64,000 bases of DNA from an uncultured Clostridia bacterium (lineage in GTDB: Bacteria > Bacillota > Peptococcia > Peptococcales > Peptococcaceae): the NCBI GenBank assembly GCA_944391285.1, contig CALXSY010000004.1, positions 1 through 64,000 of the forward strand, written 5' to 3'. The notes beneath the pieces are model-generated. The model made no database searches. It worked only from the letters and a program-made list of their open reading frames with translations, and had not been told where the DNA came from. The translations under genes were made by a program, and so were the position numbers. Below, in pieces: positions 1-64,000 of this stretch. How positions within the stretch are numbered: position 1 is the first letter of the stretch; every line of letters starts with the position of its first letter.

Positions 1-131
1 TGATTGTTTCGCAAACACCATTTTACCAGAAATTATGAGCTGCTTTTTATTGTTGCACTTAGATTGTATATTCAAGTTTTAAAAAATCGCCTTGACTTCT
101 CAAGACAATTTTTCTTTAATATTCTCTTTGC

Positions 132-521
132 TTAATTCAAACGCTGAGTGCCCAGCTGTATTTGCTTAGCCTTTATTATTTCGCCCTTGGCTATCTTTTC
201 CAGCTCGCTTTGCTCGATATTGAGCAAGATCTCATCGCCGGCTTGCAAATCGCTGAAGGCAATATCCTGAAGCTCATGGGTTTCATAGTTGCAGTAGAGG
301 ATTCTTTTCTGCTCGCTTGCCTCGCTGCAATCAATATAGCTCCCCTCGCCGAAAACTCCTGCCTTATCTATATCTTTGACACACAGCTGCTCATTTTCAC
401 TATCCACTGCGGTAATCTCAGCATTTAAGCCCCAATATTCTGTTTCTTCTTCCCCGCAGCCGCCCAAGGCTAAGACTGCCAGCGCCAGCACAAGTATCAA
501 GAAAATTTTCCTTTTCTTCAT
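132..521 (-). CDS. Small predicted lipoprotein
   Basis: I do not recognise the family. The 129-residue product starts with a basic n-region (MKKRK), a hydrophobic stretch of about 14 residues and the lipobox LGGC at about residues 19-22, so it is probably exported and lipid-anchored on the outer face of the membrane. The rest is acidic and predicted to be a small beta-rich domain. The frame is open further upstream to 671, but the start at 521 is preceded by a good ribosome-binding site (AGGAGCGGGAAG then ATG) and places the signal peptide at the N-terminus. It stands alone, with about 220 bp of gene-free sequence up to the next gene. Length and lipobox are seen; the location is inferred. Confidence 0.75.
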   Translation of the reverse strand: MKKRKIFLILVLALAVLALGGCGEEETEYWGLNAEITAVDSENEQLCVKDIDKAGVFGEGSYIDCSEASEQKRILYCNYETHELQDIAFSDLQAGDEILLNIEQSELEKIAKGEIIKAKQIQLGTQRLN

Positions 522-743
522 CTTCCCGCTCCTTTTTTGCTTCAATTTTATCATAGCTCTATCCTTTTTGCAACTATCTGCTAAAACTTTTTTAGCTGTT
601 TTATCTGCCTTGATTGCGCAAGAGATGCTTATCCCGGCTTGATGCGGTTTTTCTATTAAATGTCTCGGCAATTATCGTTTTTTCTTCAGCTTATCCCCTG
701 AACTCGTGGGTATTTTTAATGAACTGTCGCTGCTGATTGATCC

Positions 744-1682
744 TTAGCAATGTTGAGAATTCCAGATATTTTGATAATATTGAAGTGTTGCCAAAGCGAT
801 ATCATATTCTTCAAAGTCCTTACTCAAAGTCCTCAGCTTATTTTTATCGATAACTCCCGGCAGCTGCTTAAGCTCGCCGAGCAGAGAAAAATACTCTTCA
901 TTTTCTAATGCCAAAAGCCATTGCACAAATTTTTTCCTCACCGCTGATATTTGCCCAAACTGCTTGAAAAAATATTTTTTTGCCGCTATACTGCCTACAA
1001 GATAGCCTTTTTGTACCATTAGCTGATATTGCTGCAGTACGGGAAATCTTTTGGCGTCAACAAAATAATCATATTTTTGCCCGTTCCAGTAAACGAAGCC
1101 ATAAAAATTTCTGGTCAAATTATCTACTGCTACAGGGTCATCCTCCATTTGCTGCATAATTTTCTCATACCAGGCGTTAAGCTGATTAAAACCTTCTTGA
1201 GATAAAATTTTGCCTTCATATGCCAATGAGATTAAACCATAATAAATTTGCAGCTTGTCCGGTTCAAAATACCCGTCAATTTTTTCTTGATATGCCTTCA
1301 GATACTCGTATCCCAGATTATTAGCCGGAGTTTGAAAATATTCCTGCATCTTTTGAAAAAAACCGATGCTGGTATATTTTTCTTTCATGCCGCTTAAGAG
1401 AGCAAATTTAATCGATTGCTTAAAAATTTCATCATATCCCGCAGGTGCTGAGCTTCGTTTGCTCAGCTGTGCAAATAATGTAATATAACTGCCGCCAAAG
1501 ACTTTGGGATGCATATATTTTTCCAGCTTTTCTCCTTCGTTAGCAGCGTGATATATAATTTTCCCGTCAGTTTGATACTCTGCACAGCCGTAAGCTAAAT
1601 ATTCTTTGTCAAAACGCCCCAATTTTGCCATTTCGGCTACATCTTCGGCACACTTGTCGTCTCGGTGCATTTGAATCTCCAT
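744..1682 (-). CDS. Protein of unknown function, paralogue of the 19358-20158 gene
   Basis: Unrecognised 312-residue soluble protein, rich in Lys, Tyr, Phe and Gln, with no signal peptide or membrane segment. It has a paralogue at 19358-20158 inside the phosphodiesterase/transporter region. Both begin with a (I/M)HRD motif near the start, then an F-x2-EY-x3-G pattern, and later share N-x-YGF-x-Y and a Y(L/F)xKQ-type segment. The start at 1682 follows GGAGGGTGAG. It is the last gene of a unit with the ABC ATPase (11 bp gap) and the zinc-ribbon gene. A role connected to that ATPase is possible only by context. The TAG of the ATPase lies just upstream, so translational coupling is likely. Confidence 0.7.
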   Translation of the reverse strand: MEIQMHRDDKCAEDVAEMAKLGRFDKEYLAYGCAEYQTDGKIIYHAANEGEKLEKYMHPKVFGGSYITLFAQLSKRSSAPAGYDEIFKQSIKFALLSGMKEKYTSIGFFQKMQEYFQTPANNLGYEYLKAYQEKIDGYFEPDKLQIYYGLISLAYEGKILSQEGFNQLNAWYEKIMQQMEDDPVAVDNLTRNFYGFVYWNGQKYDYFVDAKRFPVLQQYQLMVQKGYLVGSIAAKKYFFKQFGQISAVRKKFVQWLLALENEEYFSLLGELKQLPGVIDKNKLRTLSKDFEEYDIALATLQYYQNIWNSQHC

Positions 1683-1693
1683 TACTCACCCTC

Positions 1694-2500
1694 CTATTCA
1701 TAGCAAAGATTGACAATATCACAGGCAACGCTTGTTTTCATTCGCCATGTTCCGTCTTGAGCGCGGCTGACTTCGACATCATTGTTGAGCATAGCCTCTA
1801 AATTTTTCTTATTAAGCACTTGCTCTGTGTCACCTTGCGCCAATACACGCCCGTTGCGCAAAAGCAGAGTCTTATTCATAAAAGGCTGCACTTCTTCCGG
1901 ATAGTGAGTGACGTAAATAATTGTCGCCTTCCCGCTCTCAACCAGCAAATTAATCAAACTGCGCATCTTCTCCCGCGCGTAAATGTCCAAGCCGGTGCTC
2001 ATCTCATCCAAAACCAATATTTCCGGGGCGTTGATTAACGCTCGGGCAATCAATATGTTTTGCCGTTCACCTTTACTGAGCATGCCAAATTGATATTTTG
2101 CCTTTTCTTCCATATTCAGCTGTGCCAACACCTCCTTTGCTTTGCGCACAGCTTTATCCTGCAATGTAAAATCCAGCCCCAATGTTCCGTTTAACCCAGA
2201 CAAAACAATTTCCAAGGCTGTTTCCCTATAAAAAATTTTGTCGAAAAAAGAACTGGAAACCCAACCGATTTTTTCCCTCAACGCAAAAATGTTTTCTCTG
2301 CTAAATTTCTCGCCCAATACTTCTATTTCTCCGCCGGTCGGCGATTTAAAGCCGGCGAGAATACTTAAAAGCGTTGTTTTACCGCTGCCGTTCATGCCAA
2401 ACACCAGCCAATGATCTCCTTGGTTGATCTCCCAGTTTATATCTTTTATCAAATAACGCTTGCCGGATTTAAAGCATAGATCAGTCGTTTTTAATATCAT
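1694..2500 (-). CDS. ABC-type ATPase, stand-alone
   Basis: Cytoplasmic ATP-binding subunit of an ABC system, 268 residues. Visible motifs in order: Walker A GMNGSGKTT (about residues 35-43), signature LSKGERQ (about 142-148), Walker B ILVLDE followed by the D-loop STGLD, and the switch His in VTHY. The best match by eye is to the short, ModF/YlmA-like ATPases that occur without a partner permease. No membrane subunit is encoded next to it, so it may serve a permease elsewhere or act as a soluble ABC-F-like or regulatory ATPase. Its ATG overlaps the stop of the zinc-ribbon gene by 4 bp (ATGA), a sign of coupled translation. The substrate cannot be read from the sequence. Confidence 0.85.
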   Translation of the reverse strand: MILKTTDLCFKSGKRYLIKDINWEINQGDHWLVFGMNGSGKTTLLSILAGFKSPTGGEIEVLGEKFSRENIFALREKIGWVSSSFFDKIFYRETALEIVLSGLNGTLGLDFTLQDKAVRKAKEVLAQLNMEEKAKYQFGMLSKGERQNILIARALINAPEILVLDEMSTGLDIYAREKMRSLINLLVESGKATIIYVTHYPEEVQPFMNKTLLLRNGRVLAQGDTEQVLNKKNLEAMLNNDVEVSRAQDGTWRMKTSVACDIVNLCYE

Positions 2501-2958
2501 TGTCCAAACAACTCCTCTACATAGCCCTCAAAATTCTTTTCCGCGGCTACATTTTCTTGCTGCACACTCAAAATATCACTCCATAAATTATCCATGCTGC
2601 CCAGATCAACACTAAAGCCTTCATTTGTAAGCAAGCCCATATTTTTTAAGCTCCAGGATAAAATTTCGCTGACTTTAGCGATATTCATTCTCCGCGCTTG
2701 TTCGTTGCGATCCAAGTCTTCATAATAATTAAAATCAAAGCTATCGACAAATCCGCTGGCGCAAGCATATATTTCCGGTTCTACACCAAATTCTATGCGC
2801 TGACAATTGTTGCAGTAAATTTCTACCCTTGCAAGGTCAATATCATTGAAAACTATTCGCTTTAACTCTAATTGTCCGCCGCAATTTTTGCACACGCAGC
2901 GTTTGGCTCTCCTTTTCAAATTTTCGATGCGGTTTTCCTGCGAATAAATGTCCTCCAT
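2497..2958 (-). CDS. Zinc-ribbon protein of unknown function
   Basis: A 153-residue protein with two Cys pairs (CKNC and CNNC, about 23 residues apart) near the N-terminus, typical of a zinc ribbon, followed by an acidic, mostly helical C-terminal part. No catalytic motif is recognised. The frame is open to 3003, but the ATG at 2958 has a clear ribbon of GAAGGAG upstream, so I chose it. It is the first gene of the unit with the ABC ATPase and the 744-1682 gene, and is transcribed divergently from the LysR-type gene at 3056. The -35 of that divergent promoter lies only about 40 bp from this start. Confidence 0.7.
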   Translation of the reverse strand: MEDIYSQENRIENLKRRAKRCVCKNCGGQLELKRIVFNDIDLARVEIYCNNCQRIEFGVEPEIYACASGFVDSFDFNYYEDLDRNEQARRMNIAKVSEILSWSLKNMGLLTNEGFSVDLGSMDNLWSDILSVQQENVAAEKNFEGYVEELFGQ

Positions 2959-2996
2959 ATTTACCACTCCTTCTCTGGTTTTATATTTGTTTAGTC

Positions 2997-3025
2997 TTGA
3001 CATACCATAAAAATTTTTTTATAAT
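2997..3025 (+). promoter_or_regulatory. Promoter of LysR-type gene 1, with AT dyad in the spacer
   Basis: TTGACA (2997-3002), 17-bp spacer, TATAAT (3020-3025): a perfect consensus promoter about 30 bp upstream of the LysR-type ATG. The spacer contains ATAAAAATTTTTTTATA, which resembles the putative operator found upstream of three phosphodiesterase/transporter promoters (13 of 17 positions by eye). This would fit autorepression by the LysR protein, but the likeness may be chance in AT-rich DNA. Confidence 0.75.
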
Positions 3026-3055
3026 TAATTTATCATTCATTAGGGGGTAATATTC

Positions 3056-4024
3056 ATGCGTATTGAACAATTCGAATCTGTTTTAGCCACTGCTCGCAGC
3101 AAATCAATGAAAAAAGCCGCAGAATTAACCCATTCTTCTGTTCAAAATATCAGTATTCAAATAAGCAATTTAGAAAAAGAACTGAATACCAGCATTTTCG
3201 TCCGCAACCGTTATGGGGTCTTTCTTACTCCCGACGGTGAATATATTTGCCAGGAACTCGAAAAAATAATGTCTTTGGTCAGCGGCTTGCAAACATTTGC
3301 CTCTGACCGTTCGGGGTTATCCCAGGAGCACGAAAAGGTTATCAGTTCCTTTAATATTTTGGCTTCTCCGCCCGAAGGAGAACTTTCCTCTTCTATCATT
3401 AAACGCCTTTGCACGGATTATAATATTTCCAAAGCCAGTATCGCGACCCATGATGCTGCCCGCATAAATACTCTTTTAAACAAAAATCTCGATCATATAT
3501 TTGAAAATTACGATTTGATTTTCACCAACATGCTGCCGGCTGAATTATTATCGCTGAAAAAGGATTTAAAATGTGTGCCGTGCTATTCGCTGTCTTCTAA
3601 TTCACTGGGTATCCATTTAAGCACCAAAAACCCTTTGTCGCAGAAAAAAGCCATCTCTATCACCGAGCTCATCAATCAATCCTTAATTCTGCGCACCTAC
3701 GAAAATGATAACGACGACAATGACAATATCCATTTGCTTAATTCCGTTGAAACTCTCGGAGTAGTGCTCAAGCCCAAATATCGCCTGAATTCGGAAAAGG
3801 TTTGTGTCTACTTTATTGAAAATGATATGGGCTACAGCATCAGCCCTTACAGCAGCGCATCAGATAAACAATATTCAGAAAAAAGTGTCGTTGTGCCGCT
3901 GAAGGAGAAGTTGCTTATCACCCATTTGGCCTTTTTCAATCCCTTAATTGCTAAGTCACCGCTTTTCACTCATATTTTAAGCATCCTTCGCAAAAAATAC
4001 CCTCATATGCATCAGCTTTTTTAG
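3056..4024 (+). CDS. LysR-type transcriptional regulator 1
   Basis: 322-residue DNA-binding regulator. The N-terminal winged helix-turn-helix spans about residues 1-60 (RSKSMKKAAE, then SVQNISIQISNLEKEL), followed by a linker helix and a two-lobed effector domain. It is a close paralogue of the regulator at 14353-15306: both begin MRIEQF and keep RN(R/K)YGVFLTPDGE. The ATG follows TAGGGGGTAATATTC. It lies tail-to-tail with phosphodiesterase 1, sharing a terminator with it, an arrangement repeated for the second LysR gene and phosphodiesterase 4. I infer that it senses the substrate or product of the neighbouring transporter/phosphodiesterase pair and acts at the dyad upstream of the transporter promoter. 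The effector is unknown. Confidence 0.9.
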   Translation: MRIEQFESVLATARSKSMKKAAELTHSSVQNISIQISNLEKELNTSIFVRNRYGVFLTPDGEYICQELEKIMSLVSGLQTFASDRSGLSQEHEKVISSFNILASPPEGELSSSIIKRLCTDYNISKASIATHDAARINTLLNKNLDHIFENYDLIFTNMLPAELLSLKKDLKCVPCYSLSSNSLGIHLSTKNPLSQKKAISITELINQSLILRTYENDNDDNDNIHLLNSVETLGVVLKPKYRLNSEKVCVYFIENDMGYSISPYSSASDKQYSEKSVVVPLKEKLLITHLAFFNPLIAKSPLFTHILSILRKKYPHMHQLF

Positions 4025-4034
4025 TCAATATTCA

Positions 4035-4068
4035 AATAAGAGCCCTCAATCTGAGAGCTCTTATTTTT
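4035..4068. terminator. Bidirectional terminator between LysR 1 and phosphodiesterase 1
   Basis: AATAAGAGC (4035-4043) pairs with GCTCTTATT (4057-4065); an inner CTCA/TGAG pair extends the stem past one mismatch. A T-run follows on the + strand and AT-rich sequence on the - strand. It sits between convergent genes and can end both transcripts. Confidence 0.85.
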
Positions 4069-4069
4069 A

Positions 4070-6106
4070 TTAATAGTTATTCTCTAAAATTTGATAAATA
4101 GGGGCGCCTTCACATTCACGCGGCATTCTTACTCCGCCGATTACAGCTACAGTCGGTACAAAGTCCACCTGACGGATAATACGTTTGGTGAGCTCGCCTT
4201 TTTTAATACCGGGTCCTGCTGCTAAGAATATCGGCAACAGTGAAGTATGATTTAAACCATAGGTTGTTGTGATGGCATCAAAGTGGTCATCATTATAACC
4301 TTCTGCGGTCCAAGCTACGATATCGCCGCATTGATCACCGCCGAAGCCCAAAATAACAGCATCTTTGTTGCGCAATGCCAAACCAATTACGCGTTTGCCG
4401 CTCTCGGGATGTTTCAAACCATACAAAGCTGTCATGATTTCCTCTTCTACCTCATATTGGTCTTTAGGATCAACAATACCATGATCATAACGGCCTTTTA
4501 AGTTGATATAAATATGGTTAGCTCTGCTGGCAACTGCAACAGTCTTGCTCCAGTCGATTTCATGAGTATCATTGCCGTTTTCGTCTTTCTGCATAACAGT
4601 AAAGCCTAACTGACGCATCATACCAACATTGACACCGCTGACATCACCAAATTGGGGTCTTTCATGCTCTGCACAAATCAATGCATGGTCGCTGACAACA
4701 AATATGTTCCAGCCTTCATCAAGCAAGTGCATAAAGCTGCCAATATAATTGTCTGTTTGGATATAGGTTTTCTCCATATAATCCCGAGCAGTTTCTTCAC
4801 TATATCTGCTGTATTCACGATGCTTCATATGACGGCAAACAGAGTGCATTTGCGCATCAACATTGTGGCAGTGGCTAAATACTACATCATAGCCTTCACT
4901 CTTAATTAAATATTGGATAGATTCGGATTGCCATTCGCAATATTTATCCCACAATGGCAGCATGCATTTGTATAACTCATCGCCGTTTTTAGCGCACAGG
5001 TTTACTGCCGGTACCGGATAGCCTACATTTTCAGTAATTTTTTCATAAATGGATTTCGGATGGAACAATCTGTTTTCATTGATATCTACAGCCGGGGAAA
5101 TAAAGATTTCCAAGCTGCTGCCATCCTCGGCAAGGCTTAATAAACGCATATGCTTAATGGTCTCTATTTTATCATTGCCGCGGAAATCTACGTCAAAAAT
5201 ATCGTAAGTCATTTCATCCAATTTTAAAACAGCGATTGGTTCAATTTTCTTTTTGTTTTCATAAATCTTAACGGTATCGTAGATGCCTTGCTCATTTTTT
5301 ACAATCAAGCAGTTGCGTCTGATCAAGCCGCCGCTCAACAGCAAAACAAACTCTAAAGCGCCTTCCGGAGCTTCTGCCCATTTTTCAGCCGGTTTGATCG
5401 GGCTTTCAGAGCGGTCAAATTTTGCATTTTTAATAAATCCGTCTGTACCTTCATCATTGCTGAGCAAAACAATTTTGCTGTCCGGTTTGTCTAAACCAAC
5501 GCGGTCCTTAACACTGCCGCTTTTTTTGCCTTCTGCTGCCAAATCCTCAATAGCGCAAGGCTCAATGCCTACAGTTGCTCCTTTGGGTTTGTACAATAAC
5601 TCCGGAATATCTTTGCTGGCTACAGCGAAAAATTCACCGCGTACCACACCAACACCCAAGTTTACGCCTCTGGGCTGAGTTCCGTCAACTACATGCAAAA
5701 GCGGACTGTCAGAGCTTGGCGGCCAAGAAGAGCCCGGCCAATGCCATACCAATGTTTTCATGCCGTTTTCAACAAAAACATTCCATAACTGCTCTGCCCG
5801 GCATTTGCGGGAGTCTAAAGCATAGCCTACATATTCCGGTCCTAAATCACTTTGCTGGTTGAAGCAAGTAATACCATGAACATTGGCATAACAGCCGGTT
5901 GCCAAGGTAGTCCACATTGGCGGGGTACCGGTAGGATGTCCGCCGATCATTTCCAAATTTTCGTTGGCTGCTCCGCGCTCTAATAATTTTTTGACATTAG
6001 GCATTTTGCCTTCTTTTAAATAATGCATAGTTGCTCTTGGGTCCATACCATCGACACCGATAATCATAATTTTCTTATTAATCGGTTTTCTCTCTAAGTT
6101 TGCCAT
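4070..6106 (-). CDS. Alkaline-phosphatase-superfamily phosphodiesterase 1
   Basis: 678-residue predicted metal-dependent hydrolase of the type I phosphodiesterase/nucleotide pyrophosphatase group. All expected catalytic positions are visible: metal Asp19 in GVDGMD, nucleophile Thr61 in TGTPPMW, Asp417 and His421 in VDAQMH, Asp473-His474 in SDHA, and His608 in NDDHFD, which aligns with the final metal His of the paralogues. Thr and not Cys/Ser-x-P-x-R argues against a sulfatase. Between Thr61 and Asp417 there are about 355 residues, far more than in classical NPP enzymes, including a conserved WPGSSWPPSSD loop (123-133) and a beta-rich insert. There is no signal peptide, so it should act in the cytoplasm. 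It follows its transporter by 88 bp. The substrate is unknown. Confidence 0.85.
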   Translation of the reverse strand: MANLERKPINKKIMIIGVDGMDPRATMHYLKEGKMPNVKKLLERGAANENLEMIGGHPTGTPPMWTTLATGCYANVHGITCFNQQSDLGPEYVGYALDSRKCRAEQLWNVFVENGMKTLVWHWPGSSWPPSSDSPLLHVVDGTQPRGVNLGVGVVRGEFFAVASKDIPELLYKPKGATVGIEPCAIEDLAAEGKKSGSVKDRVGLDKPDSKIVLLSNDEGTDGFIKNAKFDRSESPIKPAEKWAEAPEGALEFVLLLSGGLIRRNCLIVKNEQGIYDTVKIYENKKKIEPIAVLKLDEMTYDIFDVDFRGNDKIETIKHMRLLSLAEDGSSLEIFISPAVDINENRLFHPKSIYEKITENVGYPVPAVNLCAKNGDELYKCMLPLWDKYCEWQSESIQYLIKSEGYDVVFSHCHNVDAQMHSVCRHMKHREYSRYSEETARDYMEKTYIQTDNYIGSFMHLLDEGWNIFVVSDHALICAEHERPQFGDVSGVNVGMMRQLGFTVMQKDENGNDTHEIDWSKTVAVASRANHIYINLKGRYDHGIVDPKDQYEVEEEIMTALYGLKHPESGKRVIGLALRNKDAVILGFGGDQCGDIVAWTAEGYNDDHFDAITTTYGLNHTSLLPIFLAAGPGIKKGELTKRIIRQVDFVPTVAVIGGVRMPRECEGAPIYQILENNY

Positions 6107-6194
6107 AAAAATCCTCCTTCTATTATTTCCAAATACTTTACTATTGTTTTATTACAGCAGAATATTCTCTGTTGTTATTTACTTTAAAGACGTA

Positions 6195-7649
6195 TTAAGC
6201 GCCCATGTGAAACAATGCGTTGGCTAAAGGCCAGCCAATAAATAAGCTTGCGCAGATAAATAAGAAAATAGCTAACAAGCAGAATTTATAAAGAGTGTTT
6301 TGCGGAATCCAGCCCATATTGTTATAAAGCAATGCTCCTGTTGGGCTGGCGCTTGGCAGCATAACACCAAAGTCAACAAACAAAATCATGCAAGCACAAA
6401 GCGCCATTGGATTCAAGCCCAAGGAAACACTGAATGAATAAGAAATCGGAATTAAGATTGCTCCGACAACAGCATTATTGATGAAGTTGGTAATAACGAT
6501 GCCTATCAGCAGATAAACTACTACAAACGCATACGGGCTTAAAGTGCCGAAGACCGGATTGAATACTATTTTCAGCCATTCAGCAACACCGGAAGCCGGA
6601 TTGTTTATGCAGGAGCATAATACCAAAGCTGTACCAAACATTAAAATAACATTCCAAATAACATTCTGAGCAACTAAATCTTCAAATTTCAGCAGCGGTG
6701 CACCGTCAATTCTTATAAAGCAGATGACAGCAATAATCAACATAGCTCCGCCAACCGTACTCAGTTTATTGAGCACTACCGCGATTAACCAGCTATCCGG
6801 CAGGAAGCTTGGTGCCATTAAAATTACAAACAAAGCGGCGAACAAGGATAAGCATATTTTTTGCTGCTTTGTCATTGGCTCTACTTTGTTCTCATCGGGA
6901 ACATAAGCTGCAAATTTGCTTAAATCCACGCGGATAATGAATTTGCTGATCAATAAATATACAGCAAACATCGCCGTACATACGGTAATCGTAAACAATG
7001 TCCAGTGAGCATAGTCAAAACTGCCGTCATATGCTCCGCCGGAGCCTGCTGCCAAGAAACCAAAGTTAGTAAATACCGCCATTTTAAAGGGGAGCATAAA
7101 TCCGCCAAAGGCTACAACTAAAGCGATAGAGAAGGTTGCCCAAGCACCTGTGCGGCTTCCCTTTTCATATCCTACCTCTTCACACATTGCCCATACTAAT
7201 CCCCAGAAAGCTAAAGTAACGGCAACTTCGGCCAAGCAGGAAGCGCAAATTGCTGCGCAAAAATAGATTGTTACAAATAGTAGCCAGGGTTTTCCTTGCG
7301 TAGCTTTTCTGGTTACTGACCAGTTTGCTATATACTGAATTAGCCCGGTGTTTTTTAAAAGACCTACACTGATCATTAACCAGAAGGCAACGCCAACTGT
7401 CATATTGCTCATCAAACTGCCCCAAGCGTTGGTAGGAGTCGTAAAGCCTGTAAAACCAAACATAATTAATGCAACCAAGCTGGGCCAAATCATGTTTGTC
7501 GTACACCAGCCGTAAATTGCTCCCAAGAAGATACCTACAACCGTGATTCCTAACTCTGTCATAGGCTCTGGAGCCGGAATAAAACGAAAAAAGATCATTA
7601 ACGAAAGTGAAATGGCGCTATTTATATACCATTTTACTGAACTGCTCAT
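6195..7649 (-). CDS. DASS/SLC13-type anion transporter 1
   Basis: 484-residue polytopic membrane protein with about 12 hydrophobic segments. Two features identify the divalent anion:sodium symporter fold: FINNAVVGAILIPI, in the place of the SNTAT helical hairpin, and MLPSASPTGALLY, in the place of the second hairpin. The strict SNT sodium motifs are changed (INNA, SASPT), so cation coupling may differ from known members. The start at 7649 has GGAGGAATTGAT upstream; the frame extends 6 codons further but without a better site. It is the first gene of a two-gene unit with phosphodiesterase 1. I infer that it imports the anionic substrate that the enzyme cleaves. Closest relative in the window is transporter 2. 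Confidence 0.87.
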   Translation of the reverse strand: MSSSVKWYINSAISLSLMIFFRFIPAPEPMTELGITVVGIFLGAIYGWCTTNMIWPSLVALIMFGFTGFTTPTNAWGSLMSNMTVGVAFWLMISVGLLKNTGLIQYIANWSVTRKATQGKPWLLFVTIYFCAAICASCLAEVAVTLAFWGLVWAMCEEVGYEKGSRTGAWATFSIALVVAFGGFMLPFKMAVFTNFGFLAAGSGGAYDGSFDYAHWTLFTITVCTAMFAVYLLISKFIIRVDLSKFAAYVPDENKVEPMTKQQKICLSLFAALFVILMAPSFLPDSWLIAVVLNKLSTVGGAMLIIAVICFIRIDGAPLLKFEDLVAQNVIWNVILMFGTALVLCSCINNPASGVAEWLKIVFNPVFGTLSPYAFVVVYLLIGIVITNFINNAVVGAILIPISYSFSVSLGLNPMALCACMILFVDFGVMLPSASPTGALLYNNMGWIPQNTLYKFCLLAIFLFICASLFIGWPLANALFHMGA

Positions 7650-7709
7650 ATCAATTCCTCCGTTCAAAATGGATTAATTATAAAATACGGTTATAAAACA
7701 TTCCAGCAC

Positions 7710-7774
7710 AAATGAGAAGCCATATCAAAAATTTTTACCGGCAAAACAATTATTATATTTTCAACTTCTCATTT
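7710..7774 (-). repeat. Inverted repeat in the leader of transporter 1
   Basis: Two 10-bp arms, AAATGAGAAG at 7710-7719 and CTTCTCATTT at 7765-7774, lie 45 bp apart between the promoter and the start codon. In the transcript they could form a long hairpin holding the 5' leader; as DNA they could be a repressor site. The function is unknown. Confidence 0.45.
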
Positions 7775-7806
7775 ATTGATACTTAAATAGCGATCGCTTT
7801 AAATTA

Positions 7807-7880
7807 ATTATATATTCCGCAGCTTATTTTTGCAATCAGACATTTTTTTATAACAATTACCTCATCAAAAAATTTTTAAC
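7807..7880 (-). promoter_or_regulatory. Promoter and putative LysR operator of transporter 1 / phosphodiesterase 1
   Basis: On the - strand: -35 TTGCAA (7830-7835), 17-bp spacer, -10 TATAAT (7807-7812). The dyad GTTAAAAATTTTTTGAT occupies 7864-7880, exactly 28 bp upstream of the -35 box, with its centre near -72. The same dyad with the same spacing stands before phosphodiesterase 3 and transporter 3. The position suits the recognition site of a LysR-type activator. The rest of the 400-bp gap (7650-8050) holds no gene. Confidence 0.7.
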
Positions 7881-7950
7881 CTTCGTTAAATTAGGTATTG
7901 CCCACGCAAGATACCGATTTTGCTCAAATCTGCCTTTATATCTGCAAAAT

Positions 7951-7994
7951 TTTTTCAAAAAAAATGAGTCCGGCAATTTAACGGACTCATTTTT
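7951..7994 (-). terminator. Terminator of transporter 2 / phosphodiesterase 2 unit
   Basis: ATGAGTCCG (7964-7972) pairs with CGGACTCAT (7982-7990), flanked by A and T runs on both sides. On the - strand the hairpin is followed by eight T, about 60 bp after the stop of phosphodiesterase 2. Confidence 0.88.
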
Positions 7995-8050
7995 AATCGT
8001 TTTCTAAGATCTTAAAACCTCAGCTTTGCCCCAAGGCTTTAGGGTGAAAA

Positions 8051-10066
8051 TTAATATTTTTTCTCTAAAATCTGGTAAACAGGAGCGCCTTCACACTCGT
8101 TCGGCATTCTTACACCGCCGATCACAGCTACAGTCGGTGCAAAGTCTACCTGGCGAATTACACGTTTGGTTAAAACGCCTTCTTTAATTCCTTTACCGGC
8201 AGCAATTAAAATCGGCAAAAGGGAGGTATAATGCAAGCCATAGCAGGTCGTAATAGCATCAAAATGGTCGTCATTATAGCCTTCAGCGGTCCATGCAATA
8301 ATATCACCGCATTGATCACCGCCATAGCCAAAGATTACAGCATCCTTATTGCGGATAGCTAAAGCAATTACTCTTTGTCCGCTTTCAGGATGTTTAACGC
8401 CATATAAAGCGGTCATAATTTCTTCTTCGACCTGATATTTATCTTCCGGCTCTACAATACCATGATCGTATCTGCCTTTTAAGTTAACGTAAATATTATT
8501 TGCTCTGCTGGCTACAGCTTTAGTTTTACTCCAGTCAATCTCATGGGTCTCGTTGCCATTTTCATCTTTAACCATTACAGTAAAGCCTAAGTCACGCATT
8601 AAACCGACATTTACACCACTAACGTCGCCAAATTCAGGTTTTTGATATTCCGGGCAAACCAAGGCATGGTCGCTGACCAGGAAAATGGTCCAGCCTTCAT
8701 CTAAATAATGCATAAATGTGCCAATGTAATCATCGGTTTGTTTGTAAACGTCTTCCATGCATTGAATAGCTTCTTCAGCGCTGTATTTGCTAAAAGAGCG
8801 ATGTTTCATATTGCGGGCGATAGTATGCATCTGCGCATCAATGTTGTGGTTATGGCTGAAAATTACATCATAGCCTTCCTCGTTAATCAAGTAATGCATA
8901 ACGTCTGATTGCCATTTGCAGTATCTGTCCCACATAGGCACTAAGCAGTCAAATAAATCGGAGCCTTTATAAGGAGCAAGCATGGAAGTAGGAACAACCG
9001 GACCTACGTTCTCTTTAACTTTTGCATATAAAGATTGGGGATGGAATACGCTTTCAGCATTGATATCCAAAGCTTCAGAAATGTAAATGCGCAAGCTGCT
9101 TCCGTCTTCTGCTAACTCTAAAAGGTTCATATTTTTGATGGTGGTGATTTTTTCACCTTTTTTCATATCAACATCGATAATATCATAAACCATTTCTTTC
9201 AGCTTCAAGGTAGCTACAGGTTTGTCATCTTTTTTAGAGGCGTATACTTGTACGGTGTCATAAATACCTTGTTCATTTTTTAAGATCAAGGATGGTCTGC
9301 GCATATATCCGCCGCTGGTCAAAATGGTGAATTCCAAAGCGCCTTCCGGAGCGTTTTTCCAGTTTACAGCCGGTTTGATAGGGCTTTCAGAATGATCTTG
9401 AGTACCAAATACTACATAACCTTCAGTACCTTCCATATTGTTGAGCAAAACTACTCTTTGGTCATCACTGAATACTTCTTTATGCTCATCAACTTCCTCT
9501 AAGTCGTCAATCATGCAAGGTGCAATACCCTGAGTTGCTCCTTTTGGTTTATAAACCAACTCCGGAACATCTTTATTGGCTACAGCGAAAAATTCTTGGC
9601 TGACAACACCGCCGCCCTCATGAACACCGATAGGCTGTGTGCCGTCGATTACATGCAAGTTGGGGCTGTCAGAGCTTGGCGGCCAAGAAGAACCGGGCCA
9701 ATGGAATACCAAAGTTTTCATACCTGCCTCGGCAAAAACATTCCATAATTGCTCGGCACGGCATTTGCGAGAATCAAATGCATAACCTACATATTCCGGA
9801 CCTTTGTCACTTTGCAAATGGAAACAAGTAATACCATGAGTATTAGCATATGCGCCGGTAGCCAAAGTTGTCCACATTGGCGGGGTACCGGTAGGATGTC
9901 CGCCGATCATTTCTAAATGCTCATTTGCAGCGCCGCGCTCCAATAATTTCTTTATATTAGGCAATTTGCCTTCTGCTAAATAATGTTCTGTTGCTCTTGG
10001 GTCCATACCATCAATACCCAAAATCAAGATTTTGTTGTTCACCTGTTTTCTTTCTAAATCTTCCAT
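8051..10066 (-). CDS. Alkaline-phosphatase-superfamily phosphodiesterase 2
   Basis: 671-residue close paralogue of phosphodiesterase 1. Catalytic positions: Asp19 (GIDGMD), Thr61 (TGTPPMW), Asp410 and His414 (IDAQMH), Asp466-His467 (SDHA), and the His of NDDHFD near residue 601. The WPGSSWPPSSD loop is unchanged, while the region around residues 185-225 differs most from copy 1, which may point to different substrate range. There is no export signal. The start follows GGAGGAGTTAAAAACAC. It is the second gene behind transporter 2, with 146 bp between them that carry a hairpin. The unit ends at the terminator at 7951-7994. By inference it hydrolyses an imported organophosphate diester or related ester. 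Confidence 0.85.
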   Translation of the reverse strand: MEDLERKQVNNKILILGIDGMDPRATEHYLAEGKLPNIKKLLERGAANEHLEMIGGHPTGTPPMWTTLATGAYANTHGITCFHLQSDKGPEYVGYAFDSRKCRAEQLWNVFAEAGMKTLVFHWPGSSWPPSSDSPNLHVIDGTQPIGVHEGGGVVSQEFFAVANKDVPELVYKPKGATQGIAPCMIDDLEEVDEHKEVFSDDQRVVLLNNMEGTEGYVVFGTQDHSESPIKPAVNWKNAPEGALEFTILTSGGYMRRPSLILKNEQGIYDTVQVYASKKDDKPVATLKLKEMVYDIIDVDMKKGEKITTIKNMNLLELAEDGSSLRIYISEALDINAESVFHPQSLYAKVKENVGPVVPTSMLAPYKGSDLFDCLVPMWDRYCKWQSDVMHYLINEEGYDVIFSHNHNIDAQMHTIARNMKHRSFSKYSAEEAIQCMEDVYKQTDDYIGTFMHYLDEGWTIFLVSDHALVCPEYQKPEFGDVSGVNVGLMRDLGFTVMVKDENGNETHEIDWSKTKAVASRANNIYVNLKGRYDHGIVEPEDKYQVEEEIMTALYGVKHPESGQRVIALAIRNKDAVIFGYGGDQCGDIIAWTAEGYNDDHFDAITTCYGLHYTSLLPILIAAGKGIKEGVLTKRVIRQVDFAPTVAVIGGVRMPNECEGAPVYQILEKKY

Positions 10067-10143
10067 GTGTTTTTAACTCCTCCTTTAATTTATTCTGATA
10101 AGGAAAATTTTAAAGCAAAACCTTCCTTTTAAATTTATAACCA

Positions 10144-10174
10144 TCCGGCAAGCAACACAGCTTTGTTTGCCGGA
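10144..10174 (-). other. Intercistronic hairpin between transporter 2 and phosphodiesterase 2
   Basis: TCCGGCAA (10144-10151) pairs with TTGCCGGA (10167-10174), and the stem extends inward through G-U, C-G and two A-T pairs around a 7-base loop. No T-run follows on the transcribed strand, so it is more likely an RNA-stability or partial attenuation element than a terminator. Confidence 0.5.
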
Positions 10175-10212
10175 ATGATCACATCATTAAATCGTTAGCT
10201 TATTTTAGCTAA

Positions 10213-11682
10213 TTAGCCTGCATAGGGGAATAATAAGTTAGCTAAAGGCCAGCCGACAATATAGCTGGTGCCTACATACAGCAATACGGCAAATATGCAA
10301 TATAAATGCAAGGTTTTATTGGGAATCCAGCCTAAGTTACTGTACAGCATTGCGCCAACCGGGCTCGCACTGGGCAACATAATACCAAAGTCAACAAACA
10401 GGATCAGGCAAGCACAAAGAGCTACCGGGTTAACACCAAAGGACATACTGATGGAGAAAGATACCGGTATCAGCAATGCACCAACAACGGCGTTATTAAT
10501 AAAGTTGGTAATAATACAGCCAATCATCAAAATGCAGATTACATAAGTGAACGGAGACATTTTGCTTAAAATAGGAGCCAAGAATACTTTAATCCAATCA
10601 CCGACAGCTGCTTCCGGACTGTTAATGAAAGAGCATAATACTAATGCTGTACCAAACATAAAGATAACATTCCAGATTACGTTAGAAGCGATCATATCTT
10701 CAACCTTCATCAAAGGCTCACCGTCAATACGCAGCAAGCTGGTAACAGCAACGCAAACCATCGCAATACCCGGGGTATTTAAGCGATTTAAAATTGCTGT
10801 GATGCCAAGACCTTTGGGCAAAAAGCTTGGTGCAACCAAAACAACAACTAAAATAACAAATAAAGTTAAGCAATATTTCTGTTTTTTAGTCATTTTCTGT
10901 ACTTCTTGTCTTTCCGGTACATAATCAACAAATTTCGATAAATCGATTCTTAAGATAAATCTGCTGAATAACATCCAAACAGCAAACATAGCCAAAACAA
11001 CGGTAAAGGCGTAAATCATCCAAATACCATAGTCATATGAACCATCATATAAACCATTAGAGCCGGCTGCCAAGAAGCCGAAGTTAGTCAAAATAGCCGG
11101 TTTAAATGGCAGCATGAACATACCGAAACCTACAACAACCGGGGTGGTGAATATTGCCCAAGCGGCAGTTTTACTGCCCTTCTCATAGCCTACAGCCGCA
11201 AACATGGACCATAATAATCCCCAGAATGCTAATACTACCGGAGCCTCATTTAAACAAGCTCCACAGATTAACTCAGCCAAATAAATCATAGTGAATAAAA
11301 GCCATGGTTTTCCATGAGTAAATTTAAGGCTAATTGACCAATTGGCAATATACTGAATTAAATTAGAGTTGCTTAAAAGTCCAACACAAATCATTAACCA
11401 AAAGCATGCTGCCACTGCTGGTGTGCTCATTAAACTGCCCCATCCTACCAAAGGATTGGCTGCGCCGGAAAAACCAAACAAAACTAAAGCTGCAATACTG
11501 GGCCAGATAAAGTTTGTGGTACACCAGCCATAAATTGCACCTAAGAAAATACCTACAACGGTAATGCCTGCTTGAGTCATCGGTTCCGGAGCGGGAATAT
11601 ACCGGAAAAATATCATTATACAAAGTGTTATGGCACAATGGATATACCATTTAATACTACTGCTTTTTGCTGCTACACTCAT
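10213..11682 (-). CDS. DASS/SLC13-type anion transporter 2
   Basis: 489-residue membrane protein, very similar to transporter 1 throughout (shared IKWYI-type start, PAPEPMT, VGIFLGAIYGWCTTN, FINNAVVGALLIPV, MLPSASPVGAMLY). About 12 membrane segments are expected. As in copy 1 the sodium-binding SNT motifs are altered. The ATG follows GGAGATGAAATT. It is paired with phosphodiesterase 2, downstream. Upstream lie 250 bp that separate it from phosphodiesterase 3 on the same strand, with a strong palindrome and a weak promoter but no copy of the dyad found before copies 1 and 3. It may therefore be regulated differently or be read partly from the phosphodiesterase 3 transcript. Confidence 0.87.
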   Translation of the reverse strand: MSVAAKSSSIKWYIHCAITLCIMIFFRYIPAPEPMTQAGITVVGIFLGAIYGWCTTNFIWPSIAALVLFGFSGAANPLVGWGSLMSTPAVAACFWLMICVGLLSNSNLIQYIANWSISLKFTHGKPWLLFTMIYLAELICGACLNEAPVVLAFWGLLWSMFAAVGYEKGSKTAAWAIFTTPVVVGFGMFMLPFKPAILTNFGFLAAGSNGLYDGSYDYGIWMIYAFTVVLAMFAVWMLFSRFILRIDLSKFVDYVPERQEVQKMTKKQKYCLTLFVILVVVLVAPSFLPKGLGITAILNRLNTPGIAMVCVAVTSLLRIDGEPLMKVEDMIASNVIWNVIFMFGTALVLCSFINSPEAAVGDWIKVFLAPILSKMSPFTYVICILMIGCIITNFINNAVVGALLIPVSFSISMSFGVNPVALCACLILFVDFGIMLPSASPVGAMLYSNLGWIPNKTLHLYCIFAVLLYVGTSYIVGWPLANLLFPYAG

Positions 11683-11787
11683 AATTTCATCTCCAATTTA
11701 ATTATTTTTTTATAAATCCTTCAAAAAAACATTACAAAACCTGATTTTCAATTAAAAATTCTTTAATAGATAATTATTAATATTAAA

Positions 11788-11817
11788 ACTATAGCCGCAT
11801 TTGCATTTCATATTCAA
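11788..11817 (-). promoter_or_regulatory. Possible promoter of transporter 2
   Basis: On the - strand: -35 TTGAAT (11812-11817), 18-bp spacer, -10 TATAGT (11788-11793). It is a moderate match. The 28-bp-upstream dyad of the other units is absent here. Confidence 0.4.
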
Positions 11818-11828
11818 TGATTATAACT

Positions 11829-11873
11829 GTGTTAACTCAAGCAAGAAAGATAGCTCTTGCCTTGAGTTAACAC
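11829..11873. terminator. Long palindrome between phosphodiesterase 3 and transporter 2
   Basis: GTGTTAACTCAAG (11829-11841) pairs perfectly with CTTGAGTTAACAC (11861-11873); CAAGA/TCTTG extends the stem past one bulged base. The T-run is on the + strand side (CAATTTTT), whereas on the - strand, the direction of phosphodiesterase 3, only weak T-richness follows. It may be a leaky terminator or an operator for the adjoining transporter 2 promoter. Confidence 0.5.
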
Positions 11874-11934
11874 CAATTTTTCCTTTGGTTATCTATTCCT
11901 TAAACTTCTCTATGAGTAAAAGAAATGTCAAACA

Positions 11935-14001
11935 TTATTTTGTTTCTATTTCTCTGGTAAATTGCTCTTCTTCAAATCCCTTTAATGCCTGCCAAATTAC
12001 ACCTCCCTCACAGTTGCTCGGCACACTGTTGCCGCACAAATAACAAATTGTCGGTACAACATCTGTAATTCTGATCACGCGGCGAATCTTCTCATTTTGT
12101 TTAAAGTCCGCGCCAATCATCATGCAGAGATTGTTCATTGAATATTCCTCGTGCTCAACTGTGCTCGGAACATTACCGTGTGTTACACAGTAAGTAGGTG
12201 TTAACTGGAAGAAGATATCTCCGCAATGTTTGCCACCCATTCCTATCGCTTCCATTTCGTCACGAGTCATGCAAAAGGCTATTACACGTTTTCCGGTTTG
12301 AGGATGTCTGTAGCTGTACAGATCGGAAATGATCTTTTCAACCAGCTTTTGGTAATCCTCAGGCTCAACAATTCCTTTGGGATCTCTGCCTTTCAAATTG
12401 ATATAAATATTGGACAAACGTGAGCTGACAGCCGTCGTTTTGCTCCAATCAATCTGAGGCTTAGGGTCATTCTCTGTGCCTTCAACTAAAACAGTATAAC
12501 CCAGCTCCGTCATAACAGGAGTTGCGATACCCCTCAAAAAGCCGATGCCGGGGTTCTCGTCACCGGGCGAATTGGGGATTGCTGCGTGGTCAGAGGTAAT
12601 GATTATGTTGGTGTTTTCGTCTAAATATTCTAATACTGCGCCAACATATTCATCGTTAAATTCGTACATTTTTGCCAGCATTTCCTGATAATGCTCATAG
12701 TTTTCATTCCATCCCGGCAAAGTCTGGTTAATATACCAATGATTATAAATATCTATGCCGTGTAAATGTACATAGAATAATTGCCAGTCTGAGAATTCTT
12801 TAAAGAGCCAGTGAGTAGCATCAATATGCCATTTATAAACTTTTTCCCAGATTTCCAGCTCGAATTTGCTGTATTTCATTCCATAAGGGCTCAGCCAAAT
12901 CTGCGGCATGAATGGTCCAATTTCATCAAACATCTTTTTGCCTATGCTGCGAGGATAAAAATAATCATAATCATCAACATTCAAAGCATGGCTAATCAAT
13001 ATTTCTGCTCCCGTGCCATCTTCTTTGATATTCATAAGCCGCACAAAATAACCGACATTCACTTTCTCATTGTTATTCATATATACGTCGCGGATGGGAT
13101 CGCTCCATTTATCCAAGCCAACAACTCCTAAGGGCTGAGGATCTTTTTTATTGCGATATATGGTCAAGGTATCATATTTTTTCCCATCAGATGCGGTTAA
13201 TACAAAAAATCTGCGGATAGTGCTGTCTGCCAAAGGTACTACTGCTACTTTTGCGCCCTCCGGCAAATCGATTGTCCAGCCTACGGGATCATTTAAGGGG
13301 GAGATGATCGCATCTGCTGAATCTTTTTCTGCACCTTTCGGTGTTTTGCCGACGATATCAAAGGGGAATTCAATCAAAGGAGTATCGACAAATGGATCTG
13401 ACTCTTTAGTCTCTTTTTCAACAGCTTCCTTTTGATCATCGCCGGTCATATTTTCTAACATTTCAGCAGTAACAATACAGTCGCTGGCGTTATCTTTAGC
13501 AATATGGGGAATAACCTTTAACTCACAGTCAGTTGCCAAAGTCACTACTTTAGGAGCGTCAACCTCACTGCGCAAAAACGGCACAACGCCGGAACCATCT
13601 ACATAAACACCATACTGATCATCTTTAATGCGCGGCGGCCATGCTTCGCAGTAATTTAGCATAATGCTGCGCTTGCCTTCACGGCTAAATGCTTCCCAAA
13701 TTAAATCCGACTCAACTCTCCGAGAATCCCAGTTCATCTCGCAGGTCATCAAATCTTTGCCCTCAGTTTGGTTCCAATAGCAGGTTACGCCATGCGTTTT
13801 GGGCCAGTTTCCGGTTGCTAACGATGCCCAGTTGGGCGGGGTAACTGAGGGGAAGGCTCCAAGCATTGACATTTTATCGGCAATTACACCATTTTCTAAC
13901 ACTCTCTTTAAATGCGGCAGCCTGCCTTGATCAATAAGCCGTTTGATAACATAAGGATCTGCTCCGTCTAAACCAATCATCATTGCTCTTTTTTTCCCCA
14001 T
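11935..14001 (-). CDS. Alkaline-phosphatase-superfamily phosphodiesterase 3 (divergent clade)
   Basis: 688 residues, clearly the same architecture as copies 1, 2, 4 and 5 but a separate clade, shared with the pseudogene at 26099-27180. Metal Asp12 (GLDGAD), nucleophile Thr54 (SVTPPNW), the D-x3-H pair in GIDIYNH, and SDHA are all present; the last His lies in VTHGN. The loop that reads WPGSSWPPSSD in the others is CEAWPPR here, and the C-terminal PIFLAAG segment is replaced by LCMMIGAD, so the active-site pocket should differ. It has no export signal. Unlike the others it has no transporter directly upstream; it has its own promoter with the shared dyad and is divergent from LysR gene 2. Transporter 2 lies downstream. 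Confidence 0.83.
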   Translation of the reverse strand: MGKKRAMMIGLDGADPYVIKRLIDQGRLPHLKRVLENGVIADKMSMLGAFPSVTPPNWASLATGNWPKTHGVTCYWNQTEGKDLMTCEMNWDSRRVESDLIWEAFSREGKRSIMLNYCEAWPPRIKDDQYGVYVDGSGVVPFLRSEVDAPKVVTLATDCELKVIPHIAKDNASDCIVTAEMLENMTGDDQKEAVEKETKESDPFVDTPLIEFPFDIVGKTPKGAEKDSADAIISPLNDPVGWTIDLPEGAKVAVVPLADSTIRRFFVLTASDGKKYDTLTIYRNKKDPQPLGVVGLDKWSDPIRDVYMNNNEKVNVGYFVRLMNIKEDGTGAEILISHALNVDDYDYFYPRSIGKKMFDEIGPFMPQIWLSPYGMKYSKFELEIWEKVYKWHIDATHWLFKEFSDWQLFYVHLHGIDIYNHWYINQTLPGWNENYEHYQEMLAKMYEFNDEYVGAVLEYLDENTNIIITSDHAAIPNSPGDENPGIGFLRGIATPVMTELGYTVLVEGTENDPKPQIDWSKTTAVSSRLSNIYINLKGRDPKGIVEPEDYQKLVEKIISDLYSYRHPQTGKRVIAFCMTRDEMEAIGMGGKHCGDIFFQLTPTYCVTHGNVPSTVEHEEYSMNNLCMMIGADFKQNEKIRRVIRITDVVPTICYLCGNSVPSNCEGGVIWQALKGFEEEQFTREIETK

Positions 14002-14039
14002 AATAATTCCTCCTAATATATTTCATTTCCTTGTCTTTT

Positions 14040-14113
14040 ATTCTAATCTTTTTTCTTTTTTATTGCAAGCAAAGATTCTTTGATTACCATTAGTCCATCA
14101 ATAATTTTTTAAT
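14040..14113 (-). promoter_or_regulatory. Promoter and putative LysR operator of phosphodiesterase 3
   Basis: On the - strand: -35 TTGCAA (14063-14068), 17-bp spacer, -10 TAGAAT (14040-14045). The dyad ATTAAAAAATTATTGAT occupies 14097-14113, again exactly 28 bp upstream of the -35 box. The 350-bp divergent gap (14002-14352) holds this promoter, the LysR 2 promoter and no gene. Confidence 0.68.
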
Positions 14114-14228
14114 CATAAGCTTTTGCCCATTGTGTTTTACGTTCAAACTATTGCTTATGTTTCTCCCTGAAATCCCTGAATTTGCTGTCTAACAGTTCTA
14201 TTTTCTTTATAGATACTCCGCCCGAGCA

Positions 14229-14258
14229 TTGACAAAAAATATTATTTTATGTTAAAAT
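14229..14258 (+). promoter_or_regulatory. Promoter of LysR-type gene 2
   Basis: TTGACA (14229-14234), 18-bp spacer, TAAAAT (14253-14258), about 95 bp before the start codon, leaving a sizeable untranslated leader. Confidence 0.6.
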
Positions 14259-14352
14259 TTAATTATCGATTCAACATTTGCAAAAATTTTAAGATAACTG
14301 CACTTTTTTGTTTTAGCAGCTCCATCTGTAAACGATTTTGGAGGAATAACGA

Positions 14353-15306
14353 ATGCGCATAGAACAATTCCAAGCAGTATTGGAAATATCCAAAACCAAA
14401 TCAATGAAAAAAGCCGCTGAAAATCTCCATTCTTCAGCTCAAAATATGAGTATCTTAGTTAGCAATCTGGAAAAAGAGTTAGGCGTGCAATTATTTATCC
14501 GCAATAAATACGGCGTTTTTTTAACACCTGACGGCGAACGTATCTGTCAGCAATTGGAAAAAATCATGCTTTTAATTGATGATCTGATTCCTCTGGCCTC
14601 CAACTCCAAAAATAATCTCAGCAACCCCAAGCTTCTCAAAAGGTTTAATATTCTTTCCGCCCCTTCGGAAGTGGCGATGTCGTCTTCTTTACTAAAAAAG
14701 CTGTGTAAACATTATACTGTGGAAAATTCCTCTATCCACATTTATGACGATACCTTTATTAACAACTATTTTACGGAAACCATCAATAACTTTGTGCAGA
14801 ACTTTGATTTAGCCTTGACAGATATGGCGCATGAAGAATTCATGGCCAATAAAGCTTATCTGAAAAAGCTTCCTTGCTTTTTCTTATCCACCAGCGCCTT
14901 AGGTGTGCATATAAGCAAGAAAAATAAACTGGCACAAAAAAGCAAAATCTCCATTGCCGAAATTATCAATGAGCCCCTGATTATTCGGGTTACAAACGAT
15001 GATGCCATGGGTTATTTGCTCAAATACCTCGTTAATTTAGGGGTAAATATTAAACCCAAATACAAGGTAAACTCCGAAAAAATCTGCAAACAATTTATTT
15101 CTGACAATATGGGCTACAGCCTTTTGCAATCCAATGATTTCAATAATAACGAAATTCCCGAGGATACGGTAATAATTCCTTTAAAAGAAAAAATATCCAT
15201 AGTTCATTTAGCTATCATCAATCCTGCAATTCAAGGGCATCCATGCTACAATACCATCTGCAACTTCTTAAAGAAAAACTACAGTAATATGTACCAAATT
15301 TTTTAG
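14353..15306 (+). CDS. LysR-type transcriptional regulator 2
   Basis: 317-residue paralogue of the regulator at 3056-4024. The N-terminal helix-turn-helix (about residues 14-36, KTKSMKKAAENLHSSAQNMS) is almost the same, so both may bind the same DNA site, while the effector domains have diverged (for example DNDD-type acidic loop in copy 1, VTNDDAMG here). The ATG follows TTTTGGAGGAATAACG. It is divergent from phosphodiesterase 3 and convergent with phosphodiesterase 4, with a shared bidirectional terminator. I infer that it controls the phosphodiesterase 3 promoter and/or the transporter 3 / phosphodiesterase 4 unit through the dyad seen before both. The effector is not known. Confidence 0.9.
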   Translation: MRIEQFQAVLEISKTKSMKKAAENLHSSAQNMSILVSNLEKELGVQLFIRNKYGVFLTPDGERICQQLEKIMLLIDDLIPLASNSKNNLSNPKLLKRFNILSAPSEVAMSSSLLKKLCKHYTVENSSIHIYDDTFINNYFTETINNFVQNFDLALTDMAHEEFMANKAYLKKLPCFFLSTSALGVHISKKNKLAQKSKISIAEIINEPLIIRVTNDDAMGYLLKYLVNLGVNIKPKYKVNSEKICKQFISDNMGYSLLQSNDFNNNEIPEDTVIIPLKEKISIVHLAIINPAIQGHPCYNTICNFLKKNYSNMYQIF

Positions 15307-15316
15307 CTTACCCTTT

Positions 15317-15353
15317 AAATAAAAGCACCTAAAAAATAGGTGCTTTTATTTTT
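15317..15353. terminator. Bidirectional terminator between LysR 2 and phosphodiesterase 4
   Basis: A 15-bp perfect stem, AAATAAAAGCACCTA (15317-15331) with TAGGTGCTTTTATTT (15337-15351), followed by T-runs on both strands. It ends two convergent genes. Confidence 0.9.
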
Positions 15354-17388
15354 AAACTTCTCTGTCTAAAATCTGATAAATCGGTGCGCCTTCGCATTGA
15401 GCCGGCATTCTTACACCGCCAATAATAGCCAAAGTAGGCGCAAAATCTACTTGGCGAATAATACGCTTTGTCAATTCGCCTTTCTTAATCCCCACTCCGG
15501 CAGCAATAAGAATAGGCTGCAAAGAGGTGTAGTTTAAGCCGTAAGTGGTAGTAATCGCATCAAAATGGTCATCATTGTATCCTTCTGCCGTCCATACGAT
15601 TATATCGCCGCATTGATCTCCGCCATAGCCTAAGATAACTGCATCTTTATTGCGCAAAGCCAAGCCAATTACGCGCTTGCCGCTGATAGGATGTTTGACG
15701 CCATACAAAGCTGTCATGATTTCCTCTTCTACTTCATACTGATCTTCCGGTTCAATGATTCCGTGATCATATTTGGATTTTAAATTCAGATATATATTGT
15801 TGTTGCGGCTGTTAATTGCTTTAGTTTTGCTCCAATCAATCTCATGTGTGTCGTTGCCGTTTTCGTCTTTAACCATTACGGTAAAGCCCAAATCACGCAT
15901 GATGCCGCCGGCATGCACTCCGCTGCCTTCACAAATCTGCGGGCGCTCATATTCCGGACAAACCAAGGCATGGTCGCTTACCAAGAAAATAGTCCAGCCT
16001 TCGTCCAAATAATGCAGAAATCTGCCTACATAATTATCTGTTTGCTGATATATTTTCTCCATAAAATCAATAGCTACTTCTGTAGGATATTGACTGTAGC
16101 TTCTGTGCTTAATATTGCGGGCAATAACGTGCATTTGCGCATCAATATTATGATTGTGGCTGAAAATAACGTCATATTTTTCATGGCTGATTAAATAGTG
16201 CAAAGCATCTGCCTGCCAATCACTATATCTGTCCCAAAGAGGGAGCATACAAGTATACAGATCTTCTCCTTTGCCTACTTGCGGCACTAACATCGGAGCA
16301 TCTTCCGGATAGCCGACATTTTCAACTACCTCATCATATAAATGTTTCGGATGCCAGACACTGTTGTCGTGAATATCCAGCGCTGCCGAGACAAATAATC
16401 TCACATAGCTGCCGTCGTCGGCAATTTCCAGCAAGCTCATGCTTTTAATGGTGTCAACTTTTTGCTCATCACGATAGTCAACATCAAATATATTATGAAT
16501 CATTTTGCCTTTGGTTAAAATAACCAAGGGCTCAGTATTCTTTTTGCTTGTATAAACCTTTACGGTATCATATACCCCGGCGGCATTTTTTAATACCAAG
16601 GCTGGTCTTCTGAGCAAACCGCCGCTGGCTAAAATAGTAAATTCCAGAGCCTCTGCCGGTGCATCAGCCCACTCTTTGGCTTCTTTGATTGGGCTCAAGG
16701 AATAATCACAGTTATGAGCTTGAGAATATCCTTCTGTTCCTTCTTTATTGTCCAAAACAACATGCAGGCTGTCTTGACCGGTCATAGCAGCTTTTGCAGC
16801 ATCTCCGCCGTCGTCCTCCACTTTTAAATCATGGATTACGCACGGAGCAACGCCTACCGCTTCTCCCGGTTTTTTGTAAGTAAGCTCGGTAATTGTTTTA
16901 TCGGCGACCGCAAAAAACTGCTGCTTAACAATAGCCGTACCCAAATTTACGCCGATCGGCTCAGTACCGTCTACCACGTGCAAATTAGGGCTGTCAGAAG
17001 ACGGCGGCCATGAAGAGCCCGGCCAATGCCAGACTAATGTTTTCATGCCGTTTTCCGCAAAAACATTCCATAATTGTTCTGCGCGGCAGCGTCTTGAGTC
17101 AAAACCATAGCAAGTGTATTCCGGTCCTTTGTCGCTTTGCAAAGTAAAGTCGGTGATTCCGTGAACATTGGCATAACAGCCGGTTGCCAATGTGGTCCAC
17201 ATCGGCGGGGTGCCGGTAGGATGACCGCCTATCATTTCCAAATCCTTATTAGCCGCTCCGCGCTCCAATAATTTTTGCACATTAGGCATTTTGCCTTCCT
17301 TTAAGTAATGCTGCGTAGCACGGGGATCCATACCGTCAATACCGATAATTAAAATTTTGTTGTTGATTTGTTTTCTCTCTAAACCCAT
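15352..17388 (-). CDS. Alkaline-phosphatase-superfamily phosphodiesterase 4
   Basis: 678-residue paralogue close to copies 1 and 2. Catalytic positions seen: Asp18 (GIDGMD), Thr60 (TGTPPMW), D-x3-H in IDAQMH, SDHA, and the His of NDDHFD. The WPGSSWPPSSD loop is kept. The section around residues 185-225 and the segment after SDHA (CPEYERPQICEGSGVHAGG) differ from copies 1 and 2. It is cytoplasmic by prediction. The start follows GCAAGGAGGGTAAAAA. It lies 62 bp downstream of transporter 3 in a two-gene unit whose promoter carries the shared dyad. The stop codon touches the terminator that it shares with LysR gene 2. The reaction is inferred as hydrolysis of an imported ester. Confidence 0.85.
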   Translation of the reverse strand: MGLERKQINNKILIIGIDGMDPRATQHYLKEGKMPNVQKLLERGAANKDLEMIGGHPTGTPPMWTTLATGCYANVHGITDFTLQSDKGPEYTCYGFDSRRCRAEQLWNVFAENGMKTLVWHWPGSSWPPSSDSPNLHVVDGTEPIGVNLGTAIVKQQFFAVADKTITELTYKKPGEAVGVAPCVIHDLKVEDDGGDAAKAAMTGQDSLHVVLDNKEGTEGYSQAHNCDYSLSPIKEAKEWADAPAEALEFTILASGGLLRRPALVLKNAAGVYDTVKVYTSKKNTEPLVILTKGKMIHNIFDVDYRDEQKVDTIKSMSLLEIADDGSYVRLFVSAALDIHDNSVWHPKHLYDEVVENVGYPEDAPMLVPQVGKGEDLYTCMLPLWDRYSDWQADALHYLISHEKYDVIFSHNHNIDAQMHVIARNIKHRSYSQYPTEVAIDFMEKIYQQTDNYVGRFLHYLDEGWTIFLVSDHALVCPEYERPQICEGSGVHAGGIMRDLGFTVMVKDENGNDTHEIDWSKTKAINSRNNNIYLNLKSKYDHGIIEPEDQYEVEEEIMTALYGVKHPISGKRVIGLALRNKDAVILGYGGDQCGDIIVWTAEGYNDDHFDAITTTYGLNYTSLQPILIAAGVGIKKGELTKRIIRQVDFAPTLAIIGGVRMPAQCEGAPIYQILDREV

Positions 17389-17450
17389 TTTTTACCCTCC
17401 TTGCTAATTTTGATATAAATATTAAAAGTTTGCACTGTAAAACATTTCTG

Positions 17451-18890
17451 TTAAAAAATTATTCTGCCCAACGGTATGCCTATCACTACCATATCCAAAT
17501 AGATCAACACTATTGTCAGCAGTGAAAAGATCAAGCAATATTTCATCGGCAGCCATTGTTTTTGGTTGTACATCATTGCCGCATTAACAGTGGCAGAAGG
17601 CATCAAAAAGCTGGCTGAGCTGATATAAACCGCCATTGAAGTGAAAATATAGCTGCTTGCTCCATCTCCCATTAAAACGTGCATAATCGGAATAAACATA
17701 AAGCTGGCGGCTACCGTATTGGTTACATTGGCAATCAAGGCATAGATTAGGGTTGCTGTTACGAAAAATAGCATTTTGCTCATGCTGTTTTGCATTGGCG
17801 CCATAACATTGATGAGCAGCTCGGAAACGCCGGTGCTTTCGTCAGTTACGGCACCTACCAAAGTATAGATAACCGCAATCATTAAGACGATATCCCAAAT
17901 TACTCCTTTGGAAAAAAGTTCGTCAAAGTTAAAAACCTTTTTCTTATCCAAAGTCAGCATAAGGGCTATCATTATAACGAACAATCCCCAGCCGCAGTTT
18001 GACAAATTGTTGAAAATTTCCTTAATAATATTTCCTTCCGGCAGCACGCTGGGCAATATTAAGCCACCGATAAAGACGACAAAAATCGCACTTACAATTT
18101 TCTGCTCCTTGGTCAAAGGCTGGTCATTTGCTTGAAAGATATCATCGTTTTTCAATAAAGAAACATCCGGGCGAATGATATATTTAATAAGCAAAAAATA
18201 AATCACAAACGGCACTACCGAGCAAGGGAAAGACCAAATCATATACTTTAAAGGATTCATCACCAGCTCACCTTGGCTGGCGACACTTAAAAGTCCAAAG
18301 TTGGAAGCTACGCTGACTTGAAATGACGGTATACTTGCTCCCAATGTTGCTGTAAATAAAACGCCGAAAACCATAACTATCGGCCATTTATCCCCGCTTT
18401 TAAAGCCCAGTGTCGGAAATAAATTGAATAATAAGCTCCAGCAGATAATCGTTGACGGAATCGAGTTGATGAATATTGCCACGATATATGCTGCCAACAA
18501 AAACATGAATGTAATCACCCATGGCTTGCCTTTAGCAAAATTGAAAGTAACCATTTTGTTAACCATCTTCTCTGATAAACCGCTTGTCTCCAACATTGAG
18601 CTCAAAATCAAAATAGATATTATATAAAGTACGGTGCTGTCGCCAAAACTCATTTTCATTATTTCCGGCACAGTGGAAAATCCACTGAAGCCTAAAGCTA
18701 TGATTGCCATAAAACTTGGAACTGCTACACCTATGGTGCAATAGCCATAAATTACGCCGATAAATATTCCCACTACATTGCTTCCATACTCTGTGATTAC
18801 CCCCATAGCCGGCAAAAGCTTTGAGCCGAAAATGATGCACAGCGTAATAAGCAGATTTATATAATATTTTCTCTCTACTAAATTGCCCAT
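17451..18890 (-). CDS. DASS/SLC13-type anion transporter 3
   Basis: 479-residue polytopic protein, a more distant paralogue of transporters 1 and 2. The hairpin motifs read INSIPST in the first half and VTNTVAASFMFIPI plus LMPSATVNAAMMY in the second, so one near-canonical (S/T)NT site is kept here, unlike in copies 1 and 2. About 12 membrane segments are expected. The ATG follows GGAGTATATT. It precedes phosphodiesterase 4 by 62 bp. Substrate differences between this pair and the others are likely because both the transporter and the enzyme loops vary. The import direction is inferred from the cytoplasmic location of the enzyme. Confidence 0.86.
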   Translation of the reverse strand: MGNLVERKYYINLLITLCIIFGSKLLPAMGVITEYGSNVVGIFIGVIYGYCTIGVAVPSFMAIIALGFSGFSTVPEIMKMSFGDSTVLYIISILILSSMLETSGLSEKMVNKMVTFNFAKGKPWVITFMFLLAAYIVAIFINSIPSTIICWSLLFNLFPTLGFKSGDKWPIVMVFGVLFTATLGASIPSFQVSVASNFGLLSVASQGELVMNPLKYMIWSFPCSVVPFVIYFLLIKYIIRPDVSLLKNDDIFQANDQPLTKEQKIVSAIFVVFIGGLILPSVLPEGNIIKEIFNNLSNCGWGLFVIMIALMLTLDKKKVFNFDELFSKGVIWDIVLMIAVIYTLVGAVTDESTGVSELLINVMAPMQNSMSKMLFFVTATLIYALIANVTNTVAASFMFIPIMHVLMGDGASSYIFTSMAVYISSASFLMPSATVNAAMMYNQKQWLPMKYCLIFSLLTIVLIYLDMVVIGIPLGRIIF

Positions 18891-19058
18891 AATATACTCC
18901 TCATTTAATCTTCATGTTTTAATTTTATTGACCCAAGTAAAAAGCAAACTTTAAAATAATTTTTCAAAATATTCAAAATATATTTAAAAAATATCTTTGC
19001 CTTTTTACCTCATACCTATCCATAATAAATGCTTATTGCTGATGATCATCTTAAATTT

Positions 19059-19132
19059 ATTATATATTTAACATATTAAAATGGCAAGCAAAGTTTTTTT
19101 TATGATATATTTCCTATCAAAAATTTTTTAAC
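19059..19132 (-). promoter_or_regulatory. Promoter and putative LysR operator of transporter 3 / phosphodiesterase 4
   Basis: On the - strand: -35 TTGCCA (19082-19087), 17-bp spacer, -10 TATAAT (19059-19064). The dyad GTTAAAAAATTTTTGAT occupies 19116-19132, exactly 28 bp upstream of the -35 box. About 160 bp of AT-rich leader follow before the start codon. The rest of the gap 18891-19357 holds the terminator at 19173-19207 and nothing else that I see. Confidence 0.7.
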
Positions 19133-19172
19133 TAACAAGTCTTCAATCAGCTCTCAACTTTGATTTCAGTGC

Positions 19173-19207
19173 AAAAAAATGCAGCAATTCATGTTGCTGC
19201 ATTTTTT
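19173..19207 (-). terminator. Terminator downstream of the 19358-20158 gene
   Basis: GCAGCAA (19181-19187) pairs with TTGCTGC (19194-19200), and flanking A-run and T-run extend the stem on both sides. On the - strand it is followed by seven T, 150 bp after the upstream stop codon. Confidence 0.8.
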
Positions 19208-19357
19208 GTTTGTTTTGATAGCTTTGCCCAAATTTATCTATGCAAACTCTATCACATTCTATGAAAGTTATTAAACATTTTTCATCAAGACTTTACCAGC
19301 GCCCTAAATTATTTTCACAATAAATTATGCTTAGACGCTGTTCCCCAAATGCTTCTT

Positions 19358-20158
19358 TTAATCATCCTTTAATGGCAGAGTAAATTTTGCTTCTAAGCAT
19401 AGCTGTAATAGCTCCGGATCAAAAATACCTTTTAAATAATCCGTAAAATCAGCTTTTATTTGATACCATTGTTGCTTTAAAAGATATGTTTTTCTAAGCA
19501 AACTGCTTACCGCTGCGCCTTTTTCCAAATACTCAAACCACTTTTTGACAACAGCCGGCCAATAGGCATTGGTGTATATCTGCCAGCTGTTTTCGTAATT
19601 ATACATAAAACCATACACATTCTTCTGCTTTTCCGTCAGTTCATTATGGAGCAGCAGGACAAATTTGTCCTTAAATTGTTCAAAAAATTCTTGGCTTATT
19701 ACCTTTCTTCTTCTCAACTGCGCCAAAATCATCATTAAAGGCAGCATTTTTTCTTGCAGCTGCTCCTTGGTTTGCTGAGCAAAATACTCTGCCACTTTAT
19801 TTGCAAGCATCTTATCTTCTGCTTCAAGGATACTCATTTCAAGTTTTAGGCTTTTACCATACAAAGTATTAAGTTTATCTCTAAGTTCCCCTAACAATTG
19901 TTCTTGAAATTGTTTGTCCCCGATATCGTAGCTTCTGCGGCTTATCAGAAGATAAGGTGATAATGATTTTCCCTGCTGTTGCTTTTCTAAAAATTTTTCT
20001 GCGCAAGTCTCTTCTTTAGTAGCGTATTCTAATTTTAATTGATTCTCATCCGCCCATAAAAATCCAAACAATTGATATTCTTGTCCGAAAAATCCCTCTT
20101 TATTTAATTCTTCTGCGACCATACCCGAATATATGTCTCTATGTATTTCTAATGACAT
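19358..20158 (-). CDS. Protein of unknown function, paralogue of the 744-1682 gene
   Basis: Unrecognised 266-residue soluble protein, rich in Leu, Lys and Gln and probably all-helical, with no export signal. It resembles the 744-1682 product: an IHRD motif at the start, FGQEY-x4-G, an S-(K/R)RS step near residue 74, VYGFMY in the middle and a YLLKQ segment. It is about 45 residues shorter. The ATG follows AGTTAGGAGGGGG. It stands between transporter 3 and phosphodiesterase 5, the only gene type in this array that is neither enzyme, carrier nor regulator. Presence of both paralogues beside the array hints at a common context, but no function can be assigned. Confidence 0.7.
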   Translation of the reverse strand: MSLEIHRDIYSGMVAEELNKEGFFGQEYQLFGFLWADENQLKLEYATKEETCAEKFLEKQQQGKSLSPYLLISRRSYDIGDKQFQEQLLGELRDKLNTLYGKSLKLEMSILEAEDKMLANKVAEYFAQQTKEQLQEKMLPLMMILAQLRRRKVISQEFFEQFKDKFVLLLHNELTEKQKNVYGFMYNYENSWQIYTNAYWPAVVKKWFEYLEKGAAVSSLLRKTYLLKQQWYQIKADFTDYLKGIFDPELLQLCLEAKFTLPLKDD

Positions 20159-20314
20159 TTTCCCCCTCCTAACTAAAATTTAGATTGCCCTAAATTAACC
20201 AATTTCTTTAAAAAATTATTGCTTCACCAAAAAAATCTTTTTTAGTAATATTCTGCCCTCAACATTAAACTTTTATTTTTCTTCCAAACTTTTCTTAATC
20301 TGCATTTTAAAGCC

Positions 20315-20343
20315 ATAAAAGGTGACCCAAGGTCACCTTTTAT
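20315..20343 (-). terminator. Terminator of transporter 4 / phosphodiesterase 5 unit
   Basis: ATAAAAGGTGACC (20315-20327) pairs with GGTCACCTTTTAT (20331-20343) around a 3-base loop, 27 bp after the phosphodiesterase 5 stop codon. Confidence 0.82.
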
Positions 20344-20369
20344 GCTCTTCCAATTTCCCCTGAAATGGA

Positions 20370-22433
20370 TTATTGATCTGCCAAAATCTGATATACAGGT
20401 GCCCCTTCACATTGTGCCGGCATTCTCAAGCCAAGCAAAACAGCTATAGTGGGCGCAACATCAACTTGACGAATGGTGCGTTTTACATCATCATCATGTA
20501 TAATCCCGGCACCGCATGCAATAAAGATTGGAGATACGGTGGTTCCGTAATAACTGCGGTAAGTAGACAGACCTTGTCCATGCTCGCTTACATGTCTTTC
20601 TCTGTTCATGTATACAATATCGCCGGTATACTGACCATCTAAGCCGATGACTTTTGCGTCTTTATTATGAAATGCCATAGCTATGATGCGGTCTCCGTTT
20701 TCATCACGATATCTATATAAATCGTCAATAATTTGTTCTTCCAAATCATACTTATCTGCCGGGTCAACTATGCCATGAGCATCGCGTCCTTTTAAGTTAA
20801 TCCAAATATAGCTGGTGCGAATAGCGATAGCTTTGGTGTTTTCCCAGTCGATTTCTGTAGTATCATTGCCATTTTCGTCTTTGATGAATTGGGTGTAGCC
20901 AAGCTCTCTCATAATACCGGCGCTGACACCTGCTGCACTGCCTAAACGTGCTAACGGCTTATCATGAATCATCTCACCATGGTCAGATGTAATAATAATA
21001 GTCCAGCCTTCATCCAATAAATGCATATAGGTGCCGATATACTCGTCCGCTACTTCATAGGTACGGTCAATTTGTTTTTGATATTCAGCTTCCGGTTCAA
21101 ATCCCGGTTTCTGACAAGCGTAATTCCAAATCTGATGAGCGGAATGGTCAATAAAATGATGGTGGCTGAATACTACCTCGATACCTTTTTCTGCGATCAT
21201 ATAATTAATAACTCGGGATTGCCACAAAGCATTTAACCGCCACAGAGGAGTTAAAATCTTTTGCGCAAATTCCAAGGAAGTTCCTCCCATTTGCGTAAAC
21301 GGCGGAACATAACCGCAGTTTTCAATAGCTTCTTTATAAATGGCTTTTGGAGACCAGCGATCATCACAATCTACTTTAAAGGCGGTACTCATCCACATTC
21401 TAACCAAAGAGCCATCTTCTGCTAATTCCAGCAAACGATAATAGCGAGTTGCCATGGTTTTTTTGCCGTTTTCGATGCATTCGTCAAGTACATCGACAGC
21501 AAATACATCACCTTGCAAAACGCAAAGCGGTTCAGCATCTTTTTTGCTTCTGTAAACAGCAACTTTAGCATATTTGCCGTCTTCGCCTTTTAAAATCAAG
21601 CAGGGACGGCGTAATTGCCCGCCGGAAGTATAGGTAACAAATTCCAAAGCACCATCAGGAACTGCAAAGCTCCAGTTGTTAGGCGCAGATATAGTACTTT
21701 CAGTTTTATCATACGGCACTTTTGCCAAAGAACCTCCGGCAGCTGCAATATCATGAAAGTCAACATTCTTAATTCTCTTCATTTTATAGCGGTTAAGCAG
21801 CAGTTCAACTTTATTATCTTTATTAAATTCAAAATCATCATATTTATTTTCTTCTTCCTCTTCTTCTAAATCCAATTTATCGATAACGCAATCAGTAGCT
21901 GCATCACCTAAACTTTGAGAGGTAATATGATCGATAAATACATTCTCTTTAATATCCTTGGAAGCAACGATATATTTTTCAATATCAATATTTGCTATCG
22001 AATAGTTAACCGAAGCCGGTTGAGTGCCGTCTACTACAAACAAATTTTCACTGTCAGAGCTTGGCGGCCAAGAAGAACCCGGCCATTGGAATACCAAGGT
22101 CTTCTTGCCTGCTTGAGCAGTAACATTCCACATCTGCTCAGCCTGGCACAAATGAGAATCTAAGCCATAAATAATTGTGTCAAGATTTTCCGGATCTTGA
22201 TTCCAAAAATCCGTAACCCCGTGAGTAGCCGGATAACAGCCGCAAGCTAAAGTTGTCCATTGGGCAGGAGTAATTGTGGGCATTGCCCCTAACAACTCCA
22301 AATCATGACGAGCAGCACCTCTTTCCAGTATTTTTTTGACATTAGGCATTCTGCCGGCATCTACCATGCGGCGCGTAGTATCGGGTTCCATCCCGTCTAA
22401 GCCTAAAACTAAAACTTTGTTTGATCTTGCCAT
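20370..22433 (-). CDS. Alkaline-phosphatase-superfamily phosphodiesterase 5
   Basis: 687 residues, intermediate between the copy 1/2/4 group and copy 3. Metal Asp13 (GLDGME; the second acid is Glu instead of Asp), nucleophile Thr55 (TITPAQW), D-x3-H in FIDHSAH, SDHG, and the final His in VSEHGQG, which lines up 16 residues before SPIFIACG. The WPGSSWPPSSD loop is present. A run of acidic residues (EEEEEENKYDD) lies in the insert near residue 195. No export signal. The start follows TAAGGAGGAAAAAACA. It is 66 bp downstream of transporter 4. This unit lacks a LysR partner and instead has a divergent Crp/Fnr-type gene, so its control probably differs. Confidence 0.84.
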   Translation of the reverse strand: MARSNKVLVLGLDGMEPDTTRRMVDAGRMPNVKKILERGAARHDLELLGAMPTITPAQWTTLACGCYPATHGVTDFWNQDPENLDTIIYGLDSHLCQAEQMWNVTAQAGKKTLVFQWPGSSWPPSSDSENLFVVDGTQPASVNYSIANIDIEKYIVASKDIKENVFIDHITSQSLGDAATDCVIDKLDLEEEEEENKYDDFEFNKDNKVELLLNRYKMKRIKNVDFHDIAAAGGSLAKVPYDKTESTISAPNNWSFAVPDGALEFVTYTSGGQLRRPCLILKGEDGKYAKVAVYRSKKDAEPLCVLQGDVFAVDVLDECIENGKKTMATRYYRLLELAEDGSLVRMWMSTAFKVDCDDRWSPKAIYKEAIENCGYVPPFTQMGGTSLEFAQKILTPLWRLNALWQSRVINYMIAEKGIEVVFSHHHFIDHSAHQIWNYACQKPGFEPEAEYQKQIDRTYEVADEYIGTYMHLLDEGWTIIITSDHGEMIHDKPLARLGSAAGVSAGIMRELGYTQFIKDENGNDTTEIDWENTKAIAIRTSYIWINLKGRDAHGIVDPADKYDLEEQIIDDLYRYRDENGDRIIAMAFHNKDAKVIGLDGQYTGDIVYMNRERHVSEHGQGLSTYRSYYGTTVSPIFIACGAGIIHDDDVKRTIRQVDVAPTIAVLLGLRMPAQCEGAPVYQILADQ

Positions 22434-22499
22434 TGTTTTTTCCTCCTTAAAAATGTAAATTGAATTTTCTTAAATGGTCAAAGCCATTGTTAACTAATA

Positions 22500-23948
22500 T
22501 TAATATGGGAACATAATACTGCCTAAAGGCACGCCTACTACAAACATAATAATCATAAATATAATTACATTAGCGACACCTAAGAAATATGCCCATTTCA
22601 TATCGATCCAAACAGTATTGCCAAAAACCAAACCGCTTCTGGAGCTTGCCCCGGCAGTTGCTAACGCACAGCTTAAAACGGAAATGCCTAAGAATGTTGT
22701 AATAACCGGATTTGCTCCGATCATCCCGGTAAAATTCAGGGTTATCGGTACGAATACGGAAAGCAGCACTACATTATGAACAAACTGAGTAATTATGCCA
22801 TAGAAAACAATCAAGGCTAAGTAGAAAACTATCGGCGACAGTCCGGCAAACATTGGGGCAAAAGTTTGGGTAATCTGAGCGATTATACCGGTTTCGCTGG
22901 CCTGCAAACCGTCTATTACAACACAGTTGGCGCACATTAAAAAGACGATAGAAAACGGAGTGCCCATTGTAGCTAATTTGGCAACATCGCAGATCGGTTC
23001 TCCTTTAGAACGCCACATTCCTAAAACAATACAGCAAGCAGCTCCAACACCTATAACGCCTAACTGGTTAATAATAGTTGTTAGGAATAGTTCCTTAGGC
23101 AAAATACTTGGTGCGTACATAACAAGCAAAAAGCCGGCTAAAATTCCCACACCTATTTTTTGTTCTTTATTCAAAACGAGCTTTTCGCCAGTACTTTTTC
23201 TGTTTTTTAAGGGGCTGACATCTATTTTCATCAAAAACTTGCCAATTCCCACAAACCCTATTGTAGAAATAATCGCAATAACCAACATATAAATGGTGTA
23301 CATTAAATAGTTTACTTCATAACCGTTAAAATTTGTTAACGCAGTCAAACCAATTAAACACCAAGCATCCATAGGTTTACTGATCATGCCAATGCCGGAA
23401 ATGTAAGTTACAGCAAAAAGCATAAAGCTGGCAAAAGGCGATTTTTTCTCATAACCTAATTCCTCGCATATAGCATAGGTGATTGGCCACATTACAAATA
23501 TGCAAGCATAAATTCCTACTAAATAGCCTAACACAAATATTAAAGCCATATAAATTGTGATAAATAACCACGGTCTGCCTTCCAAAAGTTTCAGATCGAT
23601 TACCCATTTTGCCAGTACTTGATCTAATTTGCTGTGTTGCACATAAGCAGTAAAAGTACATAATACAAAAATTATAACGCAAATTTGGTACGCAAAACCT
23701 TTATAAAATAAGTTCTGAGCAGCAACTCCGCCGGCAAATGCCATTAGAATTATTGAAAAAAAACTGGGGTAAATTAAATCTAAACAAATCCAACCGAACA
23801 TTAAACCAACAAAAATACCTAAAACTTTCATTCCATATTCAGTTATTGTTCCGCTTGCCGGAATAAACCAACCACTAAAAGACAGCACTACCCAAATAGC
23901 TACTCTTATCCAATAGCCTAAACCATCTTTTTTTACTGCAGAGCTCAT
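22500..23948 (-). CDS. DASS/SLC13-type anion transporter 4
   Basis: 482-residue polytopic membrane protein, the most divergent of the four carriers. The topology and size fit the DASS/SLC13 group; the hairpin positions read YLVGIYACIF, FVHNVVLLSVFVPI and TAGASSRSGLVFGN, so the canonical SNT sodium motifs are essentially lost. The conserved ITEYGMKVLGIFVGLMFGW segment at residues 31-50 matches the equivalent segment in copies 1-3. The ATG follows GGAGGAGATTAC. It is the first gene of the unit with phosphodiesterase 5 and is divergent from the Crp/Fnr-type regulator. The substrate is unknown; assignment to the family is firm by pattern but not by search. Confidence 0.8.
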   Translation of the reverse strand: MSSAVKKDGLGYWIRVAIWVVLSFSGWFIPASGTITEYGMKVLGIFVGLMFGWICLDLIYPSFFSIILMAFAGGVAAQNLFYKGFAYQICVIIFVLCTFTAYVQHSKLDQVLAKWVIDLKLLEGRPWLFITIYMALIFVLGYLVGIYACIFVMWPITYAICEELGYEKKSPFASFMLFAVTYISGIGMISKPMDAWCLIGLTALTNFNGYEVNYLMYTIYMLVIAIISTIGFVGIGKFLMKIDVSPLKNRKSTGEKLVLNKEQKIGVGILAGFLLVMYAPSILPKELFLTTIINQLGVIGVGAACCIVLGMWRSKGEPICDVAKLATMGTPFSIVFLMCANCVVIDGLQASETGIIAQITQTFAPMFAGLSPIVFYLALIVFYGIITQFVHNVVLLSVFVPITLNFTGMIGANPVITTFLGISVLSCALATAGASSRSGLVFGNTVWIDMKWAYFLGVANVIIFMIIMFVVGVPLGSIMFPY

Positions 23949-24020
23949 GTAATCTCCTCCTAATAAATAATAATTTGAAATATTTTGGAAATTGAAAATA
24001 TAACTTATTATTCTATTAAA

Positions 24021-24072
24021 ATTAACCGGCCGAATTAATTTTAGACAGAGTATAATAGATATCTAAATCACA
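24021..24072 (-). promoter_or_regulatory. Possible regulatory region of transporter 4
   Basis: On the - strand there are -10-like elements (TATTAT, TATACT at 24050-24056) but no good -35 box, as expected for an activator-dependent promoter. Upstream is a TGTGA half-site followed by the palindrome TAGATATCTA (24056-24065). An inverted repeat AAAATTAA / TTAATTTT flanks CCGGCCG near 24018-24042. The divergent Crp/Fnr-type protein is a reasonable candidate to bind here. No exact site can be proven by eye. Confidence 0.35.
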
Positions 24073-24174
24073 AACATCTGCTTATGTTCTCTATAATTAT
24101 ATTACCATATATTTTATTTGAAAAGTTGTTTTCTGCAACATTTTCCAAATTTTTTTATTTTGAGCGCAGCAATC

Positions 24175-24203
24175 TTGATAATAAATTTTTTGTATGCTAT
24201 ACT
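24175..24203 (+). promoter_or_regulatory. Promoter of the Crp/Fnr-type gene
   Basis: TTGATA (24175-24180), 17-bp spacer, TATACT (24198-24203), 28 bp before the start codon and followed by AAAGGAGGT. A good constitutive-type promoter. Confidence 0.75.
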
Positions 24204-24231
24204 TAAAAAAAGATTAAAGGAGGTATTTTCT

Positions 24232-24909
24232 ATGTCAGATGATTTTTTCCCTTATATATCCGGCAATCAAGAAGAACTGGCTTTATGCTTTAAAAACCAT
24301 TATTACCGCAAAGATTGTTTTCAAAAAGGCAATGAGGTCAAAGTGCCTTCGAAGGATTCTATCGGCTATATCATGAAAGGTCAGCTCAAAGTCTATATGA
24401 TTAATGATTTGGGTGATGAACGCTTGATGTGGTTTTTGGAAGAAAAAAATATTCTATCCAGTTTCCTGACAGATATTTTTGCCAAAAGAGTGGTTGCTCA
24501 AACAGACTGCGAAATTTATTATATGAATATTGTCTATTATAATGACTATATCTTACAAAGCCCTAAACATTTACAAGACTATACAAACACTATTTTTAGC
24601 CGATACGGGCTTTTAGTCCAGCAATTAATTAATGCAGAAAGCGAAAATGCTAAATCTAAAGTTTACAAGTTTATCTATCAGTTGGCTTATCGCTACGGCA
24701 AACATTTGAGTAACGGCGAAGTAAAAATAGAAAACTTTCCCAGCCGCAATGATATTTCTTCTATCACCGGAGTTCATCGCAACAATGTAACTCGTTATAT
24801 CACAGAATTGGAGAAAATAGGAATTGCGAAAAAAAATAAACTACAATTATCTATTACTGATCTTGATTCTCTCAATGACATCATAACCTCATTAGATGAC
24901 GATAGATAG
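24232..24909 (+). CDS. Crp/Fnr-family transcriptional regulator
   Basis: 225-residue regulator with an N-terminal cyclic-nucleotide-binding-like beta-barrel (about residues 20-130) and a C-terminal winged helix-turn-helix (about 165-215, with SRNDISSITGVHRNNVTRYI as the recognition region). The N-terminal Cys cluster of Fnr proteins is not present, and the cAMP-binding signature is weak, so the ligand is unknown. The frame is open upstream to 24118, but ATG at 24232 has a perfect AAAGGAGGT at the right distance and a good promoter just before it. It is divergent from transporter 4, which it probably controls. A 730-bp stretch without a gene follows. Confidence 0.85.
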   Translation: MSDDFFPYISGNQEELALCFKNHYYRKDCFQKGNEVKVPSKDSIGYIMKGQLKVYMINDLGDERLMWFLEEKNILSSFLTDIFAKRVVAQTDCEIYYMNIVYYNDYILQSPKHLQDYTNTIFSRYGLLVQQLINAESENAKSKVYKFIYQLAYRYGKHLSNGEVKIENFPSRNDISSITGVHRNNVTRYITELEKIGIAKKNKLQLSITDLDSLNDIITSLDDDR

Positions 24910-25639
24910 TTTTTAAACATTCCCTTCTTAATCGCCATAAATAAGCTATTCTCCTATTCTCTCTTTTGGACGATAAATGACTGCCATTTATTCTCTCCTC
25001 AGGGCTTTTTCCCAATAAAAAACTCACTATCATCTCAGTGAAAATTTATTTCTTTGCGTTTTCTCTGTAAAGCAATTGCCGTATTTTCCCATAACTTAGA
25101 AAAGCAATCCACCAACACATCTCCCTGTTCTATAAAACAACCGAGCCGATAGCTGCACATTTTTATTTCGCGCAGTTATCGGCTCTGCTTTTACCTGTCC
25201 TGTTCTTTGCTGATTGTATATTCCCATGTATGGCATTGCTCGAATTTTTCTTTTTGCTTTTCCAAGATGTCAAAAGTGTATCAAAAATCTACAGCTCTAT
25301 CTCCTTTATGCCTTTTGCCCTATTTATAATATCCATTATAAGATTAAAATGAGCAATTTCGTTTTTTCTAATAAGGCAAATTCTAATCTTTCTCTTTGCT
25401 TTAAATATTTCTTTGCACGGAAGCTGCTTTATCCCATCTAAAAGACTTTTCCGCACTTGCAATAGCTCACTCTCTCTGCAATCTTGAATATTTATGTAAA
25501 ATGCCTATTTTGGCGGCTAATTATGTTTATCTATCAAAAAATTGTGCAAACCTTCTAACATCTCCGATCCGCACAATTCTTCTTTCTTTTTAATTTTTTT
25601 CTTCATTGTTACATTTTAAAACATTATTTCAAAAACAAA
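24910..25639. other. Gene-free stretch with one strong hairpin
   Basis: No convincing coding sequence in either direction. The only clear element is a hairpin at 25143-25185: GAGCCGATA pairs with TATCGGCTC, then a G-U pair and CTGC/GCAG, a 14-bp stem, followed by GCTTTT on the + strand. It may end the Crp/Fnr transcript or be a remnant of an earlier gene. The stretch borders decayed genes, so it may itself be decayed sequence. Confidence 0.5.
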
Positions 25640-26098
25640 TTATTGCAATCTGGCTTTCGGATACATTTGCAGGAACAACTGCTTGAAGTATTTAATGCTT
25701 TCGTTATCATCTTTAGAAAAAAGTGCCAAATATAATATATAAATTTTAGGCGTAATCGGAATGCTTATAAATTTTAATCTGTCCTCAGCATGACTGCCTA
25801 TTATATGAGTATAATCTGTTGCAACATAATAACCGCAATCATTACGCATGCAATCATTTATAATATTTGAATTATTTGTGCTAATAGAAGCCGCTATCTT
25901 AACTCCGTAACGTTCCAGTATATCTGAATAAAATGATTCGTAATTGCTTTTATTGGTTGTAAAATTTACAAAAGGGTATTTGTCCAAACGATACAAAGAT
26001 ATTTGCTTCTTTTTTGCATATGGATGTTCCGGGGAAACATACAATTTCATGTATGCTCTATGAATTAAATAAATATCATAGTATTGCGAGAGCTTGTC
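25640..26098 (-). pseudogene. LysR-type regulator remnant (effector-domain half)
   Basis: The frame from about 26098 to 25640 encodes the second half of a LysR-type effector domain: YYDIYLIHRAYMKLYVSPEH, PYAKKKQISLYRLDKYPF, then NDCMRNDCGYYV, which is the usual NGLGI-like position. The DNA-binding domain is missing. An ATG inside the frame (26050) would give 136 residues, but upstream codons in the same frame continue the homology, so this is a truncated gene and not a real start. Upstream it runs directly into the decayed phosphodiesterase in another frame, on the same strand, which marks a deletion or recombination junction near 26098. In the intact modules the LysR and phosphodiesterase genes point towards each other. 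Confidence 0.75.
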
Positions 26099-27180
26099 AT
26101 ATTCCGCATTTCCTGAGGATGGAAATAGGTGATTACATCATAGTCAATAACATGGCTAAAATAAATCTCACCTTTTGAGCCATTATCAGCTAACTCTAAG
26201 ATTCTAAATTTATAAGTTACTCTTTTCTTCTGACCGCCAACATTATATACATCATAAATAAAATCGCTCCATCTACTCCCCAATGTAACAGTGCCCAAAG
26301 GCTGATTGCTTTTTTATTGGCATAAATGCTAACTGTATCATAATGTCCCCCATCACTTGCAGAAACTACTAAAAACCAGCGCAATAGCCCCGCATTAATC
26401 GGGAATGATGCGACTTTTGCTCCCTCAGGTAAAGTAGCAGTCCAATTTTCTGGTTGCTTTAACGGAGTCAAAATTCTATCTGCTTGAGCAGGAGCAAAAC
26501 CTTGCTGCTCATAGGCAGCACGTGCTTCTTCTATGGAATCAAACTCCAAATAATCAACTTTTGTTTGATAGTCACCGTCTGCCCACATAGCGCTGCCACC
26601 GACTTTTACTTCTTTATCAGCATTCATCTCTTCAAAGGAATCAGCATACACTAGGCAATCACCAGCACTGGTATCTACAGCATGTGCCCATTCTTTAATT
26701 TGGAAATCTCCTTCTTCTCAAGAGATGCTTTTCTGAAAATCAACAGAGTTTCTCAAAAAAGGAATAACTCCGGTGCCATCGACATAGATTCCATATTAAT
26801 CATTTCCATCACGCGGCGGTCATGCTTCGCAATAATTTAACATAATACTTCTTTTTTATTTTTAGAAAATGTTTCCCAAATTAATTTAGATTTTACTGTT
26901 CTGGCACCCAGTTTATAGGAAATACATCCAACGGTTTTCCTAAAGTATGATTAAAGAAACATGTTACTCCGTGAGTTCTATGTCAACTACCAGTTGCTAA
27001 TGATGTCCAGTTAGGCGGCGTAACTGAGGGCTGTGCTCCAATCATATCCAGCCCTTCCGTTGCCACTCCGTTATCTAATAACTTTTTCATATTTGGCATT
27101 CTGCCATCTGCTATTAATTTTTTAATAACAAATGGATCTGCTCCATCTAAGCCTACTATCATTACGCGTTTTTTTGTCAT
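26099..27180 (-). pseudogene. Decayed phosphodiesterase of the copy 3 clade
   Basis: The first half of a phosphodiesterase most like copy 3 (GLDGAD, SVTPPNW, NYCEA then PPR, YVDGTG). Lesions: TGA at 26983-26985 and at 26820-26822, both replacing a Trp codon; TAA at 26796-26798 replacing Gln of DDQYG; TGA at 26718-26720; and two single-base losses in A-runs, at about 26852-26857 and 26310-26315, each needed to rejoin the frame. The half with D-x3-H, SDHA and the final His is gone, replaced by the LysR remnant. It still has an intact ATG and ribosome-binding site. TGA is a normal stop elsewhere in the window, so recoding is not the explanation. Confidence 0.88.
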
Positions 27181-27533
27181 AGTTAATTCCTCCCTTGATT
27201 GATGAATTATTTTTGATAGCTATCTTAGTTAATTTTATTTTATATATATTTTGTTTATGTAAAACATTATTTTTTTTAACTTTTCCCTTAATACAAATTA
27301 ACCTTTAACTCGTTTACACAAATAAGTTAAAACCTTTTTTGCATAAACTCTATTTTTTTAAATTGCTTTTTGTATAAACTTGCCCTTTATGCTTCCTTGC
27401 CTGCATACTTATCTTTATTTGCTGAAAATACTCAATATTTAGTCCCATTTTTGCACACTGCCAAAATAGCGTATTTATTTTAGCAAAATGCTGTTTACCG
27501 TTTAAAAAATTTTTCTTTTTTTATACAATACAT

Positions 27534-27566
27534 AAAAAAGCGATGAGAGTACCTCACCGCTTTTTT
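27534..27566 (-). terminator. Terminator of the two-component/ABC operon
   Basis: AAAAAAGCG (27534-27542) pairs with CGCTTTTTT (27558-27566), with an inner TGAG/CTCA pair. It follows the permease stop codon by about 20 bp on the - strand. The rest of 27181-27584 is AT-rich and holds no gene that I can see. Confidence 0.85.
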
Positions 27567-27584
27567 ATATTCACTTGAAGCCAC

Positions 27585-30116
27585 CTATTCCCGCAGCCGG
27601 TCGACCACAGTTTTTTGGCAAATATTTTTATAGCATATCCACGGAACTGTCACCGCCACTATTATTAAAAGCGGCAGGCAGAAAATAAGCGGCCAAATAG
27701 TAAAGTGATAGGTAAAAAACCACATCTGCGCCGCAAGGGCTTGGACTAACAAATAATCTAACGGCGTACCTAAAACCAACACCAGCAGCACCGCTCCGGC
27801 TATATACAATATTCCTTCGCCGATTAACATCATTTTTAACTGCCTGCCGCTCATGCCGATAGCCTGCAAGACGGCAAGCTCCCGTTTGCGGGATTCAACC
27901 GAGGTCAGCATGGAGTTGATAAAGTTTAAAATGCCGATCAGGGCTAAAATGAAGCTCAAAAGCCCGCCTACTGCCAGAAAAACATTTTGCGTGCTCTTAA
28001 ATTCCTCTACATAAAGTGAGCGGGATTTATAATTTAAGTCGCTGTTGACATTTTCGCAGTAATTCTGCACCCATTTTTCTGCATTGTCATATTCCTCAGC
28101 TGTGACATCAAAGGCGGTTTTCATGGCACTATGCTCGCCGGTCTGCCGGATAAATTCCTCCGCATACATGGTAAAATAAATATCTAAGAAATGCCCGTGC
28201 TGGGGACTCAAGGCATAGGGAATATTGCCGATTGCCATGACTTCGTATTCCTTAACCTTGCCATCGCCGTAGTCAATAGTTACCTTATCGCCTATATCGT
28301 AATAACGCCCATTACCCAAGTTGGTAAAAGCGGTCGCAACAAGATAATCGCCGCTTTTAAATTTTTCCCAATCCATCTCACCGTCCACAATTTCCATCTT
28401 GTCCATGATAAAATCGTCAATGCCGTACAAATGGGCTGATATTTTTTGTTCTTCATTAAGCAGTCGCAGATATTCCTCAACGTAAGGCATGGGTAATTCA
28501 TCTTGATATTCGTCACAAATCTGCTGAGCATTTTGGTAAGCCTCAGCGCTTAGTTTATGCCAGTGCTCCCGCATATAGACACTGCCCATCTCCGTTAGTC
28601 CCGGCACAGTTGCAATCTCTGCCATATCTTCAGGTGTTACGCCGTTAAGGATAACGGCGGCACTTAAATTATTCAGCAAGCTGGCATCGGCGATATGAAA
28701 ATCCGACACTACGCTGTTTTGGATATATTTATCCATATCAAAGCCTTTGACCAAGGTGACCGTGCCGTTTAGGCAGACCAAAGAAAGGGACAAGGATAAA
28801 ATGACGGCAATGGCTTTTTTCGGCGTTCTTTTCATGTTCTCCGCCGCCATGGAAAAGGGGGTGGATTTTTTGCTTCGTTTAACGGTTTTGCGGTGCTTTC
28901 TTTCCGCTTCATTATAGCGCACTGCTTCCATCGGCGATATTTTGCTGACAAAGGCGCAGGGTTTAATGCAGCTTACCCACACTGTAGCCAAGGTAAAAAG
29001 GGCACCGCCGGCAAAAATCAGCCAATTAGCGGAGATGACATAGCTTTCCGCCAGATTGGAAATGGAAATTACCAAGGGCACCAAGGCAAAGGAAAGGGCA
29101 TAGCTGAAAATCAGTCCCAGCGGAATGCCGATTGCCGACAATAAAAGAGCCTGTCGGCGGACTATTTTTTTCAGCTGCCTGTTAGTCGTGCCGATAGTTT
29201 TCAAAAGCCCGTAAAATTTGATATCCTTAGATACGGAAATATAAAATATATTGTAAATAATCAGATAACCGGAAAACATGATGATTGCCAACAGCCCGCC
29301 CATTAAAATTAAGCTCGGCAAATCCATCTCCGCCCCGGCATAAGCCCAGTTGACCCCTTCGTTAACCTCCGGACCAAAGCCGCAGCGATTCTTTAAATCC
29401 TCCATCTGTCCTTCGATATCCCACGAAGTATTAAACCATAAGGCAGGATTGATTGAGCCAGCCATCCAGGAATTATCTTCTGCTTCTATTGCCGTCCTTG
29501 ATTCATGCCAAACCGGCGCCACTAAATCAGCGTATTCCCTGGACAAAAAGGCTTCGTTAGCCCCCATCACCACGTCCATATCCCAAAAGCCGCACAAGGT
29601 AAAGGTATCCTGATATTTGACACCGTTTGCGGTAAATTCCAAGGGCACCTGCACGCCTAATTCATGGGGCAGACCTAAGGCATCAAGCACATTAGTAGTG
29701 GTGGCAATATCCATCTTCTCTTTAGGCAAAGTGCCGGTGGTGGGCAGATTAAAGGACCAGGCGGCAGCCTTTTCCTCTGTCCAGCGAATTTCCACATAGG
29801 TTTTCTTAAATTCGGGATTTTCGCCGAAGCCGATTAAAATATTGTATGAGATATCCTTAATCTTAGGGTCAGCTTTAACAATATCATACTGCTCCTGAGT
29901 CAAAAATTTAAAGCCGCCGTGGGCTTCGGTGCCCACCTGCCGCATGGTCGAGCGCTCCAAGGAATCCATGATGCTCATGCCGATGCTGAAAACCGAAGTA
30001 AACAGAACCGTGGTCAAAACTATGGCAATAACTGCCACGATATTTCTGGTTTTATTCTGTTTTAAGGAGCGTTTGGAGAGCAGTGTCAGGCATTTTTTGC
30101 TGTTGACCTTAAACAT
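27585..30116 (-). CDS. ABC transporter permease, FtsX/MacB type
   Basis: 843-residue membrane subunit. An N-terminal membrane helix (about residues 20-45) is followed by a large extracytoplasmic domain, a first three-helix FtsX-type block (about 265-400), a second extracytoplasmic domain (about 450-690) and a second FtsX block at the C-terminus ([18 protein letters not shown] coupling region). It should pair with the ATPase encoded just upstream. Such systems move lipids, lipoproteins or antimicrobial peptides, or act as mechanotransmitters; which applies here is unknown. The open frame begins at a TTG at 30131, but ATG at 30116 has AGGTGAGCGCC before it and overlaps the ATPase stop by 8 bp, so I use it. 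Confidence 0.85.
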
Positions 30117-30786
30117 GGCGCTCACCTGCAATTCTGCCGTCCTCGATACGGATTATCCGCTCTGCCATCTGGGCTATTTCTTCATTGTGCGTTATCATCA
30201 CGATGGTTTGCTTAAACTGCTCGCTGGTGATTTTTAAAAGTCCGATGACGTCCAAGCTGGTTTTGCTGTCCAAGTTGCCGGTGGGCTCATCGGCTAAAAC
30301 TATTGCCGGCTTAGTTGCCAAGGCGCGGGCAATGGCCACCCGCTGCTGCTGACCGCCGGAGAGCTCCGAGGGCAGGCTGTTGATTTTCTCCTTTAAGCCT
30401 AAAATATCGATAATGCTCTGCACATGCTTTTCGTCCACCCGGTTGCCGTCCAGCTCGATGGGCAAAACGATATTTTCGTAGACATTCAAAGTCGGCACTA
30501 AGTTATAGCTTTGAAAGACAAAGCCGATTTTTCTCCGGCGGAAAATAGTCAAGGCGTCGTCCTTTAAGGCAAAAATATCATTGCCGGCTACATAAACCTT
30601 GCCTTCTGTCGGTCGGTCCAAACCGCCTAACATATGCAAAAGAGTCGACTTGCCGCTGCCGCTGGTGCCTACCACCGCCACAAATTCTCCATCCTCGATT
30701 GTCAAAGTTACGCCGTCCAAGGCTTTAACGGTCGTTTCTCCCTTGCCGTAATATTTCTTGAGATTTTCTGTTTGTAATATGCTCAT
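30109..30786 (-). CDS. ABC transporter ATPase, MacB/LolD-like
   Basis: 225-residue nucleotide-binding subunit. Walker [10 protein letters not shown] (about residues 41-49), Q-loop in [17 protein letters not shown], signature [15 protein letters not shown], Walker [13 protein letters not shown] and the switch His in THNEEIA are all intact and typical of the LolD/MacB/BceA ATPases. It energises the permease at 27585-30116, with which it overlaps. The upstream GTG-ATG pair leaves a choice of start; ATG at 30786 lies at good distance from GGAGGTAAGA. About 80 bp separate it from the sensor kinase, so all four genes probably form one operon under the regulator's control, as is common for peptide-responsive systems. 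Confidence 0.92.
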
Positions 30787-30870
30787 CACTCTTACCTCCG
30801 TCTAGTTTTAGTTTAGCTTTCTTCAAGCATTATACTAACAGATAAATCTTTCTCAAATCTTTCTGAAATC

Positions 30871-31785
30871 TTACAGTTTTGTCACATTTCCCTTTTTGGG
30901 CAAAAATATTGAAAAAACCGAGCCTTCGTCCACTTGCGATTTAAGCTTAATATAGCCGGCTTGCTTAGCAATAATTTCCCGGGCTAAATATAAGCCGATG
31001 CCGACGCCTTCTTCCTGCGCCACCTGCGGCGAACGGTAGAAACGGGTGAAAATCTTCGCCGTTTCTTCCTCGCTTATGCCGATACCATTATCCTTTATCT
31101 CTATGCAGGCAAACATCTCATACTCCTTAGCGCTGATAGTAACCGCACCGCCGCGGGGAGTATATTTAAGGGCATTGTCCACAATATTTACCAAGGCTTC
31201 CAAGGTCCATTTGAAATCAAAATAAGCAGTCAATTCCTCTTTTAATGCTACCGTGAGAGTTATCCCTTTTTGCTCTGCTTCCTTTTGCTTATTGAGGCTT
31301 GCCAAAAGCTTGTTAATGCTGTTCTTAGCCGGATTGACGGTGACGATGCCGTTTTCCAGGCGGGAAATTTTTATGAGCGAGGCTATTAAAAAGTTAAGCT
31401 TCTCCGCCTGCTTTGCCACTTGGTTTATTAATTCCTTATTTTCGCCCTTTAAGCTTTCATCTTCCTTTAAAAGCTCCGTATAAAGCATGATATTGCTTAT
31501 CGGCGTTTTGCTCTGGTGGGAAATATCGCTGATTAAGGTTTTGATGGCGTTTTTCTCCGCCTCAGTCTGCTTTAAGGAGGTTTTGCCCGCCTTTAAATAG
31601 CGGTACATTTTGGCTTCGATTTTGGAAAGCTTTTCTTCGGTAAAATCCCCTTCTTTAAAATCGCCCCTTAAAGAGCTTTCCAGCATTTTATCTATTTTTT
31701 CCAGGGTTTTTAAATGCCGGCGGTATAATAAAACTAAACAGACTGCTAAAATTAGGCTTAAAGCTGTTAAAAATATCTCCATCAT
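30871..31785 (-). CDS. Sensor histidine kinase with a single membrane segment
   Basis: 304-residue kinase with one N-terminal hydrophobic segment (about residues 4-20) and no extracytoplasmic domain. A HAMP-less linker leads to the H-box (ISDISHQSKTP, phospho-accepting His90), then N-box (VNIVDNALKY), G1 (DNGIGIS) and G2 (GVGIGLYLAREI). It phosphorylates the response regulator encoded just upstream, whose TGA it overlaps (ATGATGG). With no sensor domain of its own, it probably reads the state of the ABC transporter encoded downstream, as known for BceS-type kinases; that link is inferred from gene order. Confidence 0.9.
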   Translation of the reverse strand: MMEIFLTALSLILAVCLVLLYRRHLKTLEKIDKMLESSLRGDFKEGDFTEEKLSKIEAKMYRYLKAGKTSLKQTEAEKNAIKTLISDISHQSKTPISNIMLYTELLKEDESLKGENKELINQVAKQAEKLNFLIASLIKISRLENGIVTVNPAKNSINKLLASLNKQKEAEQKGITLTVALKEELTAYFDFKWTLEALVNIVDNALKYTPRGGAVTISAKEYEMFACIEIKDNGIGISEEETAKIFTRFYRSPQVAQEEGVGIGLYLAREIIAKQAGYIKLKSQVDEGSVFSIFLPKKGNVTKL

Positions 31786-32429
31786 TTTTCCTTCTCCCAC
31801 AGATAGCCGATAGCGTACACAGTTTTAATAGGTGCACCCGCAAGCTTGGTGCGCAGGCGTTTAATAGTTACCGAGAGAGCATTTTCTTCGACAAATTCCG
31901 CTCCCTGCCAGACTCTGTCCAGCAAAAAATCCCGTGAAAGTATCTGCCCGGCGTTTTCTACCAATAAGCGCAACAGCCGCTGCTCCGTTTTGCTTAGTTC
32001 CACCGGCTGATTATCCACCAGAAAAATCATCTCAGCAAAATTAAACTGAAATTTGCCGCTTTTAAAGTTTGCCGGCACATTTTTATTGCGCCGAGCCACC
32101 GCACTCACCCTAGCCCTTAAAACCGCCAGCGAAAAGGGCTTAGTGATATAATCGTCAGCGCCGCTTTCCAAGCCGCTGACGATGTCGATCTCCAAATCAT
32201 TGGCTGTTAAAAATATGATTGGCACTTGGCTTTGCTTTCTGATCTCCCGGCAGAAATCCAAACCATTGCCGTCCGGCAGGTTGATATCCAAAATAATCAG
32301 CTCAATCCCCTCATTAAAACAGCTTCTGGCTTCTTTTAACGAATAAGCCTGGGTTATGGTATCGTTATTTAAAGATAAGGCTATCCCTTTATTTAAGACT
32401 TGGTCGTCCTCCACTATCAAGATGTGCAT
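31782..32429 (-). CDS. OmpR/PhoB-family response regulator
   Basis: 215-residue regulator. Receiver domain at residues 1-115 with acidic pocket Asp8-Asp9, phospho-acceptor Asp48 (LDINLPDG), Thr75 and Lys97 (ITKPF); C-terminal winged helix from about 125 (LSKTEQRLLRLLVEN, then RLRTKL). First gene of the operon with the kinase and ABC genes. The ATG follows AAGGGGATAGC. It likely activates the operon and possibly the divergent lipoprotein gene at 32634. Confidence 0.93.
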   Translation of the reverse strand: MHILIVEDDQVLNKGIALSLNNDTITQAYSLKEARSCFNEGIELIILDINLPDGNGLDFCREIRKQSQVPIIFLTANDLEIDIVSGLESGADDYITKPFSLAVLRARVSAVARRNKNVPANFKSGKFQFNFAEMIFLVDNQPVELSKTEQRLLRLLVENAGQILSRDFLLDRVWQGAEFVEENALSVTIKRLRTKLAGAPIKTVYAIGYLWEKEK

Positions 32430-32476
32430 GCTATCCCCTTCTTCAAAAGCTTCATGTCACTTTAAGTTTCTCTTTA

Positions 32477-32505
32477 ATCATACTTGCTTTTTCTTAAGAT
32501 GTCAA
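32477..32505 (-). promoter_or_regulatory. Promoter of the two-component/ABC operon
   Basis: On the - strand: TTGACA (32500-32505), 17-bp spacer, TATGAT (32477-32482), about 48 bp before the regulator start. Confidence 0.75.
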
Positions 32506-32544
32506 TTAGATTATCTGCACAGCTTGCTTTTAGCTTAAATATTA

Positions 32545-32573
32545 TTGACAAGCTCCCTTGGTTAGGCTAAACT
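32545..32573 (+). promoter_or_regulatory. Promoter of the lipoprotein gene
   Basis: TTGACA (32545-32550), 17-bp spacer, TAAACT (32568-32573), 60 bp before the start codon. It is back-to-back with the two-component promoter, 40 bp away. Confidence 0.65.
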
Positions 32574-32633
32574 GAAATTGAAGTTTCGCTAAGCGTTCTG
32601 ACATTGCTTGTAAAATATAAAGGAGGCACACCT

Positions 32634-33293
32634 ATGAAATCTCCAAAACTCGCTCTTATGCTCAGCGTCCTGCTGATATTTTGTCCCCTCTTAACTTCCT
32701 GCCATTGGACCCAGGATGCTGCTAATGTCCCTTACACTATTCACCTTGCTTATCCCGGAGCGCAAATTTTTGAAGGCGCCGGCTATGATTATTCCTATAG
32801 CGGCACTATTACCGCCGCCGGTGATTACACCATCGTCGAAGAAGCCACCGACTATGAAGATATTTTGTGGGGCAAGCTGCAGGAGGGCGGCTGGATTGAC
32901 CTCAAGCAGGCTCAAGCCGCTGATGAAAATCCCGCTCCCCTTTGGGTTTGCTATGCCTCTGCTGAGCTTTTAAGCGGCGGCAAATATCAGGGCTTCATCG
33001 CCGAAGATTCCCCCTACCTGGAGAGCATCGCCTTATACGCCAATGAAAATTTGACTGATGTGCAGTTTGCCTTGCTGGGCTATGACGACGACGGCAATTA
33101 TGAAACAGCCCAAATTCTCTACACCTCCGCTGAGCTTACACCCGAAATGCCCCTGGTTTGCGGCATCGTTTTTTATGGTGATATGACCGCTTACGGCATC
33201 ACATTCACCGATGTAAAAGGGCAAACCCATCACTACGCTCTTTCTGTCAGCGGCAGAAACGGCTCTTTGGTGCTTTATGAATACGCCGGCTGA
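32634..33293 (+). CDS. Predicted lipoprotein next to the two-component system
   Basis: Unrecognised 219-residue protein. A signal sequence (MKSPKLAL, then a hydrophobic stretch) ends in the lipobox LLTSC, so the mature protein should start at Cys23 and be anchored outside the membrane. The mature part is acidic, aromatic-rich and predicted beta-stranded, with three Asp-rich turns (GYDDDGNY). The frame opens earlier, but ATG at 32634 has AAGGAGG in place. It is divergent from the two-component/ABC operon and may belong to its regulon or sense the same envelope stress; that is inference from position only. Confidence 0.72.
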   Translation: MKSPKLALMLSVLLIFCPLLTSCHWTQDAANVPYTIHLAYPGAQIFEGAGYDYSYSGTITAAGDYTIVEEATDYEDILWGKLQEGGWIDLKQAQAADENPAPLWVCYASAELLSGGKYQGFIAEDSPYLESIALYANENLTDVQFALLGYDDDGNYETAQILYTSAELTPEMPLVCGIVFYGDMTAYGITFTDVKGQTHHYALSVSGRNGSLVLYEYAG

Positions 33294-33408
33294 TTACCCC
33301 AGACCGGCTTTATCTATCTAAAGAAATATCTAAACTAAAGATCTTCCTTGCGGCTTTGGCGGCAGAACAAAAACCTCAGGCTTAATTCTAAAAATTGTTA
33401 TTTTCTCC

Positions 33409-33438
33409 TTGACCATTTAACTGCTTTAATTCTATAAT
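33409..33438 (+). promoter_or_regulatory. Promoter of the MFS gene
   Basis: TTGACC (33409-33414), 18-bp spacer, TATAAT (33433-33438), about 80 bp before the start codon. Confidence 0.6.
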
Positions 33439-33520
33439 AAAGATAGGAAAATATTTTGACATAAAACACCTTTGATGTTGGTAAGTATTGGGTTTATCCC
33501 AAAAAAAGGAGAATTGTGCA

Positions 33521-34729
33521 ATGCAGAACTCGCAAGCCAAATTTAAAAAAAACAGCATCTTTAACCGCACTTTTGTCAGCCTTTTATTTGTTAATATGGC
33601 GATGAATATGGGACAATATATGTCCAATACTCTGATCTCAAAATACGCCAAATTTCTCGGCGGTACTCCGGAAATTATTGGAACAGTAGCCAGTCTTTTT
33701 GCTGTTACCGCCCTTCTTTTTAAACTTATTTCCGCACCGGCTATTGATACTTTTAACCGCAAATACATATTGATCGGCTCTATGAGTGTTCTTGGCATAG
33801 CTTTCAGCGGCTTTGCGCTTTCAAATTCTATTCCTACGTTGATTATTTCCCGTTTAATACAAGGCAGTGCTATGGCGTTTACCACCACTTGCTGTCTCGC
33901 CCTTGCCAGCGATTCTCTTCCTCAAAATAAGCTGGGCAGCGGGCTCGGCATTTTTTCTCTTGCTCAAGCAGCCTGTCAAGCCATAGGTCCGTCCGTGGGC
34001 TTAGTGCTTGTCGATAACTTTGGATTTCAATTTGCTTTTACAATCAGTGCGGTTGTAACATTTCTTTCTGCCGGAGTCACTTTTCTTATCCATACCGAAC
34101 ATACACCGGGGCGCCACTTTAAAATTTCCCGTTCCAGCATTATTGCTAAAGAAGCCGTTACTCCTGCTATACTCATGTTCTTTTTAGCGATGACTTTCAG
34201 CACCATTGGTTCTTTTCTTGTCGTTTATGCAGAAGAATATCATATTAAAAATATTGGCTATTACTTTACCGTCTATGCCCTTACCTTGCTTGTTACCCGC
34301 CCGCTTATCGGCCGCCTCTCAGACAATTTCGGCACTGTGCGAGTAGTACTGCCGGCAATGTTTTTCTTTGCTTCCTCCTTTATCATCATCAGCTTTAGCC
34401 GCACTCTCCCAATGTTTTTGCTGGCTGCTTTTGTCGCAGCCTTTGGCTACGGAGCCTGCCAACCGGCAATTCAAGCTCTTTGTATGCGCTGTGTCCCTCA
34501 TGAACACCGCGGAGCCGGCAGCTGCACCAGCTATATCGGCACTGATTGCGGTATGCTGGTCGGTCCGCTTATCAGCGGCAGCATTGCAGCCTCAGCTGGT
34601 TATCCTATAATGTGGCGCTTTATGGTTGTCCCTATCTTATTTGCAGCCTGTTTTGCCTTTTTCTCCCGGCATAAAATTGATCGTATGGAAGGCATTGTTC
34701 ATACAAATACAACTCCTGCTTCCCAGTGA
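33521..34729 (+). CDS. Major facilitator superfamily transporter
   Basis: 402-residue carrier with about 12 membrane segments. The loop 2-3 motif (DTFNRKYILIGS) and the later RPLIGRLSDNFG motif are typical of MFS drug or metabolite exporters; substrate cannot be told. The start at 33521 follows AAAAGGAG and avoids 11 extra N-terminal codons. It is a single gene between the lipoprotein and the XRE-type regulator on the same strand. The 100-bp gap to the regulator leaves the regulator as a possible controller. Confidence 0.85.
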   Translation: MQNSQAKFKKNSIFNRTFVSLLFVNMAMNMGQYMSNTLISKYAKFLGGTPEIIGTVASLFAVTALLFKLISAPAIDTFNRKYILIGSMSVLGIAFSGFALSNSIPTLIISRLIQGSAMAFTTTCCLALASDSLPQNKLGSGLGIFSLAQAACQAIGPSVGLVLVDNFGFQFAFTISAVVTFLSAGVTFLIHTEHTPGRHFKISRSSIIAKEAVTPAILMFFLAMTFSTIGSFLVVYAEEYHIKNIGYYFTVYALTLLVTRPLIGRLSDNFGTVRVVLPAMFFFASSFIIISFSRTLPMFLLAAFVAAFGYGACQPAIQALCMRCVPHEHRGAGSCTSYIGTDCGMLVGPLISGSIAASAGYPIMWRFMVVPILFAACFAFFSRHKIDRMEGIVHTNTTPASQ

Positions 34730-34829
34730 TAATTTGGCGGTTAAAAATCTCTGCAAACTCTACTCTGCGTAGGTTGCTCATCTTCACCAAATATGCTATG
34801 CTTTTTTTGCAAAGAAGGGAGTTGAGTAA

Positions 34830-35414
34830 ATGAATACTTACATCACTGGCTCTGCCATCAAAGCACTCCGCGAGAAGCAGCAGCTGACTCAGCTGCAGCT
34901 GGCAGAAAAATTAAATGTCAGCGACAAGACCATTTCCAAATGGGAAACGGGCAAAGGCTTTCCCGATATCTCGCTGATTGAGCCTTTGGCTAATGTCCTG
35001 CAGGTTTCCGTAGCAGAATTATTATCCGGTGAGCAAATCATAAACACCAATCGAGCCGCCAATATTTTAAAATCCAAACTCTACGTCTGCCCTATCTGCG
35101 GCAATGTCATTCACAGCACCGGTTCGGCAATGATCTCCTGCTGCGGAGTCAACCTGCCGCCTTTAGAAGCCGAATCTCCTGATGACGAGCACCAGATCAG
35201 CTGCGGAAAAATTGAAGACGAATATTTCATCACCATAGAGCACCCGATGAGTAAAAAGCATTATATTTCCTTTATCGCCTATTGTACCGGCAGCCGTTTT
35301 GATTTTATCAAGCTTTACCCTGAAGGCAATGCCGAGGTGCGCTTTTTCAGCCGCAGCCATGGAATATTGTATTGGTACTGCAATCATCACGGACTGTTTA
35401 AAGAGAAAATTTGA
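34830..35414 (+). CDS. XRE-type regulator fused to a desulfoferrodoxin-like domain
   Basis: 194 residues in two clear parts. Residues 5-66 are an XRE/Cro helix-turn-helix (LTQLQLAEKLNVSDKTISKW). Residues 83-112 look like the desulforedoxin iron site: Cys87-x2-Cys90 and Cys104-Cys105, as in desulfoferrodoxin. Residues 117-194 match the superoxide-reductase domain: His121, His138 (EHPM), His144 (KKHY), Cys184 and His187 (YCNHHG) are in the positions of the four His and one Cys iron ligands. The Lys that assists catalysis next to the first His is not kept (DDEH in place of EKH). I infer a redox- or superoxide-responsive DNA-binding protein that uses an iron-protein fold as sensor. The ATG follows AAGGGAG. 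Confidence 0.85.
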   Translation: MNTYITGSAIKALREKQQLTQLQLAEKLNVSDKTISKWETGKGFPDISLIEPLANVLQVSVAELLSGEQIINTNRAANILKSKLYVCPICGNVIHSTGSAMISCCGVNLPPLEAESPDDEHQISCGKIEDEYFITIEHPMSKKHYISFIAYCTGSRFDFIKLYPEGNAEVRFFSRSHGILYWYCNHHGLFKEKI

Positions 35415-35432
35415 GCAGCTAAGCCAATTAAT

Positions 35433-35471
35433 AATAAAAAGCCCATACCTTGAAGGTATGGGCTTTTTATT
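35433..35471. terminator. Bidirectional terminator
   Basis: AATAAAAAGCCCATACCT pairs with AGGTATGGGCTTTTTATT around a 3-base loop, between the convergent regulator and dehydrogenase genes. Confidence 0.93.
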
Positions 35472-35493
35472 CAGACATTTATTTTGCTTGTGC

Positions 35494-36267
35494 TTACATA
35501 CAAGTATAACCGCCGTCCACTGCACAAACCAAGCCATTGACATAGCTGGAGAACGGTGAGGACAGGAAGATGGCCGCAGTGTCTAATTCTCCCTCTTTGC
35601 CGTAGCGGGACATAGGAATCATAGTTTTTGCGTAGTTTTGGAAAAACTCAGTTTCCAAAGTTTCTTTAGTCAAAGGAGTTTCAAAATATCCCGGGCAAAT
35701 AGTATTAACCGTAATGCCTTTTTCGCCCCATTCAGCTGCTAGTGCTCTGGTTAAGTTGACTACGCCGCCTTTGGCTGCATGATAAGCAGCAGTAGGAGCA
35801 ATCTTATTGCCTACCATGCCGTACATGGAGGCGATATTGATAATCCGTCCGTATCCTGCCGGCAGCATAGCTTTTTTGGCTACTGCCCGAGCCATTTTAA
35901 ATGTTCCGATCAAATCTATGTTAACTTCATTCAAAAATACCTCATCAGGCATATCCTCAGCCGGCACTACTCCGCCTGTGCCTGCATTGTTGATCAAAAT
36001 ATCGATGCGTCCAAACTCTTTTAAGATCTCATCAACTGCTTCTTCAACCCGTTTGGTGTCAGTAATATCGCACTGCACGCCAATAGCTTTTACACCGTAC
36101 TTTTGCGCTATTTCTGCGGCATTGGCATCAACCTTTTCCTTGCGGCGAGCCAAGCAAACGATATTGGCGCCTTGATTAGCCAGCGCCTGTGCCATTTGTA
36201 CGCCCAATCCCGAGGATGCTCCGGTAACAATTGCGACCTGACCGGTCAGATCAAAATAGTTTTTCAT
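35494..36267 (-). CDS. Short-chain dehydrogenase/reductase, gluconate 5-dehydrogenase-like
   Basis: 257-residue cytoplasmic oxidoreductase of the classical SDR family. Cofactor motif TGASSGLG (residues 15-22), NNAG (93-96), and catalytic Ser147, Tyr162 and Lys166 (YHAAK). Arg41-Arg42 after the second strand suggest NADP(H). The sequence resembles sugar-acid or 3-oxoacyl reductases such as gluconate 5-dehydrogenase; the substrate is not certain. Monocistronic, with a promoter whose -10 box lies within a perfect 13-bp palindrome, so a dedicated repressor (GntR-like site) is likely. It ends at the shared terminator at 35433-35471. Confidence 0.85.
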   Translation of the reverse strand: MKNYFDLTGQVAIVTGASSGLGVQMAQALANQGANIVCLARRKEKVDANAAEIAQKYGVKAIGVQCDITDTKRVEEAVDEILKEFGRIDILINNAGTGGVVPAEDMPDEVFLNEVNIDLIGTFKMARAVAKKAMLPAGYGRIINIASMYGMVGNKIAPTAAYHAAKGGVVNLTRALAAEWGEKGITVNTICPGYFETPLTKETLETEFFQNYAKTMIPMSRYGKEGELDTAAIFLSSPFSSYVNGLVCAVDGGYTCM

Positions 36268-36375
36268 AACTTTCCCTCCTATAATTTTTTCGGCATCTCT
36301 TGAAGCAATAATCCCGCGCCTTCAGCGCAGCTGCGTTCATTCACTGCTTCCAGCAGATTTACCTTCTATAGTTTT

Positions 36376-36404
36376 ATGGTACTACCATTGCCTTTACTTG
36401 TCAA
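36376..36404 (-). promoter_or_regulatory. Promoter and operator of the short-chain dehydrogenase
   Basis: On the - strand: TTGACA (36399-36404), 17-bp spacer, TACCAT (36376-36381). The -10 box is part of the perfect inverted repeat ATGGTACTACCAT (36376-36388), which resembles operators of GntR/FadR-type repressors. The remaining part of the gap 36268-36648 is AT-rich; a TATAAT at 36571-36576 without a good -35 box may serve the following gene. Confidence 0.55.
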
Positions 36405-36648
36405 TGCTTTAGCGCTTTGCTTCGCTAAAAAGGTATTTTATTATTCTAAATATTAATTTCATATATATTTTTATATTTCTTTTTTTATGTTTAATTTTAT
36501 TTATATATTCGATTAGCGCTTAACCTTCTTTCTGCGCTTTTATTTCTATGCTCCGTCCCTTTTCGGGCGGTATAATGCGCAAATCTTTCGGGCAAAATAT
36601 CCTCGATGCTTAATTTTTCCAGATTAAAATTTGATAGGAGAGGATATT

Positions 36649-38082
36649 ATGAATTCACTTTGGAGCCAAACCTGCCAAATCCCGCCCCGGGATGCCTTAA
36701 AGGGCGATCTGTGCACCCAAGCCGCCGTTATCGGCAGCGGCATGGCAGGAATATTGACCGCCTATATGCTGCAAAAAGCCGGCTACGACACCGTTATCTT
36801 AGAAGCCAAGCAAATCGCTTTCGGCCAAAGCAGCAAAACCTCCGCCAAAATCACTGCTCAGCACGGGCTTATCTACCACAAGCTTATCCATTCCTTCGGC
36901 GAGGACAAAGCCCGCCAATATGCCTTAAGCAATCAGCAGGCAATTGAGCAGTATGCCCAATTGATTGAAGAAATGCACATCGACTGCGATTTTGAGCGCC
37001 GGAATGCCTACCTTTACAGCTCCGACAAAAAGCTTTTAAAGGAGGAATTAGCCGCCTGCCAAAACTTAGGACTGCCTGCTGAGTTAGAGGAACGACTGCC
37101 TTTGCCCTTCACCACTGCCGGAGCAGTAAAGTTCAGCGACCAAGCCCAGTTTCACCCTCTCAAGTTTATCCGCGCTTTAGCTCAGGAACTCACCATCTAT
37201 GAGCAGACTCCGGCTTTGGAGGTTGAGGATAATCTCATTCACACCCCCTTCGGCAAAGTCCGGGCGGATCATATTGTCTTTGCCTGCCATTTCCCCTTTG
37301 TCAATTTTCCGGGGCTTTATTTCACCCGCATGCATCAGGAAAGGGTTTACTTTTTAGCCTTGGAAAACGCCCGCCAATTTGACGGCATGTTTATCGGCGC
37401 TGATGAGGACAGCCTTTCGCTGCGCAATTACGGCGATTTGCTTCTGCTCGGCGGTGCCCATCACCGCAGCGGTGATAATTCTTCTGGTGGTCGCTACGAA
37501 TTACTGCGTCAAAAGGCAAAATATTATTTTCCCCAAAGCCGTGAGATCGCTCATTGGTCGGCGCAGGATTGCTTAAGTGTTGACAATGTGCCTTACATCG
37601 GGCATTTTTCGCCCCATAAGCCCAACTGGTATATTGCTGCCGGCTTTCAAAAATGGGGCATGTCTACCTCCATGGTTGCCGCTAATCTTTTGCGCGATTT
37701 GATAAGCGGCAGAGAAAATCCCGCCGCTTCCGTCTTTGACCCTCACCGTTTCCAAGGCGAGGCTTTGGGGCAAATGGCTCTTGACGGCAAAGAAGCCCTC
37801 AAAGGTTTAAGCAGGCGTTTTTTCTATATTCCTACCGAGCTGGCAGTGGAAATCCCGCCGGATCACGGCGGTGTTGTGCTTCTGGACGGCGAAAAAGTCG
37901 GTGTTTATAAGGACAGCGAGGGTAAAATTTATCCCGTTGACATCCGCTGTCCCCATTTAGGCTGTGAATTAGAGTATAATCCCGACGAACATTCCTGGGA
38001 CTGCCCTTGTCACGGCTCCCGCTTTGACAAGTTCGGGCATTGGCTCAACTCCCCTGCCATAGGAGATATTGCCCATGAATAA
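36649..38082 (+). CDS. FAD-dependent oxidoreductase with C-terminal Rieske domain (YhfW-like)
   Basis: 477 residues. Residues 25-55 form the FAD-binding Rossmann start (VIGSGMAG, then the acid at the end of strand two, VILEAK); the DAO-type oxidoreductase fold runs to about residue 370. The C-terminal Rieske [2Fe-2S] domain has Cys434-x-His436 and Cys452-x2-His455, with Cys439 and Cys454 as the disulfide pair. The architecture matches B. subtilis YhfW, whose substrate is not known. The start at 36649 follows AGGAGAGG; the earlier TTG lacks a site. It overlaps the next gene by 8 bp, so the two are translated together. A cytoplasmic electron-transfer or dehydrogenation role is inferred. Confidence 0.85.
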   Translation: MNSLWSQTCQIPPRDALKGDLCTQAAVIGSGMAGILTAYMLQKAGYDTVILEAKQIAFGQSSKTSAKITAQHGLIYHKLIHSFGEDKARQYALSNQQAIEQYAQLIEEMHIDCDFERRNAYLYSSDKKLLKEELAACQNLGLPAELEERLPLPFTTAGAVKFSDQAQFHPLKFIRALAQELTIYEQTPALEVEDNLIHTPFGKVRADHIVFACHFPFVNFPGLYFTRMHQERVYFLALENARQFDGMFIGADEDSLSLRNYGDLLLLGGAHHRSGDNSSGGRYELLRQKAKYYFPQSREIAHWSAQDCLSVDNVPYIGHFSPHKPNWYIAAGFQKWGMSTSMVAANLLRDLISGRENPAASVFDPHRFQGEALGQMALDGKEALKGLSRRFFYIPTELAVEIPPDHGGVVLLDGEKVGVYKDSEGKIYPVDIRCPHLGCELEYNPDEHSWDCPCHGSRFDKFGHWLNSPAIGDIAHE

Positions 38083-38926
38083 TTTTTTCTCCGGCTGGTA
38101 TTTCAAATGCCAAAACAAAGAACAAACTCTGGCTCTCATTCCGGCGGTGCATAGCTTTAACGGCAAAAAAGGCGCTTCCTTGCAAATTATCACCGATGAC
38201 AGTTATTTTTATCTGCCCCTTGACCACCGCCGGCTGCAAATTGATAAGCATGAGCCCTACGCCGCTTATGCCCCTAGTTTTTTTACCCCTCACGGCATAA
38301 AGCTCAATCTCTCCACCCACAGCCTGCGGGCATTCGGCAAGCTTAGTTTCAGCCATTTCACGCCGCTGCGCTACGATATCATGGGTCCCTTTAACCTTGT
38401 GCCCTTTATGGAGTGCCGGCATAATATCTTCAGCATGCGTCATCGGCTGGACGGCTCGCTCACCATTAACGAGCAAACCTACACCTTTCATAACAGCTTA
38501 GGCTATATCGAAGGCGACCGGGGACATTCCTTTCCTAAGGAATATCTCTGGAGTCATTGCTTTTTTGCCGATGGCTCATTGATGCTTTCTGTTGCCCATA
38601 TTCCTTTGGGTCCCATTAACTTTACCGGCATTATCAGCGTGATTATACTGAACAAAAAGGAATACCGCCTTGCCACTTATCTGGGAGCGAAGCTCTTAAA
38701 GCTGCAAAATCGGGAAGTAGTTATCCGCCAAGGAGATTTAACCCTGACCGCCTCTTTGTTGGCTGGTTCATCCTACCCGCTTCGAGCGCCTGTTTTCGGC
38801 GAAATGAGCCGCACTATTAAAGAAAGCGCTTCTTCTTTGGCTTATTATCATTTAACCAAAGGCAGCCAAACCCTCTTGGAGTTTAAATCCCCGCGGGCTT
38901 CCTTTGAATACGAATACCCCTCATAA
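38075..38926 (+). CDS. Tocopherol-cyclase-like protein
   Basis: 283-residue soluble protein with the hallmark GYIEGDRGHSFPKEYLW (near residue 149) and the early FSGWYFK motif of the tocopherol-cyclase-like family, folded as two lipocalin-like beta barrels. Plants use this family to close the chromanol ring; bacterial members in anaerobes have no known reaction and probably act on, or bind, a hydrophobic ligand. There is no signal peptide. The start at 38075 is within the end of the FAD/Rieske gene (ATGAATAA overlap) and follows AGGAGATATT. The coupling suggests that both act on the same lipid-like or quinone-like compound; that is inference. Confidence 0.78.
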   Translation: MNNFFSGWYFKCQNKEQTLALIPAVHSFNGKKGASLQIITDDSYFYLPLDHRRLQIDKHEPYAAYAPSFFTPHGIKLNLSTHSLRAFGKLSFSHFTPLRYDIMGPFNLVPFMECRHNIFSMRHRLDGSLTINEQTYTFHNSLGYIEGDRGHSFPKEYLWSHCFFADGSLMLSVAHIPLGPINFTGIISVIILNKKEYRLATYLGAKLLKLQNREVVIRQGDLTLTASLLAGSSYPLRAPVFGEMSRTIKESASSLAYYHLTKGSQTLLEFKSPRASFEYEYPS

Positions 38927-38962
38927 AAAAACTGTCCGGCTTAAACCGGACAGTTTTTTTAT
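38923..38962. terminator. Bidirectional terminator
   Basis: ACTGTCCGG pairs with CCGGACAGT, flanked by A7 and T7, between the convergent tocopherol-cyclase-like gene and aroF; it overlaps both stop codons. Confidence 0.93.
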
Positions 38963-39987
38963 CTGCTCTCAGCAATATCTAAAATTAGTTCTTTCGTTTT
39001 ATCCCAGCCTAAGCAAGGGTCGGTAATGGATTTGCCATAGATACCTTCCCCGATTTTCTGGCTGCCGTCCTCCAAATAGCTTTCAATCATAAAACCTTTG
39101 ACCATCGTTTGCAAATCATGGTTATGCTTGCAGTAATGCATGACTTCCTTGCAGATGCGGCTTTGCTCCAAATATTTTTTGCCCGAGTTGGAATGATTGC
39201 AGTCCACGATTAATGCCATATTTTCCAGATTGCTCTTGGCATACATCGCATACAGCAGTTCCAAATCCTCATAATGATAGTTAGGCACGCTCACGCCATG
39301 CTTGCTGACACTGCCGCGGATGATAGCATGAGCCAAAGGATTGCCGGTAGTTTCTACTTCCCAGCCGCGGTAAGCAAAGGAATGTTTGCTTTGGGCGGCA
39401 TGAATGGAATTAAGCATGATGATAAAATCGCCGCTGGTGGGATTTTTCATGCCGACCGGAGTGGTCACGCCGCTGGAAACCAAGCGATGCTCTTGATTTT
39501 CTACCGAGCGGGCGCCCACGGCGATGTAGGACAATATATCGGAAAGATACTCATAATTAGAAGGATACAGCATCTCATCAGCGATAGGCATGCCTGTTTC
39601 CTCCAAAACTCGGCTTTGCAGCTCTCTGATAGCCAAAAGCCCTTTCAATAAATCCGGCTTGGCACTCGGATCCGGCTGGTGGAACATTCCCTTGTAGCCC
39701 TCGCCGGTAGTGCGCGGTTTATTGGTGTAAATGCGGGGAATAAACAATATTTTGTCCCGCACCATTTCCTGCACCTCTTTTAAACGGTGGACATACTCCA
39801 TCACCGCCTCTTCATTATCCGCCGAGCAGGGACCGATAATCAAAAGCAAACGGTCGTCCTCACCGGTTAATATATTTTTAATCTCACTGTCAACTTTTTC
39901 TTTAGTCTGCGCCGCCTGATAAGAGATGGGGTATTTCTCCTTGACCTCCTGAGGCAGAGGCAGCATACGCTCAAATTTCATTGCCAT
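38959..39987 (-). CDS. aroF: 3-deoxy-7-phosphoheptulonate synthase (DAHP synthase, type I)
   Basis: Joins phosphoenolpyruvate and erythrose 4-phosphate in the first step of the shikimate pathway. The 342-residue product matches the AroF/G/H class: IGPCSADN, FIPRIYTNKPRT, GEGYKGM, GARSVENQEHR, VGMKNPTSGD and the metal ligands in VDCNHSNSGK. Three Met codons crowd the start; I prefer 39987, which has GGAGAGG at 9 bp, over 39996, where the same site abuts the ATG. Last gene of the tyrA-aroB-aroA-aroC-pheA-aroF operon, 19 bp after pheA. Which amino acid feeds back on it cannot be told from the sequence. Confidence 0.93.
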   Translation of the reverse strand: MAMKFERMLPLPQEVKEKYPISYQAAQTKEKVDSEIKNILTGEDDRLLLIIGPCSADNEEAVMEYVHRLKEVQEMVRDKILFIPRIYTNKPRTTGEGYKGMFHQPDPSAKPDLLKGLLAIRELQSRVLEETGMPIADEMLYPSNYEYLSDILSYIAVGARSVENQEHRLVSSGVTTPVGMKNPTSGDFIIMLNSIHAAQSKHSFAYRGWEVETTGNPLAHAIIRGSVSKHGVSVPNYHYEDLELLYAMYAKSNLENMALIVDCNHSNSGKKYLEQSRICKEVMHYCKHNHDLQTMVKGFMIESYLEDGSQKIGEGIYGKSITDPCLGWDKTKELILDIAESR

Positions 39988-40006
39988 TTTCTTCATCCTC
40001 TCCGCT

Positions 40007-41113
40007 TTATATTATTTCACTGTAAGTGCCTAAGTAGCTGAAATATTCATTTTGCTCCTGTAAATCCGTCAAAACCCTGACTATCTTTGCCGAAGGCTTG
40101 CCGATAGCAAAATCAAAGTAAAACATAAACTCGAAATCGCCGTTGGCCATCGGGCGGCTTTCCAGCTTTGTCAAGTTGATATTTAAGGCGGCAAACTGGG
40201 CTAAAACCCGATATAGCTCTCCCGGTCTGTGCCTTAGAGTGAGCATAATGCTCATTTTATCCGCTCCGGGATAAATCTCCATTTCCTTGGAAATACAGAT
40301 AAAGCGAGTAAAATTATTCTCCTTATCCTGCACCGCTTCTTTCAGAATAGCCAAATCGTAGTTTTTGGCACAGATTTTCGAAGAGAGCGCCGCCATATCC
40401 CTGCGCCCTCCCTGCGCTACCATTTGTGCCGCCAAGGCTGTGTTGGCACACTCGCTGATTTTTATTTCGCCTAAGCTTTTTAAAAAATCATGGCATTGCT
40501 GCAAAGCCTGCTCGTGAGAAATAACCTCTCTGATATCTTCTATTTTTACGCCCTTAGGCGCCAAAAGATTGTGCTCGACCTTTAATTTTACCGCTCTTGC
40601 GATAAAAAAGCGGTATTTGCGCATCAAATCATAAACCTTGGTCACCGAGCCGGCAGTTGAGTTCTCAATAGGCAGTACGCCGTAGCGGCATTCGCCTTTT
40701 TCCACCGCCGCAAAAACATCTTCAAAGTTTTGATAGTGGGTGATCTCCGGAGCGCCGAAAAGCTTTTCCGCCGCCAGCTGGGAGTACGCCCCGGCAACAC
40801 CTTGGCAGGCTACGGTCGCCTTATGCGGAAAGCTTGCCGCCGTTTTTCGGCTTGCCTGCGCTATCTGCTCAGCCAGCGCCGTAGGCTCATGCCAATATTT
40901 ATTGCCCGCCGCTTCCTCCAGACTGCGCACCGTTTCCAATAAAACTGCGCTGTAGCCCGCTAAATCCTCGCTCGGCGGCTCGGTGAGATTATCCATCGAG
41001 CTTTGCTTTTCCTTAAAGCTTAACCGCAGGCGCTTTTGAAAAAGCTCGCTGATTGCCCGGTCTATTTCTTCCTTTTGGGCATTAATCGTTAAATCCTTTT
41101 TATTTTCTCCCAT
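40007..41113 (-). CDS. pheA: Bifunctional chorismate mutase / prephenate dehydratase
   Basis: 368 residues in three parts: an N-terminal chorismate mutase helix bundle (about residues 10-85, EIDRAISELFQKR), the prephenate dehydratase domain (about 100-270, CQGVAGAYSQLAAEKLFG and the substrate motif ENSTAGSV) and a C-terminal ACT domain (about 280-368, LRHRPGELYRVLAQF and LESRPM) that binds phenylalanine for feedback. It turns chorismate into phenylpyruvate. The start at 41113 follows AGGTGAGAAG, 4 bp after the aroC stop; an ATG 5 codons upstream overlaps aroC but lacks a site. Part of the T-box operon. Confidence 0.93.
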   Translation of the reverse strand: MGENKKDLTINAQKEEIDRAISELFQKRLRLSFKEKQSSMDNLTEPPSEDLAGYSAVLLETVRSLEEAAGNKYWHEPTALAEQIAQASRKTAASFPHKATVACQGVAGAYSQLAAEKLFGAPEITHYQNFEDVFAAVEKGECRYGVLPIENSTAGSVTKVYDLMRKYRFFIARAVKLKVEHNLLAPKGVKIEDIREVISHEQALQQCHDFLKSLGEIKISECANTALAAQMVAQGGRRDMAALSSKICAKNYDLAILKEAVQDKENNFTRFICISKEMEIYPGADKMSIMLTLRHRPGELYRVLAQFAALNINLTKLESRPMANGDFEFMFYFDFAIGKPSAKIVRVLTDLQEQNEYFSYLGTYSEII

Positions 41114-41117
41114 CTTC

Positions 41118-42206
41118 TCACCTCTCATCCAAAAGCATATCCGTCAAAGCTATCGCCAGTGCCGCTTCAAATACCGGCACTGCTCTAGGCACAATACACG
41201 GATCATGCCGCCCTTCAATCTTCAGCTTGACATTTTGCATTTTTTGCAAATCCACGCTGTCCTGCTCCTTATAAATGGAGGGAGTGGGCTTGACTGCCGC
41301 TCGAAAGACGATAGGCATGCCGTTGGTGATGCCGCCCAAGATGCCGCCCGAATGGTTGGTTTTGGTATAGACCTCTTTGCCGTCAGTATAAAAGGCATCG
41401 TTATTGACCGAACCGGTCAAAGCGGCACAGGCAAAGCCGTTGCCAAACTCAATGGCTTTCACCGCCGGAATAGCAAAGACGATGGCGGAAATGCGGTTTT
41501 CCACCCCGTTAAACATATGCTCCCCTAAGCCTGCCGGCACATTCACTGCTGCACATTCCACCACTCCGCCGATGGAATCTCCTTGGGCTTTCACCCGCAG
41601 GATTTCCTCTTTCATCAGTTCTCCTGCTTCATCATCAATAACAGCCAGTTCCTTATGGCTCAAAGCAGCCAAATCCGCTAAACCTACTTTCGCCAAATCA
41701 AAAGGTTTATCCTTCACAGAACCGATGCTGTAAATATGAGCGCCAATCTCTATCTTATGCACCTTTTTTAAATATTGCCGGCAAATGCCGCCGGCGATAC
41801 AAAGCGGCGCTGTCAGGCGGCCCGAAAAATGCCCGCCGCCTCTTAAATCCACCTGCTCGCCGTATTTTTTTACAGCACTGTAATCAGCATGAGCCGGGCG
41901 GGGGATGTGTTTTAATTTCTCATAATCTTTGGAATGCTGGTTTTTATTATAAATTACCGCTTCGATCGTTTTTCCGTCGGTCGCAAAATTATCATCAACT
42001 CCCCTTAAAAATACCGGTTCATCGCCTTCTTGGCGGGCGGTGCCCAAGGGGTTGCGCCCCGGAGCCCGGCGGGCTAAAAAGGCTTGCAGTTCTTCTTGGT
42101 CAATATTAAAGCCTTGAGGCAGACCCTCTAAAGTCATGCCGATTTTTTCATCGTGCGAGCCGCCGTAGATGGTTAAATGCAAATTTCTGCCGTAGCTGTC
42201 AGCCAT
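41118..42206 (-). CDS. aroC: Chorismate synthase
   Basis: 362-residue enzyme that makes chorismate from EPSP with reduced FMN, the final step of the shikimate pathway. Family motifs: YGGSHDEKIG near the start, ARRAPGRNPLGTARQEGDE, RPAHADYSAVKKYG, RGGGHFSGRLTAP, and GRHDPCIVPRAVPVFEAA near the end. The ATG at 42206 overlaps the aroA stop by 8 bp and has AAAGGGGCGG upstream. Normal length for the family. Coupled to aroA before it and pheA after it. Confidence 0.95.
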   Translation of the reverse strand: MADSYGRNLHLTIYGGSHDEKIGMTLEGLPQGFNIDQEELQAFLARRAPGRNPLGTARQEGDEPVFLRGVDDNFATDGKTIEAVIYNKNQHSKDYEKLKHIPRPAHADYSAVKKYGEQVDLRGGGHFSGRLTAPLCIAGGICRQYLKKVHKIEIGAHIYSIGSVKDKPFDLAKVGLADLAALSHKELAVIDDEAGELMKEEILRVKAQGDSIGGVVECAAVNVPAGLGEHMFNGVENRISAIVFAIPAVKAIEFGNGFACAALTGSVNNDAFYTDGKEVYTKTNHSGGILGGITNGMPIVFRAAVKPTPSIYKEQDSVDLQKMQNVKLKIEGRHDPCIVPRAVPVFEAALAIALTDMLLDER

Positions 42207-43476
42207 CGATAACCGCCCCTTTCTCATAAATATGTGCTAAATCCTGCCAAAAGGCGGGATAGGATTTTTCTACTGCTTCTGCCCCGCTTACGGTTACGGC
42301 TTCTTCGCTGATCAATGCCGCTGCCGCCGCGCTCATGACCATGCGGTGATCATTAAAAGAGTCGGCTCTGCCGCCTTTGAGCTTGCCGGAGCCGTGAATC
42401 AAAAGCCCGTCGCCGGTTTCCTCCGCTTGACCGCCCAGGGCATTTAGGTTAAGCCTAATCGCAGCCAGGCGGTCGCTTTCCTTTAAGCGCAGGCGGGAGG
42501 CGTTATAAATGCGGGTCGTGCCTTGAGCTTTAGCCGCCACTATAGCCAATATAGGCACCAAATCGGGAATCTGCGCCGCATCAATTTCGATGGCATGCAA
42601 ATCGCCTTTTTGCACCGTAACCGAACCGCCCTTTTCGTCGGCTGTCACCTTGGCGCCGAAGCGCTTTAATATTTCCGCTATCTCTTTATCGCCCTGCGCG
42701 GAATGGAGATTAAGCTTGGTGACTGTAACCCCTTCTGTACTGCCTAATGCTCCCATCGCTAAGAAAAAGGCGGCATTGGACCAATCGCCTTCCACCTCCA
42801 GCTTCGGGGGAGCGGTGTATTTTAAATCATTTTTAATGAGAAAACTCTGCTCATTCATGGCTAATTCAATGCCGAATGCTTTTAAAGCGTTAACCGTCAA
42901 GCCGATATAAGGCAAGGATTCGATTTTACCCGTTATTTTTAAAGTGCATTGTTCCTTAAGCAAGGGCAGAGCAAAGAGCAGTCCGCTGATGTATTGGGAG
43001 GACACTCCGCCGTCTATTTGATAATCTCCGCCCGTTAACTGCCCTTTTAAAGTAAGGGGCTCGCTCTTGGGGTCGCTTAAAACTGCGCCATGCTCCTTTA
43101 AAACCTCGTCCAAAGGCGCTAACGGTCTCTGCGCCAGCCTGCCTTCGCGTTTAAAGCTTGCCTGCGTGCCCAGCGCCGCCGCCAGCGGCAAGAGAAAGCG
43201 CAGTGTCGAGCCCGACTCGCCGCAGTTTAACTGCGCCTGCCCTGCCGCCTGCTTAAGCGGCGTTACTTCAAATTCGCCCTTGGCATAATTTATCTCCGCT
43301 CCCAAGGCGCGCAGGCAGTTCGCCGTCGCCTCGATATCTTTATTTAATTTAGGGCACGCTATCCGGCAGGGCTTATCTGCCAGAGCGGCACAAATAAGCA
43401 AGCGGTGTGCCACCGATTTAGAGGGAATAGCCGCCGTAATACCTGCGGCTTTGGTTGGTTTGATAGTTTTATTCAT
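42199..43476 (-). CDS. aroA: 3-phosphoshikimate 1-carboxyvinyltransferase (EPSP synthase)
   Basis: 425-residue two-domain transferase that joins shikimate 3-phosphate and phosphoenolpyruvate. Motifs visible: SKSVAHRLLICAA near residue 20, NCGESGSTLRFLLPLAAALG (shikimate-phosphate and PEP site; the residue after the GES step is Gly as in PEP-binding sites), SSQYISGLLFALP, and FNDHRMVMSAAAAAL near the C-terminus. It overlaps aroB by 8 bp and aroC by 8 bp. The full length agrees with the family. Confidence 0.95.
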   Translation of the reverse strand: MNKTIKPTKAAGITAAIPSKSVAHRLLICAALADKPCRIACPKLNKDIEATANCLRALGAEINYAKGEFEVTPLKQAAGQAQLNCGESGSTLRFLLPLAAALGTQASFKREGRLAQRPLAPLDEVLKEHGAVLSDPKSEPLTLKGQLTGGDYQIDGGVSSQYISGLLFALPLLKEQCTLKITGKIESLPYIGLTVNALKAFGIELAMNEQSFLIKNDLKYTAPPKLEVEGDWSNAAFFLAMGALGSTEGVTVTKLNLHSAQGDKEIAEILKRFGAKVTADEKGGSVTVQKGDLHAIEIDAAQIPDLVPILAIVAAKAQGTTRIYNASRLRLKESDRLAAIRLNLNALGGQAEETGDGLLIHGSGKLKGGRADSFNDHRMVMSAAAAALISEEAVTVSGAEAVEKSYPAFWQDLAHIYEKGAVIDG

Positions 43477-44527
43477 CTTGCAGCCCGTCCTTAATAATTG
43501 CCAAAAGCTCGGTCACGTCAATTTTTTTCAATCGGCTTTCGCCTATTTTCACCGGTATCACCAGATTGATGCTTGCACCCAGCCGCTTTTTATCTCTGAG
43601 CGCCGCTTCCTTTAATTCCTCTGCCTGATAAATTGTGCTTTGGGGCAGTTGATATTTTGCCGTCATCGCCAGCATTTTTGCCAAAACTTCTTTTTCGCAC
43701 CAGCCGCGCTTGACCGCCGCTTTGGCAATCAATATCATGCCTATGGCTACCGCCTGCCCGTGAGAGATTTGATAATTAGAACATTTTTCGATGGCGTGCC
43801 CTAAGGTATGCCCTAAGTTTAAAAGCTGACGGCTGCCTTTGTCGTATTCGTCTGCTTCGACCAAACGGCGTTTATTTTCCACACAGCGGGCAATGATCTC
43901 CTCACTCGGCTCGCTCGCCTCCGCCAGCATATCCAATAGTTCTGCATCAGCGATAAAGCCGTATTTGATCACCTCTGCCCAGCCGTCAAGCAAATATTGC
44001 GCAGGCAATGTTTTTAAAGCGGCACAGTCGCACAAAACCAAGCTGGGCTGCCAAAAAGCCCCCACCAAATTTTTGCCCTGCGGCAAATCAATGGCTGTTT
44101 TGCCGCCCACCGAAGCATCAACCATTGCCAAAAGGCTGGTGGGAATCTGCACAAAGCGGATACCTCTCAAATAAGTAGCCGCCGCCAAACCGCTTAAATC
44201 GCCGGTTACTCCGCCGCCTAAAGCTACGATGATGTCGCTTTTGGTGATCTCTTTTTCCGCCAAAAACTGCCAGAGCTCATTTAATGTGCTGATATTTTTG
44301 CTTTCCTCGCCGTGCGGAAAGGTAAACTGATAAACCTTAAAGCCCTGCTCCTCTAAAGATATTTTAACTGTTTTGCCATAAAGAGCCTCTACATTATCAT
44401 CGCTTACGATCACCGCCGTACCCAAATCGGTTACTGCTTTTTTAATATAAGCACCGCTTTTTGCCAAAATATCGGTATCAATGATGACCTCGTAATTTTT
44501 GGTTGCTTTAACCTCTACTTTTTTCAT
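43469..44527 (-). CDS. aroB: 3-dehydroquinate synthase
   Basis: 352-residue NAD+- and metal-dependent enzyme that closes DAHP to 3-dehydroquinate. NAD site GGGVTGDLSGLAAATYLRGI, then PTSLLAMVDASVGGKT, the metal-binding Glu in GWAEVIKYGFI, and the His residues in NLGHTLGHAIE and SHGQAVAIG are all present. The open frame begins at a TTG, but ATG at 44527 has AAAGGATTGACGG before it and lies inside the end of tyrA (20-bp overlap), as expected for a packed operon. Confidence 0.95.
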   Translation of the reverse strand: MKKVEVKATKNYEVIIDTDILAKSGAYIKKAVTDLGTAVIVSDDNVEALYGKTVKISLEEQGFKVYQFTFPHGEESKNISTLNELWQFLAEKEITKSDIIVALGGGVTGDLSGLAAATYLRGIRFVQIPTSLLAMVDASVGGKTAIDLPQGKNLVGAFWQPSLVLCDCAALKTLPAQYLLDGWAEVIKYGFIADAELLDMLAEASEPSEEIIARCVENKRRLVEADEYDKGSRQLLNLGHTLGHAIEKCSNYQISHGQAVAIGMILIAKAAVKRGWCEKEVLAKMLAMTAKYQLPQSTIYQAEELKEAALRDKKRLGASINLVIPVKIGESRLKKIDVTELLAIIKDGLQDE

Positions 44528-45362
44528 AGCCGTCAATCCTTTCTTTAGCCAAGCGCCCTTCCTTGAGCAAAAGCTCCAATTCTTCCCTGTTTCCCGCCGC
44601 TATTGCTTGGCGGTACTTGCTCAGCGCCATTTGCAGCCAATCTATTTCATTCAGCAAGGCTGTTTTATTGTCCAAAAATAATTCTGCCCACATAACCTCA
44701 TTAAGCCAGGCTACCCGGGTCAAATCCTTGTAAGAACCGGCAGAAAAGCCTTTGTGCTTTTCTGCGGTAGGACTTTTGATATAGGCATTGGAAACCACAT
44801 GAGCCAGCTGAGAGGTAAAAGCAATCATCTGGTCATGCTCCAAAGGCGTTGTCAGGGTAAATTTGCCAAAGCCCAAAGGCGCAAGCCATTCCTTTGCCTG
44901 ATTGATCAATCTCTCGTCCTCACCTTCCTTAGGCACGATAATCATCGCCGCCTCTTTAAACATATTAGCCCGGGAATATTTAAAGCCTATTTTATGCGTT
45001 CCCGCCATCGGGTGTCCGCCTAAAAAATGAAAACCATGCTCCTCTGCCAGCTTAAAAGCTGCGGCGCAGACCTTTTGCTTGACACCGCACAAATCCATAA
45101 CTATGCCCTGCGGGTTAAACTCATCAGCATGCCGGCGCAGATACGCTAATGTGGCTTCCGGATAAAGCGCCAGCAAAACCAGCTGGCATTCTTTAAGCTT
45201 CTGCCCATCTAAAACGCCGTCAATTACCCCCATTTTTTGTGCTTCTGTCATAACAGCAGGATTAGCATCATCTGCCCAAATTTCCGCTTCGGTATATTGC
45301 TTAAATGCTTTCGCCATCGAACCGCCTATCAAGCCCAAGCCGACTATTCCTATCTGCATCAT
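44508..45362 (-). CDS. tyrA: Prephenate dehydrogenase
   Basis: 284-residue enzyme that oxidises prephenate to 4-hydroxyphenylpyruvate for tyrosine. The N-terminal NAD(P) site is VGLGLIGGSMAKAF (residues 6-19); the prephenate site includes GGHPMAGTHKIGF and the later SQLAHVVSNAY. It lacks a chorismate mutase domain and an ACT domain, so feedback must act elsewhere. It is the first gene of the aromatic operon, directly behind the T-box leader, and may be the gene most tightly set by it. The start could be either of two adjacent ATGs; the upstream one follows AAGAAGGGC. Confidence 0.94.
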   Translation of the reverse strand: MMQIGIVGLGLIGGSMAKAFKQYTEAEIWADDANPAVMTEAQKMGVIDGVLDGQKLKECQLVLLALYPEATLAYLRRHADEFNPQGIVMDLCGVKQKVCAAAFKLAEEHGFHFLGGHPMAGTHKIGFKYSRANMFKEAAMIIVPKEGEDERLINQAKEWLAPLGFGKFTLTTPLEHDQMIAFTSQLAHVVSNAYIKSPTAEKHKGFSAGSYKDLTRVAWLNEVMWAELFLDNKTALLNEIDWLQMALSKYRQAIAAGNREELELLLKEGRLAKERIDGYEKSRG

Positions 45363-45388
45363 TTTTGCCCTTCTTTCCTAAACAATAC

Positions 45389-45648
45389 AAAAACCCCGTC
45401 CTCACCCAGAGGACGGGGCTATCACCCGTGGTACCACCTCAATTTAATATCGCCATCGATATCCTCTTTAGGTACGGCTATTGCTTATACCCTATCGCTG
45501 TAACGGGCGAGACCGTCAGTGCCTACTTTATCAGCCTGCTGCTCTTGAGATGAATTCGCCGTTTCTCCTCACTATTGGCTCGCACCGACCGCCAACTCTC
45601 TTTGAGATTGCAAAATGGTTACTACTTCTCAGTCATTGCATTTAAATT
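45389..45648 (-). ncRNA. T-box leader of the aromatic operon (Phe-type specifier)
   Basis: From the promoter to tyrA the transcript carries T-box hallmarks: a stem I with GAGAGTTGGCGG and GTGCGAGCCAAT, a specifier region GAA-TTC-A (TTC at 45552-45554), the T-box sequence GAGGTGGTACCACGG (45424-45440), and a strong terminator CCCCGTCCTC/GAGGACGGGG followed by a T-run (45389-45420). Uncharged tRNA should pair its anticodon with the specifier and its acceptor end with TGGT, blocking the terminator. UUC points to tRNA-Phe; the UGGU element fits a discriminator A. The frame of the specifier was set by its flanking GAA and A and is the least certain part. Confidence 0.88.
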
Positions 45649-45655
45649 AGTATGT

Positions 45656-45684
45656 ATTATACTGCACAATTTAGCTCTTGTCAA
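45656..45684 (-). promoter_or_regulatory. Promoter of the T-box operon
   Basis: On the - strand: TTGACA (45679-45684), 17-bp spacer, TATAAT (45656-45661): a perfect consensus promoter. High initiation with control at the T-box terminator is the usual design. Confidence 0.9.
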
Positions 45685-45718
45685 GAACTTTTTTCTGTTT
45701 TTATGCTCAATTTTTCGG

Positions 45719-45754
45719 CAAAAAAACTGCCTTAGACCGTTATATCTAAGGCAG
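45719..45754 (-). terminator. Terminator of the hydCBA operon
   Basis: CTGCCTTAGA pairs with TCTAAGGCAG (45727-45736 and 45745-45754), followed on the - strand by seven T. It lies about 30 bp after hydA and just upstream of the T-box promoter. Confidence 0.9.
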
Positions 45755-45782
45755 CTTGAATTACATTTTTAACAACCGTTAA

Positions 45783-47540
45783 TTATTTGTTCCAATTAAG
45801 ATTGTATTTGATACGAGGAGTATAGGTAGTGTGCAAGAGCTCATGAGATTTATGGCTCAAAGGCTCACCTAAGAACTCAGCATAGACTGCTTTGATGAAT
45901 GGGTTTTCATGAGATTTGCGAAGCGGTAAGTTCTTATCGTCTTCATACAAGCCCAAACCACGGATTGCACGATAGTCGGTCGGCAAAATAGTTCTGGTCA
46001 AGGAGTTGACGATCGGAGTACCGCCGCCGCCTACGCAGCCGCCGGGGCAAGCCATAATCTCGATGAAAGCATAGTCAGCTTCGCCGGCTCTTACTTTATC
46101 CATCATCTTCTTAGCATTTGCCAAGGTATGAACAACAGCAACTTTAACAGGAGTGCCGTCTAAATCAACAGTAGCTTCTTTGATGCCTTCCATACCACGA
46201 ACCTCTTCAAAGTCAACCTTCTCTAAGGTCTTACCGGTTACTACTTCATAAACGGTACGCAAAGCAGCTTCCATAACACCGCCGGTAGCGCCGAAGATAG
46301 TACCAGCACCGGTACCAACACCCAATGGGCTGTCGCACTCTTCTTCCGGCAGCTCAGCTAAGTTAATGCCGGTTTGTCTGATCATGCGGGCAACTTCACG
46401 AACAGTGATAACGCAGTCAACATCTCGGTAACCGCTGGAGTTCATCTCAGGACGAGCGCACTCATATTTCTTAGCGGTACATGGCATAACAGAGCAGCTG
46501 AAAATAGTTGCAGGGTCTACGCCGGCTTTTTGTGCATAGTAAGTTTTAACGATAGCACCAAACATTTGCTGCGGAGATTTAGCACTGGAGAGATGATCTA
46601 ATTGATCCGGATAGTGATGTTCGCAATATTTGATCCAGCCGGGGCTGCAGGAAGTGATCTGCGGTAAAACGCCGCCGTTTTGGATTCTATGAAGCAACTC
46701 GGTGCCTTCTTCCATAATGGTTAAGTCAGCGGACCAGTTGGTGTCAAATACTTTATCAAAGCCCAATCTTCTCAAAGCTGCAACAGTTTTGCCGGTAGAG
46801 ATAGCGCCCATCGGGATGCCGAACTCTTCACTGATAGCAATACGAACAGCAGGAGAGAATTGAACAACGCAATGTTTGTTTTCGTCAGCTAAAGCATCCC
46901 AAACTTTTGCAGTGTCATCTTTTTCACTCAATGCGCCAACCGGGCAAGCATTGATACATTGTCCGCACAATGCACAGTTAATATCATCCAGCGGATGCAT
47001 AAATGCAGGACCAACGGTGGAGTTAAAGCCACGGTTGATAGTGCCCAAAATACTTACGCCTTGAACTTTTTGGCAAGTAGCTATGCAGCGGCGACAGAGG
47101 ATGCATTTGTTAGGGTCTCTAACGATAGCCAAACTTCTGTCATCAATTGGGAAGGTGTTCTTTTCGCCTTCAAAACGGATTTCTCTGATGCCTAATTGTC
47201 TTGCCAAGCTTTGCAGTTCGCAGTTACCGCTTCTTACGCAGGTCAAGCAGTCAGCCGGGTGGTTGGATAACAATAATTCAACAACAGCTTTTCTGGCTTC
47301 ACGCACTTTTGCGGTATTGGTGTGTACTTCCAAGCCTTCGCTTACCGGATAAACGCAGGAAGGCTGTAAAGCTTTAGCGCCTTTTACTTCAACCAAGCAG
47401 ACGCGGCAAGCACCGATAGCATTAACATCTTTCAAGTAGCACAAGGTAGGAATATGAACTCCGGCTTTTTGTGCTGCTTGGAGAACTGTAGAGCCTTTTT
47501 CTACTTCTACAGCTTTACCATCTATAATAACATTTACCAT
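45783..47540 (-). CDS. hydA: [FeFe]-hydrogenase catalytic subunit
   Basis: 585 residues. Order: plant-type [2Fe-2S] domain (1-80, Cys34, Cys45, Cys48, Cys62), His-ligated [4Fe-4S] (His94, Cys98, Cys101, Cys107), two ferredoxin [4Fe-4S] clusters (Cys146-156 and Cys189-199), then the H-cluster domain with Cys298 (TSCSPGW), Cys354 (MPCTAKK), Cys498 and Cys502 (MACPGGCVGGGG). It reduces protons or oxidises H2 in the cytoplasm, taking electrons through HydB and HydC from NADH and probably ferredoxin. A GTG at 47546 has better distance to the AAGGGG site than ATG 47540, so the start may be two codons earlier. Last gene of hydCBA. Confidence 0.95.
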   Translation of the reverse strand: MVNVIIDGKAVEVEKGSTVLQAAQKAGVHIPTLCYLKDVNAIGACRVCLVEVKGAKALQPSCVYPVSEGLEVHTNTAKVREARKAVVELLLSNHPADCLTCVRSGNCELQSLARQLGIREIRFEGEKNTFPIDDRSLAIVRDPNKCILCRRCIATCQKVQGVSILGTINRGFNSTVGPAFMHPLDDINCALCGQCINACPVGALSEKDDTAKVWDALADENKHCVVQFSPAVRIAISEEFGIPMGAISTGKTVAALRRLGFDKVFDTNWSADLTIMEEGTELLHRIQNGGVLPQITSCSPGWIKYCEHHYPDQLDHLSSAKSPQQMFGAIVKTYYAQKAGVDPATIFSCSVMPCTAKKYECARPEMNSSGYRDVDCVITVREVARMIRQTGINLAELPEEECDSPLGVGTGAGTIFGATGGVMEAALRTVYEVVTGKTLEKVDFEEVRGMEGIKEATVDLDGTPVKVAVVHTLANAKKMMDKVRAGEADYAFIEIMACPGGCVGGGGTPIVNSLTRTILPTDYRAIRGLGLYEDDKNLPLRKSHENPFIKAVYAEFLGEPLSHKSHELLHTTYTPRIKYNLNWNK

Positions 47541-47561
47541 TTCCACAATTATCACCCCTTA

Positions 47562-49448
47562 TTACTTTTTATAGATTGCGCCGAATTTGCAGTTATCTAA
47601 GCAGACACCGCATTTAATGCATTTTTCAGGATCAATGCTATGCGGATTCTTTACGCTGCCGGTGATTGCTCCAACAGGGCAGTTGCGAGCACATAAGGTA
47701 CAGCCTTTGCATTTCTCTGGATCAATAACCATAGTGAAGAGGCTCTTGCATTTGCCAGCCGGGCATTTTTTATCTTTAATATGAGCTTCATATTCGTCAC
47801 GGAAGAATTTCAATGTAGCCAATACCGGGTTAGGAGCAGTTTGACCTAATGCACACAAAGCAGAGGTGCTGATGTTTTTAGCCAAGCTTTCCAATTTTTC
47901 GATATCGCCTTCTTCGCCTTTGCCTTCGGTAATTTTGGTTAAAATTTCCAAAATACGTTTGGTACCGATACGGCAGGGCGGGCATTTACCGCAGGATTCA
48001 TCTTGAGTAAACTCAACGAAGAATTTAGCGATGTCAACCATACAGTCGGTTTCGTCCATAACGATAAGACCACCGGAACCCATCATTGAACCAGCTTTTA
48101 CTAAGCTGTCAAAGTCGATTTCAGTATCTAATAAGCTTGCAGGCAAGCAGCCGCCGGAAGGACCACCGGTTTGCGCAGCTTTGAAGGCTTTACCATTAGG
48201 AATACCGCCGCCGATATCATAGATGATTTCTCTCAAAGTAGTACCCATTGGAACTTCAACTAAGCCGATGTTGTTGATTTTACCGCTCATTGCGAATACT
48301 TTAGTACCTTTAGATTTTTCAGTACCAACGCTGGCAAATTCTTGAGCGCCTTTTAAGAAGATATAAGAGATGCTTGCCAAGGTCTCAACGTTGTTAACGA
48401 AGGTAGGTTTGCCCCACAAGCCTTTTTCAGCCGGGAACGGAGGACGAGGACGTGGCTCACCGCGTTTGCCTTCAACAGAAGTTAACAATGCAGTTTCTTC
48501 ACCGCAAACGAATGCACCAGCACCCAAACGGATGTCGATATCAAAATCAAAACCGGTGCCTAAGATATTTTTGCCTAACAAACCAGCTTCACGAGCTTGT
48601 TTGATAGCGATTTCCAAACGATGTACAGCGATAGGATACTCAGCACGGATATAAACATAACCTTGGCTGGCACCGATGCAGTAACCGCCGATAGCCATAG
48701 CTTCGATTACACTGTGGGGGTCGCCTTCCAAAACGGAACGATCCATAAATGCGCCCGGGTCACCCTCGTCAGCATTACATACAACATATTTTTGATCAGC
48801 GCTGTAGCCGGTAGCAAATTTCCATTTTAAGCCGGTCGGGAAACCTGCACCGCCGCGTCCGCGAATGCCGCTGTCCAATAATTCCTGAATAATTGCTTGA
48901 GAATCCATTTCGGTCAATGCACGACCAAGACCTTGATATGCATAATGAGCGATTGCTTCTTCGATTTTTTCAGGATCAATACTGCCGCAGTTACGTAAAG
49001 CGATACGTTTTTGTTTTTGGAAGAAAGGAATGTGGCTCATATCCTTAGCATGTTCTTTAGTGCCGGGGATGGTATAGAGCAATCTTTCAACCAATTCACC
49101 GTTTTTAAAGTGTTTTTCAACGATTTCATCAACATCGCTGGCAGAAACTTTATTGTAGAAAGTGCCTTCAGGATAAACAACCATGATCGGTCCCAAGCTG
49201 CAGAAACCAAAGCAACCGGTTTGAACAACCTGAACCTCATCTTGCAATCCTTCCTGAGCAATTTTTTCTTCCAAAGCTTTTTTTACTTCTGCGCTTTTGT
49301 TGGAGGTACAGCCGGTACCAGCGCAGATCAATACTTGATGTTTAGCCAAGTTTGCTTCAGTAGGAGCGAGTCCGTCACGGACAGTCATTTTTGCTCTTTC
49401 AGCAACCTGTAGGGCTTTTAATTCTTCTAAACTTTCGATACGTTTCAT
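47562..49448 (-). CDS. hydB: Hydrogenase NADH-binding subunit (NuoF-like)
   Basis: 628-residue flavoprotein subunit. An N-terminal thioredoxin-like [2Fe-2S] domain (Cys42, Cys47, Cys79, Cys83) leads to the NuoF core with the NADH/FMN motifs GRGGAGFPTGLKW and GAGAYVCGEETAL-type (here GAGAFVCGEETAL), the N3-like [4Fe-4S] cluster CGKCPPCRIGT, and a C-terminal two-cluster ferredoxin (CKGCTLCARNC, CIKCGVCLDNC). This is the architecture of electron-bifurcating or NAD-dependent HydB proteins. It lies between hydC and hydA with short gaps of 16 and 21 bp. The ATG follows AGGAGGTGTGATG. Confidence 0.95.
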   Translation of the reverse strand: MKRIESLEELKALQVAERAKMTVRDGLAPTEANLAKHQVLICAGTGCTSNKSAEVKKALEEKIAQEGLQDEVQVVQTGCFGFCSLGPIMVVYPEGTFYNKVSASDVDEIVEKHFKNGELVERLLYTIPGTKEHAKDMSHIPFFQKQKRIALRNCGSIDPEKIEEAIAHYAYQGLGRALTEMDSQAIIQELLDSGIRGRGGAGFPTGLKWKFATGYSADQKYVVCNADEGDPGAFMDRSVLEGDPHSVIEAMAIGGYCIGASQGYVYIRAEYPIAVHRLEIAIKQAREAGLLGKNILGTGFDFDIDIRLGAGAFVCGEETALLTSVEGKRGEPRPRPPFPAEKGLWGKPTFVNNVETLASISYIFLKGAQEFASVGTEKSKGTKVFAMSGKINNIGLVEVPMGTTLREIIYDIGGGIPNGKAFKAAQTGGPSGGCLPASLLDTEIDFDSLVKAGSMMGSGGLIVMDETDCMVDIAKFFVEFTQDESCGKCPPCRIGTKRILEILTKITEGKGEEGDIEKLESLAKNISTSALCALGQTAPNPVLATLKFFRDEYEAHIKDKKCPAGKCKSLFTMVIDPEKCKGCTLCARNCPVGAITGSVKNPHSIDPEKCIKCGVCLDNCKFGAIYKK

Positions 49449-49464
49449 GACTTCATCACACCTC

Positions 49465-49965
49465 CTAGTTATTAGCTTCTAAGTCTTTGTATTTTTGAAT
49501 GATTGCCGGTACTTTATCCGGAGTCAAACGACCGTAAACTTCGCCATTTACAGTCATAACAGGAGCTAAGCCGCAAGCACCTACACAACGGCAGGCTTCA
49601 ATAGAGAATAATCCGTCAGCAGAGGTCTCGTTGAGTTTGATTCCTAATTCTTTCTCTACTCTTTCCAAAATTTTGCCGGAGCCTTTAACATAGCAAGCGG
49701 TACCTAAGCAAACATTGAAATTGTATTTGCCTTTGGGCTCAGTGGTAAACAATGCGTAGAAAGTAACTACGCCGTAGATCTCGCTTAAAGGAATATCCAT
49801 TTTTTCAGCGATATAAGCTTGAACTTCTTCCGGTAAATAACCGAAGATGCCTTGTGCCTTATGCAAAACATTAATCAAGCTGCCGGGCTGATCAATGTAC
49901 TCTGCAATAACGGCATCAAGCTGTTGATATTTTTCTTGATTGTGAGCATTACATGTGCATGCCAT
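49465..49965 (-). CDS. hydC: Hydrogenase [2Fe-2S] subunit (NuoE-like)
   Basis: 166-residue thioredoxin-fold [2Fe-2S] protein. Cluster Cys residues lie in CLGTACYVKG and CRCVGACG. Preceded by the helical domain usual in NuoE/HydC (IAEYIDQPGSLINVLHKAQ, PLSEIYGVVTFYA). It passes electrons between HydB and HydA. First gene of the operon; the ATG follows GGGGGAAAAGG. About 215 bp of leader separate it from the Rex-type promoter. Confidence 0.94.
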   Translation of the reverse strand: MACTCNAHNQEKYQQLDAVIAEYIDQPGSLINVLHKAQGIFGYLPEEVQAYIAEKMDIPLSEIYGVVTFYALFTTEPKGKYNFNVCLGTACYVKGSGKILERVEKELGIKLNETSADGLFSIEACRCVGACGLAPVMTVNGEVYGRLTPDKVPAIIQKYKDLEANN

Positions 49966-50188
49966 TTCCTTTTCCCCCTTTTGAATGGTTAATTACAGGT
50001 CTATCCTGTTTGATAAATAATTCCGGCGCAAACGCCGTAGCCTGCAATTTTCAGGTTAATTAACGTCCCCATTCGTCAAAATACAATTCTGAAAATCACT
50101 AACTATATCTTACTATAAATTTGCGCAAAATTCAAATCGAATTAGCGTTAATTAAAATAAAACTTTCAAATAAAAAGATTGGAATCTA

Positions 50189-50216
50189 TTTATAAGATTC
50201 GTGAAATATCTCACAA
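50189..50216 (-). promoter_or_regulatory. Promoter of hydCBA with overlapping Rex-type operator
   Basis: The dyad TCGTGAAATATCTCACAA (50199-50216) matches the Rex consensus TTGTGAA-N4-TTCACAA except for one symmetric change per half. On the - strand its TTGTGA (50211-50216) also serves as the -35 box, 16 bp from -10 TATAAA (50189-50194). A bound repressor would cover the promoter. The gap 49966-50251 holds this site, a small CGGCG/CGCCG hairpin near 50022-50037 in the leader, and no gene. Confidence 0.72.
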
Positions 50217-50251
50217 TTACTAATTTTATTAATCCATTTTAATTATAAGCC

Positions 50252-50644
50252 TTATTTATCGTGTTTTCCCTTAGCTGACCAGAAATAATAAAACGAACTA
50301 TATACTATCACAGCTACAGTATAACCTATCACTTTGAAGGCTGTAAAGTTGTAAATGTTGGATATTTCACCGTACTCCAAGAGATAGCGGCACAATAATC
50401 CTGCTAAGGTTGCCGCAGTGACTGTGAAAATAAACTTCAGTCCTTTGCCCGAGCCCAGAGTATGCCTTAAATAATGGCTCAAAAAAGCATAGGCAAAGCC
50501 AAAGGTAAAGAGATTAATCGCCTCAATCATCCAACCGTCAAGATGTTTTTCCAGCGGAAAGACAAAGCAGGCAAAAAATACATACCCAGCTATAGTCAAA
50601 ATCAATTCCCGTCTTTTGCGGTTTACTGTTTGCGGAGTGCTCAT
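50252..50644 (-). CDS. Small membrane protein of unknown function
   Basis: 130 residues with about four hydrophobic segments (around residues 14-30, 37-57, 69-88 and 100-120) and positively charged ends (NRKRRE, KGKHDK). No family recognised. It starts 15 bp after parB and has its own good ribosome-binding site (GGAGGTGACGGC), so it is cotranscribed with parAB. A partner role in chromosome segregation is not supported by any motif; conserved neighbourhood would be the test. Confidence 0.65.
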   Translation of the reverse strand: MSTPQTVNRKRRELILTIAGYVFFACFVFPLEKHLDGWMIEAINLFTFGFAYAFLSHYLRHTLGSGKGLKFIFTVTAATLAGLLCRYLLEYGEISNIYNFTAFKVIGYTVAVIVYSSFYYFWSAKGKHDK

Positions 50645-50658
50645 GCCGTCACCTCCAA

Positions 50659-51567
50659 TTAATAAAACTCACCGCCCAATAGATCAATAATGCGCTTCAA
50701 ATCATCTTCGCTGTAAAAATCAATCTCAATTTTGCCCTTGCCCCGGCGGTTTTTAATGGTTACCTTGGTCTTAAAGACCTCTTTTAGCTGCTCTTGAATC
50801 AGTTTAAGCTCGGTATTCAGCTGCTGATCATATTTAGCCTGCTCTTTTTCGGCGGCAATATTGCTTTTTTCCGCTGAAGTTAAGCCCAGTTTCAGCTGAT
50901 TGACCATAGTTTCTACTTGCCGCACCGATAAGGCATCGTGGTAGATGTCTTCTGCCATTTGCTTTTGCCATGCCTCGTCAGACAAAGTCAATAAGGGGCG
51001 CACATGACCGGCGCTGAGTTTGCCCTCTGCCACCATTTCCAGCACTTCAGCAGGCAAATTGAGCAAGCGTACGCAGTTGGCAATCTGGGGACGTGATTTG
51101 CCCATGCGTTTAGCTAACTCCTCCGCAGTATAGCCGAAACGTTCCATCAGCATTTTGTAGCCTTGGGCTTCCTCTACCACATTCAAATCAGAACGCTGAA
51201 CGTTTTCAATGAGGGCGATCTCCAGAATTTCCTGCTCGCCAAAGTTTTTGACTATTGCCGGAATCTCCGTCAATTCTGCCCTTTGCGCTGCCCGAAAACG
51301 CCGCTCACCGGCGACAATCAAATATTTTTCATGGGCAGGATTTTTATTGACAATAATCGGTACCAAAACGCCATGCTCCTTAATGGAAGCCGTTAAATCC
51401 TGCATTTCATCTTCATCAAAATCCTTGCGGGGCTGATCCGGATTGGGAATAATCTCCGCTAAGGGAATATTTTTTATTTCATTAGCTTCGTCCTTTAAAA
51501 TGCTTTCCTCCAAAGATGGCAGAAGCGCGCCCAATCCTTTGCCCAAGCCGCCTTTTGCTTTAGCCAC
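50659..51567 (-). CDS. parB: Chromosome-partitioning protein ParB (Spo0J-like)
   Basis: 302-residue CTPase and parS-binding protein. The N-terminal start GGLGKGLGALLP, the nucleotide-binding motifs GERRFRAA and ENVQRSDLN(V), the helix-turn-helix region AEELAKRMGKSRPQIANCVRLL (here split by loops) and the C-terminal dimer domain are all present. It begins with GTG (51567), overlapping the parA stop by 8 bp, with AGGAGGTGCTGG upstream. It should load on the two parS sites at 52420-52474, slide as a clamp and recruit SMC. Confidence 0.95.
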   Translation of the reverse strand: MAKAKGGLGKGLGALLPSLEESILKDEANEIKNIPLAEIIPNPDQPRKDFDEDEMQDLTASIKEHGVLVPIIVNKNPAHEKYLIVAGERRFRAAQRAELTEIPAIVKNFGEQEILEIALIENVQRSDLNVVEEAQGYKMLMERFGYTAEELAKRMGKSRPQIANCVRLLNLPAEVLEMVAEGKLSAGHVRPLLTLSDEAWQKQMAEDIYHDALSVRQVETMVNQLKLGLTSAEKSNIAAEKEQAKYDQQLNTELKLIQEQLKEVFKTKVTIKNRRGKGKIEIDFYSEDDLKRIIDLLGGEFY

Positions 51568-52321
51568 GAGCCAGCACCTCCTTTGCTAATTCCAAATAAC
51601 TCTCAGCGCCCTTAGATTTAGGGTCATAATCGATGATTGACAAGCCATAGCTGGGAGCTTCGCTTAAGCGTACATTGCGGGGAATAACCGTTTGGAAGAC
51701 CTGTTTACCAAAGCTGGCTCTGACATCATCCACCACTTGCTTAGAAAGTTTGGTGCGGTAATCATACATAGTCATTAAAATGCCGCAGAGCTTTAAGGCA
51801 GGATTGAGGCTGTGCTGAATCAGTTTGATAGTATTTAAAAGCTGTGTTACGCCCTCCAAGGCATAGTATTCGCACTGAATCGGCACGATGTATTGATTGG
51901 CGGCAGTCAAGGCATTAATAGTTAACAATCCCAAGGACGGCGGACTATCGATGATTATATAATCATATTTATCCTTCAGCTCCGCCAAGGCATCTTTGAG
52001 GCGCACCTCACGGGAGATGGCCATTACCAACTCCATTTCTGCTCCAGCCAAATCAACCTTAGCCGGCAGGAGATCGAGATTGGGACGCACCTTAGGCACT
52101 ATCAGCAGTTCCGCCGGTACATTATTGACCAAAACATCATAAACGGACTTTTCCAATTTATTTTTATCGATGCCCAAGCCGCTGGAAGCATTGCCCTGGG
52201 GGTCAAAATCAACCAGCAGCACGCGCTGTCCCAGCTGGCTTAAAGCAGCGGAGAGATTAATGGCTGTAGTAGTTTTTGCCACGCCGCCTTTTTGGTTGGC
52301 GATGGCGATAATCTTATTCAT
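51560..52321 (-). CDS. parA: Chromosome-partitioning ATPase ParA (Soj)
   Basis: 253-residue Walker-type ATPase. Deviant Walker A KGGVAKTTTAIN (residues 11-22), Walker A' DFDPQGNASSGLGID, and Walker B YIIIDSPPSLG are intact. It binds DNA non-specifically as an ATP dimer and moves the origin region through ParB; in Bacillus the same protein also modulates DnaA. Followed by parB and a small membrane protein. The ATG follows AAGGTGATAGC. The signature Lys of the deviant motif is present (KGG). Confidence 0.95.
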   Translation of the reverse strand: MNKIIAIANQKGGVAKTTTAINLSAALSQLGQRVLLVDFDPQGNASSGLGIDKNKLEKSVYDVLVNNVPAELLIVPKVRPNLDLLPAKVDLAGAEMELVMAISREVRLKDALAELKDKYDYIIIDSPPSLGLLTINALTAANQYIVPIQCEYYALEGVTQLLNTIKLIQHSLNPALKLCGILMTMYDYRTKLSKQVVDDVRASFGKQVFQTVIPRNVRLSEAPSYGLSIIDYDPKSKGAESYLELAKEVLARG

Positions 52322-52419
52322 GCTATCACCTTTTTCTTTCGGGGATTTCCCTTAGTTTTCTTTTATTATAACCTATTTAGCGGCGAATGGGAATAGTTTT
52401 TTCACAAAAGGCAAAAAAA

Positions 52420-52435
52420 TGTTTCACGTGAAACA
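52420..52435. promoter_or_regulatory. parS site 1
   Basis: TGTTTCACGTGAAACA, a perfect palindrome and exact match to the bacterial parS consensus. About 100 bp upstream of parA. Confidence 0.95.
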
Positions 52436-52458
52436 TTTTTTGTTGTTGAAGCGGGTTT

Positions 52459-52474
52459 TGTTTCACGTGAAACA
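52459..52474. promoter_or_regulatory. parS site 2
   Basis: A second exact copy of TGTTTCACGTGAAACA, 23 bp from the first. The pair marks a ParB loading zone close to the origin. No gene lies in 52322-52503. Confidence 0.95.
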
Positions 52475-52501
52475 AAAAGCAGACCAATTTGGTCTGCTTT
52501 T
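52475..52501 (-). terminator. Terminator of the sigma-factor unit
   Basis: AAAAGCAGACC (52475-52485) pairs with GGTCTGCTTTT (52491-52501), directly after the stop codon on the - strand and touching parS site 2. Confidence 0.85.
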
Positions 52502-52503
52502 CT

Positions 52504-53727
52504 TTAGCGGTAGACGATTAATCGCCCTAAATTCGCTTGATAGTATGCGTAAAAGTTCTCAATCCTCTTCATGCTCTGCTCATCAAAACACAAATCAGTG
52601 TGGCTTTGCTTAAAAGCATTGACATATTGAGTCAAATCTTTGTAAATTAATGGACTTACTTCGAAGCAAGTATATTTATCATCTTCAAATATTTTATACT
52701 CTGCTAAATCATCAAAGCTATAGATTTGCCCATATATATAGGTGAATTTGTCTTCTCCTTGGCACTCTTGCCAGTCATAGGTTAAAATATAAAACAGCGG
52801 CAAAAAGCTGCCGGCATCCTCATATTTTTGCGAAGGCACACTGACAGATAGGCACAGCGCTTTCTCATCTTCAGTAGCAATCAGTCTTAACTTTGCCTCC
52901 CGTCCCTGCCAATGAAGTCCGGTTAATAAATACTGCTCATTTTCCGCAGTATTTTCATCAAAAATTACTCCTTCTTCCGGATCACTGATTGAAAAAGGAG
53001 GTTCTACGGCTTTAATGATTTGTCCGTCAAAGCCTGCCAATAATTCTTCATACTCCCGCACATATTTCTCTTCTGATTCCCGCAGTTTATCCCCATTAAG
53101 GGAATCTTCACAAAAATACCAGCGCAAATTCTCATTTATCCCTGACAATATTTCCGTTTCCGCTCCCATAACTGCCGCCTCTGAATTTAACTCCTCCGCA
53201 TCCTGCTCAATACTAAAACTTATACTGCACATCCAATCCTGTCCAAACGCAAAATGATTATTAGTAAAAACAAAATAGTACCAGTCATCTGTCAACGGTT
53301 CTTCTAAACTCTCAACATCATAGCTTAATGATAAATCAATTTCCAGTCGTACTTTATCCCCTGCCGGCACGGTTGCTCCGTTAAAAACATTTTTTTCGGA
53401 AATTTTCGGCACTTCTTCACCGCTGTTCCAGCGCATAAGTTTTATTTGCGGCTGTAAATGCAAATCTTTTTCCGCAAAATTTTCCACCATTACTTCCACC
53501 ACTCCCTCGCCTTTATAAACAGCGTTCCATGCCAGTTCATCGCCCTCTAAAGCAGAAAACAGGCTTACTGCATAAGCCGACAAGCTAAAACAGCAAATTA
53601 AAACAGCGGCTGCCGCTATAACTTTTATCCTTTTTTTGCTAATTTTTTTTGCCGGCAATTGGGTTTTTGTTTTTTGACAAAATATTTTCCTAATATTTTC
53701 CAGGTTGCTCTGCTTAAAATTGCTCAT
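52504..53727 (-). CDS. Single-pass membrane protein coupled to the ECF sigma factor
   Basis: 407 residues: a short basic cytoplasmic part (1-33), one membrane helix (about 34-54, IAAAAVLICCFSLSAYAV) and a large acidic, aromatic-rich extracytoplasmic domain. The gene overlaps the ECF sigma gene by 4 bp, the usual place of an anti-sigma factor or regulator. The cytoplasmic part is short and has no zinc-binding HxxxCxxC motif, so if it restrains sigma it does so by another means. It resembles the broad group of sigma-linked DUF4179-type membrane proteins only in layout; no family is claimed. Confidence 0.68.
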   Translation of the reverse strand: MSNFKQSNLENIRKIFCQKTKTQLPAKKISKKRIKVIAAAAVLICCFSLSAYAVSLFSALEGDELAWNAVYKGEGVVEVMVENFAEKDLHLQPQIKLMRWNSGEEVPKISEKNVFNGATVPAGDKVRLEIDLSLSYDVESLEEPLTDDWYYFVFTNNHFAFGQDWMCSISFSIEQDAEELNSEAAVMGAETEILSGINENLRWYFCEDSLNGDKLRESEEKYVREYEELLAGFDGQIIKAVEPPFSISDPEEGVIFDENTAENEQYLLTGLHWQGREAKLRLIATEDEKALCLSVSVPSQKYEDAGSFLPLFYILTYDWQECQGEDKFTYIYGQIYSFDDLAEYKIFEDDKYTCFEVSPLIYKDLTQYVNAFKQSHTDLCFDEQSMKRIENFYAYYQANLGRLIVYR

Positions 53728-54278
53728 CTCATTTCTCCTTCCCCATTTATAAGACTTTCCCGCACCTTAGCCTTGCTGCGGTACAAAATATTTTCTATCT
53801 TTTTCACCGGCAGTTCAAGAGCTTTGGCTATTTCCTTAGGCTTTTGTTCATAATAATGCCTGCGCAGCAGTACCTCCCGTTCCCTTTCATCGATTTCAGC
53901 TAAGAGCTGTGTTAATCGTGCCAATGTTTCCTTTTGAATTACTCCTTCCAACAAATCCGCTTCATCATGCAGCAGACTTTCTGCTAATTCGCACTCCGCC
54001 AGGCGGCTTTTCTCCCGATAGCGTTCTATCGCTCGGGAACGTGCCAAAAGTGCCAGATAGTTTTTCAGTTTTTCACGCTCAAGGTCAATTTTCTGCGGTT
54101 TTTGCCAGATATAAATAAACACATCCGCCACACATTCCTCCATATCCTCCTCTGCGGCAATATTATGCAAAATAGGATAAACGATTGACCATAATAATTT
54201 AGAATATTTTGTCATTAATAAATCTATCGCCCATTCCTCTTGATTTTTCAGAGCAGCAATTATTTTTTCTTCCTGCAA
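53724..54278 (-). CDS. ECF-type RNA polymerase sigma factor
   Basis: 184 residues with sigma region 2 (about 20-90, DMEECVADVFIYIWQ and the -10-binding stretch RSRAIERYREK) and region 4 (about 125-175, LAEIDEREREVLLRRHYYEQKPKEIAKAL and the recognition helix VKKIENILYRSK). It directs transcription of a small regulon, probably including its own operon. The frame opens with GTG at 54287, but that GTG is part of the AAGGAGGTG ribosome-binding site itself; TTG at 54278 has correct spacing, so I choose it. It is followed by the membrane protein at 52504-53727. Confidence 0.87.
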   Translation of the reverse strand: MQEEKIIAALKNQEEWAIDLLMTKYSKLLWSIVYPILHNIAAEEDMEECVADVFIYIWQKPQKIDLEREKLKNYLALLARSRAIERYREKSRLAECELAESLLHDEADLLEGVIQKETLARLTQLLAEIDEREREVLLRRHYYEQKPKEIAKALELPVKKIENILYRSKAKVRESLINGEGEMR

Positions 54279-54345
54279 TCTCCCCACCTCCTTACATCTG
54301 TTTCCTTTTCAATATATAATACGCCGCAAATTGCAAAATCACTCA

Positions 54346-54374
54346 ATAAAAAAAGCGCTTGGTTAACCAAGCGC
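54346..54374 (-). terminator. Terminator of the rpmH-rnpA-yidC-khpB operon
   Basis: The 20-bp perfect palindrome at 54355-54374 (GCGCTTGG-TTAA-CCAAGCGC) is followed on the - strand by a T-run, immediately after the khpB stop. Confidence 0.9.
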
Positions 54375-54379
54375 CCATT

Positions 54380-55141
54380 TTATTCTTCCTCATAAAGTTT
54401 TTCGTCTTCTCTTATTTCGCTGTCCTCATTTTCATAAGACGCATACTCTTTATGATACTCTTTTTTGTAATTATGCTCGCGATTGCCATAGCCGCCTTTG
54501 CGGTTATGGTAAGCCGGTTTGCGTTTCTTTTTAGGGACAATAATTACCTTGCGGTAAGGTTCCTCGCCTTCACTATAGGTGGTAACGGTCTTATCATCCT
54601 GCAAAACCATATGAATAATTCTTCTTTCCTGAGGATTCATCGGTTCTAAAACCACTCTTTGCCCGGTTCTTCTGGCTTTTTCAGCCAATTTAATTCCCAG
54701 CTGCTCCAGAGTTTCTTCCCGTTTTTCCCGATAATTTTCCACATCAAGGATACCTTTAATTTTTTCGCTGCTCTCTTTGTTTAAAACCAAATTGAGCAAA
54801 AACTGCAAGGCGTCCAAAGTTTCACCGCGGCGACCGATTAAGATTCCCAAATTTTCACCGACTATTTCAAAGAGATAATATTCATCTTTTTCACTGACTA
54901 CCACATCAGCATTGACCTGCATGTCCTGGAAAACCTGCTTTAAAAATGCCTTGCCCACTCTTTCTGCGGAATATTTCTCCGTTACCTTAATTACAGCATT
55001 TTTGCTGCCAAAGCCTAAAAATCCTTTGCTGGGCTGTTCCAGCACCTCGTAGTCAACATCATCATTTGTTACACCAAAACTATCCAAAGCAGCTTTCAAT
55101 GCTTCTTCAACTGTTTTAGCCGAAAATTCCTGACTTCTCAT
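54380..55141 (-). CDS. khpB: RNA-binding protein KhpB (Jag/EloR)
   Basis: 253 residues: N-terminal Jag domain (about 1-50, KTVEEALKAALDSFGV and KGFLGFGSKNAVI), KH domain with GxxG-like motif IGRRGETLDALQFL (about 95-125), R3H domain (PMNPQERRIIHMVLQ, then TTYSEGEEPYRKVIIVP), and a charged, repeat-like tail rich in Tyr, Lys, Glu and Asn. It binds RNA and, in known relatives, regulates cell elongation and division. The start at 55141 follows AAGGAGTAAGGAA; earlier codons lack a site. The gene order after yidC is classical, but mnmE and mnmG, which usually come next, are missing here. Confidence 0.93.
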   Translation of the reverse strand: MRSQEFSAKTVEEALKAALDSFGVTNDDVDYEVLEQPSKGFLGFGSKNAVIKVTEKYSAERVGKAFLKQVFQDMQVNADVVVSEKDEYYLFEIVGENLGILIGRRGETLDALQFLLNLVLNKESSEKIKGILDVENYREKREETLEQLGIKLAEKARRTGQRVVLEPMNPQERRIIHMVLQDDKTVTTYSEGEEPYRKVIIVPKKKRKPAYHNRKGGYGNREHNYKKEYHKEYASYENEDSEIREDEKLYEEE

Positions 55142-55189
55142 TTCCTTACTCCTTCTACAATCCACAACCTCAAGATATAAGCTTCTTCA

Positions 55190-55999
55190 TTAATTTTCTG
55201 TTTTTTCCTCAGCGCTTGGGGTTTTCTTTATATATTCGGCTTTAGGTTTTGCTTTTTTAGCTTTTTTCTTGCTGGGAGCTTGACCGCGCAGTCTTTGTTC
55301 TTCTTTAATGCGCTCTCTTTCCGCTCTCTCAGCTTCAGCTTTTTCTGCTCTTATTGCCAATTCTTTTTTACGTTTGCCGTTAATCAAGAACTGCTGAATA
55401 ATACCCATGATGGAGAACATTACCCAGTACAAGCACAAGCCGGAAGGGAAGCTGATGGACATGAAACCGATCATCAAAGGCATGATGTAAAGCATCATTT
55501 TCATGGTCGGATTATCTTCCATGCCTACCATGACCACCTTTTGCTGCCAAAACATTGCTAATGCTACTAAAATAGGCAAGATATAAAAGGGATCCGGCTC
55601 TGCCAAGTTAGGAATCCAGAAAAATCCCGCATAATCCAAATTGGTAAATTGGTAATATCTCATCGCTTGATACAAGCCGACCAAAATAGGCAGCTGAATC
55701 AATAACGGCAAGCAGCCGGCTGCCGGTTTAACATTGTGTTCCTTATAAAGAGCCGACATTGCTTTATTCAGCTTTTCCGGGTCGCTCTTATATTTCTTTT
55801 GCAATTCCTGCATCTTAGGCTGAATTTCCTGCATGCCCAAGGTTGATTTCATTTGCTTAACCGACAACGGATAAAGGATAATTTTGATTATAACCGCAAT
55901 CAAAATTATTGCCAATGCATAACTGGGAAATCCTATCATTCCAGTCAGCTCAAACAATTTATCAATAATTAATGTGAAAAAATCTCTAATATATCCCAA
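55190..55999 (-). CDS. yidC: Membrane protein insertase YidC (Oxa1 family)
   Basis: 269-residue short-type insertase with five membrane segments, the cytoplasmic hairpin KQMKSTLGMQEIQPKMQELQKKYK and the conserved Arg of the hydrophilic groove (VKQMK / IKIILYPL region), ending in a basic tail (KKKAKKAKPK) that can contact ribosomes. It inserts small membrane proteins. Unlike many Gram-positive YidC proteins no lipobox is seen. It starts with TTG (55999): an in-frame TAA lies just upstream, and no ATG is available before the first membrane segment. The ribosome-binding site is brought near by a hairpin (see 56006-56036). Confidence 0.92.
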   Translation of the reverse strand: MGYIRDFFTLIIDKLFELTGMIGFPSYALAIILIAVIIKIILYPLSVKQMKSTLGMQEIQPKMQELQKKYKSDPEKLNKAMSALYKEHNVKPAAGCLPLLIQLPILVGLYQAMRYYQFTNLDYAGFFWIPNLAEPDPFYILPILVALAMFWQQKVVMVGMEDNPTMKMMLYIMPLMIGFMSISFPSGLCLYWVMFSIMGIIQQFLINGKRKKELAIRAEKAEAERAERERIKEEQRLRGQAPSKKKAKKAKPKAEYIKKTPSAEEKTEN

Positions 56000-56005
56000 A
56001 TGCTG

Positions 56006-56036
56006 CCTGTAAAATTTTTACAGGGCTTCACCTCCT
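56006..56036 (-). promoter_or_regulatory. Hairpin between the yidC ribosome-binding site and its TTG start
   Basis: On the - strand AGGAGGTG (56029-56036) is 29 bases from the TTG start, too far to work directly. Between them lies the inverted repeat CCTGTAAAATTTTTACAGG (56006-56024, given on the + strand), an 8-bp stem with a 3-base loop. If folded, the remaining unpaired distance is about 10 bases, within the normal range. Confidence 0.6.
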
Positions 56037-56057
56037 GCTTTATTTTCTTCCGGAGCT

Positions 56058-56282
56058 TTACGGCACCGGGTCATATCCACCTTTGTGCAAAGGGTGACAT
56101 TTCAATATTCTTCTTACTGCCAAATATCCGCCTTTCAATGCTCCGTACTTGCTTACTGCCTCATAAGCATATTCAGAGCAAGTGGGAATAAAACGGCATG
56201 TAGGATTTCTTTTTAAAGATGAAATGTTTTTTCTATAAAATACAATCATTCCCAGTAAAACTTTCTGTAAGCTTTTACTCAT
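56058..56282 (-). CDS. yidD: Membrane protein insertion efficiency factor YidD
   Basis: 74-residue protein with the family core [17 protein letters not shown], then [15 protein letters not shown] and [12 protein letters not shown]. An amphipathic N-terminal helix associates with the membrane; it aids YidC-dependent insertion. The ATG at 56282 overlaps the rnpA stop by 8 bp, so it is coupled to rnpA. Confidence 0.94.
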
Positions 56283-56616
56283 GCCAGATTCCACTTTTCT
56301 TGAAAAGATTTACCATATCCCGACTGATTTCCTGATAACTGGCTGTACTTATTGGCTTACGTGCCAAAAAAACCACCTCGTAGCCCTCTTTTAGGTGATT
56401 GAAATTTTTGCGCACCATTTCCCGCATCTGCCTTTTAGCACGATTGCGAATATGAGCCTTGCCGATTTTTTTGGAAACGCTGAAACCTATTTTCAATTCC
56501 CTATCCTCTCTTTGGCGGACAAACAAAATCATGTTTTTTGCCGCTAAAGAACGACTGTCCTGATAGATAGCCTTAAATTCACTGTTTTTACGCACCCGAT
56601 ATTTTTTAGCCAGCAT
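56275..56616 (-). CDS. rnpA: Ribonuclease P protein component
   Basis: 113-residue basic protein that binds the RNase P RNA and helps recognise the 5' leader of pre-tRNA. The family motif is intact: [25 protein letters not shown]. The start at 56616 follows GGAGATGAAAAA; an in-frame extension to 56661 lacks support. It lies 88 bp after rpmH and overlaps yidD. Confidence 0.95.
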
Positions 56617-56704
56617 TTTTTCATCTCCGAAGCAAAAAAGAACAAGCCCACCGCATACCACTTGTCAACTCTTTGACCAGCTCTGCGGCAGGCATAGTGA
56701 ACAC

Positions 56705-56839
56705 TTATGCGCTCAAAACTTTTCTGCCTTTTGCTCTTCTTCTTTTTAATACATTACGTCCGGTGGGACTGGACATTCTCGCTCTAAAGCCATGTACTCT
56801 TTTATGTTTTCTATTTTTTGGCTGATATGTTCTTTTCAC
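56705..56839 (-). CDS. rpmH: 50S ribosomal protein L34
   Basis: 44 codons from a GTG start (56839), giving the highly conserved L34 sequence: [17 protein letters not shown] at the start, [18 protein letters not shown] after it and KVLSA at the end. A strong ribosome-binding site (GGGAGGTGCTTACAA) precedes the GTG. It is short and has a GTG start, so it is easily missed by automated calls. First gene of the rpmH-rnpA-yidD-yidC-khpB operon, divergent from dnaA. Confidence 0.97.
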
Positions 56840-56878
56840 TTGTAAGCACCTCCCAATTAATCTAACAGTCCATTACAA

Positions 56879-56907
56879 ATTATATCTTATCCACAGCCCG
56901 AGGTCAA
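56879..56907 (-). promoter_or_regulatory. rpmH promoter with a DnaA box in the spacer
   Basis: On the - strand: TTGACC (56902-56907), 17-bp spacer, TATAAT (56879-56884). A perfect DnaA box TTATCCACA (56887-56895) lies wholly within the spacer, so bound DnaA would block the promoter. Confidence 0.8.
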
Positions 56908-57058
56908 GAGTAAATATCATTTTTTTCTGCATTTTTTCGCTTTTCGAAGCTAATTTGTTTATAAAATTAGTTGTTAAGTTTTATTTTTGCTCAGCAATTG
57001 TGTATAATGTGGATATTTTTTAAAAAATTTTACTTTATGCACATTTTGTTGTTGATAA
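56887..57058 (+). promoter_or_regulatory. rpmH-dnaA intergenic region: dnaA promoter elements and DnaA boxes
   Basis: The 320-bp AT-rich gap has one perfect DnaA box (56887-56895) and two 8-of-9 boxes on the other strand, TGTGGATAT (57008-57016) and TGTTGATAA (57050-57058). A TATAAT (57003-57008) is the likely dnaA -10 box, with a poor -35, touching the second box. This fits dnaA autoregulation. It may be part of oriC, but three boxes are few and no clear unwinding element could be proved by eye. Confidence 0.55.
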
Positions 57059-57159
57059 GTTTGTGTCTTTTTGGTATGATATATTTAATAATTAATTGTG
57101 CGGCTTTTAATTTTTTCTTGAAATTGCACTTTTGTTTTACTTTTGGAGGTCCTATACTT

Positions 57160-58581
57160 ATGTTTGAATTACAGCTGGCTAAAATCTGGGAACAAGCCTT
57201 AGAGATTACTAAGCATGATGTTTCCAAACCTACCTTTGACACTTGGTTTAAAGATACAGAATTAATTGCCTATTATGGTGATACTTTAGTTATCAAAGCG
57301 CCCAATGAGTTTTGCAAAAACACTTTGGAAAACAGCTATTATCATGTCTTGAAGCAAAACTTGGAGGATTTGCTGGAGCACAGCATTAAAATTAAATTTG
57401 TCACGCCTAAAGAAGCCGGAGCCGACACCTTATCCCAAGCATTAATTCCCCCCATTACCCCTCAACCGGAAGCAGCTTATACTCCCGCAACTGCTCCCAG
57501 CTCTCCGGTTTATCAGCAGGATTTAGGCTTTTCTAATTATAATCTCAATCCCAAATACACCTTTGACTCCTTTGTCATCGGCAAGGGCAACAACTTTGCC
57601 TATGCTGCCTGCGAAGCTGTAGCCAACAACATCATTTCCAACTTTTCCAGCAAACGCACTTATAATCCTTTGTTTATCTACGGCAATCCTGGCTTGGGCA
57701 AAACTCACCTGATGCAGGCTACTGCTCATGCTGTCTTGCAGCACAACAGCAATATTAAGGTTATCTATATTTCCAGCGAAAAATTCATGAATGAATTTAT
57801 TGACTGCATTAAAAACAACACCATGCCCAAATTCCGGGACAAATACCGCAATGTTGATATTCTGCTTATCGACGATATTCAGTTTTTGAAAAATAAAGAA
57901 GGAACGCAGGAGGAATTTTTCCATACCTTTAATACCTTATATGAGGCTAATAAACAAATTATCATCTCCAGCGACCGCCAGCCTAAAGAGATTCCTACTT
58001 TAGAGGAAAGACTGCGCACTCGTTTTGAATGGGGACTGATTACCGATATCCAAGCCCCGGACTTTGAAACCAGGGTAGCGATTTTGCTGAAAAAAGCGCA
58101 GAGCGAAAATTTAGAGGTGCCGGATGATGTCACCTATTATATCGCTGAAAATATTCAATCCAATATCCGGGAGCTGGAAGGAGTTTTAGTACGTTTAGTA
58201 GCTTTTTCGTCCTTGAATCATCTGCCTATTGATCTTAATTTGGCTAAAGACTGTTTGCAAAGCATCATTCCCATTAATAATGCAGCTGTCATCACCCCGG
58301 AAATCATCAAGCAAAAAGTCGCGGATATCTTTAATATTAAAGTGGACGAGTTTTCCGCCAAAAAACGCAACCGCAATATCGCTTATCCCCGCCAGATCGC
58401 CATGTATCTTTGCCGGGATTTGACCGACCTATCCTTGCCTAAAATCGGCGAATATTTCGGCGGCAGAGATCACTCGACAGTTATTCACGCCTGCGAACGC
58501 ATTACCAGTGATATGAAAAACGATATTTCTTTACAAGCAACTATAAACAGCATCAAAAATCAACTGACCGGCAATAATTAG
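57160..58581 (+). CDS. dnaA: Chromosomal replication initiator DnaA
   Basis: 473 residues. Domain I (about 1-80, IWEQALEITKHDVSKPTFDTW), a Pro/Thr-rich linker domain II (about 90-135), AAA+ domain III (Walker A GNPGLGKTH, Walker B LLIDDIQF, sensor SSDRQPKEI, box VII arginine in LEERLRTRF) and DNA-binding domain IV with the signature GGRDHSTVIHACERI. It opens oriC and loads the helicase. The long frame starts at 56971, but ATG at 57160 has TTTTGGAGGTCC upstream and begins at the usual residue. The gene downstream is not dnaN, which is unusual. Confidence 0.97.
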   Translation: MFELQLAKIWEQALEITKHDVSKPTFDTWFKDTELIAYYGDTLVIKAPNEFCKNTLENSYYHVLKQNLEDLLEHSIKIKFVTPKEAGADTLSQALIPPITPQPEAAYTPATAPSSPVYQQDLGFSNYNLNPKYTFDSFVIGKGNNFAYAACEAVANNIISNFSSKRTYNPLFIYGNPGLGKTHLMQATAHAVLQHNSNIKVIYISSEKFMNEFIDCIKNNTMPKFRDKYRNVDILLIDDIQFLKNKEGTQEEFFHTFNTLYEANKQIIISSDRQPKEIPTLEERLRTRFEWGLITDIQAPDFETRVAILLKKAQSENLEVPDDVTYYIAENIQSNIRELEGVLVRLVAFSSLNHLPIDLNLAKDCLQSIIPINNAAVITPEIIKQKVADIFNIKVDEFSAKKRNRNIAYPRQIAMYLCRDLTDLSLPKIGEYFGGRDHSTVIHACERITSDMKNDISLQATINSIKNQLTGNN

Positions 58582-58594
58582 CCGGTCAGTTTTT
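58563..58594 (+). terminator. Terminator of dnaA, overlapping its stop codon
   Basis: ACTGACCGGC pairs with GCCGGTCAGT around AATAATTA, followed by T5. The stem includes the last sense codons and the TAG sits in the loop/stem edge. It isolates dnaA from the following gene. Confidence 0.88.
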
Positions 58595-58644
58595 CGTTCA
58601 CCGCTTGGGGCGCTGCAGCATACACTAAACTGAGGAGGTGGCTT

Positions 58645-59184
58645 ATGCTCATCGGATTAGCCGGCAGGCGGCAATTTGGCGAGCAGCATCGGCAGGAAAT
58701 GCAGGCTTTAGGCATTGACTGCCAATGGGTGAGCTCCCCCAATGATTTGGATAATCTTGACGGGCTGATTTTAAGCGGGCTGGGAAGCAGCGATTGGTCC
58801 GATTTGCCGGATTGGATAAATCGTTTAAAGGATCCGCTCTGGCAGCAGCGTCCCCTTTTTGCGGATGGCTGGGCTTGCAGTATTCTCTCCAAAAGCAAAA
58901 CGGCTCTGATGGATTATCATTACTCTGTTCATAAACGGGATAAATATACTGCCGAACTAATCTCTGCCCCTTCCTGGGAAACAGAGCGTTTAGTGGCAGT
59001 ATTTTCCGGTTTTGCGACCTTTCATGACATTGCTCCCAATATAGCCGTTTTAGCTCACAACAAGCGCCGCGGCGCCGTTGTTTTGCGCCAAGGCAACGCT
59101 CTTGCTTGCGCCTTTTTAGCCGCCTGTACCAAAAACAAAGAAATTTACCGCTATTTTAAAGGGATATTAGAGAGAAAACTTTAA
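58645..59184 (+). CDS. PdxT-like protein without catalytic residues (predicted pseudoenzyme)
   Basis: 179 residues that align along their length with PdxT, the glutaminase subunit of pyridoxal-phosphate synthase: IGLAGRRQFGEQHRQEMQAL, DLDNLDGLIL, PLFADGWACSIL, ISAPSWE, VVLRQGNALACAF and a final RYF. All three catalytic residues are gone: the Cys of the GTCAG loop is Gly (FADGWAC), and the His and Glu of SFHPELT are Leu and Ala (AFLAACT). The oxyanion GGES loop is GLGSS. No pdxS gene is near. The gene has a strong start (GAGGAGGTGGCTT, ATG) and a terminator, so it is probably expressed. A binding or regulatory role is inferred; none is known. Confidence 0.78.
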   Translation: MLIGLAGRRQFGEQHRQEMQALGIDCQWVSSPNDLDNLDGLILSGLGSSDWSDLPDWINRLKDPLWQQRPLFADGWACSILSKSKTALMDYHYSVHKRDKYTAELISAPSWETERLVAVFSGFATFHDIAPNIAVLAHNKRRGAVVLRQGNALACAFLAACTKNKEIYRYFKGILERKL

Positions 59185-59219
59185 AAGGTCATTGCTTAAA
59201 AAAAGCAATGACCTTTTTT
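59183..59219. terminator. Bidirectional terminator
   Basis: AAAAGGTCATTGCTT pairs with AAGCAATGACCTTTT, flanked by A and T runs, between the PdxT-like gene and the convergent chaperonin gene. Confidence 0.9.
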
Positions 59220-59220
59220 C

Positions 59221-60804
<1,584 letters not shown>

Positions 60805-60920
60805 CTACTCCTTATAATAATTTTTTAAAATATTACCATCAGTATACGTTATTTTTACCAAAAGTAAAGAGTCTTCAGCAGCAAAAGAATTTTACCCATT
60901 TTTGGCAGGCAATTGAAATT

Positions 60921-62417
60921 TTAATCTTCTTTAGCCCAGCCGTAAGCGCATTTGACAGCTTTGTTCCAATTTTTGATGCGTTTTGCTCTTTCTTCTTTTG
61001 CAATATTTGCCTCAAACACGCGGTCAATAGCCCAGTTTTTTACTACTTCCTCTTTATTCTGCCAATAACCTACCGCCAGCCCAGCCAAATAAGCCGCACC
61101 CATAGCAGTAGTTTCAACACATTTAGGACGCAAAACCGGAGCGTCAATCAAGTCAGCCTGAGTCTGCATCAGATAATTATTGGCGCAGGCTCCGCCGTCT
61201 ACCTTTAAACTGGTCTGCTCAATGTTGGATTCTCGTTTCATCAGCTGCAAAACATCATTGACCTGATAGCACAGGCTGTCCAAAGTTGCCCGGATGAGGT
61301 GATATTTATTAACTCCCCTGGTCAGTCCTACAATTACCCCGCGGGCATATTGGTCCCAATGAGGCGCTCCCAGCCCGGTAAATGCCGGAACAACATAGCA
61401 GCCGTTGGTGTCATCAACCTTTTTCGCCATATACTCCGAATCTACCGCCGAATCAATGAGCTTCAGCTCATCTCTGAGCCATTGGATAGCCGCCCCGGCG
61501 ACAAAAATTGAACCTTCCAAAGCGTAGGTTACTTCTCCGTTTAATCCCCAGGCGATGGTAGTAACCAGACCATTTTCGCTGAAAATGGGAGTTTTGCCGG
61601 TATTCATCAGCATAAAGCAGCCGGTGCCGTAGGTATTTTTAGCCTCGCCGGCATTAAAGCAAGTTTGTCCGAACAACGCCGCCTGCTGATCACCGGCGGC
61701 TGAAGCAATAGGAATAGGCGTGCCGAAAAACTGTGCCAAGGTTTCGCCGTAAATACAGCTGCTGTCCTTAACCTCCGGCAGCATATTTTGAGGAATATCC
61801 AATTCCCGCAGAATATCCTCATCCCACTTGAGTGTATTGATATTAAAAAGCATGGTGCGGGAAGCATTGGAATAATCGCTGACGTGAACCTTGCCACCGG
61901 TCAGCTTCCAAATCAGCCAGCTGTCCACCGTGCCGAATAAAAGCTCGCCCTTTTCGGCGCGGGCTCGAGCATTAGGCACATTTTCCAAAATCCATCTAAG
62001 CTTAGTGGCGGAAAAATAGGCATCAATTACCAGTCCGGTTTTCTGGCGAAAGACCTCGGTCAAGCCTTTGGCTTTTAAGCTGTCGCAGTACTCACTGCTG
62101 CGGCGGCATTGCCAAACGATGGCATTATACACCGGCTCGCCGGTAAATTTATCCCAAACTACAGTAGTTTCCCGTTGATTGGAAATGCCGATAGCAGCAA
62201 TATCCGCCGCTGTGATGCCTAAATTAATCATCGCATTTTGCGCTACTTCCAGCTGAGTGGACCAAATTTCTAACGGATCATGCTCAACCCAGCCGGGTTG
62301 GGGAAAATATTGGGTAAATTCCTTCTGCGCGACCGAGCACATTTCTCCTTTTTCGTTGAAAAGTATGCAGCGATTAGAGGTAGTACCGGCATCTAACGCC
62401 ATAATATATTTGCTCAT
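60921..62417 (-). CDS. glpK: Glycerol kinase
   Basis: 498-residue FGGY-family kinase that makes sn-glycerol 3-phosphate from glycerol and ATP. N-terminal phosphate site [15 protein letters not shown], substrate motifs [14 protein letters not shown] and WLIWKLTGG, the FGGY-type signature [20 protein letters not shown], and the C-terminal [13 protein letters not shown] are all present. The His phosphorylated by the PTS in many Gram-positive glycerol kinases cannot be placed with confidence. The frame opens at 62522, but ATG at 62417 has AGGAGGACACAAAAG before it and gives the usual length. It starts 38 bp after the CoA-disulfide reductase gene. Confidence 0.95.
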
Positions 62418-62455
62418 CTTTTGTGTCCTCCTGTATACGTTACTGCAACCGTCGC

Positions 62456-64000
62456 TTAGCTGTTTTGCTGATCCAGCAAAATATTTTGATAAAGCGCCAG
62501 GCCGCCGGCTAAATTGCGGCATTTAAAGCCCTCTTGGCTTAAAATGCGGCTGGCTACGTAACCTCTTAAGCCTACAGCGCAGTTGATGTAGATAGGTTTG
62601 GATTTATCCAGCTCCTGCATTCTTGCGCGCAGCTGGTCAATGGGAATATGCACAGCACCCTGCAAATGGCGTTTTTCAAATTCTTTTTTAGTGGTGACAT
62701 CCAAGAATATGCCGTCAGTCTGGCGCAGATTTTCAATATCTTCCGGATAGAAGAAATCCACCAGTCCGTCTAAATAATTCTGGGCTACAAAGCCGGCGAT
62801 ATTAACGGCATCTTTAGCATTGCCAAAGGCAGGAGCATAGCATAACTCCAACTGGCACAAATCCTCCACCGTCATTTTCGCCCGAATAGCGGTAGAGATA
62901 ATATCGATGCGTTTATCCGTGCCTTCAAAACCCACAATTTGTGCGCCTAAAATCACGCCCTCCGGCGAGAAAAGCAGCTTAAAATTAAGGGGTTTGCTGT
63001 TGGGATAATACCCGGCATGGTTAGCGGGAAAGACATAAACCTTTTTATAAGGGATATTATTATTTTTCAGCATTTTTTCGCTGAATCCGGTAGCGGCGCA
63101 GACCATCTCCATAAAGCCTAAAACTGAAGTCCCCTGCACGCCGTTAAAAGGATGATTGATGCCCATGATATGGTCGGCAACCAAGCGAGCCTGTTTATTG
63201 GCGACTCCGGCTAAAGGCAGAGCCGTCTCAAGCTCAGGGTATTGGTAATATTTCACCTGGCAGGCATCGCCGATGGCGTAAATATCATCATCATTGGTCT
63301 GCATATATTCATTGGTCAAAATATGCCCCTTGACTCCTAAAGCTAAGCCGGCATCTTTTGCCAGCTGATTTTCCGGCGCCACTCCGATGGCGGAAATAAC
63401 CATATCCGCTTGCAGGCGGTTTTTCTTAGTTACAACAGTCACCTTTTCGCCGTCAATTATCTCCTCTACCCTTTCGCCTAAATAAATCTTGACACCTTTA
63501 GAGCGCAGATAATTATGCAAAAAGCTCGCCATCTCCCGATCCAGCATCCCGTTTAATAATTGGGGAGCAGAGCCGATAAGGCTTACCTGAATATTTTGCT
63601 TGAGCAGATTTTCCACCATCTCCAAGCCGATATAGCCGCCGCCTACGACAATGGCGCTTTGAGGTTTTTTAGTGTCGATAAAACCTTTGATGGCTAAGGT
63701 ATCGGGCACATCACGCAGGGAGAATATTCTCTCTGCCTCCTGATAGCGCATCTTAGGCTCAGCACCCGGAGAAAGGATTAATTTATCATAGCTTTCCTCA
63801 TACACGGTGTTGGTCTTTAAATCTCGGACTACGACCACCTTTCTGTCCCGCTCGATTTTTTCCACCTGATTTTCTACTCTGACTTCCACCCGATAGCGGT
63901 CATGGAAGCCTTTAGGTGTTTGCAGTAAAAGGTGTTCTCTCTTAGGAATTACTCCGCCGATATAATAAGGCAAGCCGCAGTTAGCAAAGGAAACAAAGGC
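62456..64000 (-). CDS. CoA-disulfide reductase / rhodanese fusion (N-terminus beyond the window)
   Basis: At least 514 residues of an FAD- and NAD(P)H-dependent pyridine nucleotide-disulfide oxidoreductase. The frame continues through 64000; the single active-site Cys lies at the edge in [12 protein letters not shown]. Then come the second dinucleotide site [11 protein letters not shown], the FAD motif YAIGDAC and a C-terminal rhodanese domain with the Cys loop INCAVGLRG. Such fusions reduce CoA disulfide, persulfides or polysulfides. The apparent start at 63973 is an internal TTG and not the true one. Cotranscription with glpK is possible (38-bp gap). Confidence 0.9.

Follow-up and report, generated by a model that had tools for sequence, protein, structure and literature searches.

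The window, a 64,000-nt stretch of an uncultured Clostridia genome (contig CALXSY010000004.1), contains at 34830-35414 (+) an ATG-initiated gene for a 194-aa protein combining a helix-turn-helix (HTH) domain, a desulforedoxin-like (Dx) metal site and a superoxide reductase (SOR) domain. It is the only HTH-Dx-SOR gene found in this 1.7 Mb genome. A ribosome-binding site, AAGGGAG (34815-34821, +), lies 8 nt before the ATG, and an intrinsic terminator at 35433-35471 (+; its stem measures 18 bp when the flanking A/T runs are counted, with a predicted RNA fold of -27.5 kcal/mol, z -6.2) is common to this gene and a convergent SDR gene; the HTH-Dx-SOR gene looks like a single-gene transcript. Close by, 36631-38082 (+) encodes, according to Pfam, a DAO-type FAD-dependent oxidoreductase that carries a fused Rieske [2Fe-2S] domain.

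Domain architecture of the HTH-Dx-SOR protein

Pfam and NCBIfam profiles, phmmer and an AlphaFold model agree on an HTH plus a desulfoferrodoxin. The Cro/CI-type HTH domain spans residues 7-66 (34848-35027, +; recognition region VSDKTISKWETGKGFPD), with an HTH_3 match at residues 10-64 (E = 1.6e-14). The Dx-like site follows at residues 83-106 (35076-35147, +; Cys87, Cys90, Cys104 and Cys105), where the Pfam Desulfoferrod_N match is weak (0.026) and the assignment comes from alignment to 1DFX and conservation in the family. The SOR domain occupies residues 112-192 (35163-35405, +), and the Desulfoferrodox profile PF01880 scores 25.3 bits against a cut-off of 22.2 at residues 136-192. NCBIfam dfx_rbo spans both parts (residues 82-192, E = 7.7e-10) with a score under its equivalog cut-off, so the protein falls outside the canonical desulfoferrodoxins.

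A phmmer comparison with 1DFX (E = 6e-9, residues 83-191) aligned the four cysteines and His121, His138, His144, Cys184 and His187 onto desulfoferrodoxin (Dfx) iron ligands, the latter five corresponding to Dfx H49, H69, H75, C116 and H119. Best PDB fold matches to the AlphaFold model (pLDDT 88.5) were the superoxide reductases 2JI2, 1DFX and 1Y07, and for the HTH part the DNA-binding domain of the P22 c2 repressor. The first-pass annotation, which had read the protein as an XRE HTH joined to a Dx-like site and an SOR domain, was thus borne out by profiles, alignment and fold; all nine metal ligands that it named are correctly placed in register with solved desulfoferrodoxins. PADLOC matches to the protein were rejected, as they concerned the HTH domain only.

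The architecture itself is not new. SORGOdb (2011, PMC3116461) defined an HTH-Dx-SOR class of 19 members, its text giving no function, operator or targets, and the window protein fits this class, with an HTH at the N-terminus ahead of the Dx-SOR module. It differs in its cysteine spacing, CX2CX13CC versus the CX2CX15CC of classical Dx (CXXCX15CC in SORGOdb), and in the loss of Lys48. An open-licence literature search returned no paper on HTH-Dx-SOR function and no biochemistry on any member. The palindrome, promoter layout and candidate targets described below are new in the present analysis and make a class named in 2011 directly testable.

Compared with class I Dx-SOR desulfoferrodoxins (1DFX, 2JI1), the protein has the same fold, both metal sites and the five active-site ligands in register, but adds the HTH, carries Glu for Lys48 and Asp for Glu47, and has shorter loops in addition to its sub-equivalog score. 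With Cro/CI (XRE) repressors such as P22 c2 it shares the DNA-binding domain and, as predicted here, a palindromic operator overlapping the promoter, whereas its C-terminal half is an iron-enzyme fold rather than a dimerisation or RecA-cleavable domain. TrtA of the anaerobe Treponema denticola, a 104-aa XRE protein reported to have no recognisable domain past residue 80 and whose deletion lowers oxygen tolerance (PMC12724145), was rejected as a family member for lack of an SOR half.

Conservation of the metal sites

We retrieved 80 relatives (80 loci, 53-79% identity), mostly from Clostridia and also from Treponema, Dielma (among them the cultured Dielma fastidiosa, L007), Anaerovibrio and one Riflebacteria MAG, with a flavoprotein as the recurring neighbour. 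Across 78 aligned family members, window protein included, C87, C90, C104, H121, H138, H144 and C184 were invariant (78/78), position 105 was Cys in 71 and His in 7, and position 187 was His in 71 and Asp in 7. Exchanges are only of ligand type (C to H, H to D), and the metal ligands are under strong selection. Five loci (L049, L054, L056, L059 and L068) carry both C105H and H187D; they form a subgroup of Lachnospiraceae type whose C-terminal tail is longer and whose metal or ligand may differ.

The helper lysine of the enzyme, Lys48, had been described as replaced in the first-pass annotation, and the equivalent residue is indeed Glu120. Lysine occupies this position in just 2/78 family members versus 15/15 canonical Dx-SORs drawn from the same set of genomes (p = 2e-15 by Fisher test, the sequences not being independent); lysine loss alone is compatible with residual superoxide-reducing activity. 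The Glu47 position is acidic in 54/78 members. Canonical SORs accompany the family in 25/35 genomes, in favour of the explanation that we prefer below, and the 10/35 without another SOR by the same search count against it. The window's genome has two more desulfoferrodoxin-family genes, counted as canonical SORs and both without an HTH: L001 (137 aa), which adjoins a probable flavodiiron protein gene, and L002 (161 aa).

A predicted operator in the promoter

Reading the family upstream regions side by side, we found a palindrome, TCTACGNNNCGTAGGTTG (at least 11/15 positions matching), in 75 of 81; among the six regions without it, several genes are truncated, interrupted or mis-started. The motif carries 26.4 bits of information, its flanks are not conserved (about 0.1 bit per column), and letter-shuffled upstream regions reached 12/15 in 2 of 1,620 cases. 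In the window, the predicted operator TCTACTCTGCGTAGGTTG lies at 34759-34776 (+), with its palindromic core CTACTCTGCGTAG at 34760-34772. Its right end overlaps a -35-like element, TTGCTC (34774-34779, +), followed by an extended -10, TGCTATGCT (34794-34802, +), in which TATGCT occupies 34797-34802. This layout is shared across the family: the -35 hexamer starts with the last three letters of the motif, TTG, and TAnnnT follows after a 17-nt spacer, at identical spacing from the motif, in 74 of the 75 loci. The palindrome centre falls near -43 from the inferred start site, so both repression and class II activation are possible.

A search of 398 genomes from the phylum gave two exact matches to the motif, each upstream of an HTH-Dx-SOR gene. 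Two divergent members of the same family (45-47% identity) have weakened sites at the same position, TCCACGCAGCGTGGATTG, a perfect palindrome, at L193 and TCTACGGAGCGTTTATTG at L192. From this phylogenetic footprint we strongly infer that the protein binds TCTACGNNNCGTAGGTTG and regulates its own gene, and DNA binding with autoregulation can be regarded as well supported at the sequence level. The first-pass proposal that a desulfoferrodoxin fold here forms the basis of a DNA-binding regulator finds support in the HTH and SOR folds, the conserved ligands, the lysine loss and the palindrome in the gene's own promoter.

Several loci carry damaged or rearranged copies. At L140 (site at 142, -) and L145 (site at 460, -) the HTH-Dx-SOR frame breaks soon after its start, apparently from inserted DNA or assembly joins, while the promoter motif is intact. 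Elsewhere, an HTH-less Dx-SOR remnant lies about 315 nt downstream of an intact motif (match L123; remnant L195, 967-1377), and L149 (1501-2043) is an HTH-Dx-SOR remnant with internal deletions. At L191 (1367-2856), the motif lies in front of a brief series of small genes of unknown families, with a divergent HTH-Dx-SOR gene as its last member.

Candidate targets in related genomes

Regulon scans were pattern searches, run in the carrier set of 80 genomes for non-self sites within one mismatch. Within the window's genome, 34759-34776 was the only strong non-coding copy found, and at up to two mismatches no target emerged besides the HTH-Dx-SOR gene itself; the FMN_red and CAT homologues of this genome lack the site. 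Both results count against the favoured explanation. One further match in this genome (C5, L085) lies inside a gene resembling alanine racemase and was attributed to chance.

Across the carrier genomes, the raw number of non-self sites did not exceed that of the reversed-pattern control (about 23 matches), and the case for targets therefore rests on promoter position, -10 spacing and recurring gene types. Sites precede FMN_red flavoproteins at three loci (L119, L124 and L151; genomes G024, G015 and G073) and CAT-like acetyltransferases at L118 and, in an operon with FMN_red, at L124. By genome, the CAT-linked sites fall in G026, in G015 (the operon with FMN_red) and in G001, where the CAT gene is divergent from a second HTH-Dx-SOR gene; second HTH-Dx-SOR copies in G001 and G073 are themselves preceded by sites. 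Each of the five promoters concerned (L118, L119, L120, L124 and L151) has TAnnnT at the exact spacing. FMN_red also lies directly downstream of the HTH-Dx-SOR gene at L006, L010, L012 and L015, and a flavoprotein gene directly follows it in G384, a genome of the window's family; in the window's genome this partner was lost or was never present.

Four other XRE regulators are preceded by a TCATAGG variant, TCTACGAWTCATAGGTTG (L121, 2959; L122, 3352; L152, 1501; L155, -), and the HTH-Dx-SOR family therefore does not have the site to itself; a wider XRE subgroup may share the operator and autoregulate. Three other leads were rejected: canonical SOR genes have no site (best 9-11/15), the MFS transporter gene next to the window's operator lies upstream of it on the same strand with no second site found, and gene neighbourhood, mostly unconserved except for the flavoprotein, is a poor guide.

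Proposed mechanism and alternatives

Domain composition, ligand conservation, lysine loss and the conserved promoter site with its positions can be read directly from the sequences. On this basis we consider it probable that the protein acts as a transcription factor that contains iron, is autoregulated, responds to redox state or a ligand, and works in the manner of SoxR. The N-terminal Cro/CI HTH, probably dimeric, would bind TCTACGNNNCGTAGGTTG, which overlaps the -35 element of the gene's extended -10 promoter, and the C-terminal half would retain both metal sites without the lysine that helps the reaction with superoxide. The protein presumably binds iron, and a change at the His4Cys iron, whether superoxide or O2 oxidises it or NO binds to it, would be the trigger, perhaps relayed by the FeCys4 site. 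The altered iron state could then plausibly alter DNA binding, and with it expression, although superoxide or O2 as the signal is suggested weakly and the sign of regulation, like the choice among superoxide, O2 and NO, is conjectural. In the window's genome, control would fall mainly on the HTH-Dx-SOR gene itself. In relatives the same site is also found in front of genes for FMN-reductase-like flavoproteins and CAT-like acetyltransferases, which suggests a SoxR-like detoxification switch. SoxR itself belongs to the MerR family and holds a [2Fe-2S] cluster. The predicted likeness, a metal-based redox switch over detoxification enzymes, is an analogy of function only; the window protein, with its Cro/CI-type HTH and SOR fold, has no homology to SoxR.

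Unlikely, in our judgement, is a self-regulating enzyme whose SOR half still reduces superoxide while the HTH ties its synthesis to need, with the neighbouring FMN reductase as a possible electron supply. Retention of the five iron ligands and the Dx site, the mostly acidic Glu47 position, the apparent control of its own gene only in the window's genome, the genomes without another SOR and the co-transcribed flavoprotein at some loci all fit an enzyme. However, the lysine present in every canonical enzyme compared is gone in 76/78 members, most genomes already hold a canonical SOR, the profile score falls below the desulfoferrodoxin equivalog cut-off, and unrelated genes in relatives are preceded by the same site.

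We give an equally low probability to a sensor of a signal other than superoxide, either NO or iron/zinc supply read through the loading of the two metal sites. Conservation of the ligands but not of the superoxide-guiding lysine is in keeping with such a sensor, and C105H and H187D are ligand-type substitutions that would also suit other metals or small ligands; yet the motif sites show flavoproteins and CAT-like acetyltransferases instead of metal-uptake or NO-detoxification genes. That the desulfoferrodoxin half is a mere dimerisation scaffold of an ordinary constitutive autorepressor is highly improbable: many XRE regulators autoregulate and the own site is the only one found in the window's genome, but nine metal ligands retained in distant hosts, with ligand-type exchanges only, are more than a scaffold would require.

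Returning to the iron-based transcription factor, we tentatively propose, as somewhat less than an even chance, that anaerobes possess their own family of transcription factors sensing superoxide or redox state, in which an SOR has become a ligand domain and which act through a conserved operator on a SoxR-like regulon of flavoprotein and CAT-like acetyltransferase genes. If true, this would be an enzyme turned sensor of oxidative stress in strict anaerobes.

Other loci in the window

At 4070-23948 (-), five genes resembling type I phosphodiesterase/nucleotide pyrophosphatase are interleaved with four CitMHS/DASS-type transporter genes, and LysR-like genes lie near this array; some of its members were checked with Pfam and the rest were assigned by eye.
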